Assembly (NCBI GenBank): GCA_021292165.1
Contig: JAHFWL010000408.1
Location: 62,001 to 126,000, forward strand
DNA: 64,000 nt
Reading direction: 5' to 3'
Source: Shinisaurus crocodilurus
Taxonomy: Eukaryota > Chordata > Lepidosauria > Squamata > Shinisauridae
The notes beneath the pieces are model-generated. The model was given only the letters and a program-made list of their open reading frames with translations, did no database searches and had not been told where the DNA came from. Numbering within the stretch: position 1 is the stretch's first letter; every line of letters starts with the position of its first letter. The position numbers and the translations under genes are program-made. Shown one piece after another: positions 1 to 64,000 of the stretch.

Positions 1-55
1 TGCTCCTGCCTTTTCCTGCAAGGCGACTCTGCTCTTTCCCACCGACTGCGGTTCG
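1..55 (+). promoter_or_regulatory. Unit A: 3' end of candidate non-coding exon 1
   Basis: The window opens inside a GC-rich stretch that is repeated at about 16,090 (B), 35,150 (C) and 59,430 (D). In A it ends at a consensus donor (GTGAG at 56-60), so I read it as the 3' end of a non-coding first exon whose next exon carries the SCAN start codon. No cDNA evidence is available; the exon call rests on conservation between copies and on the donor. Confidence 0.45.
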
Positions 56-904
56 GTGAGACCCTCCGCCATGTGTATTTGGGTAGGGGGAGGCCCTGGG
101 CTGCACGCTGGAACCCACAGGCTGATCCGTTTGAGGTTTTCCTACAAGCTCGGGCGCTTCTTTCTTTCTTTCTCTCCTCCTCCGTAAAGCCAGGAGAACC
201 TTTTGGTTTTGGGGGGAATTAAAGGAGGTCTGCGAGGAATCCAGCAGGTTCGTAGACTCTGCACCTGAACACCGGCTAAAATCATTGCCCCCCCCCACCC
301 GCCCACCCCCGAATCGGGCCCTGTGGCTCCCGGCTCCCCAACACGGCTCCCCCGAGGGATTTCTGCGCGTGGCCGAGATGCTCCCCTGGTTCTGGGCTGG
401 ACCGTCCAAAGCGAACACAATTGGGCCGAGGGGCACGGATGAGGTGCCCCCCACCCCCGCCCAGCGCTGGCCCCACCATAGGGCAGAGGGAGGTGTCATA
501 AGATTATTATTATTGTTGCAAAAAGGGATTTTTAAAAAAGGGTATTTGTTGTGGTTACATACAGAGCTGTTCTTGGTGATTGACAGGATTACTCTGTATT
601 CGTGGTACGCCAAAAACAAACAAACAGGAGACGGCTTGAGTGCAGATGGAGAGGAACTCCTAGTAGTGGATGCCATCAAGCCCTGGTATGTGCCTATAGT
701 CCTTTATATTTAGGGGCAGTGAAGGAGGCAAAGAAACTGCCTCTATTCAGTCTTTTTTTTGTTGCCCAGCAGAGCTCTTTTGGGTTGTCTGGAGCCTATT
801 ATATGCTGGCCCCAAGGACACACTGGACCCCGCTGAGGCCCGCTACAATATATTTGCTAGGCACTGACAGAAAAAATCTCTTGCATCCCCCGGGACTTGG
901 ACTC
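56..904 (+). other. Unit A intron 1, 5' part
   Basis: Non-coding sequence conserved in all four units (compare 16,127-17,220, 35,203-35,838 plus 42,610-43,010, and 59,502-60,540). It begins CpG- and C-rich, passes an ATT-rich simple stretch near 500-515, and continues as unique-looking intron. Short open frames here are not conserved in frame between copies, so no gene is called. The ATT stretch corresponds to the place where the Gypsy element inserted in unit C. Confidence 0.5.
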
Positions 905-1700
905 CAATGTTATAGCTGACAGTGTGTTGCCATCAATACGCTGATGACGCACAGCCCTTTCTCTCCTTTTCATCTTCAGCAGCTGAGGCCGTGGATGTGC
1001 TAAACCGGTGCCTGGCCACGACAATGGACTGGATAAGGGCTAACAAACTGAGGCTCAATCCAGACTAGACTGAGATGCAGTTAGTGGGTGGTTCCCCTGA
1101 CCGGATGGAGGGTGTTCAACCTGTAATGGATGGGGTGGCACTCCCCTTGAAGGAGCAGGTTCGTAGCTTGGGGGTCCTCCTTGGGCCATCTTTGTCACTT
1201 GAGGATCAAGTGGCCTCAGTGGCACAGAGTGCCTTCTACCAGCTCTGGCTGGTATCCCAGGTTGCCCATATTTGGACAGGGATAGCCTGGATTCAATAAT
1301 CTATGTTCTGGGAATCTCTAAATTAGACTACTGCAATGCACTCTATGTGGGGCTGCCCTTGAAGACTATTCAGAAGCTGCAGCTTGTCCAAAATGCAGTA
1401 GCCAAACTAATAGGCAGGACTAGTAGGTCTAAACATATAACACCAGTTCTGGCCTATTTGCTTCCGTGCCCGATTCCAGTTGCTTTGTCCCGCGTCCAAC
1501 ATCTGAGTCTTTCCTTTGCTTGCCACCTCCAGGGAGGCCTGGAGGGAGGTAACAAAGGGGGGGCCTTTTCTGTGGTTGCCCCCAACTGTGCAACGAGCTC
1601 CACACTGTGGTGGCGCCAGCTCTACTATCCTTTAGGGGCCTTGTTATACCTGCCCCCTCTGTAGAGGCAGTGAACAACTCTAAATAACACATGGGGTGGT
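905..1700 (+). mobile_element. L2-like LINE fragment (RT C-terminal half), unit A intron 1
   Basis: Degraded LINE reverse transcriptase on the + strand: a YADD-type motif (HQYADDAQP), then NKLRLNPD followed by an in-frame TAG, DGVALPLKEQVRSLGV, and the LDYCNALYVGLP block, split over two frames. This is the 3' half of an L2-clade ORF2. The same fragment at the same place exists in B (17,270-18,360), C (43,020-43,800) and D (60,590-62,125, longest), so it inserted once before the units were duplicated. Non-functional. Confidence 0.8.
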
Positions 1701-2159
1701 GGTGGTTATATCAACTGGTTAAACAGGGTGTGTCGTATTAACTGTATTTTAGTCATTTGAGTCATATTTACATTTGGTTTTTAAACAATTTCCAGGTAAT
1801 CTCGTGTAAGAGAGGCTGAAGGAGAACAGAGCAGTAGCAGGATGCCTGTTGGGGAGGGGTGTGGTGGGGGCTTTGGAAGAAGAATGGGCAGGGGGCTCAA
1901 TTGAAGGCTGAGAGTGGGAGCTGGTTTGGACGGGGAGGAACGTTGGGGTGCGCGGAGGATGCTGCATCCTCTGACTTGCAAGCCCATGAAAGAAGTTTTG
2001 GTTCGTGGCTCCCAGGCAAAGAAACCTCCCCAACCCATGTCTCCATTTTCTCTTTGAGTCTTGGCATGTGCCTGCCTTTCCTTCTGGAATGGGACCTGGT
2101 TGCTACCTGGAGTCCGCACTGTTCCTTCTTGCCTTGACAGGGTAATAATTCTTTTACAG
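1701..2159 (+). other. Unit A intron 1, 3' part up to the SCAN acceptor
   Basis: Conserved intronic spacer present in all units. It ends in a polypyrimidine tract and acceptor (TTCTTTTACAG ending at 2159). No gene or recognisable transposon seen beyond the L2 tail. Confidence 0.5.
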
Positions 2160-2212
2160 GTCTTGGCTTTGCAGAGCTTCAGTAGCACCGCTCTTTGCTG
2201 CACAGATCAAAG

Positions 2213-2626
2213 ATGGATGAGCAGGACTCGGCTACCGCCGAAGCAGGAAGAGGCCGCGATGCCATCAGGACTGGGAGTGCCAGGGAAACCTGGGAAACTA
2301 CGGGACAGAAGATGCTGGGCCAGGAAATGGTCAGCTCAGATGTGTGGCAACAGCGTTTCAGGCATCTCCGCTACCAGGAGGCTCAGGGCCCCCGAGAGGT
2401 CTGCACCCAGCTCCACCATCTCTCCCGTCAGTGGCTGAAGCCAGAGCGACACACCAAAAATCAGATGGTGGACCTGGTAATCCTGGAGCAGTTCCTGAGC
2501 ATCCTGCCCCTGGAGATGTCGAGCTGGGTGAGGGAATGTGGGGCGGAGACCAGTTCCCAGGCGGTGGCCCTGGCAGAAGGCTTCCTCCTGGGCCGGGAGG
2601 AGGAGAAGAAGCAGGAGGAGCAGCGG
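2213..2626 (+). CDS. Gene A coding exon 1: SCAN domain
   Basis: The exon starts after the acceptor at 2159; ATG at 2213; donor GTGAGA at 2627. It encodes 138 aa ending in an acidic/Lys-rich tail ([10 protein letters not shown]). SCAN signature is clear: [61 protein letters not shown] is an all-helical dimerisation module found only in tetrapod ZNF and related genes; it lacks DNA-binding function. The 44 residues before it are Ser/Thr/Gly-rich and not recognisable. Confidence 0.93.
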
Positions 2627-5600
2627 GTGAGAGCATTGCATTGTGGGAGCTCCAAGGGGTCAAGCATGTGAGGGAGGGACATCCCAAAACTCGCTCTGCG
2701 AATTAGCCGACCTTTTCTGGAAATCCTCTGAGGAGGGATCTCCCATACCCATGCCCCCTGTCCCATGAGTCTATCACTTCTGTATTCTCTTCTCATGGCA
2801 TGTCTTGGATCCACATTACGTTTCAGGTAGAGAATCTGTGTGCCGAAGTGGGGCCTGATTTCCCTGCCCCCTGCAGAGTCCCCTGTGAACGGGCATCGAG
2901 CAGGAGAGTGATGGAGGTGCCGCCTCACAGGGTAAGGATTAGCTTAACGGGAGATGTTAGACATGGAAATCTGCACTTTGAATTGTGGCCAAGAGCCCAA
3001 CTGGGGAGAGATGCATTTTCACCCAATTGTCCTAAAACATCCAGACTGCAAATAAAGGATAAGACATCTCCTGACATGCCTGTGTTCTTACACTTGCATC
3101 ACTTAAGCTGAAGTCCTGTGTATTTTCCTGAGAAGGAAGTCCAGTTGTGTTCAAAGGGGCTTATTAGCTAGTAAGTGTGTCTTCCTTTGTGTTAGTGGGA
3201 AAAGTGATCCTTAGACAGCTGTGTTTGTGATGGGCATACATAGCTATACACGATCTCCAGGATCAGAGGCAGTTGCTGGGGAACATGGGTGGGAGGGGGT
3301 TGTTGCACTCATGTCCTGCTTGTGAGTTTCTGTGGGCAATTGGTTGACCAGTGTGTAAACAGAATAGTGGCCTAGATGGACATTTGGCCTGATCCAGAAT
3401 GGCCCTTCTTATGGTCTTATGTTCTTAGGACTGTCATCTTAATCTCCAAGACAAGCATACACTCCCAATTTCCTTTCTCAGAGGGGATGGAATGATGCCA
3501 GGAATCAATCCTCAGCCAGCGCTTCTTCTTTGTGATGGTGTGGGAGCGGATCAGGTCGGGAGAAGGATCCCTTGGGTGCCCTTGTCCCCCGCTCACCTCG
3601 CTGGGCAATAGCCCTCGGACGCTGTTCTTCCCCTGTAATTGGTCTTGAGAGGCATGCTTCCCCAGATCCTGGAGGTCGCCATCAGGACCAGTAGCCCTTT
3701 GGTAGCCTTGTCCTCCAAAAGGAAGGCTGCAAATGCCACTCCTAGATGCTTAAATCGTCCACTATAAATGCCCAGCCAACTCACTTGAAGCAGCCTTTTG
3801 GATTTTGTTACTACAGTAATACCTTGGATTACGAGCATAATTCGTTCCGGGACCATGCTCGTAATCCAAAATACTCGTACATCAAAGTGAGTTTCCCCAT
3901 TAGAAATAATGGGAACTCAGATGATTCGTTCCACAACCATTTAATCACTGCTTTGCCGGCTCCCTGGCAGGGAGCCCCATGGAGGGAGCCGACAAAGCAG
4001 TGATTAAATGGTTGTGGGGCTAATGGGGAAACTCACTTTGATGTGCCGGCTCCTGGCCTCGCCTCGCCTCGCCTCCACTCTCTCTGCTAGCGCCTCGCAC
4101 GCTGCCATGTCGGCTCCCGGGCAGGGAAGCGGCATGGCAGCGCGAGGCGCCCGCAGAGCGAGCGGCCGCGGCGTGTCTCCACGCATCTCCCTGCCAGGGA
4201 GCCGGCAAAGCTTTGCCGGCTCCCTGGCAGGGAGACACGTGGAGCCGCCCCCGCCTCTCCCTACACTTTTTTGCAAGTGGCGCGTCTCCCTACTTTTGCA
4301 AGCGGCAGCTGTCCCAGCACCTCACATCCGGCCCCGTCAGGAATCCAAGCCTCCTTTCCCGCGGAGGGAGGGGGCAGGAAGGAAGAGAGCCGCTTTGACA
4401 GCTCCCTGGAGCGAAGCAGGGGCCGAGAGAGCGAGAGAGAGAGAGAGAGAGAGAGAGCGAAAGCGAGGGAGGCGGAGGCGCAGGCAGGGCGACCAGAGGG
4501 AGGAGAGGAAGCACAACCAAATGAGGGGGGGAGGCAGGGAGAGAGCGCGAGCCAGCAGCCACACACCCCGCACGCACATTCCAGTGGGCCTTGCCACCGC
4601 GGGCCGCCTCCCCGCCCTCTTCCCGCAGCGGGAAGTTGCCGAGAAAGTTGCCGTTCAGCAGGAGGAGCCCAACTTGGCCGCAGCCCTGATCCTTGCTCTC
4701 CCTTCCTTCTTCCCCCGCGAGCTGCCCGGCCTGGCCCTTCGGAGGAAGCGGCCACATTCCTGCGCTCCCCGGCAAACGACGCTTCTCGCAGCCGCCGAGT
4801 GAGCTGCCCCCCGCGCTCGGGATCGCAGCTGGTGCGCTGCTGCTTCATTCCCTGCTGAGAAGTCTTCGGGGCCGGTAGAGAAGGAAGCTGCCGGGTTGGG
4901 GGCTCCTTTTGGAGGCCGCTGTTCTTTTGCTTGGCTTTGCTGGCACTGTGCTTTGCTGACTCCCAGGCAGGGAGCCGGCGCAGCGGTGCAAGGTGCAGCG
5001 GTGCGAGCGGCCGTGCCTTGCCTTCATGGGGCTCCCTGCCGGCTAGGCAAAGCCGGGGAGCTGGCACTTTAAATGCTAGTCACGAGCCACATGCTGTGCC
5101 CGCGTTGCGAGACTTGCTCGTCTTTCGAATGCAAATAAATGCTAAAATTTTGCTCGTGAGTTACTCGTAATCCGAGGTATTACTGTACACGATCTTTACA
5201 TTAGGTGTGAGGAGGAGATGTTGATGTTTTTTTCTCTCCAGGGTCTGGTGCCCTTTGAGGAGATCGCTGTGTCCTTCAGCAAGGAGGAGTGGGCGCTGCT
5301 GGATCCTGACCAGAGAGCACTGCACAGGCAAATCATGGAGGAGAACTGTGGGATCGTGGCCTCTCTCGGTAAGGCTCCCTCTTTCCCTGGCTGGCGATAA
5401 TATCTCTTTACAAATGCAGTGATGGTAGTAGTCGTCGTAGTAGTGGGAATGTTAGAAATTTTTCCCCATTCTCTATGTACATTGAAGTGTTTTTAGGCTA
5501 CCTTTTGGGCATCCCCCTCGCAAGTGGCATACGCAAGCAAAGGAGGATGCATTAAGATAATCCAGTCGTTATACACTGTTACAACAGGAGCTTCAAGACA

Positions 5601-8600
5601 TGTTCAGCCATGCCAGAAACATTTCCAGGAGACACATTGAGACAGCTCAGGAGTCTCAAAAACCAGCAGCATAACCACTGTGATTAGGGAAAGGCAGCTG
5701 AGAATAGGCAAGCTTTTAAGCAACACTGGAAGGACTGCAGTGGAGGGGCCCGGGTGCAATTCGATGGTGTATCCCAGCATCTCAGGATCCCTTCTTTTCG
5801 GTCTAGCAGGATTTGTCCACTAAGGAGGAGGGAGGCTCGTGTCAAAGGAACCTCGGAAGCTGCCTTACACTGAGTCAGACCCTTGGTCCCTCTAGCCCAG
5901 TATTGTCGACAGTGACAGGCAGCAGCCGCTCTCCGGGGTTTCTTGCAGGATTCTTTCCTAGCCCGACCTGGAGAAGCCAGGGATCGAACCTGCGACCTTC
6001 CACGTGCAAAGCATGAGCTCTATCCCACTGAGATGTGGCCCCTCTCTACAGCACCGGGTCTTCCTAGGCAGTCACCCACCCAAGCACTGACTAGGCCCAA
6101 CCCTGCTTAGCTTTCGAGATCAGATGAGATCGGGCTGTTCAGGGCTGTTCAGATGTCCGCTACTCAGAAGGTCCCGTGCCACACACCATAGGCAGAGTGA
6201 GAAAGCAGAGCCGGGCAGCCAAGGATGATGTTCACGTGTTGAGAAGCTCACCTGGGACTGGTCCTTCCTGTGTCAAGACAAAGTTGGAATGGATTCCATC
6301 GACTTTATCCATAAAGAGTGAGGAACTTTTTTAACATTATTTTTTATTCTGAATTTCAACAGAGCAAAACCATAAAAGGAAAAAAAAGAAAGAAAAGGGA
6401 AAGAAATATAATGTTCTTATATAAATTTAAATAAAGCACTTACAATAAATCCATTGATGATTCTGGCATAGACACGGAAACCTACATCCCGTGAGATTCA
6501 GTGATCAATTTATTCAAGTTTTAACTTTGTCATGTGAGATATGTCTCTGGGAATATGCATTCCCAAATGAGTAATAAACTCTGGGCAGCATCAGAATTGA
6601 CTGTTGAACATCAGCCTTTTGGGCTGGGTCAGGAAAGGCCGGGAGCCGTAGACTCAAGCTGTGATTAACGTGGCAACCAGCTTAGAATGGACGGGAGCAG
6701 CTTTATCCGTAAAATGCTGAGCAAGTTGATCCATGTGGGGAGTGGGCTCCAGTGGGGAGGGTACCTTCATTCCTCAGGTCCCATGGTGGGTTTGGATACC
6801 ACAGGCTCCACTGGATGGTGCTGAGTCCATAACGGTAGGAGAGAAATATGCTATCTTTGCCACCAACACCGCCATAGCTCAGACGTTAAAATGAGCATAT
6901 TTAACTTATGTATATAATTTATGGGACACCGAAGAAGAAAAGGTTCTCTGCCACTCTTGATGGCTCTTCTTTCTCTTTTTATCTGGATTTGCATCCTAAT
7001 GTTGCTCCAAATAGCTCATAACATCATGCCTCAGATTGTCCACTTACCTGCACAACAACCCTGTTGGGTAGGCGAGGATAAGAGAGAGTAACCGGTCCCG
7101 CAGCATCCAGAAAAATTCATGTCTGAGCTGGGAGCAGAGCCCAGGACTCTCTGGTCCCAATCCATTGCTCTTGACTACACCAGCTCTTAAGTCAATGCCA
7201 GGCAAAAGAGGCTGTTAGGCACATAGTAAGAACTGCCACCAGTCTCGGTGTTCAGAGTTCCTCCTCCTATCACAATAGTCAACTGAAGTCATTCAATGAT
7301 TTGAAGCTCTATTTCTAACTCGGGCTTTTGCCGATTTCTTGTCTTCATTCTAGAAAGTGACTGGTGTGAAATGGAGAATGAGAGAGAACCATTTGGGATG
7401 TCCCCGAAAACAAACAGATGTAAAAATAGGGACGCTCAGAGAAGGGAAAGTGAACTAAATCAGAAGAGGAGGAATAAATCCTTTGCTTCTCAGGGCACCG
7501 ATTATGATGATATCTCAATGGAAGAAAAACTGGCTAAAAAACTGGAAAACTATGTGTGCTCTGTGTGTGGGAAAACCTTCAAGGCTAAATCAAGCCTCAG
7601 TGTTCATTGTAAAAACCACACAGGGGAGAAACCACATCAGTGCTTGGAATGCGGAAGGAGATTCAGTTGGAAGTCACAGCTCACTTCTCATCAAAGAATG
7701 CACACAGGGGAGAGACCATATCAATGCTTGGAGTGTGGAAAGAGGTTCAGTCGGAAAACATGTGTGACTTCCCATCAAAGAATTCACACAGGGGAGAAAC
7801 CACATCAATGCTTGGAATGCGGAAGGAGATTCAGTCGGAAGTCACAGCTCACTTCTCATCAAAGAACTCACACAGGTGAGAAACCATATCAATGCTTGGA
7901 GTGTGGAAAGAGCTTCAATCAAAAGATAAATCTGACTTTTCATCAAAGAATTCACACAGGGGAGAAACCATATCGGTGCTTGGAGTGTGGAAAGAGCTTC
8001 AATCAAAAGATAAGTCTGACTTTTCATCAAAGAATTCACACAGGGGAGAAAGCATATCAATGCTTGGAGTGTGGAAATAGATTCATTCGGAAGACACTGC
8101 TCACTTCTCATCAAAGAATTCACACAGGGGAGAAACCTTATGAATGCTTGGAGTGTGGAAAGAGATTCATTCAGAAGACACAGCTCACTTCTCATCAAAG
8201 TATTCACACAGGTGAGAAACCACATCAATGCTTGGAGTGTGGAAAGAGATTCATTCGGAAGACACAGCTCACTTCTCATCAAAGAATTCACACAGGGGAG
8301 AAACCATATCAATGCTTGGAGTGTGGAAAGAGCTTCAATCAAAAGATAAGTCTGACTTCTCATCAAAGAATTCACAGAGGGGAGAAATCTTATGAATGCT
8401 TGGAGTGTGGAAAGAGATTCATTCTGAAGTCACATCTCACTTCTCATCAAAGAACTCACACAGGGGAGAAACCACATCAATGCTTGGAGTGCGGAAAGAG
8501 ATTCTGTAAGAAGACAACTCTCACTTCTCATCAAAGAACTCACACAGGGGAGAAACCATATGAATGCTTGGAGTGCAGAAAGAGATTCAGTAGAAAGACG

Positions 8601-8981
8601 CATCTCACTTGTCATCAACGAACTCACACAGGTGAGAAACCATATGAATGCTTGGAGTGTGGAAAGAGATTCAGTAGGAAGACAACTCTCACTTCTCATC
8701 AAAGAACTCACACAGGGGAGAAACCATATGAATGCTTGGAGTGTGGAAAGAGTTTCAGTACAAAGACAACTCGCACTTCTCATCAAAGAACTCACACAGG
8801 GGAGAAACCATATGAATGCTTGGAGTGTAGAAACAGATTCAGTTGGAAGTCACAACTCACTTCTCATGAAAGAATTCACACAGTGGAGAAACCACATGAA
8901 TCCTTGGAGTGTGGAAAGAGATTCATTCGGAAAACACAGCTCACTTCTCATCAAAGTATTCATACGGGAGAAACCATATGA
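2213..8981 (+). CDS. Gene A: SCAN-KRAB-C2H2 zinc-finger protein (exons 2213-2626, 2827-2931, 5242-5368, 7354-8981)
   Basis: Four coding exons join in frame (phases 0, 0, 1) to a predicted 757-aa protein. SCAN dimerisation domain is at about residues 44-128, a linker exon at 139-173, a KRAB-A box at 174-215, a basic spacer, and 17 C2H2 modules from about residue 282. It should be a nuclear, sequence-specific DNA-binding regulator; SCAN mediates homo- or heterodimers and KRAB usually recruits TRIM28, but this KRAB is atypical (see KRAB exon). Start: the first ATG in the exon after the acceptor at 2159. The frame ends at a TGA created by a one-base deletion in a finger linker near 8,965; eight more modules follow out of frame. 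Whether the truncated protein is the real product, or an assembly or allelic error, cannot be judged here. Target unknown; the family often silences retroelements. Confidence 0.8.
2827..2931 (+). CDS. Gene A coding exon 2: SCAN-KRAB linker
   Basis: 35 codons between an acceptor (TTTCAG, ending 2826) and a donor (GTAAGG at 2932). Encodes a Pro/Arg/Cys-rich linker (starts [12 protein letters not shown], ends VMEVPPHR). Length and phase are identical in B, C and D. No domain; a short exon at this position is usual in SCAN-KRAB genes. Confidence 0.85.
2932..3811 (+). other. Unit A intron between linker and KRAB exons; contains L3/CR1-like LINE tail (about 3225-3425)
   Basis: Conserved intron. 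About 3225-3425 matches a LINE 3' end also seen at 24,300-24,470, 45,500-45,690, 33,000-33,175 and 58,090-58,250, with the block ending near 'cttatgttctta'. Compared with B, C and D, unit A has lost roughly 120 bp just after the linker exon (the C-rich stretch at 19,590-19,620 in B). Positions 3426-3811 match 45,700-46,070 in C. No coding potential seen. Confidence 0.55.
3880..4045. repeat. Long inverted repeat inside the TIR element
   Basis: The stretch beginning ATCAAAGTGAGTTTCCCCAT near 3880 recurs as its reverse complement ending near 4045; the inner arms (CCACAACCATTTAATCACTG and complement) flank a short Pro-codon-like GC loop with GGGAGCC repeats. Arms are about 60-70 bp with a few mismatches; it would fold into a strong hairpin. 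Confidence 0.75.
4186..4235. repeat. 50-bp perfect palindrome centred on AAGCTT
   Basis: Read outward from the AAGCTT centre (about 4208-4213), every base pairs with its mirror partner from 4186 to 4235. Core halves contain GCCGGCAAAG and CTTTGCCGGC. No loop. It sits in the GC-rich interior of the TIR element. Confidence 0.9.
4428..4460 (+). repeat. GA microsatellite
   Basis: Uninterrupted alternating GA of about 30 bases within the CpG-rich cargo of the TIR element. Confidence 0.9.
5242..5368 (+). CDS. Gene A coding exon 3: KRAB-A box
   Basis: 127 nt, the standard KRAB-A exon length, between CTCTCCAG (ends 5241) and GTAAGG (5369). Encodes [32 protein letters not shown] and ASLG. Typical KRAB-A has DV near its start, EEW in the middle and MLE near its end; here EI replaces DV and MEE replaces MLE, while EEW is kept. 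In mammals DV and MLE contribute to TRIM28 binding and repression, so silencing may be weakened or use another partner. No KRAB-B exon is visible before the finger exon. Confidence 0.92.
5369..5834 (+). other. Unit A intron after KRAB exon, first part
   Basis: Conserved in B (24,665-25,200) and C (46,256-46,725). Contains a short GTA/GTC-type microsatellite near 5423-5445. Otherwise no gene or repeat recognised. Confidence 0.45.
5835..6165 (-). mobile_element. Chimeric SINE: 5S-rRNA-like head + tRNA-like body (unit A copy)
   Basis: On the - strand, 6165 to about 6048 closely matches vertebrate 5S rRNA (GCCCGATCTCATCTGATCT, AAGCTAAGCAGGGT, then a tail ending GGTGCTGTAG). It is followed by a tRNA-derived body with an A-box-like CTCAGTGGGATAGAGC and a perfect B box GGTTCGATCC near 5975-5985, then a core and tail ending about 5835 (GACTCAGTGTAAGGCAGC). 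5S-then-tRNA order is known from AmnSINE1-type SINEs; I cannot verify a Deu core. Copies at the same intronic place in B and C show an insertion before duplication. Confidence 0.7.
6166..7353 (+). other. Unit A intron before the finger exon
   Basis: Conserved with B (25,516-26,823) and C (47,046-48,252). AT-rich stretch at 6330-6450; a degraded MIR-like SINE at about 7040-7190 (AACAACCCTGTTGGGTAGG, CAGAGCCCAGGACTCTCTGG). Ends in CTTCATTCTAG. No gene seen. Confidence 0.5.
7354..8981 (+). CDS. Gene A coding exon 4: spacer plus 17 C2H2 fingers
   Basis: Starts phase 1 after CTTCATTCTAG. About 67 basic/acidic residues ([10 protein letters not shown] onward) precede the first finger, [10 protein letters not shown]. 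Fingers follow every 28 codons with TGEKP linkers and a nearly constant frame C-L-E-C-G-K-R-F. Helix positions vary little: Lys at +1, mostly Thr at +2 and Ser or Phe at +6; -1 and +3 carry most variation (R/Q/K/W/T and Q/H/N/S/T). Module 17 has a Cys replaced by Ser (HESLEC) and its linker reads TGET followed by Ile and stop. One G fewer than other linkers explains the shift. Confidence 0.92.
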
Positions 8982-9600
8982 ATGCTTGGAGTGCAGAAAG
9001 AGATTCATTCGGAAGACACATCTCACTTCTCATCAAAGTATTCACACAGGTGAGAAACCACATGAATGCTTGGAGTGTGGAAGGAGATTCAGTCAGAAGA
9101 CACATCTCACTTCTCATGAAAGAACTCACACAGGGGAGAAACCACATCAATGCTTGGAGTGCGGAAAGAGATTCAGTAAGAAGACAACTCTCACTTCTCA
9201 TCAAAGAACTCACACAGGGGAGAAACCATATGAATGCTTGGAGCGCAGAAAGAGATTCAGTAATAAGACAACTCGCACTTCTCATCAAAGAACTCACACA
9301 GGGGAGAAACCATATCAATGCTTGGAGTGTGGAAAGAGCTTCAATCAAAAGATAAGTCTGACTTTTCATCAAAGAATTCACACAGGGGAGAAACCATATC
9401 AGTGCTTGGAGTGTGGAAAGAGCTTCAATCAAAAGATAAGTCTGACTTTTCATCAAAGAATTCACACAGGGGAGAAAGCATATCAATGCTTGGAGTGTGG
9501 AAAGCGCTTCATTTGGAAGACACATTTGACTTCTCATCAAAGAAGTTACACAGTTGTGAAACCATATAAATGCTTGGATCATGAAAAGAACTTTGATTTG
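7561..9600 (+). repeat. 84-bp tandem finger repeat array, unit A
   Basis: About 25 tandem 84-bp modules (one finger plus linker each), very similar at the nucleotide level. Identical adjacent modules (QKISLTF helix near 9330-9480) indicate recent unequal exchange. Homologous arrays: 27,040-28,600 and 48,460-49,830. Confidence 0.85.
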
Positions 9601-9618
9601 AGGAAAAGCTACATGTAA
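8982..9618 (+). pseudogene. Gene A: stranded 3' finger modules (frameshifted)
   Basis: Directly after the premature TGA the other frame continues with eight modules: six standard fingers, one with Cys changed to Arg (ECLERRKRF), and finally the degenerate RSYTVVKP / [10 protein letters not shown] pair that also ends gene C. Open to a TAA at 9616-9618. It is either lost coding sequence or evidence that the deletion is an assembly error or a polymorphism. Confidence 0.8.
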
Positions 9619-9904
9619 CATCAAGGAACTCACATAGGGGAGATATTATATCAATTTGTGATCACAATGTAACTCATATTTCATGTTGAAAAACCCATGT
9701 ACACGGTGCACTCTATACAGTAAATGAATGCGGGCATGGAGCCATATTTATGTGCTGAAGCTAAAGCAACAAAGAAATATTAATGTAGTTATGCTTTGTT
9801 TCTCGTAAATTAATGCATAGATAGATACATTGAACTAGATAGTATCTTCCTATATCACATGGCTGGTTTGATTTTATCACTTAAGTGTTCCTGAGTTGCA
9901 AATC

Positions 9905-10158
9905 TCTTTATGTATTTATTTTGTTTATTATATTTATACCCCGCCTTTTTTCATGCAAGGAACCCAAGGCGGCTTACATAATCCTCCTCCTCCTCCTCTC
10001 CATTTTATCCTCACAACAACCCTGAGAGGTAGGTTAGGCTGAGAGGCAATGACTGGCCCAAAGTCACCCAGTGAGTTTTATGGCCGAGCGGGGATTTGAA
10101 CCCGGATCTCCTGAGTCCCAGTCCAACACTCTTAACCACTACGCCACACTGGTTAGGA
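9905..10158 (-). mobile_element. tRNA-derived SINE with MIR/L2-like tail (unit A)
   Basis: Read on the - strand: GTGGCGTAGTGGTTAAGAGT (A-box region), GGGTTCAAATCCC (B box), then GTTGTTGTGAGGATAAAATGG and GCCGCCTTGGGTTCC with a tail GGCGGGGTATAAATATAA. This is the architecture of MIR/CORE-type SINEs with an L2-like 3' end. Same insertion at 50,130-50,385 behind gene C. Confidence 0.75.
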
Positions 10159-10281
10159 TGAAGCAGATTTCCACCCCTTATGCACAGCCTTCTTATTGAA
10201 ACTTGTTATCACCACGTGGGTTGCTAAACCCTGCTGAAAGGCTCTTAAAAGGAACAGATTGTCCATACAAGGTTTAAAACT

Positions 10282-10287
10282 AATAAA
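10282..10287 (+). terminator. Candidate poly(A) signal, gene A
   Basis: AATAAA about 660 bp after the last finger module; conserved at 50,509-50,514 behind gene C. Inferred from motif and conservation only. Confidence 0.35.
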
Positions 10288-10671
10288 GACATATATTAGT
10301 TTTACTTACAGTCCGTTTATTCATATATGCAGGATGCATATAGACTGACTAGAGTCTTTGGTGTTAAAGGTCCGCTTCATTGGAGATCACTGGCTGGAAG
10401 GCAGCTCAGACCGTGCATCCATCAGGTTGGAGGGAGAGAGATAGCTGGCCACAGAGAGGCCGGAAGTAGGGAGGAGGGGCTTGAAAACATGCACCCTGGG
10501 GACTGTTCAATTAACCTTCCCTCCCACTCTGACTAGTAGTTGCATTACTTCGTTGACTTAAGCAGGCAATATTACAATTTCCATCATTTTCTGCACTTTT
10601 TTCAGCTCTACAATGTCCTTTTTTAGGTGTGACCCAGAACTGTACACAGTATTCTAAGTGCAGTTGCACTA

Positions 10672-11157
10672 TAGAATCATAGAAAAGTAGAGTTGGAAGG
10701 GGCCTACAAGGCCGTCGAGTCTCCTGCTCAGTGCAGGAATCCAGGTCAAAGCATCCCTGACAGATTATTGTCCATTTGCACCTTGAATGCCTCCAGACTG
10801 GGAGAGCCCACCACCTCCCTAGGTAGTTGATTCCATTGGCTTTGTTGCTCTAACAGTCAGGAAATTTTTCCTGATGTTTAGGTGGAATCTAGGTTCCTGT
10901 AACTTGAGCCCATTATTCCGTGCCCTGCAAACTGGGATGATCGAGAAGAGATCCTGGCCCTCCTCTGTGTGACATCCAAGTACTGGAAGAGTGCGATCAT
11001 ATCTCCCCTCAGTCTCCTCTTCTGAAGGCTAAACATGCCCAGTTCTTTCACTCTCTGCTCATAGGGCCTTGTTTCCAGTCCCTTTATCCTCCTTGTTGCC
11101 CTCCTCTGAACCCTCTCCAGTTTGTCTACGTCCTTCTGAAAGTGTGGTGCCCAGAAC
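10672..11157 (-). mobile_element. CR1 LINE 3' fragment (unit A 3' flank)
   Basis: Minus-strand CR1 3' end: begins at the CTATGATTCTATA-type terminus near 10,672 and runs into the ORF2 C-terminus (the N-I-R-K-N-F-L-T-V and RRATR.I.GLET regions, degraded). The flanking sequence equals that of the CR1 at 50,893 in unit C, so it is the same ancestral insertion; here it is cut at about 11,157. Confidence 0.85.
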
Positions 11158-11159
11158 TA

Positions 11160-12315
11160 ACATACTTTTTTTTTTTGCGCTGGATACGTCATCTATCAAT
11201 CTGAACGCCTGGCTTTTTGAAGGCGCATGCTGCTTTTCATGAGTAGTCCCATGGGGGGGGGGGGAGACACCAAGTTTGGAGGTGGGACACACGATCACAT
11301 TACAGAGAAAGAAAAACACCCCAGTGGTTTGCTTCAAGAAGCCCGCTCCCCCGCTAACTTTTAGGAAACTCAACGTAAGCGATGCTGTTTGGAACACTCG
11401 AAACTCCTTTCGGTTTCCCAAGCGTTGTGCAATCCCGGTAGCCCCCCCAAAGCAGATGGGGGCCAAGCATCAATACATTTCAGGGGAGGGGGCAGCAAAC
11501 AACAACACCGTTATCTACCAGTCTGCTTTGCTCGAAACTGCTCCTCCCCGTCCCCCAAAACCTTTTCGGAAGCTCCCCAATAAGCCCACGGCGCACGACA
11601 CCGCGCTCTGGAGGGGAAGCCGCCGTGGGGACGCACACACACACACAGCGGCTAGCCGGCTCTGCTGCGCTTCAGGCGCGCCAAGGAGGCGCGCGGCGTA
11701 GACAGGCGAGGGAGGGGCAGCAGCGAGCGGGGCTCCCGCCCTGGCCACCACCAGCTGCTTGAGCAGCACGCAGGGGTCTCCCTCAGAGTGGCGGAGCGAG
11801 GCCCCGGACGAGCCGAGAGAGGGGCGGAGGGTGACTGGCGGCTGCTTCCTCCCTTTGGAAGGAGGTGGGGGAGAACCCAAAGCCTTGCCTGCACGCCTTG
11901 CTCTGGAGGGCGGGGAAGGCGACTCCCTTGCCTGGCGCCCAAATCGTCGTGAGGGAGAAAAAAGGATGCCCCTCGGAAACCTACTGGCCGGAGCATGTGA
12001 ATGGAGGCGGGGCAGAAAGCAGGCATCAAGGCCCTGGAAGCAGGTACTCCGCACGATCGGCTGCCGCTCCTCCTCCGAAAACTCTGCCTGCCTGGCTAAT
12101 GATCAACGAATGATTTTCTCGAATTAGAGCTGCTGCCTGCTGCTGCCGCCGCCACCACAACCTGGGCCCCTCCTCCTCCTCCTCAAGTCGCCCACGTGGG
12201 CTCCGGCTGATCTCATGCCCCCTCCCCATTCTCCTCCGTCAGGCTGAGGCGCTACTCCTGTGGCGAAGCGGCAGCAACTTTTGCCCGAGGCAATTCTTTT
12301 CTCCTCTAGAGTAGG
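11160..12315. other. CpG-rich region between units A and B
   Basis: About 1.15 kb not matched elsewhere in the window. From about 11,550 to 12,320 it is dense in CpG, with a CA stretch (11,633-11,648), GC boxes, CACGTG at 12,191-12,196, and GCC/CTC repeats. It looks like a CpG island, but open frames on both strands show no recognisable domain, so no gene is called. It may be an unrelated promoter or the interior of a transposon. Confidence 0.45.
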
Positions 12316-14690
12316 CTAGATCGGCCGCCGGGCCGGATGAAAGGGCCAGACGGGTCCGAAGCCTCCTCCCCAAGAACCACCCTCTGTTACCTTCCAGAGA
12401 GAAAGGACCGGAACCACTGCAATACAGTGCCTCCCACGCCCAACCACTGAAAGATCGAGGAGGACTAGAAAGGAGCATTCACCCCTATCCAAGGCCCTCC
12501 TCATATCATCCACCAAGGCGACCAAGGCCGTTTCCATCCCATGTCCAGGCCTGAAGCCCGACTGGCATGGATCTAAATAATCGGCTTCATCCAAGTGTGC
12601 CTTCAACTGAGCCCCCACCACTCGCTCTATCACCTTGCCCAGAAATGGCAAATTGGGACTGGGCGAAAGTTGTTTAGATCCTGGGGATCCAAGGAGGGCT
12701 TCTTTAGAAGTGGTCTTATTACTGCCTCCTTGAGGGCTGATGGCATCACTCCCTCCTCGAGGGAGGCATTCACCTCTGCCTTGATCCCCTCACCCAGTCT
12801 CTCCCTACAGCTCAGGATGAGCCAGGACGGGCAAGGATCAAGCAAGCAGGTGGTCGGCCTCACAGATGAAAGCACCTTGTCCACTTCATCAGAAGGAAGA
12901 AGCTGGAACCGATCCCACAAAACCGGTCTGCCATTGGCCTCCTCCCGCTCACTCCCTGTGTCCATGGCACACGATATCCCACTCCTAATCCGATCAATTT
13001 TATCTGTGAAGTGCTTCGCAGGAGGCTTTAGACTGTTCCATCAAGTCCGAAGCGGCTGGACTGTCCAGACTCCGGACCACTTGGAACAGCCTCCTGGGGC
13101 AGCACTCCGCAGACACAATGGAGGCAGCATAGAAATTCTTTTTTGCTGCCTCCACTGCCACCTGGTAGGCTGAAGATGCAGCTCTGACCTGTGTTCGATC
13201 GTCTTCAGAACGGGATTTACGCCATCAGCGCTCTAGCCTTCTCACCTCTCTTTCTGAGCTTGCAGCGATGGAGTGAACCAAGGTGCCGTGCGAGCTCTGT
13301 TTAGGTGAAGAGGGCATTTCGGGGCAACTCGGTCTAATGCCCTGGTGATTGCAGCATTCCAGTCGTCCACCAGGATCTCGACCGAGATACCATTTGTGTG
13401 CTCCAGTTCCCCAAGCACGTTCAGAAATCCATCCAGGTCCATAAGACGCCTGGGGCGGACCATCCTAATAGGTCCCTCACCCCTGCAGAGGGGTTGTGGC
13501 ACCGAGAAATCCAACCCCACCAGATTGTGATCTGACCATGACAAGGGGGTGGTGGATATACAGTACTCCCGATTTCCAGATCATTTCCCCCCTCTCCAGA
13601 TACAAAAACCAAGTCTAGTGCCTGACCGGCTACATGGGTAGGCCCAGTTAATACAGGGTGCAGCTCCCAGGAAGCCATGGTCCCCATGAAGTCCCGAGGT
13701 GCCCCCGTGAGGGCAGCCCCCAAATGCACGTTGAAGTCCCCCAGCACCAATAGCCTGGGGGACCGCACACGCACATCAGAGACCACCTCCGGCACCTCGG
13801 CCAGGGAGTCTGTCATGCAGCGGCGAGGACGGTACATGAGCAGAATCCCCAGGCTGCCCTTTGGACCCAACCTCCAGTACACGCACTCAATAAACTTGGT
13901 CTCCCGGAGAGGGGGTCTGGTAAGGACTCCCGGTAGATAACAGCCACTCCCTGTCCCCGTCCCCCAACCCTTGGCTGCCGGGCATACGAGAAACCAGCCA
14001 GACACAAGGCCGCCAGAGTTGGAGCAGAGGCCTCGTCCAGCCAGGTCTCCGTAATACATGCCAGGTCCGCACCCTCATCCAAGATCAAGTCACGGATGAG
14101 ACATGTTTTTTGGGTAACGGAGCCACACATCCCCCAGTCATCCCTTGGCTCTGGGCAGGCCCAGAACAGGGGATAGGTATTAAGCATCGATCCCTTGTTC
14201 CCCTTGAGCGGCGTGGCCTGCCCCTACTGCTCTGCCAGCATCTGCCACTCAACAATCGTACGTTTTGCCCCCCAGAACTCCCCCCATTATCTCCCTGGGA
14301 GAGACACATGCCCCCTTGCTTCCGCCAATCAGGCGGGAGACCCACCCCTAAAACCAACTCCTAAAAACCGCCAGCCCTTCAAAATAGGAAGGGCCTCTTA
14401 AAACGCCCAGCCTCATCTATATCCCCATCAGCAGGGGGACAGGCCCTCGCCCTCGTGCCACCCCCAAAGGGGCGACCCCTTTGGTAGCAACCCCACCGGC
14501 GGCGGACCCGCCCCCACTGGGGCTGGATCTTCAGTTGCAGGTGGGGCGGGGTGTCTCCTGGTTGGGCCCGGTCCTGCAAAGGGGCAGCCAGCAGTCCCAC
14601 AGGTGGTGCCACCGGTTGGACACAGGCGGCAGCAGCAGCAGCGGGGCTGAGCTACTTGCCTGGCTTGGTCCTCTCCCAGCAGAGGCGATG
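12316..14690 (-). mobile_element. L2-like LINE, 5' two-thirds (5' UTR, endonuclease, start of RT)
   Basis: On the - strand: a GC-rich 5' region (about 14,690-14,190); an endonuclease with ITETWLDE, LVLGDFNVH and WSDHNLVGLDF; then RT start with DLNNFRPV, FLGKVIERVV, QSGFRPGHGMETALVAL and LLDLS. Several frameshifts; truncated at 12,316 before the RT catalytic YADD. The 5' part (14,190-14,690) recurs at 33,268-33,830, probably carried with the duplicated spacer. Confidence 0.8.
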
Positions 14691-15229
14691 GTGGATCCGG
14701 CCCCAGGTCTCCCAGCAGATGGACTCTTGGTCTGATCCAGCAGGGCTGTTCTTATGTTCTTAAGGCAGCTGTGGAGCCTTTGTGCCCTCCGGATGTGCTG
14801 GACTACAATTCCCATCATTCCCAGGCAGCACTGCCAATTGCCCCCCAGGTTGGGGGAGGCTGGTTCAAAGAGAAAGCAAATGTTTACCACCCACCAGACA
14901 CGTGCACAAACTAGCCCGTCCCCACCCAGTCGGCCCAGAGGAGCCCAGCTGGTCCCCTGGTTCTGCTTGGTAGGTCCCGAGGAAGGACCCTGCGGTGTGC
15001 CGCCCCCCCCCCCCCCCCCCCGGGTTAAAGGAACTGTGATGGAATCCTGGAGAGGAAGGCAATTTGGGGAGGCAGGGCGGGGCCATGTTTCCATGGCAAC
15101 AGCACCTCCCTCCACCCCGCCTAAAAATCATAAAATGTCCCTGCCCCGCCCACGTCCCCCCTTCCTCTCCTGCAGACCCTCCAACATTTCACAGATGAAA
15201 TAGGGGCACACACGTCAATTCGTTAGAGG
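14691..15229. other. Inter-unit spacer (A-B) with repeat fragments
   Basis: Matches 33,820-34,320 (B-C spacer) and in part 58,260-58,580 (C-D spacer). Includes a LINE-like 3' end (GATCCAGCAGGGCTGTTCTT, about 14,735), a palindromic-MITE half (ACTACAATTCCCATCATTCC, about 14,800) and a run of about 20 C (15,001-15,022). No gene. Confidence 0.5.
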
Positions 15230-16126
15230 TATGGTTAAGCAACATGAAGGCGTGATCAAGAGGGCGTGGCCAGGCAGCATGAGGGCGTGGCCAAGTACAA
15301 AAGTGATCAGAGGAAACACACAAAACTGCCATATTTTCTCCCTCTCACCTAGAACCTGGGGTTATCCACTAAAGCTAAATGGTAGCACATTTGGGACAAA
15401 CAAAATGAAATATTTATTTGCCTAGTGCATAGTTGAACTGTGGAAGTCACTGCCACAAGATGTAACCATGGCTGCCAACCTGGAGTAGACAATCTCCCCC
15501 CCCCCAATGGTCAGGATTGGCACAAATTCAACAGGTGAAGCTTACCCCCCCCCCCAAACATGGAGCTTCAGAGAGAAGGAGAAGTTTCTTGCATTTCCTT
15601 CTGACACTGTATCTCACCTGTAGAGGGACCGAGTCAGCTCTGTTAGGAAATGAAATCTTTGGCAATATAAAGATAGGAACCATGTGATCAATCCCCTCAT
15701 TCTCCTCTCCCTCCCTCGGTCCAGGCCACCCGGTGCAGCCCCCCCCCCCCCGTGCCTCCTCTTTCCGCCCAGCTGATCCCTTCCCCATGCGGGCGCCCAC
15801 CCGTGCACGCGCAAGCACAGGCACGCACACCCCCACTCACAGACACGCGCACCCCTCGCCTCCACCTCCCAGCTTAGCAGCCTCTCTCTACTCTTAAAGG
15901 GGCCGTGGGCAAAGTCAACTGCAGTTAAGCTAAACCTCCAAGCTGAGCCGCCACTGCTCACGTGGCCCCTTTAGAAGCAGCTTGAAGTAGCTGGGAGTTC
16001 CCGACTCTGCAGGACAAAGCGAGGAGAAGCCCGGATGGCAGATGGGTTTTCCTGAGGGTCGCGCCATTTTCCTGGCAACTGGAGACTCTGCTCCTGCCTT
16101 TTCCTGCCCGGCGACTCTGCGATCCG
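15230..16126 (+). promoter_or_regulatory. Unit B promoter region and candidate non-coding exon 1
   Basis: Homologous to 34,321-35,202 (C) and 58,590-59,501 (D). GC-rich over the last 400 bp, no TATA box at a fixed place, an inverted repeat at 15,892-15,975, and a YY1-like GCGCCATTTTC at about 16,060-16,070. The presumed exon 1 ends at 16,126 before GTGAG. TSS not determinable from sequence. Confidence 0.45.
15892..15975. promoter_or_regulatory. Promoter inverted repeat, unit B
   Basis: CTTAAAGGGGCC at 15,892 pairs with GGCCCCTTTAGA at 15,964, about 60 bp apart. Same arrangement at 34,978/35,048 (C) and 59,272/59,342 (D). Could be a dimeric binding site or cruciform; function unknown. Confidence 0.5.
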
Positions 16127-17269
16127 GTGAGACCCCCGCTTGTGAATTTGGGGAGGGAGAGGCCCTGCGCTGTAGTAGGGGAGGGGGGCATGGCGGGGGT
16201 AAGGTGCAAGCTGGAACACCCCCACCCCCATTTCAACCCACAGGCTGATCCGTTTAAGGTTTCCCCAAAAGCTCGGGCGCTTCTTTCTTTCTCTCCTCCG
16301 TAAAGCCAGGAAAACCTTTTGGTTTGGGGAGGGGGGGGATTAAAGGAGGTCTGCGAGGAATCCAGTAGGTTCGTGGACTCTGCACCTGGACATCGGCTAA
16401 AATCGTTGCCCCCCCCCCCGCCGCCCCCAATCGGGCCCTGTGGCTCCGGGCTCCCCAACTTGGCTCCTCCGAGGGATTTCTGCGCGTGGCCGAGATGCTC
16501 CCCTGGTTCTGGGCTGGCTTGGCTGGACCGCCCACAGCAAACACAATTGGGCCGAGGGGGACGGATGAGGTGCCCCCCACCCCCGCCCAGGGCTGGCCCC
16601 ACCATTGGGCAGAGGGAGGTGTCGCCCCTGGCAGCTGATTCGGGGTGCCCTGAAAGTCCAGCGACTGAGTATTTCCCACCCTCTTCTTGCTCTTCTCCTG
16701 CCAGGGATGTGGGGAGACGCGCTTTGGCAGGGCGGGGAGCAAAGTGTCTTGTGTCAGCCCTAATGCACTCCTGACCAAAGAGAGACCTGTCTTTTCGAGA
16801 TTATTAAGATTAATATTATTACAAAAAGGGATTTTTAAAAAAGGATATTTGTTGTGGTTACATACCACACAGTTCGTGGCGACTGACAGGATTGCTCTGT
16901 ATTTATGCAACAAAACAAAAACAGGAGACAGGCTTGAGTGCAGATGGAGAGGAACTCCTAGTAGTGGATTCAATCCAGCCCTGGTATGTGCCTGCAGCCA
17001 GGTATATTTAGGGGCAGTGAGGGAGGCAAAGAAACTGCCTCTATTCAGTCTTCTATTTGTCACCCAGCAGAGCTCTTTTGGGTTGTCTGGGGCCTATTAT
17101 ATGCTGGCCCCAAGGACATCCTGGACCCCGCTGAGGCCCGCTACAATACAGTATATTTGCTAGGCACTTCCAGGAAAAATCTCTTGCATCCGCCGGGACT
17201 TGGACTCCAATGTTATAGCGGTTGAATCAGGTGAGGTACCCAGAGCTCAGCCTGGTCAAATTTTCTTGC
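16127..17269 (+). other. Unit B intron 1, 5' part
   Basis: Collinear with unit A 56-904. C-rich first half, then unique intron sequence. No gene. Confidence 0.5.
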
Positions 17270-18360
17270 ATGAGTTTTAGTTGGTACAGCTCGAGGATGT
17301 TGACAAGGTGCTTGGACAGGTTCATGTAAGCCCCTCTGTACTGGATCCTTGCCCTTGTTGGCTCTTGGTTCTGGATGGTCTTAACAACTTCGGGCCAGTA
17401 ATAAATGTTCCTTTCCTGGGCAAGGTCCATGAACGGGTGGTGGCCAACCAGCTTCGGGAGCTCTTGCCCCCCCCCCCCCGCCGTAGACTCTCCAGTATGG
17501 GGTCCCTCAGGGGTCGGTCTTATCCCCCATGCTATTTAACATCTACATGAAACCTCTGAGTGGGGTCATCCAGAGTTTTGCAATGTGTTGCCATCAATAT
17601 GCTGATGACACGCAGCCCTATCTCTCCCTTTCCTCTTAAGCAGCTGAGGCTGTGGATGTGCTAAACCGGTGCCTGGCCACGACAATGGACTGGATGAGGG
17701 CTTACAAACTGAGGCTCAATCCAGACTAGACTGAGATGCTGTTTGTGGGTGGTTCCCTTGACCGGATGGAGGGTGTTCAACCTGTAATGGATGGGGTGGC
17801 ACTCCCCTTGAAGGAGAAGGTTCGTAGCTTGGGGGTGCTCCTGGAGCCATCTTTGTCACTTGAGGCTCAAGTGGCCTCAGTGGCACGGAGTGCCACCTAC
17901 CAGTCCGGCTGATATCCCAGCTATGACCCTATCTTGGCAGGGATAGTCTGGTTTCAGTAATCTATGCTCTGGTAATCTCTAAATTAGACTACTGCAATGC
18001 ACTCTACGTGGGGCTGCCCTTGAAGACTATTCAGAAGCTGCAGCTTGTCCAAAATGCAGCAGCCAGACTAATAGGCAGGACCAGTAGGTCAAAACACATA
18101 ACACCAGTTCTGGCCCATCTGCTTCCGTGCCTGATTCCAGTTGCTTGGTCCCGCAATTCTTGACCAAACACCTCTGCCAACTGCAATCTGCCCTGACACT
18201 ACGTTCAACATCTGAGTCCTTCCCCCAACTGCCACCTCCGAGGGAGGCCTGGAGGGCGGTAACAAAGGGGGTGCTTTTCTGTGGAAGCCCCCAACTGTGC
18301 AACGAGCGCCACACGGAGGTGGCGCCCGCTCTGCTATCCTTTAGGTGCCTTGTTACACCC
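17270..18360 (+). mobile_element. L2-like LINE fragment, unit B intron 1
   Basis: Same insertion as in A, C and D. Recognisable pieces: VQLEDVDKVL and SVLDPCPCW near 17,290-17,370, a deletion, then [16 protein letters not shown], a stop after LRLNPD, and the LDYCNALYVGLP block near 17,985. Heavily broken. Confidence 0.75.
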
Positions 18361-18773
18361 TGTTAGTCATTTGAGTCGTAGTTAAATTTGGTTTTTAAAA
18401 CAATTTCCAGGTAGTTTTGCCTAAGAGAGGCTGAAGGAGAACAGAGCAGTAGCAGGATGCCTGATGGGGAGGGGTGTGGTGGGGGCTTTGGAAGAAGAAT
18501 GGTAGGGGGCTCAATGGGAGGCTGAGAGTGGGAGCTGGTTTGGACGGGGAGGAACGTTGGGGTGCGCGGAGGATGCTGCATCCTCTGACTTTCAAGCCCA
18601 TGAAAGGAGTTTTGGTTCATGGCTCCCAGGCAAAGGCACCTCCCGAACCCATGTCTAGGTTTTCTCTTTGAGTCTTGCCATGTGCCTGCCTTTCCTTTTG
18701 GAATGGGACCTGGTTGCTACCTGGAGTCCTCACTGTTCCTTCTTGCCCTGACAGGGTAATAATTCTTTTACAG
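18361..18773 (+). other. Unit B intron 1, 3' part up to the SCAN acceptor
   Basis: Conserved spacer, ends TTCTTTTACAG at 18,773. Nothing else recognised. Confidence 0.5.
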
Positions 18774-18826
18774 GTCTTGGCTTTGCAGAGCTTCAGTAGC
18801 ACCGTTCTTTGCTGCACGGATCAAAG

Positions 18827-19240
18827 ATGGACGAGCAGGACTCTGATACCGCTGATGCAGGAAGAGGCCACGATGCCATCAGGACTGGGAGTGCCAGTGA
18901 AACCTGGGAAACAACGGGACAGAAGATGCTGGGCCAGGAAATGGTCAGCTCAGATGTGTGGTGCCAGCGTTTCAGACAGCTCTGCTACCGGGCGGCTCAG
19001 GGCCCCCGAGAGGTCTGCACCCAGCTCCACCATCTCTCCCGTCAGTGGCTGAAGCCAGAGCGACACACCAAAAATCAGATTGTGGACCTGGTAATCCTGG
19101 AGCAGTTCCTGAGCATCCTGCCCCTGGAGATGTCGAGCTGGGTGAGGGAATGTGGGGCAGAGACCAGTTCCCAGGCGGTGGCCCTGGCAGAAGGCTTCCT
19201 CCTGAGCCGGGAGGAGGAGAAGAAGCAGGAGGAGCAGCGG
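18827..19240 (+). CDS. Gene B coding exon 1: SCAN domain
   Basis: 138 codons from ATG 18,827 to donor GTGAGA at 19,241. SCAN core nearly identical to gene A ([21 protein letters not shown]). N-terminal differences are few (for example [10 protein letters not shown]). No broken codons. Confidence 0.92.
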
Positions 19241-22200
19241 GTGAGAGCATGACATCCTGGGAGCTCCTAGGGGTCAAGCATGTAAGGGGGGGACATCCCA
19301 AAACTCAGTCTATGAATTACCCGACCTTTTCTGGAAATCCTCTGAGGAGGGATGTCCCATGCCCCCTGTCCCAAGAGTGTATCATTTCTGTAATCTCTTC
19401 TCATGGCATGTCTTGGATCCACATTGCATTTCAGGCAGAGAATCTGTGTGCCGAAGTGGGGCCTGATTTCCCTGCCCCCTGCAGAGTCCCCTGCGAACGG
19501 GCATCGAGTAGGAGAGTGATGGAGGTGCCACCTCACAGGGTAAGGATTAGCTGCGGGGTTGGGGAGCGTGCAAGTAATCCTTGGGCTGCTTTTATTCCCT
19601 CCCCCCCCCAAGTCATTTGGGGTGGGTGGGGGGAAGAAACCTGTCTCCAGCCATTTTCTCAGTTTTAAAAAATCATATTCAATAACTGAAGACGTTAACC
19701 ATGGAAATCTGCACTTTGAATTGTGTCCAAGAGCCCAACTGGGGGGAGATGCATTTTCACCCAATCATACTAAAACATCCAGACTGCAAATAAAGGATAA
19801 AATAAAAGGGGCAAAGGATAAGACGAACATGGCGGTTGAAGTCTACTACCGACCACCCAATCAAGGAGAAGACAAGGTTGAAACTTTTGAAAAGCAAATT
19901 GCAAATGTTTCAAGGAGGCATGATGTGGTAGTAATGGGGGACTTCAATTTCCCCGATATCTGTTGGGAGTCTTATTCAGCCAAGCATGGCCCCTCCAAGA
20001 AATTCCTGAGTTGTGCTGCTGATAACTTCCTCCTACCAAAAGTGGAGGAAGGAACTAGAGCAGTGATGGCAAACCTTTTTGAGCCCGAGTGCCCAAACCG
20101 CAACACAAAACCAACTTTTTTGTTTCAAAGTGCCAACACTGCAATTAAACCTGAATACCGGGGTTTTAGTTTAGTAAAAACAACTCATACAGTTGTCCGA
20201 ACTAATTAACATCTTTTGTCTTAAAAGAAAAACACAATAACAGGGCTTTCAATGATACAAACAGTTTTTTATTGAAAAAAAATCAACTCAATTTTTTTCT
20301 AGAACTACATTGTAGCCTTAAGGTAATTTAAATAATTAGGCATATGTATTTTTGGATAAGGGATTCTCAACTTGTAATATGATTAATGTGATTTTTGCTG
20401 TTGCATGCATGCTGATAATTTGTCAAACTTTGGCTCATACTCAGTTTGAGAGCAACGCATGCAGCACTCAGCTCATCTGTTAATCTGTTTCTGGTATCAG
20501 ATTTGATATAATTCAAAGCTGAAAAGAGCTGAACTCGTGTTTTTGTTGTTGTTGTTGTTCAAGTCTTGGAGTCTACAAAAACACAAAATTTATTTAAAAA
20601 GACAGATGAAGCACTTGCAAGGAACCCAAGGCGGCTTACATAATCCTCCTCCTCTCCACTTTATCCTCACAACAACCCTGTGAGGTAGGTTAGGCTGTAT
20701 GTTGTGAGGATAAAATGGAGAGGAGGAGGATTATGTAAGCCGCCTTGGGTTCCTTGCAGGCTCTAAGATTGTTAACAGGACAGGCCAATGTGATCATATT
20801 CATATTATGCCAGTGTAGATGGGAAAGTACTGGCATAATATGATCACATTGGCCAGTCCTGAGAGGATGAAGAAACTACTGGGGTGCGGAGCGGGGAGCC
20901 AGAAGTAATTATTAAGATGATGGAAACGGGGAGAAATGAGGGAGGGGGGAAGGGAAGGGAAGGGACGCAATATCGAGAAGGGAAGCCTGCTGCAGTGAAA
21001 TAAAAGGAGGGAAGAGGAGGAAGCGCTATGGGGGGGGGAAGTAATTATGAAGCCGATGCAAACGGGGAGAAATGAGGGAGGGGTGAGGAGCACGAGAAGG
21101 GAAGGGAAGCAATATCGATAAGGGGAGGCTCATCGGAAGAAGGCAGTGCGGGGGGAGGGGGAGAAGCGACTGATGCAAAGGCAAACGGGGAGAAATGAGG
21201 GAGCGGGGGAAGCACGGGAAGAGAAGGGAAGCAATATTGAGATACAAAACATGGGGGGGGAGGGAAGGAAACTGGAGGGGAAAGAAGACCTCAAGCATTT
21301 GGTGGAAAGAGAGGGGGAAAGAGTGCGGGGGATCATGATGAAGCCAGGGAGAATGTGGGGGTCGCCAAGAGAGAAGAAGGGAAGCCTGCCGCGGTGAAAT
21401 GCCTCCCTTCTCCTGCATCAGTGCATCTCCTCCTCCTGCAGAAAGAACCCCCGGCCTGCCTGTCTGCCTCGGGTCCTCCGGCTGGGCTGTGGCTCCTCCC
21501 TTCTCTTCTTCCTCCTCCTTTGCTGTCTGCAAACAAACAGCACCAGCGCCTCGTTGGGAGGGAGCACGTGCGCGTGGCGTGACGCTGCCTCCCGGCGACC
21601 CCGCCCCACCCCACCCCGGGAGGACCTTCTTGGCCCTTCCCCAGCAGAGGAGGCGGCCTGCGGGATGCCGGGCGAGACGCAGCAGGCAGGAGCGGCCGCT
21701 TCGCCCCCCTGCTCTCGAGCTCTGTGCCCCTGGCGACCTATGGCTCGCGTGACAGCAGAGCGGTCCCCACGTGCCAGCCGTGGCACGCGTGCCATAAGTT
21801 CGCCATCACTGAACTAGAGGAGCGGCTATCCTTGACCTGATTCTAACCAACGGAGACGAGTTAGTGGATAAAGTGGCAGTTTCGGGAACTCTGGGGGAAA
21901 GTGACCATGTTATACTTGAGTTCTTGATTCTAAGGGGAGCAAAAGCTGAGTGTAGCCAAACACGTACCCTGGATTTTAGGAAAGCCAATTTTAACAAACT
22001 CAGAACAATGATTAGTAAGATCCCATGGCAAGCGACTCTCATGAGAAAAGGAGCCCAGGAGGGGTGGGAGTTTTTTAAAAAGGAAATGTTAAAGACACAA
22101 TTGCAAACAATTCCCACAAGGGAAAAAGGCAGAGGGGAACAGAAGAAGCCAATGTGGCTTCACAATAAACTCAAAGATGACCTGAAAACAAAAAAGGACA

Positions 22201-25200
22201 CGTATAGGAAGTGGAGGGAAGGACAGGCTACAAGGGAAGAGTACAGGCAGGTAGCACAGAGCTGCAGGAATAGTGTCACGAAGGCTAAAGCTGAGAATGA
22301 GCTAAGGTTAGCGAGGGATGCTAAAAACAACAAGAAAGCTTTCTTCAGATATGTGCATAGTAAAAGACAGAGGAAAGAAATGGTGGTTCAACTAAAAAAT
22401 TGAGGATGGCAAATTGATAACAGAAGACAAGGAAAAGGCAGAAGTGTTTAATTCATACTTCGGCTCGGTCTTCTCCCAAAAGAAAGTCTATGACCCCCCC
22501 TGGCAAACCTGAAGAACAGATTGAAGGGGCAGGATTGCAGCTTGAGATTGATAGGCAAATGGTCAAGGAGCACCTGACTACTCGAGTTTAAATCTCCAGG
22601 GCCTGACGAGCTGCATCCTAGAGTAATAAAGGAACTGGCAGAAGAACTCTCAGAACCACTGTCTATTATCTTTGAGAAATCATGGAGGACAGGTGAAGTG
22701 CCAGATGACTGGAGGAGGGCAAATGTTGTTCGCATCTTCAAAAAGGGCAAGAAGCCTAACCTACCTCACAGGGTTGTTGTGAGGGTAAAATGGAGAGGAG
22801 GATGAGGATCATGTAAGCCGCCTTGGGTTCCTTGCAGGAAAAAAGGCGGGGTATAAATATAATAAATAAAAAAAAATAAAGGAGGAACCTTGGAACTATA
22901 GACTAGTCAGCCTGACATCAATCCCTGGGAAATTTTTTGAGCAGATTATAAAAAAGTCAGTTTGCAAGTACCTTTAAAACAATGCCGTCATTACTAGAAG
23001 CCAGCATGGATTTGTCAAGATCCAGAATCGGACTCAAAGAGTGCTTATCAATGGTTCCTTCTCAAACTGGGGAGAGGTAACGAGCGGAGTACCACAGGGT
23101 TCGGTCCTGGGCCCAGTGATCTTCAACATTTTTATTAATGATTTGAATGAGGAGGTGCAGGGAATGCTTATCAAATTTGCAGATGACACAAAGTTGGGTG
23201 GAACAGCTAATACTTTGGAAGACAGAAACAAAATTCAAAGTGACCTTCATAGACTGGAGTGCTGGGCCGAAAACAACAGAATGAAATTTAATAGGGATAA
23301 ATGCCAAGTGCTGCACCTAGGGAGAGGAAACCAAATGCAGAGTTACAGAATGGGGGACACTTGGCTCAGCAATACTGCAAGTGATAAGGATCTTGGAATT
23401 GTGGTAGATCACAAACTAAATATGAGCCAGCAATGTGATGTGGCTGCAAAGAAGGCAAATGCTATTTTGGGCTGCATTAATAGAAGTATAGCTTCCAAAT
23501 CGCATGAAGTGATACCGTAATTCCCCTTTATTCGGCACTGGTTAGGCCTCCTCTTGAGTACTGCGTCCAGTTCTGGGCACCTCACTTTAAGAAGGACAGA
23601 GACAAACTGGAGAGGGTTCAGAGGAGGGCAACAAGGATGATAAAGGGACTGGAAACGGCCCTATGAGGAGAGACTGAAAGAACTGGGCATGTTTAGCCTT
23701 CAGAAGAGGAGACTGAGGGGATTGCCTAGATTGCACCTAAACATCAGGAAAAATTTCCTGACTGTCAGAGCAATAAGACAATGGAATCAACCACCTGGGA
23801 TCTCCCAGTCTGGAGGCATTCAAGGTGCGGCTGGACAGACATCTGTCAGAGATGCTTTGACCTGGATTCCTGCATTGAGCAGGGGGTTGGACTCGATGGC
23901 CTTGTAGGCCCCTTCCAACTCTACTTTTCTATGATTCTATGATTCTACCTAGGGAGGTGGTGGGCTCTCCCAGTCTGGAGGGATTCAAGGTGCAGCTGGA
24001 CAACCATCTGTCAGGGATGCTTTGACCTGGATTCCTGCATTGAGCAGGGAGTTGGACTCGATGGCCTTGTAGGCCCCTTCCAACTCTACTTTTCTATGAT
24101 AAGACACCTCCGGACAGGCCTGTGTTCTTGCACTTGCATCACTTAAGCTGCGGTCCTGTGTATTTTCCTGAGAAGGAAGTCTTGTTGTGTTCAAAGTAGC
24201 TTACTAGCTAGTAAGTGTGTTAAATATATCCAGGGGGCGGGGGGCTCGTGGTAGTGGGAAATGTGATCCTTAGACACATAGACAGCTGTGTTTGTGATGT
24301 GCATACATAGCTATACACGATCTCCAATATCAGAGGCAGTATGCCTATGTACACCAGTTGTTGGGGAACATGGGTGGGAGGGTGTTGTTGCACTCATGTC
24401 CTGCTTGTGAGTTTCTGTATGCAGTTGGTTGACCAGTGTGTAAACAGATGTGTGGACTAGGTGGACATTTGGATTTTGTTACTCGATTATCTTTACGTTA
24501 GGTGTGAGGAGGAAGTGTTGATGTTTCTTCTGTCCAGGGTCTGGTGCCCTTTGAGGAGATCGCTGTGTCCTTCAGCAAGGAAGAGTGGGCACTGCTGGAT
24601 CCTGACCAGAGAGCCCTGCACAGGCAGATCATGGAGGAGAATTGTGGGATCGTGGCCTCTCTCGGTAAGGCGCCCTCTTTCCCTGTCTGACGATAATTTA
24701 TTTATTTATTTATTATATTTTTTAATCGCCCATCTGGCCGGTCACCCAGATAATGTAAAGAGAGATAATGTCTCTTTACAAATACAATGATGGTAGTAGT
24801 AGTAGTAGTAGGAGTGTTAGTAATTTCTTTACCATTCTCTATATTCGTTGAATCATTTTTAGGCTACCTTTCGGTCATGCCCCTCAAAAGTGGCTTACAC
24901 AAGCCAAGGAGGATGCATTAAGATAATCCAGTCGTTCTACACTGTTACAACAGGAGCCTCAAGACACTGGGCTCAGCCATACCAGAAACATTTCCAGGAG
25001 ACACATTCAGACAGCTCAGGAGTCTCAAAAACCAGCAGCACAACCACCGTGATTAGGGAAAGGCAGCCGAGGACAGGCAAGCTTTTAAGCAACACTGGAA
25101 GGCCTGCAGTGGAGGGGCCCGTGTGCAATTCAGTGGTGTATCCCAGCATCTCAGGATCCCTCCTTTTTGGTCTAGCACGATTTGTCCACTAAGGAGGAGG

Positions 25201-28200
25201 GAGGCTCGTGTCATAGGAACATCAGAAGCTGCCTTCTACTGAGTCAGACCCTTGGTCCCTCTAGCCCAGTTGTGTTGACAGTGACAGGCAGTAGCAGCTC
25301 TCCGGGGTTTCAGGCAGGATTCTTTCCTAGCCCTACCTGGAGGCCGGGGTTCGAACCTGGGACCTTCCACGTGCAAGCCTGTGCTCTGTCCCACTGAGCT
25401 GTGGTCCCTCTCTACAGCACCTGGTCTTCTCAGGCAGTCACCCACCCTGCTTAGCTTTCGAGATCAGACGAGATCGGGCTGTTCAGATGTCCGCTACTCA
25501 GAAGATCCCGTGCCACACACCATAGGCAGAGTGGGAAAGCAGAGCCGGGCAGGCAAGGAAGATGTTCACGTGTTGAGAGGCTCACCTGGGACTGGTCCTT
25601 CCTGTATCAGGAATGCTGACCCTTTAGGGCCAGGGGTGAGGAAACTTTTCCTGTGGATGTCTGTTGACCCACAGGGGAAGTCGATTGGGGGGAGCTGCTG
25701 ATAGTGGGTGGAGCAGGAGCAAGAAGATGTCATTAGTGTCAAAACAAAGTTGAAATGGATTCAATTGACTTCATCCATAAAGAGTGAGGAACTTTTTAAA
25801 AAATATTTTTTATTCTGAATTTCAACAGAGCAAAACCAGAAAAGGAAAAAACAGAAAGAAAAGGGAAAGAAATATAATGTTCTTATATAAATTTAAATAA
25901 AGCACTTACTATAAATCCATTGATGATTCTGGCATAGACACGGAAACCTACATCCCGTGAGATTCGGTGATCAACTTATTCAAGTTTTAACTTTGTCATG
26001 TGAGAGATGTCTCTGGGAATATGCATTCCCAAATGAGTAATAAACTCTGGGCAGCATCAGAATTGACTGTTGAACATCAGCCTTTTGGGCTGGGTCAGGA
26101 AAGGCCGGGAGCCGCAGACTCAATTTGTGATTAACGTGGCAACCAGGTTAGAATGGACGGGAGCAACTTTATCCGTAAAATGCTGAGCAAGTTGATCCCA
26201 GTGGGGAGTGGGCTCCAGTGGGGAGGGTACCTTCATTCCTCAGGTCCCATGGTGGGTTTGGATACCACAGGCCCCACTGGATGGTGCTGAGTCCATAACA
26301 GTAGGAGAGAAATATGCTATCTTTGCCACCAACACCACCATAGCTCAGATGTTAAAATGAGCATATTTAACTTATGTACATAATTTATGGGACACCGAAG
26401 AAGAATAGGTTCTCTGCCACTTCTTGATGGCACTTCTCCTTTCTCTTTTTATCTGGATTTGCATCCTAATGTTGCTCCAAATAGCTCATAACATCATGCC
26501 TCAGATTGTCCACTTACCTGCACAACAACCCTGTGGGGTAGGCGAGGATAAGAGAGAGTAACCGGACCCGCAGCATCCAGAAAAATTCATGTCTGAGCTG
26601 GGAGCAGAGCCCAGGACTCTCTGGTCCCAATCCATTGCTCTTGACTACACCAACTCTTAAGTCAATGCCAGGCGAAAGAGGCTGTTTGGCACATAGTAAG
26701 ATCTGCCTCCAGTCTCGGTGTTGAGAGTTCTTCCTTTTCTCACAATAGTCAACTGAAGTCATTCAATGATTTGAAGCTCTATTTCTAACTCAGGCTTTTA
26801 CCGATTTCTTGTCTTGATTCTAGAAAGTGACTGGTGTGAAATGGAGAATGAGAGAGAACCATGTGGGATGCCACCGAAAACAAACAGATGTAAAAATAGA
26901 GAAAGGTGGAGAAAGGAAACTGAAGTAAATCCGAAGAGGAGGAATAAATGCTTTGCTTCTCAGGGCAGTGACTACAATGATATCTCAATGGAAGAAAAAC
27001 TGGCTAAAAAACAGGAAAACTATGTGTGCTCTGTGTGTGGGAAAACCATCAAGTCTCAATCAAGCCTCAATGTTCATCGTAAAATCCACACAGGGGAGAA
27101 ACCACATCAATGCTTGGAATGCGGAAGGAGATTCAGTTGGAAGTCACAGCTCGCTTCTCATCAAAGAGTTCACACAGGGGAGAAACCATATCAATGCTTG
27201 GAGTGTGGAAAGAGGTTCAGTCGGAAATCATGTGTGACTTCCCATCAAAGAATTCACACAGGGGAGAAACCACATCAATGCTTGGAATGCGGAAGGAGAT
27301 TCAGTTGGAAGTTACAGCTCACTTCTCATCAAAGAATGCACACAGGGGAGAAACCATATCAATGCTTGGAGTGTGGAAAGAGCTTCAGTCTGAAAACACG
27401 TGTGACTTCCCATCAAAGAATTCACACAGGGGAGAAACCACATGAATGCTTGGAGTGTGGAAAGAGATTCAGTTTGAAGATACATCTCACTTCTCATCAA
27501 AGAATCCACACAGGAGAGAAACCATATCAATGCTTGGACTGTGGAAAGAGCTTTAGTCAGAAGAAAAATCTTACTTCTCATGAAAGAATTCACACAGGGG
27601 AGAAACCATATCAATGCTTGGAGTGTGGAAAGAGATTCAGTTCGAAGACACAGCTCACTTCTCATGAAAGAATTCACACAGGGGAGAAACCATATCAATG
27701 CTTGGAGTGTGGAAAGAGATTCATTCGGAAGACACAGCTCACTTCTCATCAAAGAGTTCACACAGGGGAGACACCTTATGAATGCTTGGAGTGTGGAAAG
27801 AGATTCATTCGGAAGACACAGCTCACTTCTCATCAAAGTATTCACACAGGTGAGAAACCACATCAATGCTTCGAGTGTGGAAAGAGATTCATTTGGAAGA
27901 CACATCTCACTTCTCATCAAAGAATTCACACAGGGGAGAAACCATATCAATGCTTGGAGTGTGGAAAGAGCTTCAATCAAAAGATAAATCTGACTTCTCA
28001 TCAAAGAATTCACACAGGGGAGAAACCACATGAATGCTTGGAGTGTGGAAAGAGATTCACTTGGAAGATACAGCTCACTTCTCATCATAAAATTCACACA
28101 GGTGAGAAACCACATGAATGCTTGGAGTGTGGAAAGAGATTCATTCGGAAGACACAGCTCACTTCTCATGAAAGAATTCACACAGGGGAGAAACCATATC

Positions 28201-28367
28201 AATGCTTGGAGTGTGGAAAGAGATTCACTTGGAAGACACAGCTCACTTCTCATCAAAGAATTCACACAGGGGAGAAACCATATCAATGCTTGGAGTGTGG
28301 AAAGAGCTTCAATCAAAAGATAAGTCTGACTTCTCATCAAAGAATTCACACAGGAGAAACCTTATGA
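18827..28367 (+). CDS. Gene B: SCAN-KRAB-C2H2 zinc-finger protein (exons 18827-19240, 19435-19539, 24538-24664, 26824-28367)
   Basis: Same exon lengths and phases as gene A give a predicted 729-aa protein: SCAN, 35-aa linker, KRAB-A, spacer, 16 fingers. The first finger has Ile for the conserved Phe (CGKTIKSQ). The linker-KRAB intron is enlarged by CR1, hAT and SINE insertions (19,799-24,103). The frame ends at a TGA caused by a one-base deletion in the linker at about 28,351, just like gene A but at another module. Three more modules follow out of frame, then a CR1 has replaced the normal 3' flank. Likely nuclear DNA-binding regulator; a decaying or recently truncated copy is possible. Confidence 0.78.
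19435..19539 (+). CDS. Gene B coding exon 2: SCAN-KRAB linker
   Basis: 35 codons, acceptor CATTTCAG ending 19,434, donor GTAAGG at 19,540. First residue Ala instead of Val in A, C and D. Confidence 0.83.
19799..20060 (+). mobile_element. CR1 LINE, 5' part (endonuclease), split by hAT
   Basis: Begins inside the CR1 endonuclease ([31 protein letters not shown]) and breaks off after VEEGTRA where the hAT element begins. Continues at 21,820. Units A, C and D have the empty site near the corresponding GGATAAGACA. 5' truncated, as usual for CR1. Confidence 0.88.
20367..20537 (-). pseudogene. hAT transposase C-terminal remnant
   Basis: 56 codons plus stop on the - strand, containing [19 protein letters not shown] and ACVALKL. 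This resembles the conserved C-terminal region (F-S-x-L-x-x-I-K-S-x-x-R-N-R-L) of Charlie-type hAT transposases, which lies in the hATC dimerisation part. The rest of the transposase is absent. It shows the element is a deletion derivative. Confidence 0.65.
20617..20757. repeat. Inverted pair of MIR/L2-type SINE tails
   Basis: CAAGGAACCCAAGGCGGCTT near 20,619 faces its reverse complement ending near 20,757; arms of about 55 bp and a 30-bp loop. Both arms are the 3' end of the SINE seen at 9905-10158. A second inverted pair (ATATTATGCCAGT and complement) follows at about 20,785-20,855. Confidence 0.8.
20925..21265. repeat. Degenerate tandem repeat in the hAT interior
   Basis: The motif AACGGGGAGAAATGAGGGAG recurs at about 20,925, 21,060 and 21,186 (spacing about 125-135 bp), each followed by GGGAAG runs and GCAATAT.GA. 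Purine-rich on the + strand. Confidence 0.75.
21820..23945 (+). mobile_element. CR1 LINE, remainder (endonuclease end, RT, 3' end)
   Basis: Continues the copy begun at 19,799: [19 protein letters not shown], then the connector, a MIR/L2-type SINE insertion at 22,749-22,882, then RT with [32 protein letters not shown] (FADD catalytic motif), and the C-terminal part. Ends with TTTCTATGATTCTATGATTC, the typical CR1 terminus. Several frameshifts and an internal deletion near 23,030; inactive. Confidence 0.88.
22749..22882 (+). mobile_element. SINE 3' fragment inserted in CR1
   Basis: ACCTCACAGGGTTGTTGTGA, GCCGCCTTGGGTTCCTTGCA and GGCGGGGTATAAATATAAT followed by A-rich tail; interrupts the CR1 frame between KKGKK and the [11 protein letters not shown] continuation. 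Confidence 0.8.
23946..24103 (+). repeat. Second CR1 3' end (duplication)
   Basis: Repeats the last 155 bp of the preceding CR1 (CTAGGGAGGTGGTGGGCTCT to CTACTTTTCTATGAT), either a tandem duplication or a second very short insertion into the first tail. Confidence 0.75.
24104..24537 (+). other. Unit B intron before KRAB exon, with L3/CR1-like LINE tail (about 24,300-24,470)
   Basis: Returns to the conserved unit sequence. Relative to A and C it lacks the piece corresponding to 3426-3800. No gene. Confidence 0.5.
24538..24664 (+). CDS. Gene B coding exon 3: KRAB-A box
   Basis: 127 nt, acceptor TGTCCAG (ends 24,537), donor GTAAGG. The protein matches gene A's KRAB ([28 protein letters not shown]), including EI for DV and MEE for MLE. 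Confidence 0.92.
24665..25199 (+). other. Unit B intron after KRAB exon
   Basis: Conserved, with a private insert near 24,700-24,770 containing TTTATTTATTTATTTATTAT and TCGCCCATCTGGCCGGTCAC, a LINE/SINE-tail fragment also at 56,385-56,430 and 57,238-57,300. GTA microsatellite at 24,790-24,812. Confidence 0.5.
25200..25515 (-). mobile_element. Chimeric 5S/tRNA SINE (unit B copy)
   Basis: Same insertion as 5835-6165. The 5S part is shortened (about 20 nt missing in the middle) but keeps TGCTTAGCTTTCGAGATCAG. The tRNA part keeps GGGGTTCGAACCTGG on the + strand (B box complement). Confidence 0.7.
25516..26823 (+). other. Unit B intron before the finger exon
   Basis: Collinear with A and C. A private stretch at about 25,610-25,735 (GGGGTGAGGAAACTTTTCCT) interrupts the homology. 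MIR-like remnant at about 26,510-26,660. No gene. Confidence 0.5.
26824..28367 (+). CDS. Gene B coding exon 4: spacer plus 16 C2H2 fingers
   Basis: Phase-1 start after CTTGATTCTAG. Fingers from about 27,024 with TGEKP linkers. Helix contact positions again nearly constant outside -1 and +3; module 5 (SLKTRVTS) and module 6 (SLKIHLTS) are private to B. The ninth linker is TGETP. Terminates TGET-Leu-stop after a single-base loss at 28,351-28,357. Confidence 0.92.
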
Positions 28368-28605
28368 ATGCTTGGAGTGTGGAAAGAGATTCATTCTGAA
28401 GTCACATCTCACTACTCATCAAAGTATTCACACAGGAGAGAAACCATATCAATGCTTGGAGTGTGGAAAGAGTTTCAGTCGGAAGACATATTTGACTTCT
28501 CATCAAAGAAGTTACACAGTTGTGAAACCATATAAATGCTTGGATCATGAAAAGAATTTTGATTTGAGGAAAAGCTACACGAAACATCAAAGAACTCACA
28601 CAGTT
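28368..28605 (+). pseudogene. Gene B: stranded 3' finger modules
   Basis: Three more modules in the shifted frame: [16 protein letters not shown] with RSYTVVKP, and [10 protein letters not shown] continuing into KHQRTHT. The last shows that the ancestral array had a further His pair; A and C instead have a TAA at that codon. The CR1 junction follows at about 28,606. Confidence 0.78.
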
Positions 28606-29567
28606 CAACCCCTGTGCTCAATGCAGGAATCCAGGTCAAAGCATCCCTGACAGATGGCTGTCCAGCCGCACTTTGAATGCCTCCAGAGTGGGAGAGCTCA
28701 CCACCTCCCTAGGTAGTAGGTTCCATTGTCTTATTGCTCTGACAGTCAGGAAATTTTTCCTGATATTTAGGTGGAATCTGGGTTCCTGTATCTTGAGCCC
28801 ATTATTCCGTGTCCTGCAAACTGGGATGATCAAGAAGAGATCCTGGCCCTCCTCTGTGTGACATCCCTTCAAGTACTGGAAGAGTGCGATCATATCTCCC
28901 CTCAGTCTCCTTTTCTGAAGCTAAACATGCCCAGTTCTTTCAGTCTCTCCTCATAGGGCCTTGTTTCCAGTCCCTTTCTCATCCTTGTTGCCCTCCTCTG
29001 AACCCTCCCCAGTTTGTCTACGTCCTTCTGAAAGTGTGGTGCCCAGAACTGGATGCAGTACTCAAGATGAGGCCTAACCAGTGCCGAGTAAAGGGGAATT
29101 ATCACTTCCCGTGATTTGGAAGCAATACTTCTATTAATGCAGCCCAAAATAGCATTTGCCTTCTTTGCAGCCACATCGCATTACTGGCTCATATTCAGTT
29201 TGTGATCTACAACAATTCCAAGATCCTTCTCACTTGTGGTATTGTTGAGCCAAGTGTCCCCCATTCTGTAACTCTGCATTTGGTTTCCTTTCCCTAGGTG
29301 CAGCACTTGGCATTTATCCCTATTAAATTTCATTCTGTTGTTTTCAGCCCAGCGTTCCAGCCTATAGAGATCTCCTTGAATTTTGTTTCTGTCTTCCAGA
29401 GTATTAGCTGTTCCACCCAACTTTGTGTCATCTGCAAATTTGATAAGCATTCCCTGCACCTCCTCATCCAAGTCATTAATAAAAATGTTGAAGAGCACTG
29501 GGCCCAGGACCGAGCCCTGTGGTGCCCCACTCGTTACCTCTCCCCAGTTTGAGAAGGAAACTACATC
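28606..29567 (-). mobile_element. CR1 LINE fragment ending gene B's 3' side
   Basis: Minus-strand CR1 3' kilobase: [58 protein letters not shown], up to the region of NWGEVTSG. 5' truncated at 29,567. It lies immediately after the last finger module, so gene B has lost the 3' flank present in A and C. Confidence 0.88.
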
Positions 29568-30159
29568 AGTGTGTGTATATATTTAGGGCCCAATTCCAGC
29601 ACGTTCCATTACAGCTACTACAACCACCAGATAAGAATTAGGGCTGCAATCCTATCAATCCTTCCTCAACCTGCTGCCCCACGAGATGTTTTGTTCTGGT
29701 CTGAAGAGAAAGCGAAATTTTACCACCCAACAGACACACACAGGCACAAAGCAGCCCATCCTCGGGTGTGAGCTCAACTTCTTTTTACCTTGGGGCTTTG
29801 TCAGTGGGGCTGAGACTCCTTGTCAGTGACAAATGTGTTGACAGCTTAATTTGGGAGAGTGATGGAATGGGAACAAAAGCAGATGGACGTGCTTATGTCA
29901 TCAAGTGGTGTTGAGCTAGGGTGGTCCAGGAAATGGGAGACTGGGTTTATGCCTGGGACATTTTGGGGTCCAACTCCCACCTGAGCCCTAGATCCACTGG
30001 AAGGCTTGATGCAAGTCACAGTCCCTGCGTGTCCTGCACCCCACACCTTTCTTCTCATGAACTTCCTTTGCCTTCCAGTGCTGCCCATTTTCAAAGTCGG
30101 GATTTTTTTGTTTCCAGGCTAATCCTAAACTTTTATCCCAATCCGGGAGAAAGAGGGAT
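29568..30159. other. Inter-unit spacer (B-C), duplicated at 57,465-57,870
   Basis: Shares GGGCCCAATTCCAGCACGTT and downstream sequence with the C-D spacer. No coding feature recognised. Confidence 0.5.
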
Positions 30160-30690
30160 AAGCCATCATCATCATCAGGCGATCACTCGTGACCGAGTAA
30201 GATTGTCTTCCAGGATAAAAAAATTACAAAAAGGAAATTTTAAAAGGAGGAAATTCTAAAGAAAATTGTGTTGTCTGTTGGGTTGGGTTGGGTTGGAAGA
30301 CGCCTGTGCGTGAAGCTGTTTTATGTGGGGAGATCAGTGCACAACGGATCACCACACAAACTTGACAGAGTACGGCAATGATCCAATGGCCTGTTTACCC
30401 TGACGATTGGAAAATCATTCTCCGCTGCAGCCTTCATCCGCCTTCACAGCCGTTGTAATTTAGGTTTAATTATCTTCCGCCTGTTCTGCCGTTGAGGACT
30501 TTATGTTTTGGATCGCTCTTTGTCTGGTTCCTCCTCCTGGACCTTGCCGCCATGGGTGACCCTACTGGGAGTACATAGCTCCCGACGGCATTGCTCACAG
30601 GGTTCATTGGAACACGCAAGCCCACTCACCACTTCAAGGTGACGATCCGGCAAGAGGGAGAGGGATAAGCAATGAAGACATGAGAGGTTG
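30160..30690 (-). mobile_element. Retroposon with LINE-type 3' tail (possible SINE)
   Basis: CATCATCATCATCAGGCGAT and ATCACTCGTGACCGAGTAAG followed by TTGTCTTCCAGGATAAAA match the 3' end of the LINE at 55,040-56,260, but the adjacent 400 bp (to about 30,690) does not match that LINE's coding part. It may be another LINE subfamily's 3' UTR or a SINE sharing the tail. Confidence 0.45.
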
Positions 30691-31337
30691 TCCCCACAAT
30701 GGTTGGGGACTTGTCCCCGTGGTATATTTGTCTGCTTTCCCTCCCATTCTGGAATGGAATTAAAGCCCCAAGAACACCTGGAGACTTGCTCAGCCAGCCC
30801 CGGCTGCCTTGTTGGTAGGCCTGCCTTTGTGCTGGAATGATTACAAGAAAGGAAAGTGAAGCGGGGACATATATAGGGCTGTGTAATATGGGTCATAGAG
30901 TCATAGAAAAGTAGAATTGGAAGGGGCCTACAAGGCCATCGAGTCCAACCCCCTGCTCAATGCAGGAATCCGTTGCAGGGTCAGTGTGGCTTACTCAGAA
31001 GTTGCAGTTCCGGGAATTCCTTCTGTTCCAGGCTCTACAGAATTCCTTCTGTAGAGCCTTTGTGCCCTCTGGATGTGCTGAAATACAATTCCCATCATTC
31101 CCAGGCAGCCAATTGCCCCCCAGGTTGGGGGAGGCTGGTCCAAAGAGAAAGCAAATGTTTACCACCCCACCAGACACGTGCACAAACTAGCCTGTCCCCA
31201 CCCGCCCCGGAGGAGCCCAGCCCCCTGGGGTGCGGTGCCTGACACCCGGTCCCCTGGCTCTGCTTGGGGTGTTTAGGGGTAAATAAAAATATGATAGTGG
31301 GAGGGTTTCAGTTCTGAAATGTTGTTCTCCAGTGTGT
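30691..31337. other. Spacer with a CR1 tail (30,893-30,972) and shared repeat fragments
   Basis: Minus-strand CR1 terminus GTCATAGAGTCATAGAAAAG to GCAGGAATCC at 30,893-30,972. From 31,050, the ACAATTCCCATCATTCCCAG block shared with the other spacers. No gene. Confidence 0.55.
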
Positions 31338-31342
31338 GTAAC

Positions 31343-32238
31343 TGTGGAGGAAGGGGGGGCTGGCTGGCCCGCCACACCCCCACCCTTTCCTACCTCAAAG
31401 GAACCAAGACCCCCAGAGATCTCAAGGTACCAGATTGCCTGTCTGCAACCCTACTTGAATCTCTGTTCAGGGACTCGCCTTCAATTCTGTAACCTGGATT
31501 TAGATACTGATGCCACAGAGCAACTACAAAACCCATGTGGTGTAAAACCAAGACAAGGTTTATTCTGGTAGCATTTTACAACAAGATTAGGGAAATGAGA
31601 GAAGCACACAAAATAAAGAGAGAGACACTTTAGTACACAGTAAAGCTGCAAAACAATAAAACCTGATTCCTTAATATCTCTCAGGCATACAACTAATTAC
31701 CTGAGGGTGTTCTCTTCCAGGGTTAGATCCAGCACAGCCTCGCTGCCCGAGGAGAACTACTCCATCTACCCGCAGGTCCGAGATGGGTAAAACTCCCACA
31801 AGGCTTGCCTTTACCAGAGCCCTCAAACCAGCTAATTTCACCAGGAGCTGCCTGGGGTCCTCGGCTTACCGCCATTACCACAGCCAGGGGAAGAGGGGAC
31901 CAAGACCAAAGACACACAGGCTACACGTGGGGAAATATACCTTTTTTCCCCCTCCCCTCCTCTGCTGCCTCTTAGCCAATCACCATACACCTCACCTGGC
32001 CAGGCAGGGGGAAGGGAACTCATGACTTGAACTATTTACATATGACAGCCCCCTCAACTGGCCCCACTTGATTTACACATGAGGTGGCGTGTGCGTATGT
32101 GTGTGTGCATGCATGCAGGAACCCCCAAGGCCCCTTTCTCCACACGCTAACTATGCACACACCACCCCAGCCGGTTCACACATGAGGTGTGTGTGTGTGT
32201 GTGTGTGTGAGAACCCCCCAAAGGCTCTTTTCTTCACA
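31343..32238 (+). mobile_element. Solo LTR, 896 bp, with 5-bp target duplication
   Basis: Begins TGTGGAGGAAGG and ends TCTTCACA; flanked by GTAAC at 31,338-31,342 and 32,239-32,243. The paralogous C-D spacer lacks it (57,445: AAGTGTGTGTTTTTGACATC). Termini resemble those of the Gmr1-like LTR at 35,839 (TGTGGAG ... CTTCACA). AATAAA occurs near 31,610. The last part is internally duplicated: the block ACATGAGGT ... CCCCCAA ... TTCACA occurs twice (about 32,075-32,145 and 32,172-32,238). Confidence 0.82.
32185..32210 (+). repeat. TG microsatellite
   Basis: Run of GT of about 24 bases near the 3' end of the solo LTR. Confidence 0.9.
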
Positions 32239-32331
32239 GTAACACATCCCTGTGTTTTGGAGTATTGTTGTGGAATGTTCCATTATGGCTCTCACAGCCT
32301 CCCCATATGAACGAGGGCTGCAGCCTCATAC

Positions 32332-32468
32332 AGCAGCTGTCCCCAACCCCGTGCCCTCCAGATGTTTTGGACTAGAACTCCCATCATCCCCAGCCAGGAT
32401 GGCCAACGTTCAGGGATTTGAGGAGCTGTAGTCCCAAACATCTGGAGGGCTCCAGGTTGCCTGCCCCT
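32332..32468. mobile_element. Palindromic MITE
   Basis: GCCCTCCAGATGTTTTGGAC (32,353) faces GTCCCAAACATCTGGAGGGC (ends 32,450), with ACTCCCATCATCCCCAGCCA inside. This short foldback repeat is common in squamate genomes; superfamily not assigned. Confidence 0.65.
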
Positions 32469-32859
32469 CCTGCGTTGTAGAGTCCTGTGAGTCGGGGCCA
32501 GGAGTTTCAGGAAGAAAAGAGGTCAGTTGGGGGGCCACTCTATGCCCACATCTCTGTGATGGGGATGGAGGCGAAGCCCTTGCTCCCCCCCCCCGGCCAC
32601 CTGCAGATGGGAGGAGGATCTCGTCCCGGCCACATCCCGGTGATGGTCCTCAAGATCCCTGGGATGGGGGTGAGACTAAAAGCTTCCCTGTGCCCCAGTG
32701 AGGGTTCAGCAGGATTGGGAGGGAGGAGTCTGCATATGGCCCCTTGGCGCCAACCCAGCACTGCACGTGGCCCTCGGGGGCCCTTCGAAGTTGCACACCC
32801 CCGCTATGCATGCTTACCTGAGAGCAAGCCCACTGAACCGCTGCTGCAGCCTTCCCACA
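32469..32859. other. Spacer, no feature recognised
   Basis: Unique-looking sequence; from about 32,760 it matches 57,875 onward in the C-D spacer. Open frames are short and not conserved. Confidence 0.4.
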
Positions 32860-33175
32860 CCGCGCTTAGTTAAACCATGGAATCCACCTCCCCGAGATGT
32901 CACAGCCCCCAATTTGGAGGGCTTTAAAAGGGGATGGGACAAAGGAGAAGGCTATCCATGGCTTCTAGTCCTCATTGCTATATGCTATATAGTATCAGAG
33001 GCAGTATGCCTAGGCATGCCAGTTGCTGGGGAACATGAGTGGGAGGCTGATGTTGCACGAATGTCCTGCTTGTGGGTTTCTCGTGGGCAGCTGGTTGGCC
33101 ACTGTGTGAACAGAATGTTGGACGAGATGGACCCTTGGTTTGACCCAGCAGGGCTGTTCTTATGTTCGTAAGGCT
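32860..33175 (+). mobile_element. L3/CR1-like LINE 3' end
   Basis: The coding remnant NLEGFKRGWDKGEGYPWLL is followed by the 3' region CAGTATGCCTAGGCATGCCA and a terminus GACCCAGCAGGGCTGTTCTT. Same fragment at 57,975-58,260 in the C-D spacer. Confidence 0.6.
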
Positions 33176-33267
33176 GCTGTAGAGCCTTTGTGCCCTCCGG
33201 ATGTCTTGGACTACAATTCCCATCATTCCCAGGCAGCAGTGCGAATTGCACCCTAGTGTGCGGGAGG

Positions 33268-33830
33268 TATTAAGCATCGATCCCTTGTTCCCCTTAATTG
33301 GCGTGGCCTGCCCCCAGTGCTCTGCCCGGATCTGCTGCTCAACAATCATACATTTTGCCCCCCAGAACTCCCCCCCCCCATTATCTCCCTGGGAGAGACA
33401 CATGCCCCCTTGCTTCCGCCAATCAGGTGGGAGACCCACCCCTAAAACCAACCCCTAAAAACCGCCAGCCCTTCAAAAAAGGAAGGGCCTCTTAAAACTC
33501 CCAGCCTCACCTATATCCCCATCAGCAGGGGGACAGGCCCTCGCCCTCATGCCACCCCCCGAAGTGGCTCCCCCAAAGGGGCAACCCTTTGGAGCCACCC
33601 CTTTGGTAGCAACCCCACCGGCGGCGGACCCGCCCCCACTGGGGCCGGATCTTTATAGCCCCACAGTTGCAGGTGGGGCGGGGTGGCTCCTGGCTGGGCC
33701 CGGTCCTGCAAAGGGGCAGCCAGCAGTCCCACAGGTGGTGCCGCCAGTTGGACACAGGCGGCAGCAGCAGCGGGGCTGAGCTACTTGCCTGGCTTGGTCC
33801 TCTCCCAGCAGAGGCGATGGTGGATCCGGC
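33268..33830 (-). mobile_element. L2-like LINE 5' region remnant
   Basis: Matches 14,175-14,690 (GTATTAAGCATCGATCCCTT, CAGAACTCCCCCCCCCCATT). The coding part present at 12,316-14,175 is absent here, pointing to a deletion after the spacer was duplicated. Confidence 0.6.
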
Positions 33831-34320
33831 CCCAGGTCTCCCAGCAGATGGACTCTTGGTCTGATCCAGCAGGGCTGTTCTTATGTTCTTAAGGCAGCTG
33901 TGGAGCCTTTGTGCCCTCCGGATGTGCTGGACTACAATTCCCATCATTCCCAGGCAGCACTGCCAAGTGCCCCCCAGGTTGGGGGAGGCTTGTTCAGAGA
34001 GAAAGCAAATGCTTACCACCCACCAGACGCGCGCACAAACTAGCCCGTCCCCACCCAGTCTGCCCAGAGGAGCCCAGCCGGTCCCCTGGTTCTGCTTGGG
34101 AGGTCCCGAGGAAGGACCCTGCGGTGTGCCCCCCCCCCCCCCCGTTAAAGGAACTGTGACGGAATCCTGGAGAGGAAGGCAATTTGGGGAGGCAGGGCGG
34201 GCCCGTCTCCATGGCAACGGCACCTCCCTCCACCTAGCCTCAAAATCATAAACTGTCCCTGCCCCCCCCCCCACATCCCTCCTTCCTCTCCTGCAGACCC
34301 TCCAACATTTCACGGATGAA
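33831..34320. other. Inter-unit spacer, 3' part
   Basis: Same as 14,700-15,200: LINE terminus, MITE half, C run at about 34,129-34,143. No gene. Confidence 0.5.
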
Positions 34321-35202
34321 AATTGGTCGAGGTATGGTTAAGCAACATGAAGGTGTGATCAAGGAGGTGTGGCCAGGCAAGCAAAGGGCATGGTCAAGTA
34401 CAAAAGTGATCAGAGGAAACACACAAAACTGTAGTATTTTCTCCGTCTCACCTTGAACCTGGGCTTATCCACTAAAGCTAAATGGTGGCACATTTGGGAC
34501 AAACAAAATGAAATATTTATTTGCATAGTGCATAGTTACACTGTGGAATTCACTGCCACAAGATGTAGCCATGGCTGCCAACCTGGAGTAGACACTCTCT
34601 TTCCCGCCCCACAAAAAAATTGTCAGGATTGGCACAAATTCAACAGGTGAAGCTTACCTGCTCCACACACCCCCACCCACCCACCCACCCAAACATGGAG
34701 CTTCAGAGAGAAGGAGAAGTTTCTTACATTTCCTTCTGACACTGCATCTCACCTGTTAGAGGCAGAGAGTCAGCTCTGTTAGGAAATGAAACCTTTGGCA
34801 ATATAAAGAAAGGAATCATGTGATCAAGTCCCTCATTCTCCTCTCCCTCCCTCTCCGCCTCCTCCTCTTTCCCCCCAGCTAATCCGTTCCCCAAACGGCG
34901 CCCACCCCTGCACGCGCACGCAGGCAGGCACGCGCACCCCTCGCCCCCACCTCACAGCTCAGCAGCGTCTCTCTACTCTTAAAGGGGCCGTGGGCAAAAT
35001 TCAATTGCAGCTAAGCTAAAACTGCAAGCTGAGCTACAACTTTCCGTGGCCCCTTTAAAAGCAGCTTGAAGTAGCTGGGAGAAAAAGCCCTGATGGCTGA
35101 TGGGTTTTCCTGACGGTCGCGCCATTTTCACGGCAGCTGGAGACTTTGCTCCTGCCTTTTCCTGCAAGGCGACTTTTGCTCTTTCCCACCCACTGCGATT
35201 CG
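34321..35202 (+). promoter_or_regulatory. Unit C promoter region and candidate non-coding exon 1
   Basis: Homologous to the B and D promoters. Inverted repeat CTTAAAGGGGCC (34,978) / GGCCCCTTTAAA (35,048); YY1-like GCGCCATTTTC near 35,119; presumed exon 1 ends at 35,202 before GTGAG. The Gypsy element inserted about 640 bp downstream. Confidence 0.45.
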
Positions 35203-35838
35203 GTGAGACCCTCCGCCATGTGTATTTGGGTAGGGGGAGGCCCTGGGCTGCAAGCTGGAACCCACAGGCTGATCCGTTTGAGGTTTCCCCCCAAGTTCGT
35301 GCGCTTCTTTCTTTCTCTCCTCCTCCGTAAAGCCAGGAGAACCTTTTTGGTTTTGGGGGGGGGGGAATTAAAGGAGGTCTGCGAGGAATCCAGCAGGTTC
35401 GTGGACTCTGCACCCGGACATCAGCTAAAATCATTGCCACCCACCCACCCAAATCGGGCCCCGTGGCTCCGGGCTCCCCAACGCGGCTCCTCCGAGGGAT
35501 TTCTGCGCGTGGCCGAGATGCTCCCCTGGTTCTGGGCTGGCCTGGCTGGACCGCCCAAAGCAAACCCAATTGGGCCGAGGGGGACGGATGAGGTGCCCCC
35601 CACCCCCGCCCAGCGCTGGCCCCACCATTGGGCAGAGGGAGGTGTTGCCTCTGGCAGCTGATTCGGGGTGCCCTGAAAGTCCAGTAACTGAGTTTTTCCC
35701 ACCCTCTTCTTGCTCTTCTCCTGTGGGGATGTGGGGAGATGCGCTTTGTCAGGGCAGGGAGCAACATGTCTTCTGTCAGCCCTCATGCATTCCTGAACAG
35801 AAAGAGAGCAGTCTGGTCGAGATTGTTATTAAGATTAT
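35203..35838 (+). other. Unit C intron 1 before the Gypsy insertion
   Basis: Collinear with units A, B and D; ends ATTAT, the left target duplication. Resumes at 42,610. Confidence 0.6.
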
Positions 35839-36599
35839 TGTGAAGGATCAGCACCTGGATCCTTTGCGTGAGTTTGGGTTAACCAGTGCAGTGTTACAGC
35901 CGGTACAAGCAAAAGAAACCACCTAAGAGGTTTTCTCACAAACAAAAGGAAACTCAGCCTTTGAACTGCCAAATAAGGCTTTTATTTATTTACACAGGAT
36001 ATGGAGCGGAACTAACAGCTTTCTAGGAAATACTACAACGTCAATAAGACCTGACGTGACCTTTAAGTTTATCATTGACAGGCTCCCAGGCTAGTGCATT
36101 TGGATTAGTCAGTTACCTTAGATCAGAGACGTCACGCTAGTCAGTTTCAGCCTAACTCCGGGTCTGTCCGATCCGGGGAAGGAAACAGCTTACTCCAGCT
36201 GCTGCTGGAGGGTGGTTCGTACTCAAAAGCACCCTGGGTTTTCAACAACCAACAAAAGGAGGGGAGAGGGGTTTTCTACCTCTGTGTTTTCCACTCTCCC
36301 GCCCCTTAGGTCAGGTGGGGCTATTGCCTGCCCCTTCGTGTCAGGTGGGCTTATTCCTGCCCGGGAAGAAGGTGATGTATTGGATACTTTACAGCTCTTT
36401 GAGACTGCCCTGTTAGGTTGATGGTCTTGATGGTCCTTTCCTGGGTTTTGTGGATTACAAGCGAGATCCTCCTTTGCTGGAATGCCGGTCTGTCTGGCTG
36501 CTTCCCTGTAACTCAATCTCCCCTTCTCGCCCCCCTCCCCTGGAGGACGGAGACTGGTGTGTGCGTGTACATGTATACTCGTGTCAGGCTTTCTCCACA
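35839..36599 (-). repeat. Gmr1-like element 3' LTR (761 bp)
   Basis: On the element's strand it starts TGTGGAGAAAGCC and ends CCTTCACA. A purine tract (CAAAGGGAAGGG, complement of 36,600-36,611) abuts it as a polypurine tract. This copy lacks the pol insert found in the other LTR. Confidence 0.9.
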
Positions 36600-36611
36600 C
36601 CCTTCCCTTTG
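36600..36611 (-). promoter_or_regulatory. Polypurine tract
   Basis: CAAAGGGAAGGG on the minus strand immediately upstream of the 3' LTR; primes plus-strand DNA synthesis in LTR elements. Confidence 0.7.
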
Positions 36612-36650
36612 AAGAAAGATGGCATTGGGGCCCACCACCCCAATCCCTAT

Positions 36651-38516
36651 CTAGCTGTCTCCCACTGAGAAAGCCCGGGACAACCCATCTGCCACAATGT
36701 TGTCCTTGCCCTTGATGTGTTCCACTGAAAAATCAAAATCTTGCAGGGCTAAGCTCCACCGCAGTAACTTCTGGTTGGATCCTTTCACCCTGTCCAACCA
36801 ACACAAGGGGGAATGGTCGGTCTGCAACAAGAACCGGCGTCCCCAAAGATAGGGGCGAAGCTTGGTCACTGCCCACACTATTGCCAAACATTCCTTTTCG
36901 ACAGTGGCCAAGTTCCGCTCCCGGGGCAAAAGCTTTTTACTCAAGTAGGCGACAGGGCATAGCCCTTGCCCTGGCCGTTCCTGCAGCAAGACGGCCCCCA
37001 TTCCCACTTCTGAGGCATCCGTCTGCAGGACAAAGGGGGCTTCGAAGTCAGGCGCTTGCAGCACAGGGGCTGCCATCAAGCTGGCCTTCAATCCTTCGAA
37101 TGCTGCCTGGCAAGCGGCTGACCACTGGACTTTGACGGGCTGCCACTTTTTACACAAATCCGTCAGAGGGGCGGCTAGCTGGCTAAAGTGGGGCACAAAT
37201 TTACGATAGTAGCCAGCCAGCCCTAAAAAAGCTTGCACCTGTTTCTTCGTCTGGGGCTGGGGCCAGGTGCGGATTGACTCGATCTTTGCCTCCAGGGGCT
37301 TGACACTACCTCCCCCCACCCTATGCCCTAGATACTCTACCTCCCCCCGCCCAACCTGACACTTCTTAGCCTTCACAGTCAGCCCCGCTTCCTGAATCCT
37401 CTGAAATACGTGGCAGACATGCTGCAAATGCTGTTCCCAGGTGGAGCTGAAAATGGCGATATCATCCAAGTACGCACAGGCGAACTCCCCCAACCCATTT
37501 AGCATCCCGTTTACCAGCCTTTGGAAGGTAGCCGGACCATTCCGGACCCCGAATGGCAGGGTGGTGAACTGAAACAACCCTAGATGGGTCACAAATGCGG
37601 ATTTCAACACAGCATCCGGATCGAGGGGAACTTGCCAATAACCTTTGGTCAGATTCAGGGTAGTGATGTACTTGGCCCCCCCTAACCGTTCCAACAACAC
37701 ATCCATGTTTGGGATGGGGTAGGGATCAGGGACAGTCACTTTGTTAATCTTCCGATAATCTACACAGAACTGAACCCCCCCATCCTTCTTGGCTACTAAC
37801 ACTATCGGAGAGAACCAGGGGCTAGAGCTGGGTACAATGACTCCAAGATCTAACATGGCTTGGATTTCGTCCACAATGACCTGGGCATGGGGCCCCACCG
37901 CCCGGTAGGGTAGGGACTGTATAGGGGGGCTATTCCCCGTCTCGATGGTGTGTTGCACGAGAGTAGTGCATCCCGGGCGGTCGGAAAACATGGGCTGGAA
38001 GTCTTCTAGGACCTGGGTAATTTGTCTCTGTTGCTGTTCAGACAGGGAGGGCGACAATTGGATCTCATCCAACCCTCCCCCTATCCCCCATTCTGCCAAC
38101 AAGTCCCTGTCAGAGGTTTCTTGTTCTACACATCCGTATATGCCCCCTACCTTCGTTCCCCGTCCCACATACAATTTTAACATATTTACATGAAATACTT
38201 TTTGCTTTCCTGGCTGTCCCGGGAAAGCCACTTGATAATTAACCCTCCCCGACCTTCCAATCACGGTCCCCGGGCCCTCCCATTTTAAACACAATTTGTC
38301 CGTTTTCAGGGGGCGCAGTACCAGCACTTGGTCCCCCACTTCAAAAGTCCGTGGCACGGCCGTCCGGTTGTACCACGCGCTCTGCCGTTGTTGCGCTGCT
38401 CCGAGGTGCTGCTGCGCCGCCTCTCGCACCTCCCGAAGGACAGTTTGAAGATGTTGCATGAAGGCATGAACCGGCATGGAAGGTTCTGCTGCAACCCCCT
38501 CCCATTCCGCCCGCAA
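36651..38516 (-). CDS. pol: Gmr1-like pol, downstream part: integrase C-terminal region, RT, RNase H
   Basis: 621 codons open from the first Met at 38,516. Residues about 45-115 (WYNRTAVPRTFEVGDQVLVL, HVNMLKLY) are the C-terminal domain of integrase. RT spans about 200-375 with KKDGGVQFCVDYRKIN, LPFGVRNGPATFQ and the YLDD motif at 349-352. Motif A reads TLNL where Gypsy RTs have TLDL: Asn at residue 288 replaces a catalytic Asp, so polymerase activity should be lost. RNase H (about 490-615) keeps its acidic set: TDAS (500), KECLAI (542), TDHS (567), VADGLS (610). It follows the upstream frame through a shift near 38,520 and ends about 50 bp from the LTR. Confidence 0.9.
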   Translation of the reverse strand: MRAEWEGVAAEPSMPVHAFMQHLQTVLREVREAAQQHLGAAQQRQSAWYNRTAVPRTFEVGDQVLVLRPLKTDKLCLKWEGPGTVIGRSGRVNYQVAFPGQPGKQKVFHVNMLKLYVGRGTKVGGIYGCVEQETSDRDLLAEWGIGGGLDEIQLSPSLSEQQQRQITQVLEDFQPMFSDRPGCTTLVQHTIETGNSPPIQSLPYRAVGPHAQVIVDEIQAMLDLGVIVPSSSPWFSPIVLVAKKDGGVQFCVDYRKINKVTVPDPYPIPNMDVLLERLGGAKYITTLNLTKGYWQVPLDPDAVLKSAFVTHLGLFQFTTLPFGVRNGPATFQRLVNGMLNGLGEFACAYLDDIAIFSSTWEQHLQHVCHVFQRIQEAGLTVKAKKCQVGRGEVEYLGHRVGGGSVKPLEAKIESIRTWPQPQTKKQVQAFLGLAGYYRKFVPHFSQLAAPLTDLCKKWQPVKVQWSAACQAAFEGLKASLMAAPVLQAPDFEAPFVLQTDASEVGMGAVLLQERPGQGLCPVAYLSKKLLPRERNLATVEKECLAIVWAVTKLRPYLWGRRFLLQTDHSPLCWLDRVKGSNQKLLRWSLALQDFDFSVEHIKGKDNIVADGLSRAFSVGDS

Positions 38517-41262
38517 AAGGTCCCCTTAGTTCCCTCCCAAACATCAGCTCGTTGGGGGAGAATCCCAGGCTCTCCTGGGGGGAGTCCTGGTATGCAAACA
38601 ACAGGTAGGGGAGCGCTTGATCCCAAGTCCCGGGATGCTTAGCCGCGTAGGCACGAATCATTTTTTCCAAAGTCTGGTTGAACCGCTCCACCAGCCCATT
38701 AGTCTCATGATGATAGGGCACCGAAGTTAGGTGCTCCACCCCCCCCCCCAATTCCCACATCTTTTTAAACAATTTGGACACGAATCCCGTGCCACAGTCC
38801 GAAACCACTGTGCGGGGCATTCCTAAGCGGGCAAAAAGAGAGAGGAGAGTCTTAGCCAGGCTAGTAGCAGAGATGGAGGCTAGGGCAAAAGCCTGGGCAT
38901 AACGAGTGGCAAAGTCAACGACAGTCAGTATGAACTTCTTCCCCGTCTTGGTGGGGGGATTCAAGGGTCCCACAATGTCCAACCCTATTCTCTCAAAGGG
39001 GGTGCCCACTATGGGTAGGGGTTGAAGGGGGGCTTTCGGGTGGTCCCGGTTGTGTCCCACCCGCTGACAGACATCACAGGACCGACAGTACTCGTTGACT
39101 TCGTTCGCCACCATGGGCCAGTAAAAACCTTCTGTCACTCTGGCAAGTGTCCGCTTTTGTCCCAAGTGGCCCCCCCAGGCTACATCATGGGCTAACTGCA
39201 GTACAGCCTGGCGATACCTGGAGGGCACAACTAATTGCCTCTTTCGTGACTGGAGACCAAGTTCCATTTTTGGGCTAAACTCCCTGTAAAGGGCCCCCGC
39301 TTCCCAAAAGAACCTCTCTGACAGGTCTACTGCCCCACATGCTTGGCCGGCCCGATCCCGGCATTCTTGGAGGGACGGGTCATGCCGCTGTTCTTCCTGG
39401 AAAGCCTTTTGAGTCCCAAAATCTTGGGCCATTGGGGCGAACCCCCCTTGGCCATCCTCCTTAACCGGAGCCGGGGCAGGCGGCAACGAACGTTTGACTG
39501 CCGGTGCCGCTTTAGCGCGACTGGGTTTGAGAGTCGGGGAACTGGGAGGCTGCGGGGCAGGGGCTTGTCTGGCTTGACGACGTGTCACTACCCCCACCTT
39601 GACCTGGGCAGCCCGGAACGCTATGTCGTTCCCAATAATGATCCCCCACTCTTGCTTCCCATGCACGATGACATCCACCTCTCCTTCCCATCCCCTGTAC
39701 TTGACCCAAACCCGGGCGAGGGGTACAGCTATGTTGGGAGAATTATAAGGTTTTATGGCGCAGGTGTGTCCTTTTAGCATCTGGCTCTTCTTTACCTTAC
39801 TCCGAGGTAAAGCAGTAATGTCCGCCCCGGTGTCCCTATACCCCACATGGGAAACATTGTTCACAGAGATGGACTCACAGAATTTGTTCTGGCTCCAACG
39901 CAGTTGCTCTGGTGACGCAATTTTCATCAGAGACGCTTGTGAGATGGCCCCAAGGGAATGCTGTCCTCCGCTTAACCGGGGCGGTGTCGCATCCTCCGTT
40001 TCTTCCTCCAGGGATGAGACCGACTGCTGGTCCTCCTCCTGTTCCTCCGGCTGCCGGGTCTCGGGAGCGAGCACCCTTCCCACTTTGCCCGGGTTTGTTT
40101 TGGGGTTGCGGTTCTTCGCGAGGAGTTTGGGGCAACTTCTCTTGAGGTGACCCAATTCATTACAATAAAAACAGCCACCGGTGCTGGTGCTGGGGCTCTC
40201 CTTGGGCTTACTTGGGACTCCCTCCCGAAGTCTGGGGTTGCCCTTCTCCGCACCCCCTCTGGCCCCGTTCCGACTGGGATTGCCGCCCTTGCCTCCCTTG
40301 GGCTGCCGATACAGCCCCATCTGATCTGCCAGTTTGCCCATTTCCCGACAGTTTGGGGGATCCCGGCCTCGCACAGCCGTGGCCAAATCCTCCGGAATAG
40401 TGGCACAGAACTGTTCCTGGATCAGGAGCTCCCGTACCTCTGCCAAGGTGGTCCTCCCGGTAGCCCCGATCCACGCATCCCAAACCTGCCCCAGATGCGC
40501 CATCCAGGAGGCATACGTGTCCCCTGGGGAGGGCTGCCCGTAACGAAATTTACGGCGACAGTGTTCGGCTGTGAGGGCAAAACGCTCCCTCACAGCTTCC
40601 TTGAATGCAGCATAGTCCAAGGGGGCAGTTTGGGTATGAATGCCTAAGAGATCGGCCAGCTCCCCGCTGACCTGTGTCCACAAGGCAGACATCCTTAAAT
40701 TGTCTGGCATCCTTTGTTCCTGGCAGGCGGCTTCTAACAGTGTGAAAAAGATCAACACATCCTGCCCAGGTTTGTAGGTGGGAAACTGTTTCCTGTCCCA
40801 TTTGGGGGTCGGAGTGCTCCTGCTCTGGGGTGCAGTGGATCCCCCCCCTCCGGTGCCCGCAGTCAGCCTCGCTAATTCCAGCTGCATCTGCAGCGCCGCT
40901 TGCTGATGCTTGATCATCTCCTGCTGATGTCGCATCACCTCCCTGGTCTGTTGCCAATTCAGGTTGGGGAAGAGAGCATCCAAATCTTCCCCTCCTATGG
41001 CTCCACCAGCAACCCCTCCGTCGAGGTCCTCCTCCAACCCGGGGTCTATCCTGTCGCCTCTCCTGAGGCTGCTTGTTAAGCTGGGGCAGCCCCACTGTTT
41101 GGGTCCCTGCCCCGCCAGCAAGGATGAGGGGGCTCCCTCCCCCTCTTGGTGTTTAGTCTTCGGCCGCACAGTCCACTCCATTGTGGAGACCTGGCTCCCC
41201 TCTCTTCTTGGGGTCTCTGGACTGCTCCCTAGCTCTAGTTGTTCCTGGCTAAGGCTATTCAT
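38517..41262 (-). CDS. gag-pol: Gmr1-like gag-protease-integrase reading frame
   Basis: One frame opens at Met 41,262, about 105 bp inside the 5' LTR, and remains open to 38,341 (973 codons), the last 60 or so being out-of-frame noise. Order: Gln-rich coiled stretch (100-133), capsid C-terminal region (220-318) that resembles SCAN, zinc knuckle C-X2-C-X4-H-X4-C (364-377), protease DTGADIT (477-483), integrase zinc-binding H692/H699/C729/C732, catalytic core D762, D822, E859. Gag and pol are in one frame with no programmed shift visible. Homology to integrase stops at about residue 914; the next residues are in the frame that begins before 38,516. A one-base indel is the simplest cause. Confidence 0.9.
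40309..40605 (-). other. SCAN-like capsid region of the Gypsy gag
   Basis: Gag residues about 220-318. Aligned by eye with the host SCAN exons: gag VRELLIQEQFCATIPEDL against host [18 protein letters not shown], then AVRGRDP against WVRECGA, and MGKLADQMGL against [10 protein letters not shown]; upstream, YGQPSPGDTYASWM against [14 protein letters not shown]. Spacing matches with minor gaps. Consistent with published derivation of SCAN from Gmr1-like capsid. Confidence 0.8.
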
Positions 41263-41339
41263 TTTGCTTTTTCCTGACTACTTCCCAGCAATTCGCTAGC
41301 CTGCCCTAGACCCTGTTAGTTCCGTCCGTTAGCTATAGT

Positions 41340-41366
41340 TTCCAATTGTCCCGTCGTCTGCCACCA
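41340..41366 (-). promoter_or_regulatory. Putative primer-binding site
   Basis: On the minus strand the bases directly after the 5' LTR read TGGTGGCAGACGACGGGAC. TGG complements a tRNA CCA end, as in most LTR-element primer sites. The tRNA species is not assigned. Confidence 0.55.
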
Positions 41367-42609
41367 TGTGAAGGACCAGCACCTGGGTCCTTTGCGTGAG
41401 TTCGGCGCTTAACGGGTTAACCGGTGCAGCGTTACAGCCCGTACAAGCGAAAGAAACCACCTAAGAGGCCTTCTCACAAACAAAAGGAAACTCAGCCTTT
41501 GAACTGCCAAACAAGGCTTTTATTTTATTTACACAGGATATGGAGCGGAACTAACAGCTTTCTAGGAAATACTACAACATCAATAAGACCTGACATGACC
41601 TTTAAGTTTATCAATGACAGGCTCCCAGGCTTTTGGGTGGTCCCGGTTGTGTCCCACCCGCTGACAGACATCACAGGACCGACAGTACTCGTTGACTTCG
41701 TTCGCCACCATGGGCCAGTAAAAACCTTCTGTCACTCTGGCAAGTGTCCACTTTTGTCCCAAGTGGCCCCCCCAGGCTACATCATGGGCTAACTGCAGTA
41801 CAGCCTGGCGATACCTGGAGGGCACAACTAATTGCCTCTTTCGTGACTGGAGACCAAGTTCCGTTTTTGGGCTAAACTCCCTGTAAAGGGCCCCCGCTTC
41901 CCACAAGAACCTCTCTGACAGGTCTACTGCCCCACATGCTTGGCCGGCCCGATCCCAGCATTCTTGGAGGGACGGGTCATGCCGCTGTTCTTCCTGGAAA
42001 GCCTTTTGAGTCCCAAAATCTTGGGCCATTGGGGCGAACCCCCCTTGGCCATCCTCCTTAACCGGAGCCGGGGGAGGCGGCAACGAACGTTTGACTGCCG
42101 GTGCAGTCAGTTAATTAGTCAGTTACCTTAGATCAGAGACGTCACGCTAGTCAGTTTCAGCCTAACTCCGGGTCTGTCCGATCCGGGGAAGGAAACAGCT
42201 TACTCCAGCCGCTGCTGGAGGGTGGTTCATACTCAAAAGCACCCTGGGTCCCCAACAACCAACAAAAGGAGGGGAGAGGGGTTTTCTAACTCTGTGTTTT
42301 CCGCTCTCCCACCCCTTAGGTCAGGTGGGGCTATTGCCTGCCCCTTCGTGTCAGGTGGGCTTATTCCTGCCCGGGAAGAAGGTGACGTATTGGATACTTT
42401 ACAGCTCTTTGAGACTGCCCTGTTAGGTTGATGGTCTTGATGGTCCTTTCCTGGGTTTTGTGGATTACAAGCGAGATCCTCCATTGCTGGAATGCCGGTC
42501 TGTCTGGCTGCTTCCCTGTAACCCAATCTCCCCTTCTCGCCCCCCTCCCCTGGAGGACAGAGACTGGTGTGTGCGTGTACATGTATACTCGTGTCAGGCT
42601 TTCTCCACA
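41367..42609 (-). repeat. Gmr1-like element 5' LTR (1243 bp, carries internal pol insert)
   Basis: Same ends as the 3' LTR (..TTTCTCCACA at 42,609). Longer by about 480 bp because of the pol piece at 41,631-42,104. The stretch 41,367-41,630 is more diverged from its partner (roughly 13 substitutions and two gaps counted by eye) than the stretch after 42,112. Confidence 0.9.
41631..42104 (-). repeat. Duplicated pol fragment inside the 5' LTR
   Basis: 474 bp nearly identical (about five differences seen) and co-oriented with 39,032-39,507, which encodes the protease-integrase spacer and integrase zinc finger. Junctions: LTR sequence CTCCCAGGC runs into TTTTGGGTGG; CTGCCGGTGC runs into AGTCAGTTA. 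The left LTR has TAGTGCATTTGGATTAGTCA at this place. Confidence 0.92.
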
Positions 42610-43019
42610 ATTATTATTATTATTATTATTGCAAAAAGGGATTTTTTAAAAAGGGTATTTGTTGTGGTTACATACAGAGCTGTTCTTGGTGACTGAAAGG
42701 ATTACTCTGTATTAGTGGTACGCCAAAAACAAACAGGAGACGGCTTGAGTGCAGATGGAGAGGAACTCCTAGTAGTGGATACCACCAAGCCCTGGTATGT
42801 GCCTACAGTCCTTTATATTTAGGGGCAGTGAAGCAGGCAAAGAAACTGCCTCTATTCAATCTTTTTTTTTGTTGCCCAGCAGAGCTCTTTTGGGTTGTCT
42901 GGAGCCTATTATATGCTGGCCCCAAGGACATCCTGGACCCCGCTGAGGCCCGCTACAATATATTTGCTAGGCACTGACAGAAAAAATCTCTTGCATCCCC
43001 CGGGACTTGGACTCCAATG
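42610..43019 (+). other. Unit C intron 1 after the Gypsy insertion
   Basis: Opens with an ATT microsatellite (42,610-42,630) and then follows unit A from about 515 onward. No gene. Confidence 0.6.
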
Positions 43020-43800
43020 TTAGAGCTGACAGTGTATTGCCATCAATACGCTGATGACGCACAGCCCTTTTTCTCCTTTTCATCTTCAGCAGCTGAGGCC
43101 GTGGATGTGCTAAACCGGTGCCTGGCCACGACAATGGACTGGATGAGGGCTAACAAACTGAGGCTCAATCCAGACTGGACTGAGATGCAGTCAGTGGATG
43201 GTTCCCCTGACCGGATGGAGGGTGTTCAACCTGTAATGGATGGGGTGGCACTCCCCTTGAAGGAGCAGGTTCGTAGCTTGGGGGTCCTCCTTGGGCCATC
43301 TTTGTCACTTGAGGATCAAGTGGCCTCAGTGGCACAGAGTGCCTTCTACCAGCTCTGGCTGGTATCCCAGGTTGCCCATATTTGGACAGGGATAGCCTGG
43401 ATTCAATAATCTATGTTCTGGGAATCTCTAAATTAGACTACTGTAATGCACTCTACATAGGGCTGCCATGGAAGACTATTCAGAAGCTGCAGCTTGTCCA
43501 AAATGCAGTAGCCAAACTAAGAGGCAGGACTAGTAGGTCTAAACATATAACACCAGTTCTGGCCCATTTGCTTCCGTGCCCGATTCCAGTTGCTTGGTCC
43601 CGCGTCCAACATCTGAGTCCTTCCTTTGCTTGCCACCTCCAGGGAGGCCTGGAGGGCGGTAACAAACGGGGGCCTTTTCTGTGGTAGCCCCCAACTGTGC
43701 AACGAGCTCCACACTGAGGTGGCGCCAGCTCTACTATCCTTTAGGGGCCTTGTTATACCTGCCCCCTCTGTAGAGGCAGTGAACAACTCTAAATAGCACA
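43020..43800 (+). mobile_element. L2-like LINE fragment, unit C intron 1
   Basis: Same insertion and almost the same sequence as in unit A, including HQYADDAQP and LDYCNALYIGLP. The in-frame stop seen in A after LRLNPD is Trp here (LNPDWTEMQ). Still broken at TGIAWIQ-stop. Confidence 0.8.
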
Positions 43801-44318
43801 TGGGGTGGTGGTGGTTATATCAACTGGTTAAACAGGGCGTGTCGTATTAACTGTTTTTTAGTCATTTGGGTCGTATTTAAATTTGGTTTTTAAAACAATG
43901 TCCAGGCAGTTTTGCCTAAGAGAGGCTGAAGGAGAATACAGCAGTAGCAGGATGCCTGATGGGGAGGGGTGTGGTGGGGGCTTTGGAAGAGGAATGGGCA
44001 GGGGGCTCAATGGGAGGCTGAGAGTGGGAGCTGGTTTGGACGGGGAGGAACGTTGGGGTGCGCGGAGGATGCTGCATCCTCTGACATTTAAGCCCATGAA
44101 AGGAGTTTTGGTTGGTGGCTCCCAGGCAAAGACACCTCCCCAACCCACGTCTCCATTTTCTCTTTGAGTCTTGGCATGTGCCTGCCTTTCCTTCTGTAAC
44201 GGGACCTGGTTGCTACCTGGAGTCCTTGCCCTTCTTGCCTTGACAGGGTAATAATTCTTTTACAGGTCTTGACTTTGCAGAGCTTCATTAGCACCGCTCT
44301 TTGCTGCACAGATCAAAG
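43801..44318 (+). other. Unit C intron 1, 3' part and SCAN exon 5' UTR
   Basis: Conserved spacer ending in TTCTTTTACAG at about 44,265; the exon's 5' UTR runs to the ATG at 44,319. Confidence 0.5.
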
Positions 44319-44732
44319 ATGGACAAGCAGGACTCTGCTACTGCTGAAGCAGGAAGAGGCCACGATGCCATCAGGACTGGGAGTGCTAGTGAAACCTGGG
44401 AAACTACTGGACAGAAGATGCTGGGCCAGGAAATGGTCAGCTCAGATGTGCGGCGCCAGCGTTTCAGGCAGCTCCGCTACCAGGAGGCTCAGGGCCCCCG
44501 AGAGGTCTGCACCCAGCTCCACCATCTCTCCCGTCAGTGGCTGAAGCCAGAGCGACACACCAAAACTCAGATGGTGGACTTGGTAATCCTGGAGCAGTTC
44601 CTGAGCATCCTGCCCCTGGAGATGTCGAGCTGGATGAGGGAATGTGGGGCGGAGACCAGTTCCCAGGCGGTGGCCCTGGCAGAAGGCTTCCTCCTAAGCC
44701 GGGAGGAGGAGAAGAAGCAGGAGGAGCAGCAG
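44319..44732 (+). CDS. Gene C coding exon 1: SCAN domain
   Basis: 138 codons; donor GTGAGA at 44,733. Private changes: Glu to Lys at residue 3 (MDKQDS), Arg-Arg before the SCAN core (DVRRQRF), Val-to-Met in SWMRECGAE, Asn-to-Thr in HTKTQMVDL. Core otherwise intact. Confidence 0.93.
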
Positions 44733-46309
44733 GTGAGAGCATTGCATCCTGGGAGCTCCAAGGGGTCAAGCCTGTGAGCGGGGACATCCCAAAACTCTCT
44801 CTGCAAATTACCCGACTTTTTACTGAAATTCTCTGAGGAGGGATCTCCCATGCCCCCTGCCCCAAGAGTATCATTTCTGTATTCTCTTCTCATGGCATGT
44901 CTTGGATCCACATTACGTTTCAGGTAGAGCATCTGTGTGCCGAAGTGGGGCCTGATTTCCGTGCCGCCTGCAGAGTCCCCTGCGAACAGGCATCGAGCAG
45001 GAGAGTGATGGAGGTGCCACCTCACAGGGTAAGTATTAGCTGCGGGGTTGGGGGAGCATGAAAGAAATCCTTGGGCTGCTTTTATTTCCCCCCCCCCCTC
45101 AGGTATTTTTGGTGGGTGGGGGGAAGAAACCTGTCTCCAGCCTTTTTCACAGTTATTCAATAACTGAAGACGTTAAACATGGAAATCTGCACTTTGAATT
45201 GTGGCCAAGAGCCCAACTGGGGAGAGATGCATTTCACCCAATCGCCCTAAAGCATCCAGACTGCAAATAAAGGATAAGACACCTCCGAATGCACATGCCT
45301 GTGTTCTTACACTTGCATCACTTAAGCTGCAGTCCTGTGTATTTTCCTGAGAAGGAAGTCCAGTTGTGTTCAAAGGGGCTTATTAGCTAGTAAGTGTGTT
45401 CAGGATGTCCTCTTGCCGAGGATGTGCCTCCAGGGGCCGGGGGGGGGGGGGGCTTGTGGTAGTGGGAAAAGTGATCCTTAGGCAGCTGTGTTTGTGATGG
45501 GCATACATAGCTTACATAGCTATACACCATCTCCAGGATCAGAGGCAGTTGCTGGGGAACATGGGCGGGAGGTTGTTGTTGCACTCATGTCCTGCTTGTG
45601 AGTTTCCATGTGCAGTTGGTTGACCTGTGTAAACAGAAGAGTGATGGACATTTGGCCTGATCCAGAATGGCCCTTCTTATGGTCATATGTTCGTAGGACT
45701 GTCATCTTAATCTCCAAGACAAGCATACGCTCCCGGTTTCCTTTCTCTCTCAGAGGGGATGGAGTGATGCCAGGAATCAATCCTCAACCACCGCTTCTTC
45801 TTTGTGATGGTGTGGGAGCGGATCAGGTCGGGAGAAGGATCCCTTGGGTGCCCCTGTCCCCCGTTCACCTCGCTGGGCAATAGCCCTCGGATGCTGTTCT
45901 TCCCCTGTAATTGGTCTTGAGAGGCGTGCTTCCCCAGATCCTGAAGGTTGCCATCATGAGTAGTAGCCCTTTGGTAACCTCTAAAAGGAAGGCTATAAAT
46001 GCCACTCCTGGATGCTTAAATCGTCCACTATGCCCAGCCAACTCACTTGAAGCAGCCTTTTGGATTTTGTTACTGGACGATCTTTACATTAGGTGTGAGG
46101 AGGAAATGTTGATGTTTTTCCCATCCAGGGTCTGGTGCCCTTTGAGGAGATCGCTGTGTCCTTCAGCAAGGAGGAGTGGGCGCTGCTGGATCCTGACCAG
46201 AGAGCCCTGCACAGGCAAATCATGGAGGAGAATCGTGGGATCGTGGCCTCTCTCGGTAAGACTCCCTCTTTCCCTGGCTGACAATAATATCTCTTTACAA
46301 ATGCAGTGA

Positions 46310-46344
<35 letters not shown>

Positions 46345-49300
46345 GGAATGTTAGTAATTTTCCCCCCATTCTCTATATTCATTGAAGCATTTTTAGGCTA
46401 CCTTTCGGTCATGTCCCTCAAAAGTGGCATATGCAAGCAAAGGAGGATGCATTAAAATAATCCAGTCATTATACACTGTTACAACAGGAGCCTCAGGACA
46501 CCGGGCTCAGCCATACCAGAAACATTTCCAGGAGACACATTCAGACCTCTCAGGAGTCTCAAAAACCAGCAGCACAACCACCGTGATTAGGGAAAGGCAG
46601 CCGAGGACAGGCACGCTTTTAAGGCCTGCAGTGGAGGGGCCCGTGTGCAATTCGATGGTGTATCCCAGCATCTCAGGATCCCTTCTTTTCGGTCTAGCAG
46701 GATTTGTCCTCTCAGGAGGAGGGAGGCTCGTGTCATAGGAACATCAGAAGCTGCCTTCTACTGAGTCAGGCCCTTGGTCCCTCTAGCCCAGTAGTGTTGA
46801 CAGTGACAGGCAGTAGCAGCTCTCCTGGGTTTCTTGCAGGATTCTTTCCTAGCCCGACCTAGAGAAGCCAGGGATCGAACCTGCAACCTTCCACGTGCAA
46901 AGCATGTGCTCTATCCCACTGAGATGTGGTCCCTCTCTACAGCTCCTGGTCTTCTCAGGCAGTCATCCACCCAAGCACTCACTAGGCCCAACCCTGCTTA
47001 GCTTTCGAGATCAGGCTGTTCAGGGCTGTTCAGATGTCCGCTACTCAGAAGGTCCCGTGCCACACATCATAGGCAGAGTGAGAAAGCAGAGCCGGGCAGC
47101 CAAGGATGATGTTCACGTGTTGAGAGGCTCACCTGGGACTGGTCCTTCCTGTGTCAAGACAAAGTTGGAATGGATTCAATCGACTTTATCCATAAAGAGT
47201 GAGGAACTTTTTTAAATTTATTTTTTATTCTGACTTTCAACAGAGCAAAACCATAAAAGGGAAAAAAAGAAAGAAAAGGGAAAGAAATATAATGTTCTTA
47301 TATAAATTTAAATAAAGCACTTACAATAAATTCATTGATGATTCTGGCATAGACACGGAAACCTACAGCCCGTGAGATTCAGTGATCAACTTATTCAAGT
47401 TTAACTTTGTCATGTGAGAGATGTCTCTGGGAATATGCATTCCCAAATGAGTAATAAACTCTGGGCAGCATCAGAATTGACTGTTGAACATCAGCCTTTT
47501 GGGCTGGGCCAGGAAAGGCCGGGAGCCGTAGACTCAAGCTGTGATTAACGTGGCAACCAGCTTAGAATGGACAGGAGCAGCTTTATCCGTAAACTGCTGA
47601 GCAAGTTGATCCCAGTGGGGAGTGGGCTCCGGTAAGGAGGGTACCTTCATTCCTCAGGTCCCATGGTGGGTTTGGATACCACAGGCTCCACTGGATGGTG
47701 CTGAGTCCATAACGGTAGGAGAGAAATATGCTATCTTTGCCACCAACACCACCATAGCTCAGACGTTAAAATGAGCATATTTAACTTATGTACATAATTT
47801 ATGGGGCACTGAAGAAGAAAAGGTTCTCTGCCACTCTTGATGGCTCTTCTCCTTTCTCTTTTTATCTGGATTTGCATCCTAATGTTGCTCCAAATAGCTC
47901 ATAACATCATGCCTCACACTTACCTGCACACTTACCTGCACACTTACCTGCACAACAACCCTGTGAGGTAGGCGAGGATAAGAGAGAGTAACCGGTCCCG
48001 CAGCATCCAGAAAAATTCATGTCTGAGCTGGGAGCAGAGCCCAGGACTCTCTGGTCCCAATCCATTGCTCTTGATTTCACCAACTCTAAGTCAATGCCAG
48101 GCGAAAGAGGCTGTTAGGCACATAGTAAGAACTGCCTCCAGTCTCGGTGTTCAGAGTTCTTCCTTCTATCACAATAGTCAACTGAAATCATTCAATGATT
48201 TGAAGCTCTATTTCTAACTCAGGCTTTTACCGAATTCTTGTCTTCATTCTAGAAAGTGACTGGTGTGAAATGGAGAATGAGAGAGAACCATTTGGGATGT
48301 TCCCGAAAACAAACAGATGTAACAATAGGGAACCTCAGAGAAGGGAAAGTGAACTAAATCAGAAGAGGAGGAATAAATCCTTTGTTTCTCAGGGCACTGA
48401 TTATGATGATATCTCAGTGGAAGAAAAACTGGCTAAAAAACAGGAAAATTATGTGTGCTCTGTGTGTGGGAAAACCTTCAAGTCTAAATCAAGCCTCAAT
48501 GTTCATTGTAAAATCCATACAGGGGAGAAACCACATCAGTGCTTGGAGTGTGGAAACAGTTTCAGTAAAAAGACAAATCTCACTACTCATGAAAGAATTC
48601 GCACAGGGGAGAAACCATATCAATGTTTAGAGTGTAGAAACAGATTCAGTTGGAAGTCACAACTCTCTTCTCATCAAAGAATTCACACAGTGGAGAAACC
48701 ACATGAATGCTTGGAGTGTGGAAAGAGATTCAGATCGAAGACACAGCTCACTTCTCATGAAATAATTCACACAGGGGAGAAACCACATCAATGCTTGGAG
48801 TGTGGAAAGAGATTCATTCGGAAGACACAGCTCACTTCTCATCAAAGTATTCACACAGGGGAGAAACCATATCAATGCTTGGAGTGTGGAAAGAGGTTCA
48901 GTCGGAAAACATGTGTGACTTCCCATCAAAGAATTCACACAGGGGAGAAACCATATCAATGCTTGGACTGTGGAAAGAGCTTTAGTCAGAAGAAACATCT
49001 TACTTCTCATGAAAGAATTCACACAGGGGAGAAACCACATGAATGCTTGGAGTGTGGAAGGAGATTCAGTCAGAAGACACATCTCACTTCTCATGAAAGA
49101 ACTCACACAGGGGAGAAACCACATCAATGCTTGGAGTGCAGAAAAAGATTCAGTAGAAAGACACAGCTCACTTCTCATCAAAGAACTCACACAGGGGAGA
49201 AACCATATGAATGCCTGGAGTGTGGAAAGAGATTCAGTAAGAAGACAACTCTCACTTCTCATCAAAGAACTCACACAGGGGAGAAACCACATCAATGCTT

Positions 49301-49847
49301 GGAGTGCGGAAAGAGATTCAGTAAGAAGACAACTCTCACTTCTCATCAAAGAACTCACACAGGGGAGAAACCACATCAATGCTTGGAGTGTGGAAAGAGA
49401 TTCAGTTCGAAGACACATCTGACTTATCATCAAAGAACTCACACAGGGGAGAAACCATATGAATGCTTGGAGTGCGGAAAGAGATTCAGTTGGAAGACAC
49501 ATCTCACTACTCATCAAAGAACTCACACAGGTGAGAAACCATATCAATGCTTGGAGTGTGGAAAGAGCTTCAATCAAAAGATAAGTCTGACTTTTCATCA
49601 AAGAATTCACACAGGGGAGAAACCATATCAGTGCTTGGAGTGTGGAAAGAGCTTCAATCAAAAGATAAGTCTGACTTTTCATCAAATAATTCACACAAGG
49701 GAGAAACCATATCAGTGCTTGGAGTGTGGAAAGAGCTTCATTCGGAAGACACATTTGACTTCTCATCAAAGAAGTTACACAGTTGTGAAACCATATAAAT
49801 GCTTGGATCATGAAAAGAACTTTGATTTGAGGAAAAGCTACACGTAA
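44319..49847 (+). CDS. Gene C: SCAN-KRAB-C2H2 zinc-finger protein (exons 44319-44732, 44924-45028, 46129-46255, 48253-49847)
   Basis: The only unit with an uninterrupted finger exon to the array end. Exons join in frame to 746 aa: SCAN (about 44-128), linker (139-173), KRAB-A (174-215), spacer, then 15 good C2H2 modules and two degenerate ones. Nuclear DNA-binding regulator by family; target not predictable without computation. Its first intron carries the antisense Gmr1-like element, so transcription of gene C and of the element would oppose each other. The terminal TAA is shared with gene A but not with B, where the frame runs further, so it is a derived shortening. Confidence 0.88.
44924..45028 (+). 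CDS. Gene C coding exon 2: SCAN-KRAB linker
   Basis: 35 codons with donor GTAAGT at 45,029. Reads [18 protein letters not shown]; Pro-to-Arg and Pro-to-Ala changes relative to the other copies. Confidence 0.85.
45029..46128 (+). other. Unit C intron between linker and KRAB exons, with L3/CR1-like LINE tail (about 45,500-45,695)
   Basis: Full-length version of this intron without large private insertions; useful as the empty-site reference for the insertions in A (TIR element), B (CR1) and D (LINE). G runs at 45,440-45,452. No gene. Confidence 0.6.
46129..46255 (+). CDS. Gene C coding exon 3: KRAB-A box
   Basis: 127 nt, acceptor CCATCCAG, donor GTAAGA. As in A and B (EI for DV, MEE for MLE) but with Cys to Arg in [10 protein letters not shown]. 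Confidence 0.92.
46256..46724 (+). other. Unit C intron after KRAB exon, first part
   Basis: GTA microsatellite at about 46,313-46,345, longer than in A or B. Otherwise collinear; no gene. Confidence 0.5.
46725..47045 (-). mobile_element. Chimeric 5S/tRNA SINE (unit C copy)
   Basis: Same insertion as 5835-6165 with the same order: 5S-like (about 47,030-46,940), tRNA-like (GGGATCGAACCTGCAACCTT on the + strand, near 46,872), tail to about 46,725. Confidence 0.7.
47046..48252 (+). other. Unit C intron before the finger exon
   Basis: Collinear with A and B. Private triplication of the 12-mer ACTTACCTGCAC at 47,918-47,954. MIR-like remnant to about 48,080. Ends CTTCATTCTAG. Confidence 0.5.
48253..49847 (+). 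CDS. Gene C coding exon 4: spacer plus finger array
   Basis: Modules start at [17 protein letters not shown]. Module 2 has Arg for the last His ([11 protein letters not shown]). Modules 10 and 11 share the helix KKTTLTS, modules 14 and 15 share QKISLTF. Module 16 ends RSYTVVKP (Tyr for the last His) and module 17 is degenerate ([15 protein letters not shown]). DNA-contact residues vary mainly at -1 and +3, so the predicted site would be repetitive triplets. Confidence 0.94.
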
Positions 49848-50129
49848 CATCAAGGAACTCACATAGGGGAGATATTATATCAATTCGTGATCACAATTTA
49901 ACTCGTATTTCATGTTGAAAAACCCATGTACGCGGTGCACTCTATACAGTAAATGAATGCAGGCATGGAGCCATATTTATGTGCTGAAGCTAAAGCAACA
50001 AAGAAATATTAATGTAGTTATGCTTTGTTTCTCGTAAATTAATGCATAGAGAGATATATTGAACTAGTTAGTATCTTCCTAGATCACATGGCTGGTTTGA
50101 TTTTATCACTTACCGGTAAGTGTTCCTGT

Positions 50130-50385
50130 GTTGCAAATCTCTTTTATGTATTTATTTTGTTTATTATATTTATACCCCGCCTTTTTTCATGCAAGGAACC
50201 CAAGGCGGCTTACATAATCCTCCTCCTCTCTATTTTATCCTCACAACAACCCTGAGAGGGTTAGGCTGAGAGGCAATGACTGGCCCAAAGTCACCCAGTG
50301 AGTTTTATGGCCGAGCGGGGATTTGAACCCGGATCTCCCGAGTCCCAGTCCAACACTCTTAACCACTACGCCACACTGGTTAGGA
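50130..50385 (-). mobile_element. tRNA-derived SINE with MIR/L2-like tail (unit C)
   Basis: Same insertion as 9905-10,158; B box GGGTTCAAATCCC on the minus strand, tail GGCGGGGTATAAATATAA. Confidence 0.75.
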
Positions 50386-50508
50386 TGAAGCAGATTTCCA
50401 CCCCTTATGCACAGCCTTCTTATTGAAACTTGTTATCACCACGTGGGTTGCTAAACCCTGCTGAAAGGCTCTAAAAAGGAACAGATTGTCCATACAAGGT
50501 TTAAAACT

Positions 50509-50514
50509 AATAAA
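50509..50514 (+). terminator. Candidate poly(A) signal, gene C
   Basis: AATAAA about 660 bp after the stop, conserved with unit A. Confidence 0.35.
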
Positions 50515-50892
50515 GACATATTAGTTTTACTTACAGTCTGTTTATTCATATATGCAGGATGCATATAGGCTGACTAGAGTCTTTAGTGTTAAAGGTCCGC
50601 TTCATTGGAGATCACTGGCTGGAAGCCAGCTCAGACTGTGCATCCATCAGGTTGGAGGGAGAGAGAGAGCTGGCCACAGAGAGGCCAGAAGTAGGGAGGA
50701 GGGGCTTGAAAACATGCACCCTGGGGACTGTTCAATTAACCTTCCCACTCTGACTAGTAGTTACATTACCTCGTTGACTTAAGCAGGCAATATTACAATT
50801 TCCATCATTTTCTGCACTTTTTTCAGCTCTACAATGTCCTTTTTTTAGGTGTGACCCAGAACTGTACCCAGTATTCTAAGTGCAGTTGCACT

Positions 50893-53800
50893 ATAGAATC
50901 ATAGAAAAGTAGAGTTGGAAGGGGCCTACAAGGCCATTGAGTCCAACCCCCTGCTCAGTGCAGGAATCCAGGTCAAAGCATCCCTGACAGATGATTGTCC
51001 AGTTGCACTTTGAATGCCTCCAGACTGGGAGAGCCCACCACCTCCCTAGGTAGTTGATTCCATTGTCTTATTGCTCTGACAGTCAGGAAATTTTTCCTGA
51101 TGTTTAGGTGGAATCTAGGTTCCGGTCACTTGAGCCCATTATTCCGTGTCCTGCAAACTGGGATGATCGAGAAGAGATCCCAGCCCTCCTCTGTGTGACA
51201 TCCCTTCAAGTACTGGAAGAGTGCGATCATATCTCCCCTCAGCCTCCTCTTCTGAAGGCTAAACATGCCCAGTTCTTTTAGTCTCTCCTCATAGGGCCTT
51301 GTTTCCAGTCCCTTTATCATCCTTGTTGCCCTCCTCTGAACCCTCTCCAGTTTGTCTATGTCCTTCTTAAAGTGTGGTGCCCAGAACTGGACGCAGTACT
51401 CAAGATGAGGCCTAACCAGTGCCGAGTAAAGGGGAATTAACACTTACTGTGATTTGGAAGCTATACTTCTATTAATGCAGCCCAAAATAGCATTTGCCTT
51501 CTTTGCAGCCACATCGCATTGCTGGCTCATATTCAGTTTGTGATCTACCACAATTCCAAGATCCTTCTCACTTGTAGTATTGTTGAGCCAAGTGTCCCCC
51601 ATTCTGTAACTCTGCATTTGGTTTCCTCTCCCTAGGTGCAGCACTTGGCATTTATCCCTATTAAATTTCATTCTGTTTTCGGCCCAGCGCTCCAGCCTAT
51701 CGAGGTCACTTTGAATTTTGTTTCTGTCTTCCAGAGTATTAGCTGTTCCACCCAACTTTGTGTCATCTGCAAATTTGATAAGCATTCCCTGTACCTCCTC
51801 ATCCAAGTCATTAATAAAAATGTTGAAGAGCACCGGGCCCCAGGACCGAGTCCTGCGGTACCCCGCTCGTTACCTCTCCCCAGTTTGAGAAGGAACCATT
51901 AATAAGCACTCTTTGAGTCCGATTCTGTAGCCAATTGTGGATCCACCTGATAGTTGTTCCATCCAGCCCACTTTTAGCTAGCTTGTTAATCAGGATATCA
52001 TGAGGCACTTTGTTGAAAGCTTTGCTGAAGTCCAGGTATATATTATGTCCACAGCATTCCCACAGTCCACAAGGGAGGTTACCCGATCAAAAAATGAGAT
52101 CAGATTAGTCTGGCAGGATTTGTTCTTGACAAATCCATGCTGGCTTCTAGTAATCACTGCATTGTTTTCAAGGTGCTTGCAGACTGACTTCTTTATAATC
52201 TGCTCGAAAAATTTCCCCGGGATTGATGTCAGACTGACTGGCCTATAGTTCCCAGGTTCTTCCTTCTTGCCCTTTTTGAAGATGGGAACAACATTTGCCC
52301 TCCTCCAGTCATCTCGCACTTCACCTGTCCTCCATGATTTCTCAAAGATAATAGACAGTGGTTCTGAGAGTTCTTCTGCCAGTTCCTTTATTACTCTAGG
52401 ATGCAGCTCGTCAGGCCCTGGAGATTTATACTCGTTCAGAGTAATCGGGTGCTCCTTGACCATTTGCCTATCAATCTCAAGCTGCAATCCTGCCCCTGCA
52501 GTCTGCACTTCAGGTTTCCCCGGGGGAGTCATAGACCCTCTTTTGGGAGAAGACCGAGCCGAAGTAGGAATTGAACACTTCTGCCTTTTCCTTGTCTTCT
52601 GTTATCAATTTGCCATCCTCATTGCATAGTTGAACTACCACTTCTTTCCTCTGTCTTTTACTGTGCATGTATCTGCTTTCTTGTTGTTTTTAGCATCCCT
52701 TGTTAATCTTAGCTCATTCTCAGCTTTAGTTCCTGACACTATTCCTGCAGTTCTGCACTACCTGCCTGTACTCTTCCCTTGTAGCCTGTCCTTCCTTCCA
52801 CTTCCTATACGTGTCCTTTTTTGTTTTCAGGCCATCTTTGAGTTTATTGTGAAGCCACATTGGCTTCTTCTGTTGCCCTCTGCCTTTTTTCCTTGTGGGA
52901 ATGGTTTGCAATTGTGCCTTTAAAATTTCCTTTTTTAAAAACTCCCACCCATCCTGGGCTCCTTTTCTCATTAGAGTCGCTTGCCTTGGGACCTTACTTA
53001 TCATTGTTCTGAGTTTGTTAAAATTGGCTTTCCTAAAATCCAGGATACGTGTTTGGCTACACTCAGCTTTTGCTCCCCTTAGAATCAAGAACTCAAGTAT
53101 AACATGGTCACTTTCTCCCAGAGTTCCCGAAACTGCCACTTTATCCACTAAGTTGTCTCTGTTGGTTAGAATCAGGTCAAGGATAGCTGCTCCTCTAGTT
53201 CCTTCCTCCACTTTCTGTAGGAGGAAGTTTTCAGCAGCACAACTCAGGAATTTCTTGGAGGGGCCATGCTTGGCTGAATAAGTCTCCCAACAGATATCAG
53301 GGAAATTGAAGTCCCCCATTACTACCACATCGCGCCTCCTTGAAACATTTGCAATTTGCTTTTCAAGAGTTTCATCCTCGTCTTCTCCTTGATTGGGTGG
53401 TCGGTAGTAGACTCCAACCGCCATGTTCGTTTTATTCTTTGCCCCCTTTATTTTAACCCATATGCTCTCAATGGGGCTGCCAAGCTCCTCTTCCTGTATC
53501 TGTGCAGAGATACGTCTCTTTAACATACAGCACAACTCCACCTCCCTTTCTGTTGCTTCTGTTCCTTTTGAACAAGTTATACCCTTCAATCGCTGTATTC
53601 CAGCCATGGGAGTCATCCCACCAGGTTTCAGTTATCCCTATCACGTCGTATTTGCCCTCATGTATCAAGAGTTCAAATTCGTCCTGTTTGTTGCCCATAC
53701 TCTGGGCATTAGTATAGAGACATCGAAGACTATGTGCTTTATAGTCCGACTTTTTCCCTACATTTTGTGGTAGACTATCAATGGGCACCGCTGGAGCTGT

Positions 53801-54535
53801 TCTCTCCATTGTGGCATAGAGGCCTTCTTCCATTGGTACCCCCGAGTTTATGTCTCCCTCCCCTGTTGGATTCAGTTTGAAGCCCTCCTGATTAAGTTCC
53901 TCATGCTGTGGCCAAACACATTCTTCCCAGTCCTTGTGAGGTGCAACCCATCCTTTGCCAGCAGTCCATCTTCCAGGAAGTGTAGCCCGTGGTCCCAGAA
54001 TCCAAATCCCTCACGTCGGCACCACCTTCGTAGCCAGTCATTCACTTGGAGTATTTTTCTTTCTCTTTCTATGCCTCTTCCAAGTACTGGAAGGATGGAT
54101 GAGAAAACTTATCTGGGCCCCAAAGTTCTTGACTTCCCTTCCCAACTCTTCAAAGTCTGCCGTGATTTCTTTGTAACTCCGCTTGCCAGTATCATTTGTA
54201 CCCATGTGGAAGAGAAGAAAGGGGTATGTGTCGGTGGGCTGTATGAGCCTCGGCAGCTGCTCTGTCACATCCTTAATCCGTGCCGCGGGGAGACAGCACA
54301 CCTGGCGAGTCCATGGGTCTTCACAACATACTTTGGCTTCGATCCCCCACAGGAGGGAGTCTCCCACTACTAGCACTCTTCTCTTACTCTTGCTGTAGGC
54401 CTTGGTTTGATTGCCTCCACTGGACTGACCCTCAGCCTCTTGCTCGCTGTCACGTTGGGTGCCCGCTAATTCGTCCTCTGCAGGCTGTCCTCTGCTCTCG
54501 TCCTCAAGTACTTGGAAGCGGTTCCACAATACTTC
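50893..54535 (-). mobile_element. Near-full-length CR1 LINE
   Basis: Minus strand. Upstream part (54,529-54,060) encodes an ORF1 esterase-like segment (RRVLVVGDSLLWGIEAKVCC, FLLFHMGTNDTG). ORF2 endonuclease from about 53,833 ([52 protein letters not shown]), RT 52,500-51,440 ([35 protein letters not shown]), C-terminus to about 51,000, and the CTATGATTCTATAG terminus at 50,893. Stops and shifts near 52,700, 51,990 and 51,830 make it inactive. The A-unit copy (10,672-11,157) is the same insertion, truncated. Confidence 0.9.
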
Positions 54536-54544
54536 TCTACATGC

Positions 54545-55010
54545 ATGTGGTAGGGAGAGAGAGCACAGAGACTCTGTCTGCTTTTATTCACACACACTTT
54601 CTCGTCCACAGCACGCTTCCTAATTTCACACAAAAGGGCAATGCCCACAAACGCCTTTCTTCCTGTCCACACTCACGACACTTGGCCGGAGAGTGTAAAA
54701 CATTTCTTTGCAAGTCAGTTCAACACAGCTTCTTCCTTAAGTACGGACTTTATTCAGCAGTTCTAAACATACACAGAACGGATTGTACAAAGGTGTTCAC
54801 ATTTTTAGAAGTAGAGATTCACAGTTGAATGCAGTTGCATAATTAAAATCCACGGACCGAGGCCGGCAAAAAACCCCTGTTTCCTTCCCAGAGTTACAGG
54901 GTTTACTTCCTCTTAAAGACCCGAAAATAACTCAACTCCCAAGTACAAAAAGGGGACATTGGAAACCAACCAATCACATGGGGCTGTGCCATGTAACATA
55001 CAACTAGAGC
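54545..55010 (-). mobile_element. Possible LTR-like segment
   Basis: On the minus strand, a CCAAT-type GTGATTGGTTGG (near 54,970) and GAATAAAGTCC (near 54,745) are spaced like an LTR promoter and poly(A) signal, and one end reads TGTTACATGG. I found no matching target duplication, so this is tentative. Confidence 0.3.
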
Positions 55011-55029
55011 TAGTATGACTAGCCTGCTT

Positions 55030-55052
55030 AGAGGAGGAGGAGGAGGAGGCGG
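55030..55052 (+). repeat. GGA microsatellite
   Basis: GAGGAGGAGGAGGAGGAGGC at the 3' end of the following LINE; probably its terminal repeat. Confidence 0.8.
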
Positions 55053-56260
55053 CGATCACTCGTGAATGAGTAAGATTGTCTTCCAGGATAAAAATTACAA
55101 AAATAAAATTATAAAAGGAGGAAATTCTTAAAAATTGTGTAGACTCTAGCGATGGGTCCGTAAGTGACTGTGGAGGCCAATTCTAGATCCACACAGCGTC
55201 CCACAGTGAGGACACAGGTTACCAGATGGAAGATGGTCTTGTAAAGGATTCATTTGACGTGCTTTTCGCTTAGCACGTTTCTCCCTTTCACCTTGCACTC
55301 GGGCTTCTTCAAAGTCCATGGAACCTTTGTGAGAGACCAACCTCCAGTTAGATCGTTCATGGGCCAGAGCTTCCCAGTTTTCGATGTTTATATTGCATTT
55401 TTTTAGATTAGCCTTAAGAACATCTTTAAACCTCTTAATACTGACCACCGATATTCCGCTTTCCATCCTTGAGTTGGGAATAAAGTAACTGCTTTCGGAG
55501 ACAGCAGTCAGACATTCGAACAACATGACTGATCCATTGAAGTTGGCGTTGAAGGATCATTTTTTCAACGCGAGTAGTCTTTGCTTCTTCCAGTACACTG
55601 ACATTTGTTCGCCTATCTTCCCAAGTAATTCGCAGGATTTTCCGGAGGCAACGTTGATGAAATCTTTCAAGGAGGTGGAAATGATGTTTATAGATAGTCC
55701 ATGTTTTGCAGGCATACAATAAAGTTGGTAATACAATGGCTTCATAAACCAGCATTTTGGTCTCCTTACAGATATCCCGATCCTCGAACACTCTATGTTT
55801 CATTCGAGAAAATGCGGCACTTGTGGAGCTCTGACGATGCTGGATTTCACTGTCAGTGTTAGCTGTAACAGAAAGATAGCTGCCAAGATAGAGAAAGTGA
55901 TCGACATTTTCCAGTATTGCTGCGCCAAACTGGATAGGTGGCATCACCAAAGGGTTAACTTGCACTTGTTGATGAAGCACTTGCTGATGAAGCACTTTGG
56001 GGTTTTTTATGTTAAGTGAGACCCAAGTTTTTCGTATGCTTCTGCAAAACCATTTAGGATAGTTTGGAGATCATCCTCTGACTGTGTGGAGACCGCATTA
56101 TCATCAGCATGCTGAAGTTTCACAACAGAGGTTGTAATTACCTTACTTTTTGCTTTCAGCCTACTGAGATTAAAAAGCTTTCCACCTGTTCGAGATATAA
56201 TTCCCACACCAGTGGGAAGTTTCCCCTTCGACAAGATGTAAAATCATGGCGATGAAAATA
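55040..56260 (-). mobile_element. LINE fragment with C-terminal zinc-finger motif (I-superfamily-like)
   Basis: Minus strand. RT piece LQHADDNAVSTQSEDDL (QHADD for the usual YADD) at about 56,120; then YEAIVLPTLLYACKTWTIY, CLRKILRITWEDRRTN and LQRQLQWISHVVRM near 55,800-55,560; the C-terminus carries CPHCGTLCGSRIGLHSHLRTHR-like residues (C-X2-C-X12-H-X3-H) near 55,150-55,215. Several stops. The clade (Nimb-, Ingi/Vingi-like or other) is not decided. Confidence 0.7.
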
Positions 56261-57464
56261 GCAAATAATGTTGGAATACTGCTTAGAGTAGCATACTCTG
56301 TTCTAAAAGGCAGATTGTGAATCTGACTCGTAAATCTACTAACTTCTGTGGCGGCAGCAAACTCACAGTCAGCTTAGCCAAATTATTATTATTATTTATA
56401 TTTATCGCCCATCTGGCCGGCAACCGTTCAGGAAAACTTGGCTAACTGACGTGATATACACAGCAAATTTGGGGAGGCAGCAGGAGTCCTGGTCCCAATT
56501 CTTCCCACTTCTTGGCCAGGGGAAGGCTAGCACCGGGAAGATTTGCCCATCACGGCAACCCACCCTGGCAATAAGCTACAGTGGCTTTGTTGCTCTGTGC
56601 TGTCAGTGGCAGCAGACCCCCCTTTTTTTTCTAGATCACCTAATGTAATTTGCACTCATTTTAAAAAATATTTTTAGGACTTGCGCAAGTGTTGAGGGGA
56701 GCACTTGCAGAGGTCCAAGAATGGGCATCCTCACCTGGGCAATCTCCAGGGAAGCCCCTGCTGCCAAAGTGCAGCAGGTACCAACCCTGGTCATTGTTCC
56801 AGGGCGGCTCCAAAAACCCATTTTTTCTCCTGTGGTTTTGGTTTGGCAGCTGTCAGAAGGCGAGCTGTCAAGCCAGAACAAAGGTGCAAGGGATCTTTGC
56901 TCATGAAAAGGGGGTGGTGGGATTTACATCCCCTTCTCGGCAAGATCCTCATGGGGGGGTTTTGGGTGGGGGGACTGCACTGTCCTAAGGGTGCTCTCTC
57001 TTTTCCACTTGTTCCTGAGAATCTAGGTGCTTGGGAACATGGAAAAGGGTGAGCTAACTCTCAAACTCCAGCTCCTTTTAAAAGGTTTTTTTTTTTTGGC
57101 AGGGCACCCCATGGTTTCTGGACAGGGACATGCGCAGTCATGAATACAGAGTTCTGTGGATTTTTTGTGGCTTATTGAATCAATCCCCCCACCCTCCACC
57201 TAGTCACGTGGGACCGGTTAGTTTGGACTTTTAATTATTATATTTTTAAATCGCCCGTCTGGCCGGTCACCCGGCCACCCTGGGCGATGTACAACCGAAT
57301 AAAATACAATGAAACACCATTAAAACAATATAAAACAATGGTGTGGTTTATTCAGAAGTTGCCGTTCTGGGAATGGTTTTTGGGGTGTTTAGGGGTAAAT
57401 AAAAGTATAATGGAAGGGTTTCAGTTCTAAAATATTGTTCTCAAGTGTGTGTTTTTGACATCAG
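56261..57464. other. Spacer downstream of unit C without recognised gene
   Basis: Two copies of a TATCGCCCATCTGGCCGG-type LINE/SINE tail (56,385-56,430; 57,238-57,300), a T run at 57,088-57,100. From about 57,345 it matches the B-C spacer at 31,260. Open frames up to about 115 codons lack domains or conservation. Confidence 0.45.
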
Positions 57465-58589
57465 TGTCTGTATATTTTTAGGGCCCAATTCCAGCACGTT
57501 CCATTACAGCTACTACAACCTACCGATAAGAATTAGGGCTGCAATCCTATGCAATCCTTCCCCAACCTGGTGCTTCCCAGATGTTTTGTTCTGGTCTGAA
57601 GAGAAAGTGAAATGTTTCCACCCAACAGACACACACAGGCACAAAGCAGCCCCATCCTCGGGTGTGTGCTTAACTTCTTTTTACCTTGGGGCTTTGTCAG
57701 TGGGGCTGAGACTCCTTGTCAGTGACGAATGTGTTGACAGCTTAATTTGGGAGAGTGACGGAACGGGAACAAAAGCAGATGGATGTGCTTATGTCATCCA
57801 GAGGTGTTGAGCTAGGGTGGTCCGGTAAATGGGAGACTGGCTTTATGCCTGGCACATTTTGGGGTCCAACTCATGGGGGCCCTCGGGGGCCCTTCGAAGT
57901 TGCATACCCCTGCTATGCATGCTTACCTGAGAGCAAGTCCGCTGAACCGCTACTGCAGCCTTCCCACACAGCGCTTAGTTAAACCATGGAATCTACCTCC
58001 ACAAGATGTAGTCATGGCCCCCAATTTGGAGGGCTTTAAAAAGGGATGGGACAGAGGAGAAGGCTATCCATGGCTACTAGTCCTCATTGCTATATGCTAT
58101 ATAGTATCAGAGGCAGTATGCCTAGGTACGCCAGTTGCTGGGGAACATGGGTGGGAGGCTGATGTTGCACGAATGTCCTGCTTGTGGGTTTCCCGTGGGC
58201 AGCTGGTTGGACCCTTGGTCTGACCCAGCAGGGCTGTTCTTATGTTTGTAAGACTGCTGTAGAGCTGCTGTGCCCTCCAGATGTGGTGGACTACAATTCC
58301 CATCATTCCCAGGCAGCACTGCCAATTGCTGACCCCGGTCCCCTGGTTCTGCTTGGTAGGTTCCGAGAAAGGACCCCACGGTGTGCTCTCCCCGCCCCAT
58401 TTAAAGGAACTGTGCCAGAATCCTAGAGAGGGAGGCAATTTCGGGAGGCAGGGCAGGGCTCTGTCTCCATGGCAAGGGCACCTCCCTCCACCTAGCCTCA
58501 AAGTCATAAAATAGCCCTCCTCCCCCCCACACCGTACGTCCCTCCTGCAGACCCTCCAACATTTCACAGATGAAAATAGGGGCGCACAC
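57465..58589. other. Inter-unit spacer (C-D), duplicated from the B-C spacer
   Basis: Matches 29,577-29,990, then 32,770-33,250 (L3-like LINE end 57,975-58,260), then 33,890-34,320, with the intervening elements of the B-C spacer absent. No gene. Confidence 0.55.
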
Positions 58590-59501
58590 GTGAATTCGTT
58601 AGAGGTATGGTTAAGCAACATGAAGGTGTGCTCAAGAGGGTGTGGCCAGGCAGCACGAGGGCGTGGCCAAGGGAGTGGCCAGGGAAGCAAAGGGCATGGT
58701 CAAGTACAAAAGAGATCAGAGGAAACACACAAAACTGCAGTATTTTCTCCCCCTCACCTTGAACCTGGGGTTATCCACTAAAGCTAAATGGTGGCACATT
58801 TGGGACAAACAAAATGAAATATTTATTTGCATAGTGCATAGTTACACTGTGGAATTCACTGCTGCAAGATGTAGCCATGGCTGCCAACTTGGGGTAGACA
58901 ATCTCTTCCGCCCCCGCCCCCAAATGGTCAGGATTGGCACAAATTCAACAGGTGAAGCTTACCCCCCCCCCCAAACATGGAGCTTCAGAGAGAAGGGGAA
59001 ATTTCTTGCATTTCCTTCTGACGCTGCATCTCGCCTGCTAGAGGCACCGAGTCAGCTCTGTCAGGAAATGAAATCTTTGGCAATATAAAGATGGGAATCA
59101 TGTGCTCAAGTCCCTCATTCTCTCCCTCCCTCGCTCCGGGACACCCGGTGCAGCCTCCGCCGCCTCCTCCTCTTTCCATCCAGCTTATCCCTTCCCCTTA
59201 AGGGCGCCCGCACGCGCACGCAGGCAGGCACGCGCACCCCTCGCCTCCCAGCTTAGCAGCGTCTCTCTACTCTTAAAGGGGCCGTGGGCAAAATTCAATT
59301 GCAGATAAGCTAAAACTGCAAGCTGACCTAAAACTGCCCCAGGCCCCTTTAAAAGCGGCTGGGAGTTCCCGACTCTGCAGGACAAAGTGGGAAGAAGCCC
59401 TGGTGGCTTATGGGTTTTCCTGAGGCTCCTGCCTTTTTCTGCCCGGCGACTCTGCTCTTTCCCACCGACTGCCTCGGTGCCTGCCTCCCTCCTGCGATCA
59501 G
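58590..59501 (+). promoter_or_regulatory. Unit D promoter region and candidate non-coding exon 1
   Basis: Homologous to B and C. Inverted repeat CTTAAAGGGGCC (59,272) / GGCCCCTTTAAA (59,342) kept. Lacks about 33 bp, including the YY1-like GCGCCATTTTC: TTTTCCTGAG passes straight into GCTCCTGCC at about 59,425. Presumed exon 1 ends at 59,501 at a changed position, after an extra CCTGCCTCCCTCCTGCGAT. Confidence 0.45.
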
Positions 59502-60589
59502 GTGAGACCCCCCCCTTTTGAATTGGCGGGAGCATCTGCTGATTTGGGCTGGTGTCAGAGGAGCTGGGAGGTGCAAGCTGGAACAACCCCCCCATTTCAC
59601 CCCATTTCTTTCTCTCCTCTCCCGTAAAGCCAGGAGAACCGTTTGGTTTGGGGGGGGGGATTAAAGGAGGTCTGCGAGGAATCCAGCAGGTTCGTGGACT
59701 CTGCACCCGGACACCGGCTAAAATCGTTGCCCCCCACCCACCCACCCCCAAATCGGACCCTGTGGCTCCGGGCTCCCCAACGCGGCTCCTCCTAGGGGTT
59801 TCTGCGCGTGGCCGAGATGCTCCCCTGGTTCTGGGCTGGCTTGGCTGGACCGTCCAAAGCAAACCCAATTGGCCCGAGGGGAAGGATGAGGTGCCCCCCA
59901 CCCCCGCCCAGGGCTGGCCCCACCATGGGGCAGAGGGAGGTGTCGCCCCCGGCAGCTAATTCGGGGTGCCCTGAAAGTCCAGTGACTGAGTATTTCCCAC
60001 CCTCTTCTTGCTCTTCTCCTGCCAGGGATGTGGGGAGACGCGCTTTGGCAGGGCAGGGAGCAAAGTGTCTTGTGTCAGCCCTAATGCACTCCTGAACAGA
60101 GAGAGAGCAGTCTGGTCTTGATTATTATTGCAAAAGGGGAATTTTTAAAAGGATATTTGTTGTGGTTCCATACAGAGATCTCCTGGGCGATTGACAGGAT
60201 TGCTCTTTCTTAGTGGTACGCAACAAAACAAAAACAGGAGACGGCTTGAGTGCAGATGGAGAGGAACTCCTAGTAGTGGATGCCATCAAGCCCTGGTATG
60301 TGCCTACAGTCAGGTATATTTAGGGGCAGTGAGGGAGGCAAAGAAACTGCCACTATTCAGTCTTGTATTTGTCGCCCAGCAGAGCTATTTTGGGTTGTCC
60401 AGGGCCTACTATATGCTGGCCCCAAGGACATTCTGGACCCCTCTGAGGCCCGCTACAATACAGTATATTTGCTAAGAACTTCCAGGAAAAATCTCTTGCA
60501 TTCACCAGGACTTGGACTTCAATGTTATAGCAGTTAAATCAGGTGAGGTACCCAGAGCTCAGCCTGGTCAAATTTTCTTGCATGAGTTT
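59502..60589 (+). other. Unit D intron 1, 5' part
   Basis: Collinear with the other units, no Gypsy insertion. No gene. Confidence 0.5.
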
Positions 60590-62125
60590 TAGTTGGTACA
60601 GCTCAAGGATGTTGACAAGGTCCTTGGACAGGTTTCTGCAACTACATCTGTACTGGATCCTTGCCCCTCTTGATTCCTAAAAACCAGCAGGGAGCGAACA
60701 GCCCGCTGGGCCAGGGAGGTGATCAATTCCTCCTTGCCAGAGGGAGTGGTCCCACGCCTGTAGTAAGGCCACTCTTGAAGAAACTCTGCTTGGACCCGGA
60801 TGATCTTAACAACTTCAGGCCAGGGGCAAATGTTCCTTTCCTGGGCAAGGTCCTTGAGCGGGTGGTGTCCAACCAGCTCCAGCCGCTCTTGGATGAGACT
60901 GATTATCTGGATCCATTTTAGTTCAGGCACAGGAACAGCTTTGGTTACCCTGTATGATGACCTATGTTGGGAGAGAGACGGGGTGTGTGACCTTGTTGAT
61001 TCTCCTGTATCCCTTGGCGGCTTTTGATATCATCGCCCATGGTATCCTTCTGGAGCGGCTGTCTGAGGTGCCAGTGCGGGGCACTGCACTGCAGTGGTTC
61101 TGCTCCTACTTGGATGGATGGCTCCAGAAGGTGGTGCTTGGGGGATACTGCTTTGCCCCATAGACTCTCCAGTATGGGTTCCCTCAGGGGTCGGTCTCAT
61201 CCCCCATGCTATTTAACTTCTACATGAAACCGCTGAGTGGGGTCATCCGGAGTTTTGCAGTGTGTTGCCATCAAGACACTTATGACGCGCAGCCCTACCT
61301 CTCCTTTTCATCTTTAGCACATGAGGCTAAACCGGTGCCTGGCCACGACAATGGACTGGATTAGGACTAACAAACTGAGGCTCAATCCAGACAAGACTGA
61401 GATGCTGTTGGTGGGTGGTTCCCCTGACCGGATGGAGGGTGTTCAACCTGTTCTGGATGGGGTGGCACTCCCCTTGAAGGAGCAAGTTCGTAGCTTGGGG
61501 GGTCCTCCTTGGGACATCATTGTCACTTGAGGCTCAGGTGGCCTCAGTGGCATGGAGTGCCTTCTACCAGCTCTGGCTGGTATCCCAGCTTGCTCCTATT
61601 TGGACAGGTATAGCCTGGTTTCAGTCATCTCTGCTCTGGTAATCTCTAAACCAGACTACTGAAATGCAGTCCACGTGGGGCTGCCCTTGAAGACTATTCA
61701 GAAGCTGCAGCTTGTCCAAAATGCAGCAGCCAGACTAATAACCAGGACCAGAAGGTCTAAACACATAACACCAGTTCTGTCCCGCTTGAACTGGCTGCCT
61801 CTTTGCTTCTGAGCCTGATTCCAGGTATTGGTGTTAACCAATAAAGCCCTGCATGACTTGGGACCGCAATACTTGACCAAATGCCTCTCCCCCCTGCAAT
61901 CTCCCCGGACACTCCGCTCTACATCTTGTGCCTTCATTTGTTTGCCACCTCCAAGGGATGCCTGGAGGATGGCAACAAGAGGGAGGGCCTTTTCTGTGGC
62001 TGCCCCCCAACTGTGGAACAAGCTCCCCTCACAGGCCCGCCTGGCGCCAGCTCTACTATCCTTTCAGCGCCAGGTTAAACCTGCCCTCTATGTAGAGGCA
62101 TTGAACAACTCTAAATAGCAGATGG
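60590..62125 (+). mobile_element. L2-like LINE fragment, unit D intron 1 (longest copy)
   Basis: Same insertion as in A-C but with more RT left: NNFRPGANVPFLGKVLERVV (60,805-60,865), DETDYLDPF, LLERLSEVPVRGTALQWF (61,045-61,100), [27 protein letters not shown] with Lys where A has a stop, and a C-terminal part to about 62,120. Frames shift several times; inactive. Confidence 0.82.
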
Positions 62126-62611
62126 GTGGTGGTGGTGATGTCAACTTGTTCAACAGTTCACATTGTACTAACTTGTTTTTAGTCATTTGAGTCCTATTTA
62201 AATTCAGTTTTTAAAACAATTTCCAGGTAGTTTTGCCTAAGAGAGGCTGAAGGAGAACAGAGCAGTAGCAGGATGCCTGATGGGGAGGGGTGTGGTGGGG
62301 GCTTTGGAAGAAGAATGGGCAGGGGGCTCAACGGGAGGCTGAGAGTGGGAGCAGGTTTGGATGGGGAGGAACATTGGGGTGCAAGGAGGATGCTGCATCC
62401 TCTGACTTTGCTCCCATGCAAAGAACCTCCCAACCTAGTCTCTGGTTTCTCTTTGAGTCCTGGCATGTGCCTGCCTTTCCTTCTGGAACGGGACCTGCTT
62501 GCCACCTGGAGTCCTTGCCATTCCTTCTTGCCCTGACAGGGTAATGATTCTTTTACAGGTCTTGGCTTTGCAGAGCTTCATTAGCACCGCTCTTTGCTGC
62601 ACGGATCAAAG
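62126..62611 (+). other. Unit D intron 1, 3' part and SCAN exon 5' UTR
   Basis: Conserved spacer with a small deletion around 62,415-62,445 relative to the others; acceptor TTCTTTTACAG at 62,559. Confidence 0.5.
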
Positions 62612-63025
62612 ATGGACGAGCAGGACTCTGCTACCGCTGAAGCAGGAAGTGGCTGCAATGGGTTCAGAACTATGAGCGGCAGTAAAACCAGCGAAAGAAT
62701 GGGGCAGAAGATCCTGGGTGAGGGGATACTGGGCTCAGATGTGCAGTGCCAGCATTTCAGGCAGCTCCGCTACCGGGCGGCTCAGGGCCCCCGTGAGGTC
62801 TGCACCCAGCTCCACCATCTCTCCCGTCAGTGGCTGAAGCCAGAGCGACACACCAAAAATCAGATCGTGGACCTGGTAATCCTGGAGCAGTTCCTGAGCA
62901 TCCTGCCCCTGGAGATGTCGAGCTGGGTGAGGGAATGTGGGGCGGAGACCAGTTCCCAGGCGGTGGCCCTGGCAGAAGGCTTCCTCCTGAGCCGGGAGGA
63001 GGACAAGAAGCAGGAGGAGCAGCGG
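62612..63025 (+). CDS. Gene D coding exon 1: SCAN domain (gene runs past the window)
   Basis: 138 codons, ATG 62,612, donor GTGAGA at 63,026. The SCAN core matches genes A-C, but the N-terminal 49 residues differ strongly ([31 protein letters not shown]): about 21 of 49 differ from A against about 6 of the last 88. KRAB and finger exons are expected downstream of 64,000. Confidence 0.92.
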
Positions 63026-63229
63026 GTGAGAGCATTGCATCCTGGGAGCTCCAAGGGGTCAAGCATGTGAGGGGGAGGGGATATCCCAAAACTCAATCTA
63101 TGAATTACTCAACCTTTTCTGGAAGTTATCTGAGGAGGGATGTCCCCTGCCCCCTGCCCCCTGCCCCAAGAGTCTATCATTTTTAAATTCTCTTCTCATG
63201 GCATGTCTTGGATCCACATTACATTTCAG

Positions 63230-63334
63230 GTAGAGAATCTGTGTGCCGAAGTGGGGCCCGATTTCCCCGCCCCCTGCAGAGTCCCCTGCGAACAGGGATC
63301 GAGCAGGAGAGTGATGGAGGTGCCGCCTCACAGG
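63230..63334 (+). CDS. Gene D coding exon 2: SCAN-KRAB linker
   Basis: 35 codons, acceptor CATTTCAG ending 63,229, donor GTAAGG at 63,335. Reads [18 protein letters not shown] then [17 protein letters not shown]. Confidence 0.85.
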
Positions 63335-63649
63335 GTAAGGATTAGCTGCGGGGTTGGGGAGCGTGAAAGAAAACCTTCGGCTGCTTTTATTCCCCCCCCC
63401 CCCAGTTATTTTGGGTGTGGGGGGGAAGAAACCTGTCTCCAGCCTTTTTCACAATTAGAAATTCTTTTTTAATATTCAATTCTTGAAGACGTTAGACATG
63501 GAAATCTGCACTTTGAATTGTGGCCAAGAGCCCAACTGGGGAGAGGTGCATTTTTACCCAATCTTACTAAAACATCCAGAGTGCAAATAAAGGATAAGAC
63601 ATCTCCTGGCATGCCTGTGTTCTTACACTTGCATCACTTAAGCTGCAGT
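63335..63649 (+). other. Unit D intron up to the LINE insertion
   Basis: Follows the C intron up to AAGCTGCAGTCCTGT at about 63,650, then breaks into LINE sequence. Confidence 0.55.
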
Positions 63650-64000
63650 CCTGTTTGGGCCACTCTACCCTAGACCACTGTTTGGTTCTGGCTCATCTTG
63701 CTTATAAGCAGGGCTTTTTTTTTGGTGGAACTCACCGGAACTGAGTTCCAGCACCTTTCTTCTATTAATTGCATTACAATTTAATCGCCATCTACTCCCG
63801 AGGAAATGTAATCCAAGAGTTCCGGTACCTTTTTCTCCAGAAAAAAAGCACTGCTTATAAGTACACCAAACCTAAAGGGGGCAAACTTTTTACCGCATTT
63901 ATTGATTTAAAATCCGCCTTTGACTCCATTTCCCATGAACATCTTTGGGGTAAAGTGGAGCAATGTTCAATTGATAAGAGGCTATTGTTTCTGTTAAATT
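63650..64000 (+). mobile_element. LINE reverse transcriptase fragment, interrupted by a MITE
   Basis: Open frame on the + strand: GHSTLDHCLVLAHLAYK before the MITE and YTKPKGGKLFTAFIDLKSAF, DSISHEHLW, RLLFLLN after it. FIDLKSAFDS is RT motif A with its Asp. The clade is not decided (R4/Dong- or RTE-like are options). Runs off the window. Confidence 0.7.
63709..63853. mobile_element. hAT MITE, 145 bp
   Basis: Ends CAGGGCTTTTTTTTTGG and inverted (..AAAAAAAGCACTG), flanked by an exact 8-bp duplication CTTATAAG (63,701-63,708; 63,854-63,861). Excising it and one duplication leaves the LINE frame open. Confidence 0.85.

Follow-up and report, generated by a model that had tools for sequence, protein, structure and literature searches.

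A Gmr1-like retrotransposon beside a SCAN-KRAB-zinc-finger gene of Shinisaurus crocodilurus: probably an ordinary insertion of an abundant family

The analyzed stretch of 64,000 nucleotides from Shinisaurus crocodilurus (the window) contains a Gmr1-like LTR retrotransposon, the gag of which matches the SCAN domain, next to a host gene that carries a SCAN domain of its own. We are fairly confident that this is an ordinary, decayed insertion of an abundant family in permissive zinc-finger territory, and that an ancient capsid capture explains the likeness. After the cluster had been duplicated, a copy of this Gmr1-like family would have been placed by its own integrase in an ATT-rich microsatellite; the site precedes the SCAN exon of one tandem SCAN-KRAB-zinc-finger gene and probably belongs to intron 1. 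The likeness of gag and SCAN would go back to a C-terminal capsid domain captured before the mammalian and host lineages split. Their nearness would reflect a high copy number together with zinc-finger clusters that tolerate and keep insertions.

The structure of the element is consistent with this explanation in its LTRs, target repeat, domains and gene order. LTR alignment, flanks and domains delimit the element at 35839–42609 on the minus strand, with ATTAT on each side in an ATT-rich microsatellite. The 3′ LTR (35839–36599, minus strand) is 761 bp long. The 5′ LTR (41367–42609, minus strand; 1243 bp) is split by an integrase fragment (41628–42104, minus strand) that is 98.7% identical to 39031–39507; apart from this fragment, no further copies of the element were found within the window. 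The two LTRs differ at 26 of 761 aligned positions (3.4%; K2P 3.5%), with 482 gap columns. Their ends are TG...CA, and a short target repeat is present, its length being uncertain in the ATT microsatellite. Judged by position alone, the likely primer-binding site lies directly after the 5′ LTR (41349–41366, minus strand). ORF1 (38341–41262, minus strand; 973 residues) is predicted to encode gag with a CCHC knuckle, a protease-like DTGAD motif recognized by eye, and the integrase H2C2 and core. ORF2 (36651–38516, minus strand; 621 residues), in a different frame, would encode the integrase C-terminal region, RT and RNase H. Integrase precedes RT, and this order has been described for Gmr1-like elements as Ty1/copia-like (PMC2774666); more than 50% of frog Gmr elements reportedly have a SCAN profile in gag (PMC4131045). 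Gene order, LTRs and the gag SCAN profile together place the element in the Gmr1-like class, as far as sequence features define it, and thus bear out the original prediction for both class and strand. The likeness to Gmr1-like Ty3/gypsy elements lies in the integrase preceding RT and in the SCAN profile, whereas the frame change within integrase and the integrase fragment in the 5′ LTR set the window copy apart. Because ORF1 and ORF2 do not share a frame and the 5′ LTR is interrupted by an insert, we take the copy to be an ordinary and, in all likelihood, partly decayed one.

The host genes A, B and C each contain SCAN, KRAB and a C2H2 array in this order and on one strand. Profile search located the SCAN exon region of gene A at 2195–2641 (plus strand). 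That of gene B lies at 18809–19258 (plus strand), where a stop falls past the likely splice donor. For gene D, the window covers the SCAN exon only (62594–63043, plus strand), its finger array lying beyond. Gene C comprises a SCAN exon (44312–44732, plus strand; ATG at 44319, splice sites assigned by eye), a KRAB A-box (46135–46257, plus strand; PF01352, E 2.7e-16) and a finger exon (48253–49847, plus strand; acceptor by eye). The KRAB exon was absent from the original account of the locus. That account also restricted open finger arrays to gene C, which is incorrect. The arrays of genes A and B have 16 canonical fingers each (536 and 517 residues open), and that of gene C has 14 canonical and two degenerate fingers (525 residues open). 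Frame changes precede the last fingers in A and B, and gene C alone runs in a single frame through to the end that is seen in the shifted frame of A. In their SCAN exon, KRAB A-box, C2H2 array and tandem arrangement, the window genes resemble amniote SCAN-KRAB-zinc-finger genes, and no difference goes beyond the known kind; at position 6 of the window fingers, Ser is almost invariant (37 of 48).

The element is antisense to gene C, and 1.7 kb separate it from the downstream SCAN exon of this gene. The proposed placement in intron 1 thus holds as to orientation and side, while the intron itself is probable: it is suggested by an acceptor-like site, identified by eye seven bases before the SCAN-exon ATG, and by a CpG-raised stretch to the left of the insertion. 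No exon 1 was found for gene C, which weighs somewhat against this part of our explanation. An empty insertion site is present in copies B (16800–16812, plus strand; the overlap of two matches to the element flanks) and D (60121–60129, plus strand), and gene A has the right flank without the element. Since paralogues carry an empty site, the insertion followed the cluster duplication, and the reverse order is ruled out. The divergence of A from C over 503–2944 (5.1%) also exceeds that between the LTRs (3.4%).

It might be argued that the cluster proteins constitute a defence, in which Gmr1 DNA is bound by the fingers and silenced through KRAB, the copy near gene C being left over from that conflict. 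We consider this unlikely. It is favored by the near identity of the KRAB boxes of A, B and C (0 or 1 residue differences) and by the variability of the fingers, among which (48 listed) helix positions −1 and 3 vary most. Scans of the element with a crude finger-DNA recognition code gave one suggestive result in 15, for 12 fingers of gene C at 39717–39752. There, 4 of 100 shuffles scored at or above the observed value, which was reached by none of 17 control stretches and by 2 of 60 permuted arrays. However, none of the scans with this code was significant given the number of tests, and in the remaining 14 between 18 and 96 of 100 shuffles matched or beat the observed score. In 12 scans, the best rank attained by the primer-binding site was within the top 6.4% of positions, and permuted arrays reached the observed score in 1 to 37 of 40 cases.

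The resemblance between the C-terminal capsid region of gag and SCAN, first seen by eye, is now supported by profile search. The segment 40315–40566 (minus strand; ORF1 residues 233–316) matches Pfam SCAN above the cut-off (34.9 bits, E 1.3e-8), the capsid piece alone does so with 38 bits (E 1.5e-9), and the gag segment also matches SCAN domains of solved structures. The homology is real; it is already known and established for the clade. Host SCANs are 43.1% identical to mammalian SCANs and 17.8% to gag (seven of eight genome SCANs compared, L003 being left out), which argues for an ancient rather than a recent kinship. The same figures rule out a recent origin of the cluster SCAN from the resident element. 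The resident gag is itself closer to mammalian SCANs (24.8%) than to the adjoining host SCANs. A protein database search with ORF1 residues 130–400 gave 6086 candidates, none at E 0.001; in viral contigs, ORF1 produced three pattern matches and ORF2 two, with no relative among them. AlphaFold modeled the capsid alone with a mean pLDDT of 41.3. The value of 62.8 for its C-terminal part, aligned with the four window SCANs, is circular, as the SCAN rows were input. Among the 59 matches (up to E 10) that a PDB search with this model returned, none attained E 0.001; a SCAN dimer ranked first (E 0.88) and the Arc CTD eighth.

The shared locus had been proposed to reflect host-element conflict or a capsid-SCAN interaction in cis. 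This finds no support: the family is abundant, and gag and host SCANs have little identity. Moreover, locus sharing would confer no special access, because gag and SCAN proteins would both act in trans. We infer that there is no functional link between the window element and gene C. Binding of Gmr1 capsids by SCAN proteins in trans, through the common fold and to the detriment of assembly, with the locus incidental, is very unlikely in our judgement. The homology speaks for it, as do the description of the Ty3 capsid as a double SCAN fold (PMC6525542) and a review that presents the idea along with domain-swapped SCAN dimers (PMC4592553). On the other side stand the 18% identity between gag and cluster SCANs and the statement, in the same review's treatment of the idea, that experimental evidence is lacking.

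The distribution of both sequences in the genome was mapped with the best 150 of 3725 gag candidates (at least 89% identity) and the best 150 of 3632 SCAN candidates. The gag family is abundant, and its association with SCAN genes is non-random at the megabase scale. The main SCAN cluster (C7:11.3–22.4 Mb) holds 8 of the best 150 gag matches against 0.76 expected (Poisson P 1.4e-6) and is where gag density peaks among 6582 overlapping intervals of 11.1 Mb. Of these 150 matches, 5 are no more than 50 kb away from a listed SCAN (0.59 expected, P 3.5e-4) and 8 no more than 250 kb (1.52 expected, P 1.7e-4). SCAN-bearing 5-Mb bins contain 18 of 129 gag matches, a count reached in none of 350 circular shifts. 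All eight gag copies of the C7 cluster have different junctions (flanks of 1.4–1.6 kb for seven, 102 bp for L042). Targeted or guided integration, with Gmr1-like elements drawn to SCAN clusters, would fit these observations, and yet we regard it as quite improbable. Only 2 of the best 150 lie within 25 kb (P 0.058), probably one insertion on two contigs, and without C759 the 50-kb count falls to 4 of 149 (P 0.003). C2:121.75–132.85 Mb has eight gag matches and no listed SCAN; conversely, C824 and C7:87–94.6 Mb have SCANs without gag among the matches listed, although well below one would be expected in each. All counts rest on the best-150 lists and concern the gag family alone.

We would attribute the gag excess near SCAN genes to tolerance. 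This would not suffice if the excess, measured for gag alone, proved to be Gmr1-specific. Random 2-kb samples (40 from the C7 cluster, 30 elsewhere) contained zinc fingers in 6/40 versus 0/30 (P 0.034). Gmr1/gypsy coding sequence (2/40 versus 0/30), Gmr1 LTR (2/40 versus 1/30) and LINE-like coding sequence (3/40 versus 1/30) did not differ significantly, at sample sizes without power. Mouse zinc-finger clusters are known to be laden with ERVs, in line with our explanation, the excess being put mainly to segmental duplication (PMC12575710). LTR elements are gathered in zinc-finger territory here as in the young KRAB-zinc-finger clusters of mouse, but the eight copies lack the common flanks of mouse-type duplication. 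HIV integration is guided by capsid-binding host proteins. By analogy, SCAN proteins sitting on the zinc-finger genes of their own clusters might bind incoming Gmr1 capsids by way of the common fold and steer repeated independent insertion there, a scenario we find barely plausible, even with the human SCAN-KRAB protein ZNF274 described as anchoring lineage-specific gene clusters in a repressive compartment (PMC11397430).

Taken as an ordinary insertion, the locus is a clean example of the established gag-SCAN homology and introduces no new principle. The wider pattern is that close relatives of the element are concentrated near SCAN genes, apparently by separate insertions. If this excess is Gmr1-specific, whether SCAN is still involved with capsids would become testable in genomes.

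The capsid segment of the Gmr1-like element resembles the SCAN domain in the profile and structure searches below. Pfam SCAN matches ORF1 residues 233-316 with 34.9 bits (cut-off 27, E 1.3e-8), and the capsid piece alone reaches 38 bits (E 1.5e-9), SCAN being the sole Pfam family reported for it up to E 10. Among solved structures, the four matches at E 1 or better all fall on SCAN domains, the strongest at E 1.4e-4. Comparison of gag by hhalign with a profile of nine SCANs (four window SCANs and five SCAN fragments) gave a probability of 93.9% and E 1.6e-7. Based on these profile and structure matches, the by-eye alignment of gag with SCAN in the original prediction is correct. Such a match was also to be expected, since a SCAN profile is reported in frogs in >50% of Gmr elements only (PMC4131045), and reviews derive SCAN from a Gmr1-like gag (PMC3424704, PMC4592553). 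In a 2024 survey, human SCAN proteins are described as undetected by its capsid profiles (PMC11011659). The homology is thus real and already known.

The age of this relationship was assessed from mean identities within one alignment that included five mammalian SCANs, seven other SCANs of the genome and seven gag copies. The window SCANs share 43.1% identity with mammalian SCANs and 62.0% with the other SCANs of the genome. The gags share 17.8% with the window SCANs, 24.8% with mammalian SCANs and 24.9% with genome SCANs. By these values, the host SCANs are ordinary SCANs, and the resident element is a distant cousin, no nearer to its neighbours than to other SCANs. The proposed derivation of SCAN from the element family therefore holds only as an event that preceded the parting of mammals and the host lineage.

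The LTR retrotransposon (35839-42609, minus strand) was delimited by its LTR pair, target repeat and domains. LTR alignment defines a 3' LTR of 761 bp (35839-36599, minus strand) and a 5' LTR (41367-42609, minus strand) with ~482 extra bases, which consist almost entirely of an integrase copy. Outside these bases, the LTR alignment has mismatches at 26 of 761 positions (K2P 3.5%). Both have TG...CA ends, and ATTAT flanks the element on each side, within an ATT-rich microsatellite. The sequence after the 5' LTR begins with TGG, as expected of a primer-binding site, and AAAGGGAAGGG precedes the 3' LTR. ORF1 (973 aa, 41262-38341, minus strand) contains a CCHC knuckle and integrase domains in addition to the SCAN-like segment; ORF2 (621 aa, 38516-36651, minus strand) matches the integrase C-terminal region, RT and RNase H. 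Integrase ahead of RT is given as the hallmark of the Gmr1 lineage in PMC2774666. The integrase is broken by the end of ORF1 and ORF2 continues in a different frame. Since open frames reach 1585 aa among the best 150 of 3725 gag candidates, against 978 at the window copy, the break probably represents decay of this copy.

The integrase fragment in the 5' LTR (477 bp, 41628-42104; 98.7% identical to 39031-39507) is missing from the 3' LTR, and no comparable long insert was seen in the 5' LTRs of eight copies on contig C7. Template switching during reverse transcription is a possible origin.

The element is antisense to gene C, as had been proposed, and ends 1.7 kb before its SCAN exon. Its placement in intron 1 is only likely: a splice-acceptor-like site, noted by eye 7 bases ahead of the gene C ATG, implies an upstream non-coding exon, and in all four units CpG observed/expected is at least 0.6 left of the insertion point (window median 0.34), a stretch that could plausibly be a promoter. 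The element-free insertion site is present in B and D, and A has the right flank without the element, adjoining a left-side deletion. A and C are 94.9% identical (503-2944 versus 42616-45041), thus more diverged than the LTR pair (96.6%). Together, the empty sites and these divergences indicate insertion after gene duplication.

Four tandem units occur in the window. Each of A, B and C has a SCAN exon, a KRAB A-box and a finger array, and for D the SCAN exon alone falls inside the window. Across the 42 KRAB residues compared, any two of A, B and C show at most one difference (dN 0 to 0.010, dS 0.073 to 0.201), and dN is below dS in all six pairs of SCAN exons, which suggests constraint. Contrary to the original claim, an open finger array is not confined to C: A and B carry 16 canonical fingers each (A also one degenerate) and C 14 (plus two degenerate), with a frame change ahead of the last fingers in A and B.

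In 48 listed fingers (7371-8978, 26814-28364, 48270-49844), helix positions -1 and 3 are the most variable (2.58 and 2.54 bits); position 6 is Ser in 37, so that one usual contact position is nearly fixed. In gene A, a 5S rRNA-like sequence (6043-6160, minus strand; RF00001, 48.2 bits, E 5.8e-7), perhaps a 5S-derived SINE, lies between the KRAB exon and the finger exon. Between the SCAN and KRAB exons, copy A has ~1.4 kb (3813-5188) with no counterpart in copy C; this stretch is rich in GC, and its CpG observed/expected reaches 0.85. A CpG-rich kilobase (up to 0.87) lies between genes A and B (11401-12400), and no counterpart of at least 250 bp was found across the rest of the window.

Sub-arrays of 5 to 16 fingers from A, B and C were scanned against the element with a crude base-preference table. 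With 12 fingers of gene C, a score as high as that at 39717-39752 or higher came from 4 of 100 shuffles and 2 of 60 permuted arrays, and from none of 17 control stretches; as 15 tests were run, this is not significant. For the remaining 14 scans, 18 to 96 of 100 shuffles scored as high or higher. The primer-binding site had been chosen in advance, since PMC4592553 tells of a lizard SCAN finger protein with predicted binding at this site. Its best placing over 12 scans was within the top 6.4% of positions, obtained with 9 fingers of gene C; with 12 fingers of gene C, one of 40 permuted arrays scored at least as high as observed. Predicted finger motifs thus come close to being no commoner in the element than in shuffled DNA, a comparison that the crude code cannot settle. 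Overall, the original observation was largely right, and the functional story in cis between the element and gene C is not supported.

Both families were also searched for in the genome (2.19 Gb, 1490 contigs; the window is C1356:62001-126000). The best 150 of 3632 SCAN candidates, all over the cut-off, and the best 150 of 3725 gag candidates, all at ≥89% identity, were scored; the four window SCANs are absent from the former, and either candidate set may include members of the other family. The main SCAN cluster (C7:11.3-22.4 Mb) holds 8 of the 150 listed gag matches versus 0.76 expected (Poisson P 1.4e-6). Within 25, 50, 100 and 250 kb of listed SCANs lie 2, 5, 5 and 8 of the 150, with 0.39, 0.59, 0.88 and 1.52 expected (P 0.058, 3.5e-4, 0.002 and 1.7e-4, respectively). 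Contig C759 and C7:14.55 Mb each bear an equal-score SCAN match and a gag match at near-identical spacing; C759 probably represents a second haplotype, which means that genome counts call for de-duplication. Leaving it out, 4 of 149 matches lie within 50 kb (P 0.003).

To allow for clumping, eight large contigs were analysed by 11.1-Mb windows, 5-Mb bins and circular shifts. Of 6582 overlapping windows, the one richest in listed gag copies (9) begins at C7:10.75 Mb, and 0.40% contain at least 8. The 15 of 351 bins that bear SCAN hold 18 of 129 listed copies (1.20 per bin versus 0.33), a total equalled by none of 350 circular shifts. Against a special link between gag copies and SCAN territory, C2:121.75-132.85 Mb, a second gag hotspot that is perhaps pericentromeric, has 8 of the top 150 gag matches and none of the 150 listed SCANs, and SCAN-rich C824 and C7:87-94.6 Mb are without listed gag (well under one expected in each). 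Random samples from the SCAN cluster and elsewhere, compared as a stand-in control, had no power to decide the matter.

Mouse zinc-finger clusters are LTR-loaded, which PMC12575710 puts down largely to segmental duplication. The 5' junctions differ among the eight C7 copies (compared over flanks of 1.4-1.6 kb in seven and 102 bp in one), and their flanks cross-match only over 249 bp, out of register, and twice over <50 bp, which argues for separate insertions. Identity between the LTRs of these copies and those of the window element ranges from 78.6 to 96.1%. Titles and abstracts searched, with subscription papers mostly outside the search, contained no report of gag excess around SCAN genes. 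Of most use among the new results is the surplus of this family in SCAN territory, apparently reached through separate insertions and in need of a control family for comparison.
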